From: a virus
Virus record (IMG/VR): IMGVR_UViG_3300010354_000506
Span: 1 to 27,154 of that record
Direction: 5' to 3' (one strand)
Length of the DNA stretch: 27,154 bases
The notes beneath the pieces were generated by a model. The model had not been told where the DNA came from, searched no databases, and saw only the letters and a list, made by a program, of their open reading frames with translations. The position numbers and the translations under genes were made by a program. How positions within the stretch are numbered: position 1 is the first letter of the stretch; every line of letters begins with the position of its first letter. Positions 1-27,154 of the stretch are shown piece by piece.

Positions 1-3000
1 AGAAACTACAGGAGGTGTTTGCGAGGTTCCTTCGTAAATATATCTAATTTTTGTAACATCAGAATATGATATAACTTCATCACTACTTGAATCAACATCA
101 ATTCCTCTTAATGGAATAACTTTATCTCCTGGTGTTATAATTAACACTCTCTTGTTTTCATAGAAAGTTTTTAATCTTGGTCTTGCTTTTAAAACTTCTA
201 CAGTTGCCGTTAATTTCAATACAGGGAAGTTTGAAGTTGTTCCAAAGAAACTACTCGGCAAATTAATAATGACACTACCAGCAGTAACCCCGCCAGTTTC
301 AGAAATTATCGAATTTTGTATAGTAACTTGACTATCTTTTAGAAAAATAATATCACCATTTGATACGGTAGTTGAAGATTTTTTATCTAATACTGTTAGA
401 ATAAAATTTTCTTTTGAGAATGGAGCAAAACGTTGAGTTCCATAAGGAAGTTGAGCAGCAAATGTAATATTACCTCCGCTTGTAGAAGCAATAGTCACAA
501 AATCTCTTCTAAAGAAATAAGAAATTTCAGAATTTTCTGGATCCTGTACAATTTTACTTAAATACTTTGCTGATGTTGGAATAAGTAGAGTAGATTTTGC
601 TGCATTCCCAATATTTGGTCTTACTCTAATTACGCTAGTATTTGCAACATTGTTTTGTAAAACATTATCAAAATAAATTCTAGCTTTGACCAAACCCTCT
701 GGTAAATCTATTCTTTGTACAATTACACGAATGACATTATTGGCGGTGTCGGTAAATTGTAGCAAATCTCCAGGAACTAATTCAGTTGCAGGATTTCCAG
801 AGAATCCATTACACTCAATATACTTAGATCCTTTAGATCCAGAAAAAGTAAAATCTGTCAATACTTTAGTATTTAAAAATGAAGAATCAAAAGTTTCTAC
901 GTCACATGTAAATGTATATACATCACCAGCGCCAAAAGAAGAATGCATTGATTTTACATTTTCTGCTCCATAAGTTTGCACACTATTTCTGTACAAAACA
1001 GGAGAAACTACAGCAGATGAAATTACATTTGTGTTTCCAGTATCAAAAGAAATAGTTGGAGTTGTAGAATATATTTGAGATACTAAATTTTTATCTTTTA
1101 TGACAACTTTATAAATGAAATTGCCATTGAGACCAATCTCTACAGCAGAGTTATCATATGTTATACCATTAATTTTTAATTTTGTTGTAGCAGGATATCC
1201 TTCTCCTCTATAATTTACCACAAAATGAGAAATTGTTCCATCTCTTGCTATTCGCTGAGTATTTCCTGCTTCATCTGCGATTGTTTCCCCAGAAACAAAT
1301 TGCCCAGACAATACTCGTACATGCAAAATAGAACCAGATGTGTATTTTGTATCAGACGAACCTTCTACAATACCATAGGCTTTGCTAGTTAATCCAGTAA
1401 CATATTTGCCAGGTACAAAAGTTTGTGTGGCAATACTTTGATCTAAAACAATTTTTGTAAAAAATGTTGGATTAAAATAAGATAATTTAAATATAGAGTT
1501 ATATGTTGTTTGTCCTGAATTTAATCTACCTTTGGATAAAATAATATCAGTGTCTATATTAAATCCAGATCCAATTTTTTGTAATCCAAAATCTTTTGGT
1601 TTTGCTGCACCAATAATAGGAGTAACTACATCGTTATAATCCACAATTTCGGAATATGCAGATATAGAAGCATTTGCTCCTTGACCCTGAAAATAAAATT
1701 CTCTTGCATCAGTTTGGGTCAAAAATAATTTTCTTCTTTTTACAGTATCAAAATCATCATATTCTTTTAAGAAAATTTGAATGTCTTCTTTGTTACCAAG
1801 TACTGTTAGTTCTAGATAATTCGGTTCAGTGGTTCCTACATATGGGATGTCTGGTCTTTTTACAACGGAATATGATAAAACATCAACACTTCTTGCGATA
1901 GTTGCAGCAGCAGAAGATCCTAAATTTACAACATACCAAAGTTTTGTAAATGTGGTTCCAAACTCAGAATCTGTAGGAAAAGATCTGGTCGCATAATTTG
2001 CTGGATCACGTAAATATAATGTTACAATTCCATCATCTAATCCAAATTTTTGACCTCTACGATTCAAAGTTTGTTTTGAATATGATGACATTTCAGTATT
2101 ATTTAAACCAATAGATCCATCATTGAATGCAGAATTTAGATAAATTGTAGGATATGCAGTTAATTCTGCTCCATCCGCATTAAGTGGAATACTGCCATAA
2201 ACATTTGTAATATTAAAATATGCGAGTGAAGAAAATTTAGTTCTATTATTTTGTTGTACTAAGGTATCTCTGGCTTTATTAATTTCTAAATACTTTTTCT
2301 CTTTGTTAATAATTTCATAACCTTTAATGTATGCTTTGCCAGATTCAACACCAGCTAGCATTAATTGAGAGGCATCTGAAATTTTTTTACCATTTACTAA
2401 ACCAGTTTCTTCATTTAGTGGATAGACTCCTTTATTATTATCTTTTTGATAATATTCTCTCAAATCTAAAGAAAAATTATCTACAACATAATCTCCAGAT
2501 TCATCAAACGTTCTTCTTGCTAAAGTTTCTTCTAATACATTATAATCAGTAGATTTTACAAGTTGTTGTATTTCTCCATTTTTGATAGTTACAAGTTGAA
2601 TATATTGACTATCAGTTAATGAATCAAAATCTAAAACAACTAAACTCAAATCAATATTTAAACGATGCGAACCAGGCGCAGCAAAATTAGAAGATCCTCT
2701 TGCATTATCATACAAAGAACTGTCTTTTTCTGGAGTAATAATGTTTTCGGTAATAGCAAATCCAACTTTAGCAGATGGTTTATTATAATATTTGTCAACT
2801 ACTATTAACTGCTCAGAATTGTTGACAAAATAACCATTAACAAAGTAAACTCCAGATTCTACTTTAACAGCAGAAGCATAACCCATTGCAGGACTATCAA
2901 TAATTTTACTAATTCCAGTATCGTAATCTTTTACTGTAATTGTAGTTGGAAGAACACTACCATCAGTTCCGACAACTAATGTTGGAGTATCAGCAAGATC

Positions 3001-3474
3001 TAATACTTCTAATGTTTCTCCTTGTCTAAAAGTAAACTCATTATTTGCATTACCACTATTAGTATATTTTATAAACAATACATCAGATTCAACTTCGGAA
3101 GATTTGGAATACCATATAACAGATGCTTGCACTCCCGAAGACAAACCTTGCAAAGTTTTCCCAACTAATTTAGAAATATCATATTTTTCAAATACAATAT
3201 TTCCATTTACGTTTACAGCAACTTCAGAAACAGATGCTAATTTAACGTAATCTAGTTTATTGTTAAACGCTACTTCGCCAGGAACTACTTGTTGTCCCTG
3301 CTTAAATCTACTTCTACCAAAATTTTCAATTTGATTTTGTAAAACAGATTGTAACGTAGTTAATTCTCTGGTTTGAATACTATAACCAGGACGGAATAAT
3401 ACCTTGTAAAATCCCTTATCTTTATCAAAGTCGTCATTATATGGTGGGACGTTAAGATTTGTCTTTTGAGGCAT
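1..3474 (-). CDS. DUF4815-type virion structural protein (3' part missing)
   Basis: An open frame of 1158 codons runs without a stop from the ATG at 3474 off the left edge, so the C-terminus is missing. The N-terminus begins MPQKTNLNVPPYNDDF and continues with FRPGYSIQTRELTTLQS and a QGQQVVPGE stretch, which I recognise as the start of the DUF4815 structural proteins found downstream of gp8 in cyanomyoviruses. Around residues 180-260 there is SGVYFVNGYFV and SAKVGFAITENIITPE, also typical. It is probably a large baseplate or tail-fibre-attachment protein exposed on the virion. A weak Shine-Dalgarno (GAGAA) precedes the ATG, and the gp8 stop lies 38 bp upstream, so it is likely co-transcribed with gp8 as a late gene. 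The exact position in the virion is inferred from gene order. Confidence 0.85.
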   Translation of the reverse strand, partial: MPQKTNLNVPPYNDDFDKDKGFYKVLFRPGYSIQTRELTTLQSVLQNQIENFGRSRFKQGQQVVPGEVAFNNKLDYVKLASVSEVAVNVNGNIVFEKYDISKLVGKTLQGLSSGVQASVIWYSKSSEVESDVLFIKYTNSGNANNEFTFRQGETLEVLDLADTPTLVVGTDGSVLPTTITVKDYDTGISKIIDSPAMGYASAVKVESGVYFVNGYFVNNSEQLIVVDKYYNKPSAKVGFAITENIITPEKDSSLYDNARGSSNFAAPGSHRLNIDLSLVVLDFDSLTDSQYIQLVTIKNGEIQQLVKSTDYNVLEETLARRTFDESGDYVVDNFSLDLREYYQKDNNKGVYPLNEETGLVNGKKISDASQLMLAGVESGKAYIKGYEIINKEKKYLEINKARDTLVQQNNRTKFSSLAYFNITNVYGSIPLNADGAELTAYPTIYLNSAFNDGSIGLNNTEMSSYSKQTLNRRGQKFGLDDGIVTLYLRDPANYATRSFPTDSEFGTTFTKLWYVVNLGSSAAATIARSVDVLSYSVVKRPDIPYVGTTEPNYLELTVLGNKEDIQIFLKEYDDFDTVKRRKLFLTQTDAREFYFQGQGANASISAYSEIVDYNDVVTPIIGAAKPKDFGLQKIGSGFNIDTDIILSKGRLNSGQTTYNSIFKLSYFNPTFFTKIVLDQSIATQTFVPGKYVTGLTSKAYGIVEGSSDTKYTSGSILHVRVLSGQFVSGETIADEAGNTQRIARDGTISHFVVNYRGEGYPATTKLKINGITYDNSAVEIGLNGNFIYKVVIKDKNLVSQIYSTTPTISFDTGNTNVISSAVVSPVLYRNSVQTYGAENVKSMHSSFGAGDVYTFTCDVETFDSSFLNTKVLTDFTFSGSKGSKYIECNGFSGNPATELVPGDLLQFTDTANNVIRVIVQRIDLPEGLVKARIYFDNVLQNNVANTSVIRVRPNIGNAAKSTLLIPTSAKYLSKIVQDPENSEISYFFRRDFVTIASTSGGNITFAAQLPYGTQRFAPFSKENFILTVLDKKSSTTVSNGDIIFLKDSQVTIQNSIISETGGVTAGSVIINLPSSFFGTTSNFPVLKLTATVEVLKARPRLKTFYENKRVLIITPGDKVIPLRGIDVDSSSDEVISYSDVTKIRYIYEGTSQTPPVVS

Positions 3475-3512
3475 TTTATTCTCAAGCTCTTGCGAAATTT
3501 ACTTTATTCTGA

Positions 3513-5339
3513 TCAGAACTCAATTACGAGTTTAATATCTTCTACTTGGTCAGGTGCTCTTGTGATTAATCTTCTATTTTCAATATACACAATTTCACCC
3601 GAATTTGGTTGAATTTCAGGTAAAGCAAGACCATTGGTAAAAGTAGATCCTAAAGATGAAGCATTGAATGAAGTATCAACTGTTCCTGTAATATTGGATG
3701 TTGATCCAGTAACAGGATTTGAAGCATTCGATGCAAATGATCTCACAACACCGTTATCTTGGTGATAATCTGGTGATTGGAAATATTTCAGTACTCCTGT
3801 GGTAGTTGAACCTGCATCTAGTGTCCAGGCAACCACAGTTCCTTTTGCAACATTTCCGCCACCTAAACTTTGAGTAATTTCTTCATCTTGTTGGAAAAGA
3901 CCAGTAACTCCAGTTAGTTTAACTGCTCTTAGATTAGATAGAGTATCAACAGTAGCATAATTAGAAGTGCCGTATAGTAAAGGATCTTGCAGAATACCAA
4001 TTCTTCTAAAATCGTTTTCTACTGGGAAATCTCCACCACCTTCAGCATATGTCAAGCGAATATTTGTCATAATACGCTTAGCATTTAATTCAATAATTGG
4101 ATCCTTTCCGTGACCACCTTGAGGAGAAAGAACACATTCAATAGAACCAGTTGCTGAAGCACCTACCGTTACTGGAGTTGTTAAAGCAGCATCGGAGTAT
4201 ACATTACCATTTTTTAAAATAACATTTGCATATGTATATCCAGATCCAGCAGCATGTAAATAAGCGTAATTAATTTCTCCAGTGCCAGTTGTGCCAAATT
4301 TAACAACACCGCCAGATCCATCTCCTAAAACAGGAGTATAAAGTGCAGATTGACTAGTTGGTAAATTTGAACCAATTGATTTTAGTACAGCGGCACTAAT
4401 TGCACCATCAACTGCTGCTGTTTGAACATTATTATCAGCAACAATAGGAATAAAGTCAGTGGAAAGGAATCTCAGAACATCATTAGTGGAAATAGTATAC
4501 ATATACTTCCAAATATAATTTGACTGCCCATTTGCATCTGCTGGTTCTTTGTAGATTCCATTAGCATATGTGCCACTAGAAGGCGCTGTAGATGGTTCGT
4601 ATGCTACGGTTGGCAATACACCACCAGGCAATAAAGAAGCTGGTCTTTCTCCATTATAAAGGCATTTAAATACCTCATAACGATTATTTACAACATAAAA
4701 TTTAGCAGTTGAAATGTTTTGGGAACCAGTTGAACCACCAGATAAAGTTACTGCTGAAGTTTTTTGCTCTGAATAATCTGGTCTCCACATATCAAAACGA
4801 CTATTAGTTGAGACATCCCAATTGTATCTTCTAACTACAGGTCTAGCAAATTCTCCAGTGATTCTCTTTGCGGCTAGAATATCTGCGTATGAAATATATT
4901 TTTCAGATTGGTTATCATATGGGATAGGTGGAATGTCGTCAGTAGCAAAACGATAAACACCAGATAGTGCGCTTGCGGCAGTGTTTGTGCTGGTAACAGG
5001 ATTGTATCCTGTTAAAGTGGAACCAGCAGCAGGTACTGCAGCAGCAGTTGGACCAATAGCAGATAAAAGTAAACTATTTTGATATGATGCAACTACATCT
5101 GCTCGGAAAGTGGCAGAAGCAAAGTTTGCGCCAATAAATACTTTTTGCCCAGCAACAAAATCAGTTGCTGACTTATTATAAACTTCTAAATATGCAAACC
5201 ATCTCTGAGGTCTTCCTACGAAAAAATACATTCTAGTTCTTTCGGAAGAAGTATCTAAACCACCAGTAGGTTCTGTTAGAGATTCATAAAACTGCTTGGC
5301 ATTAAAAATTCTAAACTTTTCAGAAATGATTGCGGCCAT
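3513..5339 (-). CDS. 8: baseplate wedge protein, gp8-like (cyanophage form)
   Basis: This 608-aa protein begins MAAIISEKFRIFNAKQFYESL, followed by RTRMYFFVGRPQRW near residue 35. I recognise this as the cyanomyovirus protein in the T4 gp8 position. T4 gp8 is 334 aa, so the cyanophage form is much longer. In T4, gp8 is a wedge subunit that links gp6, gp7 and gp10. The residue 150-175 segment (IPPIPYDNQSEKYISYADILAAKRI) and the NYIWKYMYTIS segment near residue 270 are consistent with a conserved structural core. The gene sits directly downstream of the giant gp7-slot gene and has its own tandem late promoter 40-50 bp upstream of the ATG. The call rests on remembered sequence and synteny. Confidence 0.82.
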   Translation of the reverse strand: MAAIISEKFRIFNAKQFYESLTEPTGGLDTSSERTRMYFFVGRPQRWFAYLEVYNKSATDFVAGQKVFIGANFASATFRADVVASYQNSLLLSAIGPTAAAVPAAGSTLTGYNPVTSTNTAASALSGVYRFATDDIPPIPYDNQSEKYISYADILAAKRITGEFARPVVRRYNWDVSTNSRFDMWRPDYSEQKTSAVTLSGGSTGSQNISTAKFYVVNNRYEVFKCLYNGERPASLLPGGVLPTVAYEPSTAPSSGTYANGIYKEPADANGQSNYIWKYMYTISTNDVLRFLSTDFIPIVADNNVQTAAVDGAISAAVLKSIGSNLPTSQSALYTPVLGDGSGGVVKFGTTGTGEINYAYLHAAGSGYTYANVILKNGNVYSDAALTTPVTVGASATGSIECVLSPQGGHGKDPIIELNAKRIMTNIRLTYAEGGGDFPVENDFRRIGILQDPLLYGTSNYATVDTLSNLRAVKLTGVTGLFQQDEEITQSLGGGNVAKGTVVAWTLDAGSTTTGVLKYFQSPDYHQDNGVVRSFASNASNPVTGSTSNITGTVDTSFNASSLGSTFTNGLALPEIQPNSGEIVYIENRRLITRAPDQVEDIKLVIEF

Positions 5340-5375
5340 TGAAAACTTCTCTCTTGCTAATTGGTTCGTAATTCT

Positions 5376-5389
5376 TATTTATATTTATA
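5376..5389 (-). promoter_or_regulatory. tandem T4-type late promoter upstream of gp8
   Basis: On the minus strand the sequence reads TATAAATATAAATA, two overlapping copies of the T4 late -10 element TATAAATA (5382-5389 and 5376-5383). It lies 37-50 bp upstream of the gp8 ATG and just before the 2982-aa gene's stop codon region. There is no -35 box, as expected for a gp55-dependent late promoter. Confidence 0.72.
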
Positions 5390-5392
5390 CCT

Positions 5393-8300
5393 CTAATTCA
5401 GAGTTCTTAAATAATCTCCAGCATTATGTGTTTTTGTCGTAGTATTATATTGACCTCTAGAAACACCAATAAAACGATCAGATAGTTTAGAAGTATAAGT
5501 TACAATCTCATCCCCCACCAAGAGTTTTCCTGACGATGGGAATCTATCAGTATTTGCAATATAAATGATCGTGCTGGATGTTGTTAGTGGTAATTGTAGA
5601 TATGCTCCATATTCATTGGTAGATCCATATCCAAGATTCATTAAAGTATCTTCATTTATTGCTTTAGCACTATTTGGTCTTAATTCAAAATCTTGAATGG
5701 TTATATTTCCATATGTTCTCTCGAATTGATCTAAGGTAATACCGCCAATATTAATAAAACCACTATCATTGAATGCTCCATTTTCAAATTTCTTTAAAGT
5801 TGGTCCCATAGTAATTGGACTATAAGAAATTGGAGTGTTAACTTCCTCTGCATAAAAATCCATACACCCCATAGGAATAGTTTTGATTATTTCTGGTTGT
5901 ATTTTTTTAATAGTAGATTCTTTTACATTATCCCACGATGTATGAACATTAACAATAATATCTTTTGTTAAAGATACTACAGAATTTAATATTGCAGTTA
6001 AATGTAATTCTTGCTTAATTGATACCGAATCATATTTAATATCTGCAATATTTGGAGTGTTACTTAAAGTATTAATTCCTGTTGTAATTACAACAGAAGA
6101 TGCTAATAATTCAGTCGGACTAATGATGGATGGTTCTTCGTGAACGGCAAACCCATATTCAAGATTGACTATAGAAGATATTAATAAAGTTGTAGAAATT
6201 TTTGGGAAAAACGTTATTTCAAATTTACTATTAACTTTCTTCTCAGGATTTTTAATAATATCGTATCCTTTTGCAACATAAACTTTTGGAGAAGTTAAAT
6301 AATTGCTACCAGGATTTGTTAAAACAACATCAATTACTTCTCCGCCACTTACTACAACAAATCCTTCCGCGCCACCTCCTTGTGCTGGAGAAATAATACT
6401 ACCACCTTCATCTCTTAATGGTTGAGGAACAAAAACTAATTTTGGAGCATTTTCATATCCATATGCTCCAGGTTGAATTTTTCCAAAACCATATTGATTA
6501 TATTTTCTATCATTCCATTCTAAGGAAGAAATTTTTCCATTTTCAATTTTTGCAAATACCGTCAATCCTTCTCCTTTGTATGTTTCATCATTAGGAGTAA
6601 CTGTTAGTTTTCCAAAGAAATTATTTGCAATTGAAGAATTAGTATTGTACTGACTCTTTGAAACTTTATCAGGAAGTGAAAGAATAGTCCTATACTTAGT
6701 TTCACCATCAATTTTGATTTGATCACCGATATCAACAAAATTGGGAATTTTTTTACCTAGTGATGACCCAATTAACCAACCAGAATTATCTTTTTGTAAA
6801 ACACCAATTGTTTCGTCATCAGTTTCAAATGCGCTGACACTAATAATTGCAGAGGAAGGGATAATCAAATCACCAAGACCAGAAGCTAAACCATTTACAA
6901 TAGTAATATTTTTATTAGTTACAAATGGTGCATTTTGCGCTTGCAATAATAACACAGATCCAGTAGGAGTTACTGATACTCCTTTTGCTTTTCCTATTGC
7001 ACTATTGTTATGAAGACTATTGCCCTGATAAGCAATTCTATCCGCATACTGTGCTAATGGTGGTACATAATTTAAATTAATTTTTACTAAATTAAAATAA
7101 GTATCTTCTTCATAATTAAAAGCTGTTACAGTAGTAGACGCAGATCTACCATAAAAATACAATATAACAACTTTTTGTCCAGGAAGAATTGGGTTGGTGA
7201 AAGTAATAGATGATCCTTGAACGGTGTAATTTCTAGTTTTCTTTTGCAGAACTCTATCTACAAAAACTAATAAATTATTATCATTAAAAACTTCAAGTGG
7301 TTTTTTATTAGATCTTCTTCTCATAATAAATGGACCATAAAAAGATCCACTTACAAAAGAATCATCAATTTCTGCCAATTCGTAATTTGAGATAGAATAA
7401 GCACCGAATGTTTGACCAGATTTTGGCGGTTCAGTGAAAACAATTTGATTTGGAGTAACAGATCTCTTTATATAATATGATCTATCAACTGGAAAAGTAG
7501 GTGTTATTCCAGGATTTTGTAGAACACCATCTATAGTTACAATTAAGTTATCCCCAGATTCTAATATAATATCTGAACTATTACTAGAATTTAATAAATT
7601 AAAAGTGTTTTTTATACCATCAAATTGAGAAGAAATATCTGTTATAGTTCTAAAATAAGTAGAGTTTACTGTAGTGTTTTTATATCGTAACGCTCTTCCC
7701 ACAAATTTTTGTTTTGGTGTATCAACGCCTTCAACATATGATGATGCAGATATTGATTGACCAATAGAATTTCTATATCCTAAAGGAGCTTCATTAAATG
7801 TAATTTGTGTTCCAGAAATTGTAAATGCTTTTCCTGGTTGTTGAATTACGCCATCTAGTGTAATGACAATGTTTTCTTGGGTAGGAATAAACAAATTATT
7901 ATTGCTTCCACTAATTTTCATAGTAAATACTTTTGTTCCAGATCTATTACCATTTGAATCAAAATAACCATTAAATTCTGGAGTTAGATAAAATTCGTAA
8001 CTTTGAGTTTCTGAATCATCAAATGTATTTACAAATAATGATCCTTTTCCCCTTTGTTTATCAACAAAACTAGATGATAAGATTACATTAGTAACTGTTC
8101 TATAAGATTTTTCAACAGTAATTTTATTTTTTTCTGGATCCCAGAGTTGAATAGATGAAACATGGTCAATTTTTGGTTGTATACTATTAATTTTAGCAAC
8201 ACCAACCGAATCTATAGCAACCTCACCAAATAATTGGAATCCAGCAGGGTGGGTAGAAGATTTTATTAATCTTCTCCAAATATCAATAGGAGTTCTCGAC

Positions 8301-11300
8301 CTAACAACATACGAATAATCTTGATAGAAGTAAGAATCTGCTAATTTTTGAGAAGAAGAACTAATTTTAGATCTATCGGAAGCATAGTATCCAATATTAT
8401 CGAAGTATGATTTAACATCATAATTAAATTCTCCAACAAAAGAAGAAACTACAATAGCAGTATTATTTTGAGTTTTGCCAACAATTGATAAATTAGTCTT
8501 AAATTCTCCTTCTACTCGATTCAAACGAAGAACGTTACTACCTTCTTTCCAACCTTCCTTAGAAACATAACCTGTAGCAATTTTAGTGGATCCATCATAT
8601 TGCTCTATAATTTCATTTTCAAAAAATGCTTTTTCTGGAAAATTTTTAAGAATTAAAATTCTATCAGAAGTAATTTTTCTTTTTGTTGTTACATCACTAT
8701 TGAATCCTTTTCCATTATCTATTATGGATACTTTAGATGGAACACCTATTTCTTTACTGGAAAAATATGCTTTAACATCTGTTTCTATAATTCTAATTTC
8801 TGGTTTAGATGTAAATCCTGTTCCTCCATTCAATAATACTACTGCTGAAATAGTATTATCAGCATTTTTTCTAACATCAAATGAATAATTTCTTCCATCC
8901 CCCTTTACTAAGACAGCTCTTGGTTTGGAATAGTTGGATCCAGAATTAATTATAGAAATACCAGTAATACTACCAGTATTTTCATTCCAAACAACATCAA
9001 CTTTGCATTCTGTAGAAGAAGAAGGTTGAACTCCAGTTACTACTGGCAATTTAGACATATTTTTTCCAGAATTTACTATTCTGACCGAATTTATTTCACC
9101 GACAGCACCAGAAGATGTAGTTGTGTATGAGATAACTCCAGATCCAGAATGTTGGGGATAATTGGATACTTCATATACCATTTCAAGTGGAGTAGTATAT
9201 ACAATCTTATGCTCTCCTTGTAACGGATCTTCAATAATTTTTAAATAAGATTTTTCCGAATCAATAATATTGTTTTTATCAAAATAATAATAATTTGTAA
9301 ATTCAGTATCTTTTGGATCGGTAAAAGTATTTGATGCAATATTAGCGCCAAAACCAATTTTTAAAGTTGTGAAAGAATTTGCAAATCCTGGTATAATCGG
9401 ACTTTTTTCTACCTCAGTTGTAATTATATTGTAATTTCCACTGGGAGAAAATTCAAGAAAACTTCCAGATAATGATGGATGTGAAGTATCAAATTTATAC
9501 TTATAATATTTTTGTACTGGAGTAATGGGATTTTTAGTCCAATTTATATTATCATAAGAAAATTCAAATTTATATGTTGGTGATTGTAAAATATCAACAA
9601 CTCCAACTATTTTTCTAGGGGTGTTTTGATCATAGAAAAAACTAGAAGAATTCAATGGATTGATAGTAGTTAGTGTACTTCCAGAATCAAATGTTACTTC
9701 TAGTTCTCTAGTTATTGGATTGTAAGAAGATATATATGGATCAGAAGGAGTATTACCTAGTTGATAATTAAAATTAAACAAATATTTTGGTAAATATGCT
9801 TCCACTATTTCATTGTTAATATGATCGGAAGCAATGGTATTTTCTTGCGCCCTTAGTACATTTAACGAGTTGTTTACAGTATTGACAGATGTTACTTTAA
9901 CAATTTCAGTCCCTAACTGCAAAAGATCATTAATTGATATAGAATTTACCTCATTTAAAAATAGTTGAGTGTTTAATTTTGCAAATCCAGCATGATCAAC
10001 TTCTACAATTAACGATCTAGTAGAAGATGATGTTGGATTTCTGTAAATTGAATTGGGCAATACAGTAAGAAGATCACCTTTTGCGTAGAATTTTCCTTTA
10101 GATGTAATTTGAATAGAAGTAACTAATCCGTTGGTTACTCTAATAGTAGCTTTTGCATTATTTGTATTTCCAGGATTTCCAATAACGGCAGTTGTTAGAT
10201 CACTAGTTATCTGTCCAGTTTCATTACGACACTTAGTTTGATCTGAAAAAATTAATTCTACATTTGTATATGTGGCATTACCATTTGCATCATATGCGTA
10301 ATCAGAACCACTATTAAGTACTAAAACTCTTCCAATACCAGTATCACTTAATATTTTATTATAGGTAGGTGTGTTCAACTTCACTTTTTGATAAATTCGT
10401 CTTCTTACATAGATTGTTGTAGTGGTATTTGTGTCATCTGGTCTGATATTGACATCAATTAGATCACCAACTGACACTCCATGATTTTGATTGGTTTTTA
10501 GAATAGCAATTTTATCGGTATTTGTTAATACTTTTATATCATAACTTAAAGGATTCTTCTGTACAATTTTACTGCCAACGGTATCCCTCAAATCACTAGT
10601 TTTTAAGAAATAATTAGAAGAAACTTCAAAATTTCCACGTAATACGCGAATTTTGCAGGTATTTTTTTCTTCAGTTGACTCCAAAACTACCCCAAAAGCT
10701 TTTTGATTCAATACCACTGCTCCAGGAGCAGTATTGTCTGATATTAATACAGGATTTCCATTAGGAGTAGAAGAAACTTGGAAATTTGTTGGAGTTGGAT
10801 TTACTACGTAATAAATTTTATCAGTTAAGAGACCAGAAAATGCTGAAGAAAATATAATAGGTTCATTTAATTCAAATGTATTAGATGCTAAATTAATTCT
10901 GTTATTTGATGAAGAAAGAATTATTGCTTGCTTTCCATTTGTTTGGGAAATTTGTGAACCTAAACTATAACTAGAAACTTTATCAACTACAACACTAATT
11001 ACCTCTATAGAAGCCGATACTGTATTTGTTGCAGATGAATTAATATTTTCAAATTTTTTGGTAACTTCTTTTAATACAATATCTTTTGAATTGAACACAT
11101 TACCAACAACCCTACCTGTTGCTAATGTTCCAGATTGTGTTAAAATATCACCATCATACAAATAGCATGGAGATTCTGTAGTTAACTTAACACATTTATC
11201 TAGAGATGGTGGTAATAGAATAACAATTGAATTATCACGCATCAATACATCTGTACTAGTTAAAGTATAATCAACAATATTTCTAGCATCAATAGTTGTA

Positions 11301-14300
11301 GAAAATCCCAAAGAATTTACATTGACTGGATAACTAGTAACTCCAGTAGAAATTAATTGAGAGTTTATAGTTGCATTAAAATAATCAAAAAATTTGTATA
11401 TACCAAAAGAAGACAGTAAGGAATTTACTGACTTTCCTTTTACGCTAGAAATTTTTGCTAGGATATCAGATCCGCCTGTTCCAGAATAATCTACATCTAC
11501 TACACCATCAACCGAAAAACTATTGTGGGAAGAAACTACATCAATATTTGAAATAGATCCTGTCTTAGTATCCTCAATAAAAGCAACTACACCATCTCCA
11601 TTATTTTTTGTTCTAGAGGTTCTTAATCTAGAAACATTTAAAGGTATATCATCTTGAGATATTGTTTTATTATAGTTTGAATCTACTGGAATTGAATAAT
11701 AATTTTTTCCTAAAAAATATGGATATACTGGTGTATTATCTGTATTAATAGTTATAAAATATGCATATGTTCCTTCTGGATAATCTGGAGTAACACAAAA
11801 TCTTCCGTTATTTTCATCTAAACTTCCTGATCTATGAATATATTCGTAATCTTCGATAAAAGATCCTAAAGAATATGCAGTTGTAGATGGTCCTCCTGGT
11901 CTAGACACTTTCAGTTTGTAGCTAGAAGTCATTCTAACAACAGATGATGTAGAATTTCCAGGATTTTGATATCCATATGGACCATAAATGGGATTTCCAT
12001 CATAAGCAAATCCAATAATAGGAGAATGTGTTAAAGTGTTGGGTACATTTCCTATATTATCTAAATTATCTCCAATTGCTACTCGTAATCTCTTTGGGTT
12101 AGCAACATAGTTGTAACCATATCCCAAAGAAGGATTATTATTTAAAAAATAATGTCCATAACTATCATCTAAATTTGATTTTAATTTTTCAAATCTATTT
12201 TTAGTCCATGTTCTTACGAAAGATATCGCTTCAGATCCAGAACCAACTGCCTGAATCGTTACTGTAGTAGATAATGGATCATAAAACTTTCCTTCGTCGT
12301 TTTTGATAAACCCAGTAAGTTCCCCATCGTCAGAAATAACTGCAGTAAAATTAGCAAATCTTCCTTTTCCTGAAGAATCAGTAATAATTACTTTAGGTGG
12401 AGTAGTATAATATTCTCCAGGATTTGTTACCCTTATACTAGTTACTCTGCCATTTGTGATTACTGGTTCCGCTGTAGCATTTCTTCCTGAAGTAATTACA
12501 ATTGTTGGAACAGGTGGGAAAAATCCTGCACCACCTTCAACAACATCAATTCGGTCTACAACGTCTCCAGATAATACCGCACGACCTTCAGCAACACCAC
12601 TTACACCAGCAGTATCGATAACTAGAACTTTTGGAGGATTTAAATATCCACTTCCTTTATTCGTTACAATAAATTTTGTTATCTCGCCAAATGTAATAGT
12701 TTCATCGTCTTTAACACCCCTGATTGGAACACCATTTATAAGAACACCAACATCTTTAGTGGTTGTTTCGTATATCTCGGTAGTTCTAGTGGGATATTTT
12801 CTAATTAACTTTAAATTCTTTTGATCTTGTAAAGTTATATTCCAGTTATTTTTTCCTATTGTGTGGTTGGGATATCCAGATGATGCAACATAATAATACT
12901 GATCATCTTCATAAATTGCAGATACATTAACCAATACATCCGACAAAGAACTAACTGAAGAAAATATATTAGTTTCATTCAAACTCCAACGAATAGAGTT
13001 TGAAATTTTATTGAATATAATTGGATTCTTGGCATCAAACCCAGAGGGTGCAATTTGAACACTATCTCCAGGTATTGAATATGGAGTAGGAATATTTTGA
13101 TTTAAATTATAAAGTATTCCAAGTACAAGAATAGACCTATTTTGAGATTGGTTATTTTCATCAATATAGTTCAAATTAACATTTGATTTTTTATAAACTG
13201 GAGTATTGGCAGAATATGTTCCAGGATTAGATCCTCTACTATCAATAATAAATTGATTTACTGTTTTTGATTTATAAGTTATTTCTTCGGTTCCAACAAT
13301 TAAACTTCCAGTGCCAGTTCTCCACCCAGTCGTGGAATAAACATTAATTCTTTTATTGGTTGTCTGATTTGATAGAAGATTTGTAGTTAAATAAGTCTCT
13401 GAAATTACAGAAAATTGTCCTACTACACTCTGTTCGGCTAATATTATTTCATAATATCCTTCGCCAATAGAAATAATGTTGTCGATAACTGCTGAAGCAT
13501 ATCCCACAGCAGAATCATTTTGATCTTGTTGTTGTACGATTCTGCCACCAATTAAATATCGTATATCAGTGACATTACCTAAAATTTTTGCTTTTAGCGA
13601 GTAGTTGTGAACCCACTCACCATTTGATGATTTAAATGTAGAATCTTTTGGATAATAAACTGTAGGATCATTTGGACCGTCACTTGGAACTAATGAATTG
13701 AACAGAAATTTGATCGAAGATTCTGTTCCTTTCGATGCATAAAATTTCTTGATATTCTTAATCAGTAAACTTTTGTCCGCTGAAGTTTTTAGTGCTGTTT
13801 CTGGAAAGGACGATAGATATTCTGATTCAAAATTTTTGATTAAAGAATATAAAAATAGATGACTAATATTAAGTACATTATAACCGCTTAAGTGAGAAAC
13901 TCCAACTCCAGACTCAGCAGTTGAAATATTTTTAAATCCAAGCGGATTATATAAATCACCAAGTTTAGTAGTGGAACTAATGTTGCGATAACAATTTAAA
14001 AATGATGTAGCAGTTTTTGATTTATAAAAAATTACTTCGTCATCAATTAAGATATATCCATTTACTTCAGGAAAAGAAGAAGTATCTGCAACATTAATGG
14101 TTGTTGAACTTCCTGTAATATTTTGGGTTAAAGTGGTCTGTTGATTTAATAAAGTATTGGTATAAGTATCAATATCACGATACTTAGTTAAGTTTGATAT
14201 TAAATCAATTGGTTGACCTGGCAATTCAAGCTGCTCATAGTACTTCTGCATAAACGCAGAAAACTTAGGATACTCAGACGAGATAAAATCTGGTAACTGA

Positions 14301-14341
14301 CCATCAATCAGAGCGGATAAACTTTTTACTTTAGTTGCCAT
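5393..14341 (-). CDS. giant baseplate/virion protein with YHYH domain in the gp7 position
   Basis: This 2982-aa protein lies between gp6 and gp8, the slot of T4 gp7 (1032 aa), and is nearly three times as long. The N-terminus (MATKVKSLSALIDGQLPDF..., then KKFYASKGTESSIKFLF near residue 215) is the kind of start seen in cyanophage baseplate proteins. Around residues 730-900 there is a YHYH-type module (PIIGFAYDGNPIYGPYGY, then SLDENNGRFCVTPDYPEGTYAYF). Two short motifs recur. One is GSGYxxPPxVxI-like, near residues 567, 607, 647, 1803, 1843 and 2677. The other is FPxxGxxLIGDExIxYxSK with a following RG, near residues 90, 335 and 2930. These suggest repeated beta-rich modules. It starts 7 bp after the gp6 stop, so it is probably in the late operon begun at gp25. 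Role as gp7 analogue is inferred from synteny. Confidence 0.8.
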   Translation of the reverse strand: MATKVKSLSALIDGQLPDFISSEYPKFSAFMQKYYEQLELPGQPIDLISNLTKYRDIDTYTNTLLNQQTTLTQNITGSSTTINVADTSSFPEVNGYILIDDEVIFYKSKTATSFLNCYRNISSTTKLGDLYNPLGFKNISTAESGVGVSHLSGYNVLNISHLFLYSLIKNFESEYLSSFPETALKTSADKSLLIKNIKKFYASKGTESSIKFLFNSLVPSDGPNDPTVYYPKDSTFKSSNGEWVHNYSLKAKILGNVTDIRYLIGGRIVQQQDQNDSAVGYASAVIDNIISIGEGYYEIILAEQSVVGQFSVISETYLTTNLLSNQTTNKRINVYSTTGWRTGTGSLIVGTEEITYKSKTVNQFIIDSRGSNPGTYSANTPVYKKSNVNLNYIDENNQSQNRSILVLGILYNLNQNIPTPYSIPGDSVQIAPSGFDAKNPIIFNKISNSIRWSLNETNIFSSVSSLSDVLVNVSAIYEDDQYYYVASSGYPNHTIGKNNWNITLQDQKNLKLIRKYPTRTTEIYETTTKDVGVLINGVPIRGVKDDETITFGEITKFIVTNKGSGYLNPPKVLVIDTAGVSGVAEGRAVLSGDVVDRIDVVEGGAGFFPPVPTIVITSGRNATAEPVITNGRVTSIRVTNPGEYYTTPPKVIITDSSGKGRFANFTAVISDDGELTGFIKNDEGKFYDPLSTTVTIQAVGSGSEAISFVRTWTKNRFEKLKSNLDDSYGHYFLNNNPSLGYGYNYVANPKRLRVAIGDNLDNIGNVPNTLTHSPIIGFAYDGNPIYGPYGYQNPGNSTSSVVRMTSSYKLKVSRPGGPSTTAYSLGSFIEDYEYIHRSGSLDENNGRFCVTPDYPEGTYAYFITINTDNTPVYPYFLGKNYYSIPVDSNYNKTISQDDIPLNVSRLRTSRTKNNGDGVVAFIEDTKTGSISNIDVVSSHNSFSVDGVVDVDYSGTGGSDILAKISSVKGKSVNSLLSSFGIYKFFDYFNATINSQLISTGVTSYPVNVNSLGFSTTIDARNIVDYTLTSTDVLMRDNSIVILLPPSLDKCVKLTTESPCYLYDGDILTQSGTLATGRVVGNVFNSKDIVLKEVTKKFENINSSATNTVSASIEVISVVVDKVSSYSLGSQISQTNGKQAIILSSSNNRINLASNTFELNEPIIFSSAFSGLLTDKIYYVVNPTPTNFQVSSTPNGNPVLISDNTAPGAVVLNQKAFGVVLESTEEKNTCKIRVLRGNFEVSSNYFLKTSDLRDTVGSKIVQKNPLSYDIKVLTNTDKIAILKTNQNHGVSVGDLIDVNIRPDDTNTTTTIYVRRRIYQKVKLNTPTYNKILSDTGIGRVLVLNSGSDYAYDANGNATYTNVELIFSDQTKCRNETGQITSDLTTAVIGNPGNTNNAKATIRVTNGLVTSIQITSKGKFYAKGDLLTVLPNSIYRNPTSSSTRSLIVEVDHAGFAKLNTQLFLNEVNSISINDLLQLGTEIVKVTSVNTVNNSLNVLRAQENTIASDHINNEIVEAYLPKYLFNFNYQLGNTPSDPYISSYNPITRELEVTFDSGSTLTTINPLNSSSFFYDQNTPRKIVGVVDILQSPTYKFEFSYDNINWTKNPITPVQKYYKYKFDTSHPSLSGSFLEFSPSGNYNIITTEVEKSPIIPGFANSFTTLKIGFGANIASNTFTDPKDTEFTNYYYFDKNNIIDSEKSYLKIIEDPLQGEHKIVYTTPLEMVYEVSNYPQHSGSGVISYTTTSSGAVGEINSVRIVNSGKNMSKLPVVTGVQPSSSTECKVDVVWNENTGSITGISIINSGSNYSKPRAVLVKGDGRNYSFDVRKNADNTISAVVLLNGGTGFTSKPEIRIIETDVKAYFSSKEIGVPSKVSIIDNGKGFNSDVTTKRKITSDRILILKNFPEKAFFENEIIEQYDGSTKIATGYVSKEGWKEGSNVLRLNRVEGEFKTNLSIVGKTQNNTAIVVSSFVGEFNYDVKSYFDNIGYYASDRSKISSSSQKLADSYFYQDYSYVVRSRTPIDIWRRLIKSSTHPAGFQLFGEVAIDSVGVAKINSIQPKIDHVSSIQLWDPEKNKITVEKSYRTVTNVILSSSFVDKQRGKGSLFVNTFDDSETQSYEFYLTPEFNGYFDSNGNRSGTKVFTMKISGSNNNLFIPTQENIVITLDGVIQQPGKAFTISGTQITFNEAPLGYRNSIGQSISASSYVEGVDTPKQKFVGRALRYKNTTVNSTYFRTITDISSQFDGIKNTFNLLNSSNSSDIILESGDNLIVTIDGVLQNPGITPTFPVDRSYYIKRSVTPNQIVFTEPPKSGQTFGAYSISNYELAEIDDSFVSGSFYGPFIMRRRSNKKPLEVFNDNNLLVFVDRVLQKKTRNYTVQGSSITFTNPILPGQKVVILYFYGRSASTTVTAFNYEEDTYFNLVKINLNYVPPLAQYADRIAYQGNSLHNNSAIGKAKGVSVTPTGSVLLLQAQNAPFVTNKNITIVNGLASGLGDLIIPSSAIISVSAFETDDETIGVLQKDNSGWLIGSSLGKKIPNFVDIGDQIKIDGETKYRTILSLPDKVSKSQYNTNSSIANNFFGKLTVTPNDETYKGEGLTVFAKIENGKISSLEWNDRKYNQYGFGKIQPGAYGYENAPKLVFVPQPLRDEGGSIISPAQGGGAEGFVVVSGGEVIDVVLTNPGSNYLTSPKVYVAKGYDIIKNPEKKVNSKFEITFFPKISTTLLISSIVNLEYGFAVHEEPSIISPTELLASSVVITTGINTLSNTPNIADIKYDSVSIKQELHLTAILNSVVSLTKDIIVNVHTSWDNVKESTIKKIQPEIIKTIPMGCMDFYAEEVNTPISYSPITMGPTLKKFENGAFNDSGFINIGGITLDQFERTYGNITIQDFELRPNSAKAINEDTLMNLGYGSTNEYGAYLQLPLTTSSTIIYIANTDRFPSSGKLLVGDEIVTYTSKLSDRFIGVSRGQYNTTTKTHNAGDYLRTLN

Positions 14342-14347
14342 TTATTT

Positions 14348-16153
14348 CTATTCTTGAATTAAAGTAAATGAACTTTTCTCAATATCTACATCAAGATAGA
14401 CTTGACGCTTAGCAATAATATCATTATAGAGTGGTTTCAATCTAATCTCTATTTTATTGTCGGAGAAAGATCCTTTTATGATATTTAAATTGTATAATCT
14501 GACATCACCTTTTACATAATCAATTTCACCCTGTTCACCATTCAAAATAATTTTATCACCAGTTTGAGGATCTAAACGATAGAGAACAACTTTTGAATCT
14601 CTATCTTCAATATAAACAACATAGTTTGGATATTGTTGTACAACAAATCCAGTAGAAACTAATGTTTGAACATCAATATCGTCATCAAATGGATTGTTAA
14701 AACAAAACTCATAATATGCACTATTATTTAACGATGGATAGAAATCTTTTCTCATTCTAATATCAGTTAGATTAGAACGAATAGATCTATCAGATGCATC
14801 AATTGTGCTAATTGATTTACTGTATCTAAACTTACCTCCAAATTTCTCTGTATCTGATAAATTGATATAATTTGCTACATTAGAAATTACTTTTTGCTTA
14901 ACTTGATCAGATGTTAAATTAGTCTGTGATTGATCATAAAATATTCTGGAAATTAACTCAACAAAGATAATTGATGGATCTACAATTTCTGGAGTAATTG
15001 CACCAACAGAATATTTTCTAAGTTCTTGTAAAATAACAGATTTTGTATAAGAAGAAAGAAAACTAAGATTTCTTGGTTTGATTGAAATTTTTACTTTTCC
15101 ATATTCAGGTGGATTTTCCTCTTCTCCGCCATAAGAAATAACATCTGCTGTTGCTGGGTAGATGCGACGAATAATTGCTTCGTAATCTAAAGATGTTACT
15201 GCACGATTCTGAGCTCCAAATGATGCAGGAGCATTTCTTTTAATACTTTCAATAGTTTCGATCGATTCACCGCCAAATGCTTTGGTTAGAGCAGTTACAC
15301 TATTAACAGTGGTGGAGAATGATGATGTACCAGCAATATCAGTGATTACACCATTGTATGTAAATACCGAAGCACCATTTGTAGCAGCAGCATTCGTTGT
15401 TAAATAACTGATTTCAATAACTTGACCAGTTAGTAACTTTTTCCCAAAAATTCCATCACCAAATGTAATTTTATAGTTCTCATCTTCAACTTCTGTTACG
15501 AAGTAGGTGGGTGATGTTGCACCTACATTTAAAATATTATCAGATTGTACAAATTTTTCAAAAGAAGAAGAACTTGAACTCTCAAAAACATTTACACGAA
15601 TGGATGATGTATCGATATTAGCGTTCTGTAAGACAACGCTATATGACCCTGTATAAGCAGGAACGGTGTATCTGTTGGAAATATACGTTCCTTCGTATAT
15701 TTTGATATTTTGAAAATTTACTGTGTTATCTGGTAAAACATTTGCTTGTACGTCATCAAGTAAAACATACTGATATAATACATCGTCTACTAAAGTTAGG
15801 AATGCATTTCCTCTCTTCAAAAATACTGATTGTGGTAATGTATTGCCAATTAGTGTTACATTTAAATTTACTGCTGTTGCAGATGCCACAGCAGAGCGTG
15901 GAGTATACCCAAGTTGCTTTGCGAGAGATACTACGTTGTCTCTGAGAGTCGCTGAGTCAAGAAATGACTCATTGACAAGCATATTAGCATTAAAAGATGT
16001 GTAATATGTGTTATATGCCAACACATCTAGTAGCATACCGAGAGTAGAACCCTCAAAATCGTAATCACTAAACTCGGAATTTGCTCTTAGATAGTCTCTA
16101 AGAGCATTTCTTATATCAAAATAGTCTAAACTTGTTAATTGATTGTATGCCAT
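14348..16153 (-). CDS. 6: baseplate wedge protein gp6 (baseplate J-like)
   Basis: This 601-aa protein is close in size to T4 gp6 (660 aa), which forms the continuous ring of the baseplate inner wedges. It opens MAYNQLTSLDYFDIRNALRDY, with an early VLAYNTYYTSFNANMLVNESFLDSA-type stretch typical of baseplate J/gp6 proteins. Residues 215-245 carry ITFGDGIFGKKL, the FGDGxFG signature of the family. The ATG overlaps the gp25 stop by one base (TAATG), with AGAGGA just upstream as the ribosome binding site, so translation is probably coupled to gp25. The order gp25-gp6 is that of T4. Confidence is high. Confidence 0.92.
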   Translation of the reverse strand: MAYNQLTSLDYFDIRNALRDYLRANSEFSDYDFEGSTLGMLLDVLAYNTYYTSFNANMLVNESFLDSATLRDNVVSLAKQLGYTPRSAVASATAVNLNVTLIGNTLPQSVFLKRGNAFLTLVDDVLYQYVLLDDVQANVLPDNTVNFQNIKIYEGTYISNRYTVPAYTGSYSVVLQNANIDTSSIRVNVFESSSSSSFEKFVQSDNILNVGATSPTYFVTEVEDENYKITFGDGIFGKKLLTGQVIEISYLTTNAAATNGASVFTYNGVITDIAGTSSFSTTVNSVTALTKAFGGESIETIESIKRNAPASFGAQNRAVTSLDYEAIIRRIYPATADVISYGGEEENPPEYGKVKISIKPRNLSFLSSYTKSVILQELRKYSVGAITPEIVDPSIIFVELISRIFYDQSQTNLTSDQVKQKVISNVANYINLSDTEKFGGKFRYSKSISTIDASDRSIRSNLTDIRMRKDFYPSLNNSAYYEFCFNNPFDDDIDVQTLVSTGFVVQQYPNYVVYIEDRDSKVVLYRLDPQTGDKIILNGEQGEIDYVKGDVRLYNLNIIKGSFSDNKIEIRLKPLYNDIIAKRQVYLDVDIEKSSFTLIQE

Positions 16154-16548
16154 TATCCTCTAGTTCTCTCTAAAAAGAGGTCGATCGTGTCTGATTTTTC
16201 TTCCAATCCAACTACAGAATAATCAATAGTAATGTCATACCCATCTTCTTCAAAATTTGGAACCACATCGACGGAGTTTAACAATACTCTTGGTTCAAAA
16301 GCTTCAATCGTATATTGTATTTCTTCACGAACAGTGGTTGCAGTAATGTAATCAATTGGGTCAAACAACAATTTTGTTATTTTACTACCAATATTTGGAT
16401 TAAAAAAACGTTCTCCTGGATAGGTGGTCAATAAATTTTGCACAGATTTTTTGATTGCGACAAAATCCTTGACCACCATGAGGTCGTTGGTGATCGGATG
16501 CTTATCAAAAGTGATGCTAAGATCTTTAAACGACCTACTAACAGGCAT
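16153..16548 (-). CDS. 25: baseplate wedge protein gp25 (GPW/gp25 family)
   Basis: At 131 aa this matches T4 gp25 (132 aa), the wedge subunit that nucleates sheath assembly and belongs to the GPW_gp25 lysozyme-like fold family. The segments DLMVVKDFVAIKKSVQNLLTT, PGERFFNPNIGSKITKLLF and VREEIQYTIEAFEPRV are the hallmarks of the family: the GERxxxPxxGxxxxxxLF core, followed by a helix with IxxxIxxFEPRV. A late promoter (TATAAATA) lies 21-28 bp upstream of the ATG. There is no clear Shine-Dalgarno. It heads the gp25-gp6-giant protein late operon. Confidence 0.95.
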   Translation of the reverse strand: MPVSRSFKDLSITFDKHPITNDLMVVKDFVAIKKSVQNLLTTYPGERFFNPNIGSKITKLLFDPIDYITATTVREEIQYTIEAFEPRVLLNSVDVVPNFEEDGYDITIDYSVVGLEEKSDTIDLFLERTRG

Positions 16549-16568
16549 AGAAATATACTATTTTCTAC

Positions 16569-16576
16569 TATTTATA
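16569..16576 (-). promoter_or_regulatory. T4-type late promoter upstream of gp25
   Basis: A perfect TATAAATA on the minus strand ends 20 bp upstream of the gp25 ATG. It overlaps the TAA stop of the upstream 66-aa gene (16572-16574), so promoter and stop share bases. It lacks a -35 element, as late promoters do. Confidence 0.75.
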
Positions 16577-16772
16577 CCCACCATTCAACATAATCATCAA
16601 ATCCCTCCTTGCCACCGCACATTTTTGACATTCTATTCTCTGGAGGATCATTTTTTCTTGATTTTGACGGAGTTCCTTCCTTTTGAGGAACATAATCAGT
16701 GATCAAACGAGTGGTTCCCCACGTTTCTTGCATGTATTTTGTGTTTCTATCTGGATTTGGGTGCATAGCCAT
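16572..16772 (-). CDS. conserved small cyanophage protein, 66 aa
   Basis: A 66-aa hydrophilic protein, MAMHPNPDRNTKYMQETWG at the start and a W-W-V C-terminus, with two Cys-containing positions near KMCGGKEG. The start is well supported: AGGAGA sits about 8 bp upstream of the ATG. It lies directly upstream of gp25 and its stop codon is part of the gp25 late promoter. I believe homologues occur next to gp25 in other cyanomyoviruses, but I cannot name a function. It is most likely a late gene given its location, though its own promoter was not found. Confidence 0.75.
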   Translation of the reverse strand: MAMHPNPDRNTKYMQETWGTTRLITDYVPQKEGTPSKSRKNDPPENRMSKMCGGKEGFDDYVEWWV

Positions 16773-16835
16773 CTGTTTTTTCTCCTAAAATGAGTGAAAA
16801 CAGAACTTTTTACGGGGTTGCTATCCCGTCAAACA

Positions 16836-16860
16836 CAAAAAAAGACGCTAAAAAGCGTCT
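16836..16860 (-). terminator. rho-independent terminator after the 47-aa gene
   Basis: On the minus strand a 7-bp stem AGACGCT/AGCGTCT with a TTTT loop is followed by a run of seven T. It lies 14 bp downstream of the stop of the 47-aa gene. A second hairpin, ACGGG/CCCGT at 16812-16829, follows. Confidence 0.85.
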
Positions 16861-16873
16861 GATGTGCTATTTT

Positions 16874-17017
16874 TTACCTTCCCTGCCCACGATAACGCTT
16901 TTTGCGTCCATTACGTGCGGATGCAGCAAGGTTTGTATTTTTACTGCGACCTTGACGAGTGCATTTAGGTTTGCCAGGAACATAACTTGACTTGTTAAAA
17001 CTTGGTGATTTTGCCAT
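16874..17017 (-). CDS. small basic conserved cyanophage protein, 47 aa
   Basis: A 47-aa, strongly basic protein, MAKSPSFNKSSYVPGKPKC at the start and RNGRKKRYRGQGR at the end, rich in Lys, Arg, Ser and Asn. I recognise the sequence type from other T4-like cyanophages but know no function; the charge suggests nucleic-acid binding, which is inference. GAGGTAA just upstream of the ATG is the ribosome binding site. It has its own consensus promoter (17040-17068) and terminator (16836-16860), so it forms a one-gene transcription unit within the late region. Confidence 0.82.
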   Translation of the reverse strand: MAKSPSFNKSSYVPGKPKCTRQGRSKNTNLAASARNGRKKRYRGQGR

Positions 17018-17039
17018 TCGTTACCTCAATAACTTCAAT

Positions 17040-17068
17040 AGTATACAATATTTTTACCCGCTTGTCAA
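17040..17068 (-). promoter_or_regulatory. sigma70-type promoter for the 47-aa gene
   Basis: TTGACA (17063-17068), a 17-bp spacer and TATACT (17040-17045) give a near-perfect host sigma70 promoter on the minus strand. The -35 lies inside the 3' end of the PAAR gene and the PAAR stop falls in the spacer. Confidence 0.85.
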
Positions 17069-17362
17069 GACATCTCCAGATGAACTTGAAATAGATCCAG
17101 CATCTGCAGAATCCCCATATCTTGCAATGGGTCTGCCATTAACAAGAACCCTTCCATAACCTGCATTGACCTGCGCTGAGTGTGAAATGCATGGTGGTAT
17201 TGGAACAGAATTCGTAATTGTGTGGGGTGCTAACGCAGCACCTGCATAAGCCGCCCCTCTTCCGTTGATACGAACGTTGGGAGACCCCTGCTGTATCGTT
17301 GTCGTGGTATCACAACCATGCCCAGTTATTACATTATCGCCTTGTCTTGCAATTCCTGGCAT
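17054..17362 (-). CDS. PAAR-motif baseplate spike tip protein
   Basis: A 102-aa protein of PAAR type: MPGIARQGDNVITGHGC at the start, then SPNVRINGRGAAYAGA, PHTITNSVPIPPCIS with HSAQVNAG, and VLVNGRPIARYGDSADAGS at the end. PAAR proteins form the sharp zinc-binding cone at the tip of the central spike; T4 gp5.4 is the counterpart. Candidate metal ligands visible are H15, H47 and H61, with C17 and C58. The ATG overlaps the stop of the upstream 83-aa gene by one base (TAATG). No late promoter of its own was seen. Confidence 0.9.
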   Translation of the reverse strand: MPGIARQGDNVITGHGCDTTTTIQQGSPNVRINGRGAAYAGAALAPHTITNSVPIPPCISHSAQVNAGYGRVLVNGRPIARYGDSADAGSISSSSGDVLTSG

Positions 17363-17613
17363 TACTTCAACTGTTGTTCTACAATATTTAGACGATCAAA
17401 CAAAGTATCCAAAGCCTCGTTAAGCTTTACATACTCCGAATTAGGTGGTCTGTATAGTATAACGAAGGGATGTGGAATTTGTGCTAGGCGATTTTCAACG
17501 CTTTTTAGTCTTTTTTCCAGATTTTTTAGTGTTTCCTCCAAATCCTTCACCTGAGGGTTGGTGTTGGAGTTCAGCAAGTTGCTTAAGCTCGTCTTCCAAA
17601 CTTGATTCGTCAT
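17362..17613 (-). CDS. small coiled-coil protein, 83 aa
   Basis: An 83-aa protein with a heptad-like stretch at residues 22-45 (VKDLEETLKNLEKRLKSVENRL) and a second helix at the C-terminus (ALDTLFDRLNIVEQQLK), joined by a Pro-rich link. This suggests a short coiled coil that oligomerises. The start has GGAGA about 8 bp upstream. Its first 119 bp overlap the end of the upstream gene in a different frame, and its stop overlaps the PAAR start. It may assist tip or baseplate assembly given its neighbour, but that is inference; function unknown. Confidence 0.7.
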   Translation of the reverse strand: MTNQVWKTSLSNLLNSNTNPQVKDLEETLKNLEKRLKSVENRLAQIPHPFVILYRPPNSEYVKLNEALDTLFDRLNIVEQQLK

Positions 17614-17839
17614 TCATCGTTTCTCCAAATGTTGCAGTATCGGAGTAAATCAGTTCTCCAGTTTTGTCAAATGTAGAAATCTCTAACGTATCATCAGCAT
17701 CATACAATCCATTGTACCATTTTTCTGCTAAACCAAGCATATGATCTGCCAATTTATCATAATCGTTGAATGATACGTCTTCAACAACCTTTCCTTGCTT
17801 GTCTACAATCTTGTATTGTATCGTTTTGTCTTCAATCAT
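17495..17839 (-). CDS. hypothetical phage protein, 114 aa
   Basis: I place the start at the ATG at 17839 (MIEDKTIQYKIVDKQGKVVE), which overlaps the end of the AbrB-like gene by 8 bp, as in coupled translation; an upstream alternative adds six residues. The first 80 residues look folded and acidic. The last 20 are Gly/Lys-rich and end KKSGKKTKKR, a flexible basic tail. The 3' third overlaps the 83-aa gene by 119 bp. No family recognised beyond resemblance to small cyanophage proteins. Confidence 0.65.
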   Translation of the reverse strand: MIEDKTIQYKIVDKQGKVVEDVSFNDYDKLADHMLGLAEKWYNGLYDADDTLEISTFDKTGELIYSDTATFGETMNDESSLEDELKQLAELQHQPSGEGFGGNTKKSGKKTKKR

Positions 17840-18029
17840 TTTCTTCGCTTTCGTCAAAAAATTCGTCTACTTTCTCTAAAAGTACTGAACCATCTTTATT
17901 AATTTTCCATTCCACTACATCACCTTCTTCCCAACCAACCAAATCAGTCAGTTCATCAGGTAATGTCATATAATATTCATCAAAATCTTCGTTATATTCT
18001 ACGGTTGTTTCGTAAATGTGTGGGGTCAT
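17832..18029 (-). CDS. AbrB/SpoVT-like small protein, 65 aa
   Basis: A 65-aa acidic protein. Residues 19-55 read YYMTLPDELTDLVGWEEGDVVEWKINKDGSVLLEKV, which fits the swapped-hairpin AbrB/SpoVT pattern: a short strand, then LPxELxxxLGWxxGDxVxW, then a strand pair. Such proteins bind DNA as dimers, and cyanophages often carry one. Here the basic surface expected of a DNA binder is weak because the protein is very acidic, so a non-DNA role is possible. It heads the run AbrB-like, 114 aa, 83 aa, PAAR, each overlapping the next. A TATAAT at 18047-18052 may be its -10, without a good -35. Confidence 0.68.
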   Translation of the reverse strand: MTPHIYETTVEYNEDFDEYYMTLPDELTDLVGWEEGDVVEWKINKDGSVLLEKVDEFFDESEEND

Positions 18030-18132
18030 AATGTTTATACAACTTCATTATATATCAACTTATGTACAAAATATGTTCTGCTCTCATACGAGAAGCACAA
18101 TATTCTAATGCATCATAAAAAACAACAAAATG

Positions 18133-18156
18133 GAATCTCAATGTTCGTTGAGATCC
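18133..18156 (-). terminator. hairpin terminator after the secreted-protein gene
   Basis: On the minus strand ATCTCAA and TTGAGAT form a 7-bp stem with a 6-base loop, flanked by partly pairing GGG/TCC. A T-rich stretch (ATTTTGTTGTTTTTT) follows. It lies 66 bp past the stop of the 135-aa gene. The T-run is interrupted, so strength is uncertain. Confidence 0.6.
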
Positions 18157-18221
18157 CCTGTTGCCACATATTGTAATGCTGTAGTTATTATGATCTACAA
18201 GTATATGTGTTACTTGTTCCA

Positions 18222-18629
18222 TCAACAATCGGAAGATTCCACATCAAACACCAGTAGAAGATTGATACGCTTTTGACGACACTTGTTGGGTTGTGTGTTA
18301 ATTACAGTAGGAGGGACCACTACAGGCGCTCCTGACGATCCTTGGAAGAAACTGGGAGGTTGATACTGCACCTGAGCAGGTGGGGCATACTGAGCAACCT
18401 GCGAACCTTCCTGAGCTTTGATCCATGCTTCAACTTCTTTCATTTTGGCATTAATGCCTGGTCCTGAAGTAATATGAATTCTTGTACCATTTTTCAGAAA
18501 ATATGTCGCACCCATTGGTTTATCTGACCATTCGGTAGAAATTGCTTGTGAATGAGCGGCAGTTGCAAAGGCACTCAGAGGAAATGAGAGGGTTGCCAAC
18601 GCCATTCCGAGAACACTGAGAGTTTTCAT
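18222..18629 (-). CDS. small exported protein with signal peptide, 135 aa
   Basis: The N-terminus MKTLSVLGMALATLSFPLSAFA is a textbook signal peptide: basic start, hydrophobic core, and SAFA before a likely cleavage at residue 22 or 23. The mature part has STEWSDKPMGATYFLKNGTRIHIT, an acidic helix, and a Pro/Gln-rich region (residues 80-110). Two Cys occur, at about residue 117 and at the very C-terminus. An exported phage protein could act at the host envelope or periplasm, but I recognise no family. It has a good promoter and a terminator, so it is a single-gene unit. No Shine-Dalgarno is visible. Confidence 0.7.
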   Translation of the reverse strand: MKTLSVLGMALATLSFPLSAFATAAHSQAISTEWSDKPMGATYFLKNGTRIHITSGPGINAKMKEVEAWIKAQEGSQVAQYAPPAQVQYQPPSFFQGSSGAPVVVPPTVINTQPNKCRQKRINLLLVFDVESSDC

Positions 18630-18640
18630 GATGTTGTCTT

Positions 18641-18654
18641 TTGAGATATCTCAA
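18641..18654. promoter_or_regulatory. 14-bp perfect palindrome across the likely start of transcription
   Basis: TTGAGATATCTCAA is a perfect palindrome that abuts the -10 hexamer and covers the expected transcription start of the exported-protein gene. This is where a repressor operator would sit. Confidence 0.45.
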
Positions 18655-18682
18655 TCTTAGCAGTCCCTCTACGCTTTGTCAA
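18654..18682 (-). promoter_or_regulatory. sigma70-type promoter for the exported protein gene
   Basis: TTGACA (18677-18682), a 17-bp spacer and TAAGAT (18654-18659) lie on the minus strand, 25 bp upstream of the ATG. This also argues against the overlapping 69-codon ORF across the promoter. Confidence 0.8.
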
Positions 18683-18951
18683 GCTCTCTATAAACATTCT
18701 TCCGAGTTCTTTGAGTACTATGAAAATATACGAAAACTCTTCTCTTTTGGTGGTTCGAGTACTTAGAGGTTTTTGAGTCATTTTGATTTGGGAAAAATTT
18801 TTTTTATGAACGTGTAATCTATCGAGCGTTTTCAAAGTTTTGTAGGTTAATAGTATCTATGACTTTTCGCTCGGCCGCGCCGCTATAACGATAACGTTAT
18901 ACCGTTACTGTCCGACTGCCCCCTGAGGCGGGGGCATGGTAGGATGGCAGG
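18683..18951. other. intergenic segment at the edge of the GC-rich island
   Basis: No gene seen. The left part is AT-rich. The base composition changes sharply near 18870, at a GGCCGCGCCGC stretch. TATAACG-ATAA-CGTTATA at 18882-18899 is a small dyad. Confidence 0.5.
18915..18936 (-). terminator. GC-rich hairpin closing the island
   Basis: On the minus strand GCCCCC and GGGGGC pair across a 6-base loop, 17 bp after the stop of the HicA-like gene. No T-run follows, so it may be a weak terminator or a 3'-end stabilising hairpin. Confidence 0.45.
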
Positions 18952-19137
18952 TCAGGCGCTGGCGAGCGAGCGGCGGAATTGCTTCTCAATGTTCGCCAGT
19001 GCTCGGTGGTCGCTGAGGGTGCTGCCCGTCGTGACGACTGCCCCGCTAGGGTGCTGCCATACACGGTGGCGCTTGTGCCGCACCTCGATAAATCCAAACT
19101 TCGCAGCGATGGGGGCGATGGTGTCGCGTCGTGCCAT
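18952..19137 (-). CDS. HicA-like small protein, 61 aa
   Basis: A 61-aa basic protein, MARRDTIAPIAAKFGFIEVR at the start. The layout (helix, GFxxVR, KRHRVWQHPSGAVVTTGS, SDHRALANIEKQFRRSL) follows the HicA fold: a strand pair with a central His, then HP.G..V.., then a helix beginning with SDHR. HicA proteins are dsRNA-binding mRNA interferases; phage-borne solo forms of this type are common and are not proven toxins. Here the usual G-S-H catalytic triplet is replaced by K-R-H (H24). No HicB-like partner lies next to it. It starts 3 bp after the 64-aa gene, forming a two-gene operon under unit 19362-19420. Confidence 0.6.
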   Translation of the reverse strand: MARRDTIAPIAAKFGFIEVRHKRHRVWQHPSGAVVTTGSTLSDHRALANIEKQFRRSLASA

Positions 19138-19140
19138 GAG

Positions 19141-19335
19141 TCAGTCCTCGTGGGTGAACAGGGGCAGGGCGGCGATCGCTTCATCATGCCAGACCTCAGC
19201 GAACTGCCCCGCGATGGCGTAGGCGCTGATGCCCAGTTGTGGTTGCAGGCGTGACCCCATAGGAGAGTCGTCGTTGCACCGCCCCGTCCATACGATGCGA
19301 CGGGTGGCGAGGTCGGTTGACTGAGAGAGGATCAT
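19141..19335 (-). CDS. hypothetical protein, 64 aa
   Basis: Start chosen at the ATG at 19335 (MILSQSTDLATRRIVWTGRC), because the shared CGACCC leader ends directly at it; the longer frame would run through the promoter. It contains RIVWTGRC and QLGISAYAIAGQFAEVWHDEAIAAL. No family recognised. First gene of a pair with the HicA-like gene, whose ATG lies 3 bp beyond its stop. Confidence 0.6.
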   Translation of the reverse strand: MILSQSTDLATRRIVWTGRCNDDSPMGSRLQPQLGISAYAIAGQFAEVWHDEAIAALPLFTHED

Positions 19336-19361
19336 GGGTCGGTGTCGTGTGATCTGAGAGA

Positions 19362-19420
19362 AGTCTACAGGGGGGTGGCGCTCACCAGCGCCCCTCAGTG
19401 TCACTTGCCCAACCGTCACG
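19362..19420 (-). promoter_or_regulatory. dyad-promoter unit for the 64-aa/HicA-like pair
   Basis: Dyad half-sites CGTGACG and TGACACT (19397-19420), then 29 bp, then -10 TAGACT (19362-19367). No -35. The dyad lies inside the 3' end of the upstream 53-aa gene, whose stop falls in the 29-bp spacer. Confidence 0.68.
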
Positions 19421-19543
19421 CATGGCACGGCGGCGGTCGATCTCATCGGCGTCGAAGCGGTCGTCGAAGTCGAAGCGGTCGAAGTCGAAGATCTCGCCAG
19501 GGGCGTCTTGGATCTCAGAGAAGCAGGTGTCGAAGTCAGTCAT
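19382..19543 (-). CDS. acidic hypothetical protein, 53 aa
   Basis: Start set at the ATG at 19543 (MTDFDTCFSEIQDAPGEIF), preceded by the CGACCC leader. Residues 21-38 are an Asp/Phe repeat (FDFDRFDFDDRFDADEID), then RRRAMRDGW. The repeat arises from tandem TCGAAG-like DNA units. Function unknown; the acidity could suggest a DNA mimic or a partner-binding peptide, but nothing in the sequence proves this. Confidence 0.55.
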   Translation of the reverse strand: MTDFDTCFSEIQDAPGEIFDFDRFDFDDRFDADEIDRRRAMRDGWASDTEGRW

Positions 19544-19566
19544 GGGTCGTTTCGTTTGATGAGTCA

Positions 19567-19625
19567 ATTCTACAGGGTCGGGCGCTCAGCGGCACTCGGT
19601 TTGGGACACTTCGCACATCGTCACA
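19567..19625 (-). promoter_or_regulatory. dyad-promoter unit for the 53-aa gene
   Basis: Half-sites TGTGACG and TGTCCCA (19602-19625), then 29 bp, then -10 TAGAAT (19567-19572). The dyad is within the coding 3' end of the upstream 49-aa gene, whose TGA is in the spacer. Confidence 0.65.
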
Positions 19626-19735
19626 GCGAGGCGGTCGGCGTGTGCCTTGGTGATCTGCAGACCAGCGGACAGGGCGTTGCCACCAACCCAGAGGGTGATG
19701 CCGAGCATGGTCAGGGGGAGGATGAGGCGGGTCAT
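19586..19735 (-). CDS. small protein with hydrophobic N-terminus, 49 aa
   Basis: ATG at 19735 follows the shared leader ending CGACCC. The protein starts MTRLILPLTMLGITLWVGG, a hydrophobic stretch that could be a signal peptide (NALSAG follows) or a membrane anchor. The C-terminal part is polar, with Cys residues at about 41 and 48. Function unknown. The presence of the common leader and dyad unit supports it as a real gene despite its size. Confidence 0.55.
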   Translation of the reverse strand: MTRLILPLTMLGITLWVGGNALSAGLQITKAHADRLAVTMCEVSQTECR

Positions 19736-19759
19736 GGGTCGTTTCGTTTCGATGTGATC

Positions 19760-19818
19760 AGTCTAGACGCTGAAGGTCTCGTGACGCTGCAGGAGTGTGC
19801 GGTTCACCCACTGTCCCA
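19760..19818 (-). promoter_or_regulatory. dyad-promoter unit for the 49-aa gene
   Basis: Half-sites TGGGACA and CGCACAC (19795-19818), 29 bp, then -10 TAGACT (19760-19765). This is the most degenerate dyad of the set. The stop codon TAG of the upstream 81-aa gene is the first half of the -10. Confidence 0.55.
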
Positions 19819-20008
19819 CGCTGCCGTTGCGATCGATCATCAGGCGCACCATGTCACGGCGGCGGCAGTGGTGACCAGACACGCTGCCCGAGTGCCACTG
19901 CACAATGGCGGCACGGGTGAGAGGCGACAGGATGACACGCTGACAGGCAGTGCTAGGGCGCTCCACGTTGATGAACACGGGCAGGTGGTTCAGAGCGAAG
20001 TCGATCAT
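19763..20008 (-). CDS. hypothetical protein, 81 aa
   Basis: Start at the ATG at 20008 (MIDFALNHLPVFINVERPST) at the end of the shared leader. Mixed alpha/beta look, basic in the middle (HHCRRRDMVRLMIDRNGS) and with a final LLQRHETFSV. No family recognised. Its 3' end carries the dyad and part of the -10 of the next unit, so regulatory and coding sequence overlap. Confidence 0.6.
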   Translation of the reverse strand: MIDFALNHLPVFINVERPSTACQRVILSPLTRAAIVQWHSGSVSGHHCRRRDMVRLMIDRNGSVGQWVNRTLLQRHETFSV

Positions 20009-20030
20009 GGTTCGTTTGGTTGACTCTGTT

Positions 20031-20090
20031 AGTATAGGGGCAGGCGATGCAGGAAAGGGGGCAGCGTGTGCCACCCCCTCGACTGTCCTA
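20031..20090 (-). promoter_or_regulatory. dyad-promoter unit for the 81-aa gene
   Basis: Half-sites TAGGACA and TGGCACA (20067-20090), 30 bp, -10 TATACT (20031-20036), then the full AACAGAGTCAACCAAAC leader. The TAG stop of the ArdA-like gene is the first triplet of the dyad. Confidence 0.72.
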
Positions 20091-20513
20091 GTAGTCGCTG
20101 AAGATGGCGACCTGAGCGTATTTCACTTCACAAGAGGTGAAATCGTAGCGAAGCGAAGTATCCCACGTCGCTTGCCAATCTACAACCAGAGCGGTGGGAA
20201 CTTCGTAGAGTTCGCTGTAGTATTCCTCTGCGAAGTCTGCTTCGCTTTGATACCAACCACGAAAGCGAGAATCGCAGTCCTCGATGTTATCAATGCCGTT
20301 CTCGTCAGCATAGGCATCGACTGCATCGTATCCGATTGCTTCACCACAACGGACGTACTCTTCGTAGTTATCGACGAACATACGCTCGTTATAGTTATCG
20401 ATGAATTCCAGCATGTCATCGAGAGCGTAATTCTCTTCGATCAGTTCATCGATCTTCTCGACAGTGTTAGCATCGAGAACTTCTTTGTAGTTAGCAGTCA
20501 AGGTCACGGTCAT
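20088..20513 (-). CDS. ArdA-like antirestriction protein, 141 aa
   Basis: An acidic 141-aa protein. Residues 83-125 (RFRGWYQSEADFAEEY, VPTALVVDWQATWDTSLRYDF) match the C-terminal ArdA pattern: a YxGxxxSxxDFAxE helix, then a DYxAxxxDLxYDx segment. ArdA proteins mimic B-form DNA and block type I restriction enzymes, and cyanophages often carry ArdA-like genes. Residues 16-60 are helical and acidic. It is shorter than plasmid ArdA (about 165 aa). An antirestriction job early in infection would fit its host-type promoter with dyad. The fold assignment is by motif only. Confidence 0.7.
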   Translation of the reverse strand: MTVTLTANYKEVLDANTVEKIDELIEENYALDDMLEFIDNYNERMFVDNYEEYVRCGEAIGYDAVDAYADENGIDNIEDCDSRFRGWYQSEADFAEEYYSELYEVPTALVVDWQATWDTSLRYDFTSCEVKYAQVAIFSDY

Positions 20514-20535
20514 GGGTTGTTTGGTTGACTCTGTT

Positions 20536-20595
20536 AGTATAGGGGGTCGGGTGGGGGTCTGTGGCGCCCCCTGTGCCAGTTCTCAGAGTGTCACA
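20536..20595 (-). promoter_or_regulatory. dyad-promoter unit for the ArdA-like gene
   Basis: Half-sites TGTGACA and TGGCACA (20572-20595), 30 bp, -10 TATACT (20536-20541), then AACAGAGTCAACCAAAC and the ATG. No -35. The TGA stop of the upstream 54-aa gene lies in the first half-site. Confidence 0.75.
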
Positions 20596-20755
20596 TGCCG
20601 TTGAGGAAGTCGGCAAGCGCCTCTTTATACTCTGCCTCGGTGGCAAAGGTGCGACCGTGGATAGTACGGGGGTACTCATGCTTAGGGGCAGGAGTGGTGG
20701 GCAGATCACGACCCTTGTCGAGGATCTGCTGAGCGTAGGGGTTGTTTGTTTTCAT
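20591..20755 (-). CDS. hypothetical protein, 54 aa, possibly leaderless
   Basis: A 54-aa protein, MKTNNPYAQQILDKGRDL at the start and FATEAEYKEALADFLNGM at the end, with a central HEYPRTIHGRTF. The ATG lies only 6 bp after the -10 TAGACT, so transcription should start at or next to the A of ATG, giving a leaderless or nearly leaderless mRNA. No family recognised. The regular dyad unit upstream and the stop embedded in the next dyad support it. Confidence 0.62.
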   Translation of the reverse strand: MKTNNPYAQQILDKGRDLPTTPAPKHEYPRTIHGRTFATEAEYKEALADFLNGM

Positions 20756-20761
20756 GCTGTT

Positions 20762-20820
20762 AGTCTACAGGGTCAAAGGGCGGATGCGAGGGGGCGTGTG
20801 CCACCTTGCCGACTGTCACC
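20762..20820 (-). promoter_or_regulatory. dyad-promoter unit for the 54-aa gene
   Basis: Half-sites GGTGACA and TGGCACA (20797-20820), 29 bp, -10 TAGACT (20762-20767). The TGA stop of the 82-aa gene lies in the first half-site. The leader is missing: ATG follows 6 bp later. Confidence 0.73.
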
Positions 20821-21064
20821 CTCCACCGTACACATACTCTACGATGCCTGCCTCATCAAGTCCCACCGATTCGATGACAGTAACCTTAGCATTGTTGAAC
20901 TCTTTTTGCACTTGTTCATCCCTCACACGTTCACCATTACAATCAGTGAAATACCCAAACTTCTCCATAAAGATCTGTTCACACTGAGGCATAGATTCTG
21001 CTGCGATGATTGCCATGCCATCGGTATAATCGTAGAGAACTTCTTTGAGAATGTAGAGTTTCAT
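20816..21064 (-). CDS. conserved small phage protein, 82 aa
   Basis: An 82-aa protein starting MKLYILKEVLYDYTDGMAII, with AAESMPQCEQIFMEKFGYF, then DGE-type turn and VTVIESVGLDEAGIVEYVYGGG. The pattern of an initial strand, helix, and closing strands looks like a compact alpha/beta fold. I believe similar proteins occur in cyanophages and other large phages, without known function. The ATG follows the AACAGCAAACAACCA leader. Confidence 0.68.
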   Translation of the reverse strand: MKLYILKEVLYDYTDGMAIIAAESMPQCEQIFMEKFGYFTDCNGERVRDEQVQKEFNNAKVTVIESVGLDEAGIVEYVYGGG

Positions 21065-21085
21065 TGGTTGTTTGCTGTTGAGATC

Positions 21086-21144
21086 AGTCTACAGGGTCAG
21101 GGGCAGGATCGGTGGTGGCCGCGGCCACCTTGCCGACTGTCACA
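21086..21144 (-). promoter_or_regulatory. dyad-promoter unit for the 82-aa gene
   Basis: Half-sites TGTGACA and TGGCCGC (21121-21144), 29 bp, -10 TAGACT (21086-21091). The second half-site is altered by a perfect 16-bp palindrome GGTGGCCGCGGCCACC (21114-21129). The TGA of the upstream 61-aa gene is in the first half-site. Confidence 0.68.
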
Positions 21145-21325
21145 TCACGTAGATGCCATACTGCTGATAGTGGGCAGGGTAGTTCTGACGCCAGTTGGCA
21201 AGGCGAGCGATCAGGGTAGCGTCGTCGGCATCGTGGTGCAGTTTCACCAACCAATCGGGGCAGGTGCCATGCTCGGCGGTGAACATCATCAGCAGGGAGG
21301 AGATGACGCGGGAGCGGTTGATCAT
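21140..21325 (-). CDS. hypothetical protein, 61 aa
   Basis: A 61-aa protein, MINRSRVISSLLMMFTAEHG at the start, with CPDWLVKLHHDADDATLIARLANWRQNYP and a Tyr-rich end (HYQQYGIYVM). It looks helical. No family recognised. It has its own dyad unit and leader. Confidence 0.62.
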   Translation of the reverse strand: MINRSRVISSLLMMFTAEHGTCPDWLVKLHHDADDATLIARLANWRQNYPAHYQQYGIYVM

Positions 21326-21348
21326 GGGTCGTTTGCTTTGACTCTGTT

Positions 21349-21407
21349 AGTATGGCATCGGATGGGGGGCAGCGGGGCGATTGGTGGACACTTGCCCAAC
21401 TGGCACA
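21349..21407 (-). promoter_or_regulatory. dyad-promoter unit for the 61-aa gene
   Basis: Half-sites TGTGCCA and TGTCCAC (21384-21407), 29 bp, -10 CATACT (21349-21354), then AACAGAGTCAAAGCAAAC. The dyad is intergenic here. A GCCGCGGCC stretch abuts it. Confidence 0.7.
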
Positions 21408-21425
21408 GCCGCGGCCGAAAGTTTG

Positions 21426-21620
21426 TTATACTAAGACGTGACGATAATCAATCGATTTGATACACCAACCAGTTGCACATGTGATCTCTTCAACTAAATC
21501 ATCTTCATCATCTGCTTCCCAAATGTGACCAATCGTGTCGTCTAAAATGTCATTTTTCTCTTCATCATGCAGGTCATCATCGAAATCAAACTCGATGGAA
21601 GTAACTTGGAATTGCATCAT
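21426..21620 (-). CDS. conserved acidic small phage protein, 64 aa
   Basis: A 64-aa acidic protein (MMQFQVTSIEFDFDDD, then TIGHIWEADDEDDLVEEITCATGWCIKSIDYRHVLV). The IWEADDEDDLVEEIT and TGWCIKSIDYR segments look like a conserved cyanophage family of unknown function. GGAGG is just upstream. The ATG overlaps the TGA of the preceding gene by one base (TGATG). Last gene of a three-gene operon begun at 21938. Confidence 0.7.
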   Translation of the reverse strand: MMQFQVTSIEFDFDDDLHDEEKNDILDDTIGHIWEADDEDDLVEEITCATGWCIKSIDYRHVLV

Positions 21621-21793
21621 CAATCCTCCAACAGTTCGGGATAGTATTGATTCACTTCTTCAGTCAATTCTTCATCTGAATACTTATCGTAACCCTCCAT
21701 CAAATAATCATAACAAAGGCAGGTCATTGTCTTAAGGTCCATGTCATCCAGCATTTGCTGAACCATTTGATCTTGCAATTCAGAACGATTCAT
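21620..21793 (-). CDS. conserved small phage protein, 57 aa
   Basis: A 57-aa protein starting MNRSELQDQMVQQMLDDMDL and ending SDEELTEEVNQYYPELLED. The DDMDLKTM...YDYLMEGYDKYSDEELTEEVxxYYPELLED pattern resembles small helical proteins found widely in phages; function unknown. It starts 1 bp after the stop of the 47-aa gene and overlaps the start of the 64-aa gene. Confidence 0.7.
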   Translation of the reverse strand: MNRSELQDQMVQQMLDDMDLKTMTCLCYDYLMEGYDKYSDEELTEEVNQYYPELLED

Positions 21794-21794
21794 G

Positions 21795-21938
21795 TCAGGC
21801 AACCTCATCACGAAGTTCGGTCAGGATGTCATGCAGTTCGGCAACATTAGCACCGACGATCTCACTCACCTCATCCCAATCATCGTGGAACTCAATCAGT
21901 GACAGCAGGGCATCTACCTGCTCAAAGGTTAATTGCAT
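21795..21938 (-). CDS. small acidic helical protein, 47 aa
   Basis: A 47-aa protein starting MQLTFEQVDALLSLIEFHDD and ending ELHDILTELRDEVA, probably two helices. It is the first gene of the 47/57/64-aa operon. It has a long (about 135 bp) leader from the unit at 22081-22139. No family recognised. Confidence 0.62.
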   Translation of the reverse strand: MQLTFEQVDALLSLIEFHDDWDEVSEIVGANVAELHDILTELRDEVA

Positions 21939-22080
21939 GGTTGAAAGTGTAAAGGGGTGAGGGTGCCCCTAGTTCCCTCATTCTAGCAGTGGTGCTAGTT
22001 CCTGGAGCAAGTGAAGGGATCTTCACTAGGACCTATCCCGAGAGCGGGTGGTTTCGCTAGGAGGGTTCGCTTCTGTAGTA

Positions 22081-22139
22081 AGTATAGGGGCAGGCGGCGC
22101 CAAATCTACGGGGCGTGTGCCAGTTTCCAAAGTGGCACA
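22081..22139 (-). promoter_or_regulatory. dyad-promoter unit for the 47/57/64-aa operon
   Basis: Half-sites TGTGCCA and TGGCACA (22116-22139) make the most symmetric dyad of the set (inner CTTT/AAAC also near-symmetric). 29 bp then -10 TATACT (22081-22086). The dyad is not in or next to a gene end. Confidence 0.74.
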
Positions 22140-22239
22140 GAATGCCCGTCAGGGCGCTGCCGATGCCTTAGAATATTGGCACAAGCGAAGGAGGGGCGGG
22201 GTAGCCCTGATGATGCCAACGGTCGCCACGCCCCCTGCC

Positions 22240-22257
22240 TTGAAATAATTATTTCAA
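22240..22257. repeat. 18-bp perfect palindrome
   Basis: TTGAAATAATTATTTCAA is a perfect inverted repeat in an otherwise GC-rich stretch. It could be a protein-binding site; no gene start lies within 100 bp. Confidence 0.4.
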
Positions 22258-22264
22258 TTGGTTA

Positions 22265-22290
22265 CAAAAAAGGGGCATCGCTGCCCCTGT
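22265..22290 (-). terminator. rho-independent terminator after the 42-aa gene
   Basis: On the minus strand AGGGGCA-GCGA-TGCCCCT is followed by TTTTTT. It begins 5 bp after the TAA of the 42-aa gene. Strong and canonical. Confidence 0.88.
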
Positions 22291-22293
22291 ATG

Positions 22294-22422
22294 TTAGAAA
22301 TCGTATTCTTCTTCGATTACATTTTCCAGAGCATAATCATCAACGATTAAACTCTCACCATCCAGGAAGATATCTGCGATCTCCTGATCAACAATCTCCT
22401 GATACATTTCAGCAGTAGTCAT
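22294..22422 (-). CDS. small acidic protein, 42 aa
   Basis: A 42-aa acidic protein, MTTAEMYQEIVDQEIADIF at the start and ENVIEEDYDF at the end. GGAGGA lies about 7 bp upstream of the ATG at 22422, a real Shine-Dalgarno, unlike its neighbours; an in-frame ATG 15 bp upstream overlaps that site and is less likely. A canonical terminator follows. Only a weak -10 (TATATA at 22447-22452) is seen and no dyad. Function unknown; its high Asp/Glu content is notable. Confidence 0.7.
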   Translation of the reverse strand: MTTAEMYQEIVDQEIADIFLDGESLIVDDYALENVIEEEYDF

Positions 22423-22464
22423 CGAGAATTCCTCCATTGTTGTTTGTATATAGGGGGGCAATTG

Positions 22465-22779
22465 TCAGTTCAGACGCATACCCGAGAAGAAAGGTACGGT
22501 CTCTCCATTAACACTGATGAACCACTCACCTTTCTTTTGAAAGATACGCTCACCAGGACAACCATGCTCACTCAGAATAGCATTCAGGCGAGACTTCGTG
22601 GTGACAGTTTGCCAACCACCATCAAACAGGCGAATCCAATTGTCACCAATCTGGGCAATATTGTTGCCGTGAAGGAATACGAAACTCACACCATCTTGGT
22701 TGCTCACCATAGTGTTGTCGAGTTGCCAATCACGCTCGTTGGTGATAGCATCGTTCATCAGGCGTTCGATCTTACGCAT
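22465..22779 (-). CDS. conserved phage protein, 104 aa
   Basis: A 104-aa protein starting MRKIERLMNDAITNERDWQL. Residues 22-62 contain NTMVSNQDGVSFVFLHGNNIAQIGDNWIRLFDGGWQTVTTKSRLNAIL, a pattern (VxLHGNxIAxI, then GWxTxTTxSRLNAxL) I associate with small proteins spread among unrelated phages, function unknown. The C-terminal half has FQKKGEWFISVNGETVPFFSGM. It has a unit with both the dyad and a -35 box. Confidence 0.75.
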   Translation of the reverse strand: MRKIERLMNDAITNERDWQLDNTMVSNQDGVSFVFLHGNNIAQIGDNWIRLFDGGWQTVTTKSRLNAILSEHGCPGERIFQKKGEWFISVNGETVPFFSGMRLN

Positions 22780-22803
22780 TGGTCTCGTTTGGTTGACTCT
22801 GTT

Positions 22804-22862
22804 AGTATGGACGGGATCGGGGCAAAAGTCAAGTGGTCTGTGCCACTTTCTGAACTGTCACA
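22804..22862 (-). promoter_or_regulatory. dyad-promoter unit with -35 for the 104-aa gene
   Basis: Half-sites TGTGACA and TGGCACA (22839-22862), 29 bp, -10 CATACT (22804-22809). This unit also has a -35 TTGACT at 22827-22832 with a 17-bp spacer. The TGA of the upstream 77-aa gene is in the first half-site. Confidence 0.78.
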
Positions 22863-23091
22863 CGGCAGCGATATCGGCATCCTCCAGATGGTAGTATACC
22901 TGTTCTGCTGATTTGTTAACAAACATCAGAACTTTGCAGGCATTGTTGATCATAACTTGTTTGCCGCCATTCTTATACCAATTGGCCGCGGCGGTATAGG
23001 TGAACTTAACAACACCCACCACGATAGCAGCAATGGTGGCAATGTTGAAGATCAGAGTGTTAACGAAAGATTTCACGAAAGTGTTGTTCAT
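22858..23091 (-). CDS. small membrane protein, 77 aa
   Basis: Start at the ATG at 23091 (MNNTFVKSFVNTLIFNIATIAAIVVGVV), because the longer frame would cross the promoter. Residues 8-30 form one transmembrane helix. The rest is a soluble tail (KNGGKQVMINNACKVLMFVN, then ending LEDADIAAV). Possibly an inner-membrane protein acting on the host early; no family recognised. It is the first gene of the island. Confidence 0.65.
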   Translation of the reverse strand: MNNTFVKSFVNTLIFNIATIAAIVVGVVKFTYTAAANWYKNGGKQVMINNACKVLMFVNKSAEQVYYHLEDADIAAV

Positions 23092-23116
23092 TGGGTCAAA
23101 TTTGTTTGACTCTGTA

Positions 23117-23145
23117 AGTATTGCACCGATCAAGGCAAAAGTCAA
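23117..23145 (-). promoter_or_regulatory. sigma70-type promoter for the membrane protein gene
   Basis: TTGACT (23140-23145), 17-bp spacer, AATACT (23117-23122), then TACAGAGTCAAACAAAT, close to the island leader. The sequence from -35 to leader is near-identical to the unit at 22804-22832, but no dyad is present. Confidence 0.8.
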
Positions 23146-23198
23146 CCCCCCTAACGATCACCAAAACTTATGGGTCTCATCAGGGGGGCTTATGGTTG

Positions 23199-23264
23199 AG
23201 TTTTCCACAGGGTTGTGGAAAACTATTGAAAGTTTTCCACAGGTTTTAGTATTTCTGTGGAAAA
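23199..23264. repeat. four TTTTCCACA boxes in two inverted pairs
   Basis: TTTTCCACA at 23201-23209 and 23233-23241, with reverse complements at 23214-23222 and 23256-23264. The first pair has a 4-bp loop; the second has a 12-bp stem (AGTTTTCCACAG) and a 14-base loop region. TTTTCCACA is the DnaA box of cyanobacterial chromosomes. The second pair lies right after the stop of the 54-aa gene, so a 3'-end hairpin role is the main alternative. After the GC part come A residues rather than T, which argues against an intrinsic terminator. Confidence 0.6.
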
Positions 23265-23267
23265 CTA

Positions 23268-23432
23268 TTAATATTCATAATCACCATCAAATTTCAATTT
23301 TTTCTGTTTCTTTGGTGTGCGACCCTTATTTTGTACTTTAACGCCATACTGATATTCTAACTCTTGCTCATTAAAGTTGTCGATTTCGTTATAGAAATTC
23401 TCTTTGAAGTTGCCGCCCTTTTGTTTAGCCAT
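23268..23432 (-). CDS. small basic hypothetical protein, 54 aa
   Basis: A 54-aa protein starting MAKQKGGNFKENFYNEIDNF and ending KKQKKLKFDGDYEY. Two basic clusters (KNKGRTPKKQKKLK-like) flank an acidic middle. No family recognised; the charge suggests nucleic-acid contact, which is inference. It lies between the TTTTCCACA boxes and the KTSC-like gene. No clear promoter or Shine-Dalgarno. Confidence 0.62.
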   Translation of the reverse strand: MAKQKGGNFKENFYNEIDNFNEQELEYQYGVKVQNKGRTPKKQKKLKFDGDYEY

Positions 23433-23509
23433 TGATTTGAAATGTGTCCTGAGAGGTGTCTAGAATCGTCTGTAAGGGATGTTGATAACCAAATTGGTGC
23501 AATCACCCC

Positions 23510-23538
23510 TTGACAAACATATTTATCTGTGCTATTGT
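23510..23538 (+). promoter_or_regulatory. forward sigma70-type promoter, antisense to the KTSC-like gene
   Basis: TTGACA (23510-23515), 17-bp spacer, TATTGT (23533-23538) on the plus strand. It would fire from the 3' end into the antisense of the 23538-23780 gene. It could make an antisense RNA, or be a chance match. Confidence 0.45.
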
Positions 23539-23780
23539 CAGTTGGTCAACAGTTGCAGAGTGCCACTGGAGATATTTTGGTTGATGAAAGATCCAACCGA
23601 GATATCTTCAGAATCGAATTCTGCCAGCAATTGTTGATCGAAACTCACTGCATCTTCAGTAGAATAAGTATAGTTCTTCTCTGAAGAATTATACTGAATT
23701 GATACAGTGTTGTTCTCAGTATCAATCACAATGTTTTTGATAGCTGAAGAAGGAATTTCTTGGTAGTTTTTAACAGTCAT
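23538..23780 (-). CDS. KTSC-like small protein, 80 aa
   Basis: An 80-aa protein. The order SSAIKNIVIDTENNTVSIQYN, NYTYSTEDAVSFDQQLLA and ISVGSFINQNI resembles the KTSC domain layout (S-S-x-I-x-x-I-x-Y, a strand pair with Y-x-Y, a helix, and G-x-F-x-N-x-x-I). KTSC proteins are small, of unclear function, and common in phages and bacteria. Here several consensus residues are changed. It has a consensus promoter and no Shine-Dalgarno. Confidence 0.62.
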   Translation of the reverse strand: MTVKNYQEIPSSAIKNIVIDTENNTVSIQYNSSEKNYTYSTEDAVSFDQQLLAEFDSEDISVGSFINQNISSGTLQLLTN

Positions 23781-23807
23781 TCGATTGTTTTGATCGATTA
23801 CTTAGTA

Positions 23808-23836
23808 ATAATACCATGATTTTCTTAGGTTGTCAA
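23808..23836 (-). promoter_or_regulatory. sigma70-type promoter for the KTSC-like gene
   Basis: TTGACA (23831-23836), 17-bp spacer, TATTAT (23808-23813) on the minus strand, 27 bp upstream of the ATG. Confidence 0.85.
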
Positions 23837-23857
23837 GGGTTTTGTGATTAGTTCTGC

Positions 23858-23906
23858 TAATATAACATTAATATTATATTATTTTAACTTATTATAATTA
23901 TTAAAT
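23858..23906. other. 49-bp extreme AT tract
   Basis: Only two C and no G in 49 bp on the plus strand. It sits next to the inverted repeats, where a DNA unwinding element would be expected if this is an origin. Confidence 0.5.
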
Positions 23907-23907
23907 C

Positions 23908-24042
23908 CTCAAAAATCTCAGAAATCTCAAAATTCAACTTTTTTAAGATTCTGAAAAACTTGAAAATACTCGGAAAACACAGAAATCTCAGTTTTGCCGT
24001 TTTTGAGATTCTGAGATTTTTGAGATTTCTGAGATTTTTGAG
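23908..24042. repeat. 25-bp perfect inverted repeat with iteron-like GAGATT units
   Basis: Left arm 23908-23932 and right arm 24018-24042 are exact reverse complements, 85 bp apart. The right side is an array of GAGATT-containing units about 10-11 bp apart (GAGATTCT, GAGATTTTT, GAGATTTCT, GAGATTTTT). The interval holds further partial copies (AGAAATCTCAG). No gene is supported across it. Confidence 0.65.
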
Positions 24043-24193
24043 TTTTGTGACAAACGCTTGACAACTCGTTAGGTCGCGTGCTAAGACAACAACAACTCCA
24101 CACATTTCAGAGTCTTCGCTGAGTTCTGTGAAGTATTTGTAGACACATTCTACTGCACCTTGACAACATAATACTAACGTTATACATCACCAA

Positions 24194-24225
24194 AGTATAT
24201 TTAATTAAACCTTTTTAAATATACT
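24194..24225. repeat. AT-rich 10-bp inverted repeat
   Basis: AGTATATTTA (24194-24203) and TAAATATACT (24216-24225) pair around a 12-bp centre. There is a second AT-rich patch here, close to the next TTTTCCACA pair. The 24106-24271 stretch holds no gene; possible forward -35/-10 pairs start at 24059 and 24163 but are weak. Confidence 0.45.
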
Positions 24226-24249
24226 CTAAACAACACAAATCTTCCGCAC

Positions 24250-24273
24250 TTTTCCACAACCCTGTGGAAAACT
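24250..24273. repeat. inverted TTTTCCACA pair, inverted copy of 23199-23222
   Basis: TTTTCCACA (24250-24258) and its reverse complement (24263-24271). The 24 bp 24250-24273 read on the minus strand are identical to 23199-23222 on the plus strand. It lies directly after the TAG of the oxygenase gene. Confidence 0.65.
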
Positions 24274-24898
24274 AACTATATTTGTTTGATATTAGTCTCA
24301 TCAGTGGATTAACTTTATCTTCTGGTGCATCACACAATAGATTAAAACTAATACTCATTCTAAGTTTTTTACTTGGTGTGACATAGTGTTGTAATGCACT
24401 AGGAAAGATCACGACATCACCTTCTGATGTTATTTCATTTGTATGATGTAACGATTCAGAGAATGGAAAATATCCATCAAGAATAGGTGGTGAAAAACTA
24501 AGTGTATTTGGTTCATCAAGTTCTAGAAAGTATGATCCAGATAAATCATGACCGAGATGAGTATGTAATGGTGCCCATGAATTTGGTGGATAGATATTCC
24601 ACCAAATACCAATCAAATGAGACTTTGCTGGCATATAAAACGAATCATCTGATTTAAGTTCACCGAACATAGCATCGAGTGGTTTCCACACTATTTCATT
24701 CACCATTTGTGAATCAAAGTATGTTGGTTCTTGATGATAGTGTGAATTAATCATTGGTGATTTATCCCATTGATAATCCACATCATCTTTATGCTGATTA
24801 TAATAATCAAGCATGATTGGTTTAAGTTTAGATTTAATTTGTTCATGAGCAGCAACTCGATGAACATAGAGCCAAGGTGATGGAAAACGGTATAACAT
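24272..24898 (-). CDS. 2OG-Fe(II) oxygenase-like protein (phage type), 208 aa
   Basis: A 208-aa protein of the phage 2-oxoglutarate/Fe(II) oxygenase type common in cyanophages. The core is WAPLHTHLGHDLSGSYFLEL (residues 108-127; likely iron ligands H112 or H114, in the pattern HxHxxxxxSGxYYL), then GDVVIFPSALQHYVTP (H171) and KLRMSISFNLL (R180 for the 2OG carboxylate). Substrate unknown. An acidic second ligand is not in the usual HxD place; H-x-H is seen instead, as in this subgroup. The ATG overlaps the stop of the second oxygenase by one base (TAATG), so the two are coupled. Last gene of the ten-gene operon; no U-run terminator follows. Confidence 0.8.
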   Translation of the reverse strand: MLYRFPSPWLYVHRVAAHEQIKSKLKPIMLDYYNQHKDDVDYQWDKSPMINSHYHQEPTYFDSQMVNEIVWKPLDAMFGELKSDDSFYMPAKSHLIGIWWNIYPPNSWAPLHTHLGHDLSGSYFLELDEPNTLSFSPPILDGYFPFSESLHHTNEITSEGDVVIFPSALQHYVTPSKKLRMSISFNLLCDAPEDKVNPLMRLISNKYS

Positions 24899-25506
24899 TA
24901 GATAAAATTCATATTAACAGCAATACGATACTTATGTTCTTTTGGTGATGATGATGCATGATACTGCAGACCATCAAAGATTACCAATCGATTCTTCTTT
25001 GGTTCAATTGTTGTTTGTAGAGTGTATGAATCTGGCGGTGTAGCACGAATACCATCTGCAAAGTTCTCAAAGGGTTCAGGTGCGATTCGCTCTTCAAAGA
25101 TGTGAGTAGGACCATCAGAGTCATTCACATAATAGAGTGCTACATTATGTTCAAAGCGATAATCTACATGTGGTTTATGATGTTCTGATGATGATGGTTC
25201 TTTAGTGAATAAACCAACACGCACACGAATCATTGCATTAAATTCGATACCTGACTTATCTTCAATTAGATAGGTGAGAGGATAGAATAATGCAGTAAGA
25301 TCTCGTTCAATGTATGGTTGCTGATCTGAGTTAGGATAGACCATTGCTACATGAGAGAATCCAACTTGATCAGATTCTTGCCCATCAATTTCAATAGATG
25401 GATTAAATGACCATGTAAAACGAGAATCTAAACATTGCTTCTCAATCTCATCCGCATATTTACGTGGAAGAAAATCATCAATGATAATCGGTTCAGGAAG
25501 ATACAT
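24898..25506 (-). CDS. 2OG-Fe(II) oxygenase, 202 aa
   Basis: I set the start at 25506 (MYLPEPIIIDDFLPRKYADE), a typical start for this family; a longer frame adds 21 residues that overlap the gene before it. The catalytic set is complete: H113-x-D115 in HHKPHVDYRF, H183 in LQYHASSS, and R194 in YRIAVNMNF. These bind Fe(II) and 2-oxoglutarate; substrates of phage members are mostly unknown (protein, nucleic acid or small molecule hydroxylation). It differs clearly in sequence from the downstream oxygenase, so this is not a recent duplication. It overlaps the preceding 74-aa gene by 14 bp. Confidence 0.88.
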   Translation of the reverse strand: MYLPEPIIIDDFLPRKYADEIEKQCLDSRFTWSFNPSIEIDGQESDQVGFSHVAMVYPNSDQQPYIERDLTALFYPLTYLIEDKSGIEFNAMIRVRVGLFTKEPSSSEHHKPHVDYRFEHNVALYYVNDSDGPTHIFEERIAPEPFENFADGIRATPPDSYTLQTTIEPKKNRLVIFDGLQYHASSSPKEHKYRIAVNMNFI

Positions 25507-25717
25507 CGTGATATGGAATGAATAGGACGTTAGAGCGTGAGTCAGAATGACGTGCAGCAAACCAATCAAAGAACTCTTCTTCTAATGCTTGTGCGTTACG
25601 TCGATTCCTTCTCTTATTTAATTGTGTTTTACATGCTTTAGAACGAGAAAGCAGGAGATCTATACGATCCCCCGCCCAATCGATCAAATGATTGTAATGC
25701 TCTTCTTTACTTAACAT
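25493..25717 (-). CDS. basic hypothetical protein, 74 aa
   Basis: A 74-aa protein, MLSKEEHYNHLIDWAGDRID at the start, basic in the middle (LSRSKACKTQLNKRRNRRN) and ending SRSNVLFIPYHDVSS. It overlaps the genes on both sides (11 bp and 14 bp). No family recognised; the basic helix could bind nucleic acid. Its place in a coupled operon supports it as real. Confidence 0.65.
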   Translation of the reverse strand: MLSKEEHYNHLIDWAGDRIDLLLSRSKACKTQLNKRRNRRNAQALEEEFFDWFAARHSDSRSNVLFIPYHDVSS

Positions 25718-25910
25718 AGAGTGTCATGTTGTAATGATCATATGTATCAAACTCTTGATTCTCTGGCAGCAGGTTGATCAAACGATGCACAAACTCAGCA
25801 GGAAACAGATCACGCTGCCTGAGGAGTTTAATACGTTCCTCTTCAGTGAGATCATCAACTTCGATAACAACTTTGTATGAGTTGGTGGTGAGTGGTGTGA
25901 GTGTGATCAT
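25707..25910 (-). CDS. hypothetical protein, 67 aa
   Basis: A 67-aa protein, MITLTPLTTNSYKVVIEVDD at the start, with LTEEERIKLLRQRDLFPAEF helix and a final DTYDHYNMTLYVK strand. Alpha/beta look, function unknown. Overlaps its neighbours by 4 bp (ATGA) and 11 bp. Confidence 0.65.
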   Translation of the reverse strand: MITLTPLTTNSYKVVIEVDDLTEEERIKLLRQRDLFPAEFVHRLINLLPENQEFDTYDHYNMTLYVK

Positions 25911-26161
25911 TTGACTTTAGCGGTGAGTTGTTGTTGACGTTCTTGAGCAAGTAATTCGATCTGTGTCAGATGATAAGCAAGAGAAGCATAGAACTCAAAG
26001 TCATCATCATTATCAATCTGTGTCATGTCAATTCTCGTGGTTTGACCATTAGAACGAACGTAAAGACCATCAATCTTTTGCCAGAAGATCTCGTTACCGA
26101 GAGCAAGATAATTCATCGAGTTGGTTGCGACTTGATTCATTTTAACAGAGAATCGATTCAT
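25907..26161 (-). CDS. hypothetical protein, 84 aa
   Basis: Start at the ATG at 26161 (MNRFSVKMNQVATNSMNYLA); a TTG two codons earlier is possible. NEIFWQKIDGLYVRSNGQTTRIDM suggests a strand-rich middle, and the end (SLAYHLTQIELLAQERQQQL) is a helix. No family recognised. Two bases separate it from the stop of the 29-aa peptide. Confidence 0.65.
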   Translation of the reverse strand: MNRFSVKMNQVATNSMNYLALGNEIFWQKIDGLYVRSNGQTTRIDMTQIDNDDDFEFYASLAYHLTQIELLAQERQQQLTAKVK

Positions 26162-26163
26162 TG

Positions 26164-26253
26164 TCAATCGTGTGGATTGTTAGCGTGTAAAGCGTAATTG
26201 AAAAGGAGAGCAATAAATGCAAGGGCAAACCATGATGCAAAGAATGTAATCAT
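26164..26253 (-). CDS. tiny membrane peptide, 29 aa
   Basis: MITFFASWFALAFIALLFNY forms one hydrophobic helix, then a short polar tail (ALHANNPHD). The ATG overlaps the stop of the 38-aa gene (ATGA). The operon position and exact coupling support it; no family known. Confidence 0.5.
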   Translation of the reverse strand: MITFFASWFALAFIALLFNYALHANNPHD

Positions 26254-26366
26254 GGGCGCTCAAACCCCTTCAGAAACTCTTTCATCCGTTGCTCTGATTG
26301 ATAGTTTTTAAAGATGTCCATGATGCAATAACCAAAAGCAAAACCAGCCATAATTGAAGTAATCAT
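26250..26366 (-). CDS. tiny peptide with hydrophobic N-terminus, 38 aa
   Basis: MITSIMAGFAFGYCIMDIF, then a charged helix (NYQSEQRMKEFLKGFERP). Starts ATGA, overlapping the stop of the 36-aa gene by 4 bp, and overlaps the next start the same way. Probably membrane-associated; function unknown. Confidence 0.5.
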   Translation of the reverse strand: MITSIMAGFAFGYCIMDIFKNYQSEQRMKEFLKGFERP

Positions 26367-26473
26367 TTTGCAATACCTTTACGATAACGATAGATTGAAT
26401 CTGCTGCTGCAGTATGATTGGAGAGATAGAGTTTTAACTCAAGAATGAGTAAATCAACGATTTTGTTTTTCAT
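26363..26473 (-). CDS. tiny helical peptide, 36 aa
   Basis: MKNKIVDLLILELKLYLSNH, then TAAADSIYRYRKGIAK: an amphipathic helix with a basic end. A strong GGAGG lies about 7 bp upstream of the ATG, which overlaps the 32-aa gene by 20 bp. Function unknown. Confidence 0.5.
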   Translation of the reverse strand: MKNKIVDLLILELKLYLSNHTAAADSIYRYRKGIAK

Positions 26474-26552
26474 CACGATCCTCCAGATAGAAAAGAGTGA
26501 GAAAGGTGGAGAGAATTGTACCACCAATGAGGTAGAGACCGATTGTTACCAT
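26454..26552 (-). CDS. tiny membrane peptide, 32 aa
   Basis: MVTIGLYLIGGTILSTFLTLF forms one transmembrane helix, with a charged tail (EDRDEKQNR). It starts 3 bp after the stop of the 129-aa gene. The Shine-Dalgarno of the next gene is within its 3' end. Function unknown. Confidence 0.5.
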   Translation of the reverse strand: MVTIGLYLIGGTILSTFLTLFYLEDRDEKQNR

Positions 26553-26555
26553 GAT

Positions 26556-26945
26556 TCAGCGCAGATAGAGATAACCACCCGCCCAATCAGCACGAGCAAA
26601 GCATTCTTCACGACTGGTGATAGAAAGCAGATTGAAACGAGCGTGCTTAGCAGGTGCTTTGACTGATGCTGGTTTGAATACATCACCAGTCTTCTTGTCA
26701 ATGAACGCATGAATAGAATCACGCTTGCCATTGATGCACATGTAAATCTTGTGATACTTACGACCCTCAGAGTTGAGTTCGTAAGAATAGTTGGAGTAAG
26801 GAAGACCAGCGCGATAACCATAATTGCGCTTCTGATAATCTTGCTGCAGTGCATCACACAACATCAGACCATACTTAACAATGTTAAGATGAATGGTGTT
26901 GCGAGCAGTTTGCTCAGCAGCGAAGTCAGCGAACGTGGTGGTCAT
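26556..26945 (-). CDS. conserved phage protein with DKKTGDVFKP motif, 129 aa
   Basis: A 129-aa protein, MTTTFADFAAEQTARNTIHL at the start. Residues 60-100 contain YHKIYMCINGKRDSIHAFIDKKTGDVFKPASVKAPAKHARFNL. The pattern HxFIDKKTGDVxKxASxKxPAKxxRxNL occurs in small proteins of many phages, function unknown. The protein ends with AGGYLYLR. It heads the operon and has a consensus sigma70 promoter, so it is probably expressed early. Confidence 0.78.
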   Translation of the reverse strand: MTTTFADFAAEQTARNTIHLNIVKYGLMLCDALQQDYQKRNYGYRAGLPYSNYSYELNSEGRKYHKIYMCINGKRDSIHAFIDKKTGDVFKPASVKAPAKHARFNLLSITSREECFARADWAGGYLYLR

Positions 26946-26968
26946 TTGCTTTGTTTGTTGATGTATGT

Positions 26969-26997
26969 ATCATACCAGTGATGCTGGGGTCTGTCAA
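26969..26997 (-). promoter_or_regulatory. sigma70-type promoter for the ten-gene oxygenase operon
   Basis: TTGACA (26992-26997), 17-bp spacer, TATGAT (26969-26974) on the minus strand, 23 bp upstream of the ATG. The TGA stop of the upstream gene lies within the -35. Confidence 0.85.
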
Positions 26998-27154
26998 GCA
27001 TTTGGGTCATTAGCAGTCCTGATGCTTCCGTCAAGATTAAATACAGATCCGCAATCAGGGCAATGCCAGGAGTGTACTTTGTCAGTTTCCCAGCTTGACA
27101 CAGCAATCACAGTGCTGTAATAATAGGGTGGCGAGTGATTCTCGTGATACTCAG
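26994..27154 (-). CDS. 3' end of a gene with a CPDCG knuckle (5' part missing)
   Basis: An open frame enters from the right edge and ends at the TGA at 26994-26996. The visible C-terminal 52 residues include WETDKVHSWHCPDCGSVFNL, then DGSIRTANDPNA. HCPDCGxxF is a zinc-knuckle half; the partner pair would lie upstream outside the window. It could be a small zinc-ribbon protein. Start, length and function cannot be judged. Confidence 0.6.
   Translation of the reverse strand, partial: EYHENHSPPYYYSTVIAVSSWETDKVHSWHCPDCGSVFNLDGSIRTANDPNA

Follow-up and report, generated by a model that had tools for sequence, protein, structure and literature searches.

A dyad at fixed distance upstream of the -10 box in the small-gene promoters of a T4-like cyanophage

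Ten candidate promoters of small genes in an uncultured phage carry the same 24-bp dyad 29 or 30 bp upstream of the -10 box, and this element is common to the T4-like phages of picocyanobacteria, where we find it in eight named phages and in about a hundred metagenomic units. The stretch analysed (27,154 nucleotides of the IMG/VR record IMGVR_UViG_3300010354_000506), hereafter the window, encodes structural genes that are T4-like baseplate genes, and the named phages closest to it in DNA sequence are myophages of Synechococcus in the family Kyanoviridae, with S-SZBM1, S-CREM1 and S-CAM22 as examples. Our overall reading, to which we give a probability of about one half, is that a dimeric protein bound at the dyad helps the RNA polymerase at early promoters poor in -35 sequences.

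On this reading, each unit would consist of a promoter preceded by an operator, the 24-bp site, to which a dimeric DNA-binding protein would bind at a fixed distance and just upstream of the would-be -35 contact; from there it would aid the polymerase to start at a good -10 box with a poor or absent -35. We infer in this way the binding of a protein to the dyad, its activating effect and the early timing of the genes concerned, among them an anti-restriction gene and other small genes that would most likely be switched on early in infection. As the sites are repeated in front of many short genes, one protein could switch those genes on together.

Anatomy of the ten units

The ten 24-bp dyads described in an earlier note on this DNA, all on the minus strand, were confirmed at their coordinates together with their gaps and -10 boxes. 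Eight units have a 29-bp gap between dyad and -10, and in the two at 20067 and 20572 the gap is 30 bp long. The order of the parts is the end of the upstream gene, the dyad, the 29-30 bp, the -10 and a predicted start (TSS) 7 nt further on, with the start codon usually 15-20 nt past the latter. The site follows the consensus TGTGMCAsTT-N4-AAsTGKCACA, with conserved halves of 10 bp each, and it spans from -66 to -43 with its centre at -53.5 or -54.5 from the predicted start. Altogether, this supports the proposal of the earlier note of a protein-type site at a fixed distance upstream of the -10, centred near -54, in front of a set of small genes.

In the description that follows, scores are those of an external matrix built on 25 dyads taken exclusively from phages other than that of the window, and every feature lies on the minus strand. 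Dyad 1 (19397..19420, score 9.7), with -10 TAGACT at 19362-19367 and predicted TSS at 19355, precedes a gene for 64 aa (19141-19335, start 19335), and dyad 2 (19602..19625, score 13.0; TAGAAT at 19567-19572, TSS 19560) the gene at 19382-19543 (start 19543). The weakest of the ten, dyad 3 (19795..19818; TAGACT at 19760-19765, TSS 19753), in front of the gene at 19586-19735 (start 19735), is degenerate, does not rank among the top 16 matches of this matrix and is supported mainly by its position. The two units with 30-bp gaps share the -10 TATACT: dyad 4 (20067..20090, score 16.9; -10 at 20031-20036, TSS 20024) stands before the gene at 19763-20008 (start 20008) and contains the TAG stop of the upstream gene, and dyad 5 (20572..20595, score 30.2; -10 at 20536-20541, TSS 20529) stands before an ArdA-like anti-restriction gene (20088-20513) and contains an upstream TGA stop. 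Upstream TGA stops are also found inside dyad 6 (20797..20820, score 19.9; TAGACT at 20762-20767), dyad 7 (21121..21144, score 9.6; TAGACT at 21086-21091, TSS 21079), which precedes the gene at 20816-21064, and dyad 10 (22839..22862, score 32.1; CATACT at 22804-22809, TSS 22797), which precedes Kyano_Gp96 (22465-22779), so that five of the ten dyads enclose the stop codon of the gene before them. Dyad 6 serves the gene at 20591-20755, and its predicted TSS (20755) coincides with the A of the start ATG, an exception to the usual leader length that may indicate a leaderless transcript. Dyad 8 (21384..21407, score 12.7; CATACT at 21349-21354, TSS 21342) precedes the gene at 21140-21325, whereas dyad 9 (22116..22139, score 31.0; TATACT at 22081-22086, TSS 22074) is the second exception, in that 136 untranslated nucleotides separate the predicted start from a group of three small genes (21795-21938, 21620-21811 and 21426-21623).

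A chance origin of the array is excluded in three ways. With two mismatches allowed at most, the strict IUPAC pattern gave 7 matches in the window against 1.3 expected, and none of 100 shuffles reached 7. The composite scan, which joins dyad, gap and -10, had zero matches in simulated sequence. Finally, between 19000 and 23200 the external matrix found nine sites with scores of at least 8, all of them reported dyads, in comparison with 0.15 in simulated sequence (maximum of 2 sites in 300 runs); nine of the ten reported dyads were among its ten best sites of the window.

Occurrence in phages and in host genomes

The strict dyad is present in at least 120 stretches of IMG/VR. Whole phage records were scanned with the window's own matrix, counting composite matches next to those of simulated controls (in brackets), which gave 29 (2) for S-PM2, 26 (0) for S-CRM01, 20 (1) for P-SSM2, 14 (0) for S-SZBM1, 13 (2) for P-HM2, 11 (2) for Syn9, 8 (1) for S-CAM22 and 5 (0) for S-CREM1. 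S-TIM5 had 10 (0), in a diverged form with the shifted half-site GGCCCA, and S-SM2 had 3 (0). A single chance-like match was found in each of T4, P-SSP7 and Ma-LMM01, and the Pelagibacter phage HTVC008M, with 1 (1), was likewise at chance level. In the earlier note a matrix scan of this and other cyanophages was advised; scans of this kind have recovered nine of the ten dyads and located the element in relatives. Lack of conservation there would have counted against the idea, but the dyad is found again with its spacing in no fewer than eight named T4-like cyanophages and in about a hundred metagenomic units. Conservation extends to single genes: in S-PM2 and Syn9 the orthologs of Kyano_Gp96 are preceded by a dyad and a -10 with unchanged spacing, and in S-SZBM1 by a degenerate dyad, at 48-67% protein identity. 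The S-SZBM1 ortholog of gene 21140-21325, which is 82% identical, also follows a degenerate dyad and -10.

The dyad-poor S-SM2 offers a different picture. It carries instead a repeated GGGGTCGCnTAAAGnGTCCC, followed in most of eight places by a -10-like TATAGT, and several of the copies directly precede orthologs of the small genes of our window. The same sequence was found in 18 IMG/VR stretches, one of which is probably S-SM2 itself. This phage thus bears another repeated element in place of the dyad units, and the presumed early element has been swapped at least once in the group.

With regard to cellular genomes, 44 matches of the strict dyad were found among 84,980 prokaryote genomes, none of them in an entry titled marine Synechococcus or Prochlorococcus. 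Only one of the 44 (L170) was seen with a -10 at 29, and by its content this is a cyanophage contig binned with Flavobacteriales. The composite gave 2 matches in 300 genomes of the host family, not beyond chance, as about five were estimated for random sequence of even composition.

These data bear on the most serious of the alternatives, that the phages have captured a host transcription factor and the dyad is the activator site for it. Early transcription must begin before any phage protein is made, and among the phages compared, including S-SM2, no phage gene family tracks the presence or absence of the site, both of which speak for a factor of the host. Yet the absence of the site from titled marine hosts and its chance level in the host family make this reading doubtful, and so do the shifted half-site of S-TIM5 and the lack of a strict site beyond chance in P-SSP7, a podovirus of Prochlorococcus, and in the Synechococcus phage S-SM2. 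The recorded host strain of S-TIM5 is WH 8102, which presumably is also infected by Syn9. The earlier note left the choice between host and phage undecided; the 300 host-family genomes and the S-TIM5 half-site make it lean to the phage, with a slight preference for a reader protein that the phage encodes and delivers with the virion over one of the host.

In its most specific form, which we advance tentatively and as a possibility rather than an expectation, the reader would be an activator specific to this phage family, perhaps carried in the virion and not yet linked to transcription control, that would recognise unequal halves (CAGTT/CACTT) at -54 and turn on early genes in the T4-like cyanophages of both marine and freshwater hosts. 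Three candidates were considered and discarded. The 47-aa basic protein phrog_516 is also encoded by S-SM2, and HTVC008M has a diverged form of it; the dyad-poor S-SM2 likewise encodes the small HTH-like protein phrog_1308, which is missing from the dyad-bearing P-HM2 and S-TIM5; and of the phages compared, S-SZBM1 alone has a homolog of the MazE/AbrB-like gene of the window. T4-like cyanophages are among the most abundant marine viruses and start transcription without the factors of T4. A site defined at base level, its fixed geometry, its absence beyond chance from the host genomes scanned and its replacement in S-SM2 provide handles for finding the protein that would switch the early genes.

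Promoter context and symmetry of the dyad

The link between dyad and -10 is also seen when sites are picked by the dyad alone. Among 181 such non-redundant IMG/VR sites, 105 have a strict -10 at an offset of 28-31, compared to 8.4 after shuffling, with strict -10 boxes at 29 (n = 66) or 30 (n = 34) and almost none elsewhere. In the 131 units with a -10, a purine (87%) followed by T (83%) is found 7-8 nt past the hexamer, as expected of a transcription start site. The earlier note considered the gap conserved in length and not in sequence. Its length is indeed conserved, whereas the second part fails across phages, where a TTG occupies gap positions 8-10, strongly in 30-bp units and weakly in 29-bp units, at a constant 7 bp from the edge of the dyad.

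As for the -35, it was correctly noticed that most units of the window lack it: among the eight dyad promoters scored only the one at 22839 has a good copy (TTGACT, 17-bp spacer), and perfect TTGACA is found at three dyad-free promoters (17045, 23813 and 26974). Across phages, however, dyad promoters are not the poorer set, with a mean -35 score of 3.0/6 in comparison with 2.6/6 for other candidate promoters, so the idea that the dyad replaces the -35 is true in the window and not in general.

Full -35 sequences in some dyad units of other phages are also what could be expected if the dyad were a shut-off operator, through which an early phage protein would repress these early promoters when the middle genes take over. 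The same anatomy would result, and many small early genes would be turned off together. This we regard as unlikely: from -66 to -43 the site would be out of reach of the main polymerase contacts, on their upstream side, where simple repressors do not usually bind, and the promoters of most units of the window, with their poor -35, would be weak unaided.

The position of the dyads at gene ends, abutting or, in half of the window units, containing the upstream stop codon, recalls the PeSL cassettes, and the units could be terminator-plus-promoter modules with a main role in insulation and in the recombinational exchange of genes. Some units of other phages do hold a terminator hairpin inside the gap, and gaps fold slightly better than shuffled ones (-5.1 vs -3.6 kcal/mol). 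Such terminators are limited to few units (hairpin and T-run in 6 of 131), however, and the sequence of the dyad is too conserved for a mere stem, whose pairing is moreover broken by the mismatch described below, which leaves this explanation quite improbable.

The earlier note called the site an imperfect dyad; dyad it is, but not a simple palindrome, because in the strict sites the bases at 8 and 17 are mostly identical (G/G or C/C) instead of complementary. They are non-complementary in 109 of the 131 units (Fisher p ~4e-16, related sequences not corrected for), G/G or C/C in 153 of 214 sites when both positions were left free, and 8 of the 10 window sites follow the rule. In the named phages the rule is weak, holding in 40 of 72 sites with G or C at both positions, and S-CRM01 favours the complementary pair, so a general rule of unequal halves is not claimed from its strength in the metagenomic strict sites. 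The non-complementarity at 8/17, together with the independent variation of positions 5 and 20, points to recognition as DNA and makes it hardly credible that the dyad is an RNA hairpin for processing or termination in the transcript of the upstream gene, even if the dyad together with its gap gives a fairly stable fold in part of the window units.

Relation to known regulatory elements

The ends of the half-sites, TGTG and CACA, resemble those of CRP and SyCRP1, whose consensus is TGTGA-N6-TCACA. Nevertheless, the corresponding centre measures here 10 bp instead of 6 bp, as already pointed out in the earlier note, and this spacing excludes a CRP-type site. A closer likeness in promoter position is offered by the sites of P2 Ogr and P4 Delta at the late promoters of P2 and P4, dyads near -55 with the form TGT-N12-ACA and no -35. 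The dyads of the window are likewise centred near -55, mostly without a -35, in a set of phage promoters, but their form is TGT-N18-ACA and the units are probably early, unlike the late P2 promoters. The Ogr_Delta zinc finger (PF04606) was found in none of 10 cyanophage records, and a reader of the Ogr family does not fit, given the spacing of the site and the lack of an encoded Ogr_Delta protein in these records.

The PeSL promoter/stem-loop cassettes of T4-type phages (Arbiol 2010 and Comeau 2014, as cited in PMC4503421) are similar in that they recur as short promoter-bearing cassettes and separate small genes in the variable region. Unlike them, the constant part is here a dyad similar to a protein site, and terminators occur in few units.

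With respect to the phage group itself, early, middle and late classes have been defined for the genes of P-HM2 (PMC5082946). The motif of the present dyad was not found in the literature searched, a set that stops short of the text of Doron et al. 2016.

The suggestion of the earlier note that the array might be undescribed is not supported, as the whole group shares the element, which is probably the early one reported for Syn9. Doron et al. in 2016 (ISME J 10:1437) reportedly described in this phage a novel regulatory element of early genes that is abundant among T4-like cyanophages and conserved in them. The present units with their linked -10 are carried by Syn9, where they include units at about 44.8, 47.2, 48.6, 49.1, 51.0 and 53.0 kb, and by further phages of this type (S-PM2, P-SSM2, P-HM2, S-CRM01, S-CAM22 and S-SZBM1), and it is very probable that both elements are the same. 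If so, the array of this uncultured phage would add a densely packed new case of the known Syn9 element.

Leaders and small proteins

Downstream of dyad 22116, the first gene is preceded by an untranslated leader of 136 nt (21939-22074, minus strand), in which stems were predicted and for which Rfam gave no match. In the unit of dyad 20797, the predicted start site at 20755 (minus strand) coincides with the A of the ATG, and the mRNA of this unit may be leaderless. A small MazE/AbrB-like protein (PF04014) is encoded at 17832-18029 (minus strand), near the gene of a PAAR-motif protein (17054-17362). Another small protein, HTH-like and of unknown function (50-75 aa; 57929-58090 in the dyad-bearing cyanophage Syn9), was found to be conserved across eight cyanomyophages (alignment A1).

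Palindromes in bacterial records and a dyad-like repeat

Many dyads occur on contigs C52, C54 and C70 of the Flavobacteriales metagenome bin G004, the source of stretch L170, and these contigs most likely represent cyanophage contamination. Several copies of a TGTGACA-type palindrome, lacking the phage promoter context, were also observed on different contigs of one Pyrinomonadaceae genome (L129, L136, L140, L146, L158, L161). A dyad-like sequence, TGTGACACTTTCTAAACTGGCACA, appears in close-set copies in five other stretches (L037, L042, L080, L093, L126). Neighbouring copies, frequently spaced by about 57 bp, have TTGACA in the interval and no -10 at 29 bp; apparently, these repeats are another kind of element.

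The repeated element of S-SM2

The small genes of the dyad-poor Synechococcus phage S-SM2 (NC_015279, about 42694-57145) are preceded by a different repeated element, GGGGTCGCnTAAAGnGTCCC followed by TATAGT, which also occurs in further IMG/VR contigs (L318-L335, one of them probably S-SM2 itself).

Follow-up and report, generated by a model that had tools for sequence, protein, structure and literature searches.

Host-type DnaA boxes mark a candidate oriE-like replication origin in T4-like cyanophages

Introduction

Where does a T4-like cyanophage begin to copy its genome, and could it borrow the initiator of its host to do so? These phages are among the most abundant viruses of the sea, and no experimentally known replication origin was found for them in the literature searched. 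The question was raised by positions 23199-24273 of a 27,154-bp IMG/VR virus record (the window, meaning the whole stretch analysed), where an earlier note, made from the sequence alone, had seen a possible origin recruiting host DnaA.

Plasmid origins of the P1, F and R6K type join host DnaA boxes, iterons and an AT-rich region on mobile elements; these plasmids encode a Rep protein. Phage T4 is not known to depend on host DnaA. For cyanophage Syn9, Weigele reportedly predicted a single theta origin in 2007. A review that cites this prediction (PMC2984593) gives no details of it and does not mention DnaA; the predicted Syn9 origin is likewise one per genome in the same phage family.

Results

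Genome fragment and box arrays

The window is a fragment of a T4-like cyanophage (Kyanoviridae) with the baseplate genes gp25, gp6 and gp8 and a gene for a DUF4815 protein. Its nearest relatives among the contigs fetched are G005, G006 and G007, with gp25 identities of 62-79%, and among isolates its gp6 is about 52% identical to those of S-PM2, S-RIM32 and Syn1. The genes used below are:

16153-16548, minus strand: gp25 baseplate gene, used as syntenic anchor; the arrays lie 6.7-7.7 kb away
23268-23432, minus strand: 54-aa ORF, its stop codon adjoining pair 2
23538-23780, minus strand: 80-aa ORF, PHROG 4357 (unknown function), between arrays A and B
24272-24898, minus strand: 2OG-Fe(II) oxygenase ORF, its stop codon abutting pair 3

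Elsewhere in the window, a single 2982-aa ORF with a YHYH domain (5393-14341) occupies the gp7 position between gp6 and gp8 and is far bigger than T4 gp7. The ORF at 24898-25569 matches PHROG 274, labelled endonuclease V (2e-39), against a weak Pfam match to 2OG-Fe(II) oxygenase, and the PHROG label looks doubtful. The GC content is 43-64% at 18501-22900 and about 30-39% in the rest of the window; no family matches were found for four ORFs tested in this GC-rich stretch, which may be a recent acquisition or partly non-coding.

Scanning of the whole window revealed six exact copies of the DnaA box TTTTCCACA, at 23201 (+), 23214 (-), 23233 (+), 23256 (-), 24250 (+) and 24263 (-), which face each other in three pairs whose spacers measure 4, 14 and 4 bp, just as the earlier note had counted them. 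Shuffled versions of the window contained 0.58 copies on average and three at most, and none of 100 shuffles reached six. The pairs form two arrays separated by about 1 kb, at distances of 6.7-7.7 kb on the upstream side of gp25:

23201-23222: inverted pair 1 of TTTTCCACA, 4-bp spacer (array B), conserved in G005 and G006
23233-23264: inverted pair 2 of TTTTCCACA, 14-bp spacer (array B), conserved in G005 and G006
24250-24271: inverted pair 3 of TTTTCCACA, 4-bp spacer (array A), kept in G005, where an unrelated gene apparently abuts

It was also correctly noted that two of these palindromes come immediately after stop codons, namely the minus-strand codons TAG (24272-24274) and TAA (23268-23270). 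Adjoining array B is a C6...G6 inverted repeat, CCCCCCTAACGATC...CATCAGGGGGG (23144-23189), which is conserved in G005 and G006 and lies just before a minus-strand sigma-70-like promoter (23145-23117).

One locus per genome

Of 19 T4-like cyanophage isolates, 10 have exact boxes paired within 35 bp, always 2-8 kb upstream of gp25, and no such pair was found elsewhere in any of the 19 genomes. In an unbiased count over eight complete isolates, every 9-mer was scored for enrichment in the 10 kb upstream of gp25, and TGTGGAAAA/TTTTCCACA ranked first, with 30 copies inside this region, which makes up 5.4% of the sequence, and 17 outside (binomial p 1e-26, a figure that ignores the relatedness of the genomes). 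In S-PM2, annotated tRNA-Asn and tRNA-Leu genes overlap the box array (19177-19333; L123 7949-8105); ARAGORN predicted no tRNA there, so both genes are probably annotation errors.

DNA site or RNA hairpin

The earlier note had named 3'-end RNA hairpins as the main alternative to DnaA binding, and had proposed comparing the boxes in relatives as DNA and as RNA stems. To this end IMG/VR was scanned for TTTTCCACA pairs in each orientation, kyanophage-like contigs were kept and the sets were dereplicated at 70%. In the resulting 206 kyanophage-like loci, the spacers of convergent pairs peaked at 4, 14-15 and 25-26 bp with none at 7-11 bp, and those of direct repeats at 2-3, 12-13, 23, 33 and 43 bp. 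At a period of 10.5 bp the Rayleigh R was 0.78 for convergent pairs (n=108) and 0.70 for direct pairs (n=145), with p-values of 1e-29 and 1e-31 computed as if the pairs were independent; the terminator-like control palindrome AAAACCACA...TGTGGTTTT gave R=0.16 and no periodicity. Such a pattern is what a protein binding DNA in helical register would leave.

Several properties of the window do suit a hairpin: besides the two palindromes at stop codons, folding as RNA is stable (z -4 to -8), and an alternative divergent hairpin at 23213-23242 has a T-rich tail. This was the only hairpin flagged in the search for a U-tract, and no T-run follows any of the three convergent stems on either strand; the convergent pairs instead start with TTTT and finish with AAAA, the reverse of a terminator. 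Moreover, no stem in which one mismatch had been compensated was found in 16 regions examined, most of which hold 1-3 exact box pairs. In G005 the sequence beside palindrome 3 cannot be aligned to the 2OG gene shared by the window and G006, and a different gene seems to abut, but the boxes of the palindrome are invariant. We therefore prefer a DNA site to an RNA hairpin, because the spacers are periodic, direct pairs, which cannot fold, are equally frequent, and the palindrome outlasts the difference in the neighbouring gene. Together with the lack of compensation, these observations led us to reject a hairpin or terminator as the conserved function, and the comparison favoured DNA. A known structured RNA was likewise rejected, as Rfam gave no match in the window or in L731, L594 and L595.

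Pairs of TTTTCCACA with the same helical phasing (R 0.52-0.56) also occur in viral contigs that do not resemble kyanophages, and other phages may therefore make use of DnaA-box arrays as well.

Comparison with host origins

TTTTCCACA is the published cyanobacterial DnaA box, and the DNA-binding domain (domain IV) of Cyanothece DnaA binds two copies 2 nt apart in vitro (PMC4674748). As a positive control, we located arrays of TTTTCCACA a few hundred bp upstream of dnaN in Calothrix, Sphaerospermopsis, Anabaenopsis and Phormidesmis, and also in two genomes of the picocyanobacterial family; the spacers of these dnaN-linked arrays are mostly 2-3 and 11-13. Exact TTTTCCACA is present upstream of dnaN in 16 of 28 picocyanobacterial sequences, and when up to one mismatch is allowed these upstreams contain 3.5 boxes per 450 bp against 0.11 after shuffling. 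Exact clusters were not found at the oriC of WH7803 and RCC307, which display degenerate boxes only, and such clusters were rejected for these two strains; they are present in other cyanobacteria and in part of the host family. Repeats of the TAGTAGTAG type, matching the DnaA-trio, accompany TTTTCCACA and TTTTCCCCA in 18 of the 28 picocyanobacterial dnaN upstreams (L735-L762).

The phage locus thus resembles cyanobacterial dnaN-linked oriC in the box TTTTCCACA and in the spacings 2-3, 11-13 and 23-24. It differs in that convergent pairs are prominent, no dnaN or dnaA was found beside the arrays in gene searches of the window, and the phage arrays lack the DnaA-trio TAGTAGTAG seen at host oriC, so that a trio was rejected for them. 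Complete records of 20 phages, 19 of them cyanophages and the other T4, yielded no DnaA C-terminal domain, and the DnaA in question would therefore be that of the host.

Away from dnaN, WH7803 (about 1,819,370; L689 869-921) and Synechococcus UW140 (L695 1009-1062) have in common a convergent exact pair 35-36 bp apart, with TTCTCCACA about 170 bp off; this is possibly a DnaA-regulating locus.

AT-rich segment between the arrays

Between arrays A and B lie four further features:

23808-23836, minus strand: sigma-70-like promoter TTGACA-17-TATTAT (11/12), conserved in relatives and facing away from the antisense element, with the AT-rich segment between the two
23858-23906: AT-rich tract, candidate unwinding element, 47 of 49 positions A/T
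23903-24044: 9-bp-spaced repeats ATCTCAAAA / TTTTGAGAT in two inverted blocks, adjoining the stretch of lowest stability in the 9 kb upstream of gp25
24050-24090, plus strand: conserved promoter-like element CTTGACA-17-TAAGAC, directed towards array A and antisense to the genes; its PWM score is 41.2, and no other site of the window scores above 15.4

Both the 49-bp AT tract and the iteron-like repeats had been described before and were found again here, the arms of the inverted blocks reaching 96-100% complementarity. In the window, S-RIM32, Syn1 and G006 the least stable 100 bp is enclosed by the arrays; it lies adjacent to the boxes in S-PM2 and away from the arrays in P-SSM7, S-SM1, Syn33, Syn9 and S-ShM2; low stability between the arrays holds in part of the phage family only. 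Cumulative GC skew displayed no inflection at the arrays and gave no origin signal; one-strand coding dominates it, and the skew minimum was rejected as an origin mark.

A conserved antisense promoter-like element

The element at 24050-24090 (+), about 160-200 bp from array A, had escaped the earlier sequence-only reading and was discovered by a search for overrepresented words in the sequence up to 120 bp from each of 161 non-redundant arrays. Its consensus is GGcTTGACa.tCG.TaGg..GCGTGCTAAGACtACAAC.cc..agcACATTt. A PWM was built from 27 elements of metagenomic contigs only and applied to eight isolate genomes, held out by genome and not by lineage (the training contigs may be relatives of the isolates); each genome yielded one strong match (38.9-48.5), with the next best at most 19.4 and a block-shuffled maximum of 18.9. 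All eight matches sit at the array on the strand opposite gp25. Downstream of the element comes an AT-rich stretch and then the first box, usually at a distance of 47-101 bp, with 64-65 bp the commonest value.

In the reverse test, kyanophage-like contigs were chosen by the element alone, with the boxes unused in selection. An exact box lay within 250 bp downstream of the element in 55 of 69 kyanophage-like loci, compared with 3.9% of random windows, and in 35 of 49 contigs never fetched through boxes. At these 69 loci the element is antisense to most genes in 62 and sense in 6, several of the latter being plain coding matches. As a putative early-type promoter, the element has the place and orientation expected from T4 oriE, with a -10-like hexamer, TAAGAC, that matches sigma-70 poorly. 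A host origin of the element was rejected, as 101 picocyanobacterial genomes contained a single, chance-like match; in this element, too, the phage locus differs from host oriC.

Elements and boxes do not always occur together. The element is strong in S-RSM4 (about 140,175), P-RSM4 (about 53,229) and P-SSM4 (about 51,093) and weak in P-HM1 (about 34,507), and close exact box pairs were not found in these four phages, which indicates that DnaA is not strictly required family-wide. Conversely, P-TIM68, S-SM2, G008 and G009 have boxes and no clear element, and neither element nor box pairs were found within the stretches examined of P-SSM2, S-SSM7, S-CRM01 and S-TIM5.

Correspondence with T4 oriE

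T4 oriE is a known origin with an antisense layout (PMC3016281). In the T4 record it lies at 79,355, upstream of gene 6 and separated from it by 1.7 kb that include gene 5.4 (PAAR), and its primer RNA is annotated as complementary to the gene 5 transcript; in S-ShM2 a PAAR gene likewise separates the array from gp25-gp6. The cyanophage locus is thus alike in position, upstream of gene 6 in the baseplate block, and in orientation, since the T4 primer RNA is antisense to a late gene and the cyanophage element is likewise antisense to genes. T4 oriE has 12-nt iterons with RepEA/RepEB and no known DnaA boxes, whereas the cyanophage locus has exact host-type boxes and a conserved promoter-like element of its own. 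For the 12-nt direct-repeat iterons of T4 oriE, the repeats of the window, spaced by 9 bp, are at most a possible counterpart.

Discussion

We conclude that positions 23199-24273 are probably a T4-like cyanophage replication origin at an oriE-like position that recruits host DnaA. The DnaA-box reading of the earlier note is upheld by the match to host oriC, helical phasing, clustering at a single locus, T4 oriE synteny and invariant boxes without stem compensation, and support at the sequence level extends to the arrays themselves, the conserved antisense element, the local low stability and the lack of a DnaA domain in 20 records. From these features we infer binding of host DnaA, transcription from the element and firing of the origin. 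Evidence against a simple DnaA-dependent model comes from the relatives without box pairs, the missing DnaA-trio, the absent skew signal and the low stability found in only part of the family.

Bacterial DnaA also acts as a transcription factor, and the locus might instead be a regulatory region in which host DnaA, or a protein reading the same site, controls early divergent transcription or the antisense RNA while replication begins elsewhere. The conserved promoter-like element adjoining the arrays, with boxes on the downstream side of its putative start, agrees with such control, but we regard it as unlikely, given that oriE, the counterpart of the locus in T4 by position, is a known origin whose layout is likewise antisense (PMC3016281) and that an AT-rich tract flanked by two arrays about 1 kb from each other resembles an origin.

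The arrays could also be a decoy that binds and titrates host DnaA, blocking new rounds of host replication, with no origin present. Such a role would draw on the rise in phage copy number during infection and on the exact consensus of the phage boxes, compared with the mostly degenerate boxes of marine host oriCs such as that of WH7803. Each genome has just a handful of exact boxes at one locus, however, and a decoy needs neither the T4 oriE synteny, nor an antisense promoter about 65 bp off, nor an AT-rich segment between arrays; sequestration accounts for the layout less well than an origin does, and we consider it improbable. RNA hairpins or terminators at the 3' ends of the 54-aa ORF and the 2OG gene are hardly credible in view of the phased spacers, the direct pairs and the uncompensated stems.

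Taking the locus as an origin, we propose the following course for its action. The two DnaA-box arrays about 1 kb apart would flank the AT-rich segment, from which two promoters would diverge. Host RNA polymerase would start an antisense non-coding RNA at the TTGACA-17-TAAGAC element, and the helically phased boxes would be bound by host DnaA. DnaA and divergent transcription would then open the AT-rich segment, and either the RNA or the opened bubble would let the phage helicase and polymerase begin the first round. That T4-like cyanophages as a group recruit host DnaA to begin genome replication at an origin in the oriE position, with phased boxes, an AT-rich tract and a conserved antisense promoter as its parts, is a proposal we see as evenly balanced.

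What appears to be new is a putative T4 oriE-like origin carrying host DnaA boxes. The literature searched, which did not include the main Syn9 studies, contained no report linking cyanophages to DnaA boxes in phage DNA.

For T4-like cyanophages, the isolates Syn9, S-PM2, Syn33 and S-ShM2 included, these results name one place per genome and two sequence parts as a candidate origin, and the lineages that keep the promoter-like element without box pairs offer a natural comparison for DnaA dependence. If the proposal is true, initiation in these phages would combine the RNA-primed mode of T4 with the DnaA mode of bacteria, and phage replication would be tied to the cell-cycle initiator of the host.
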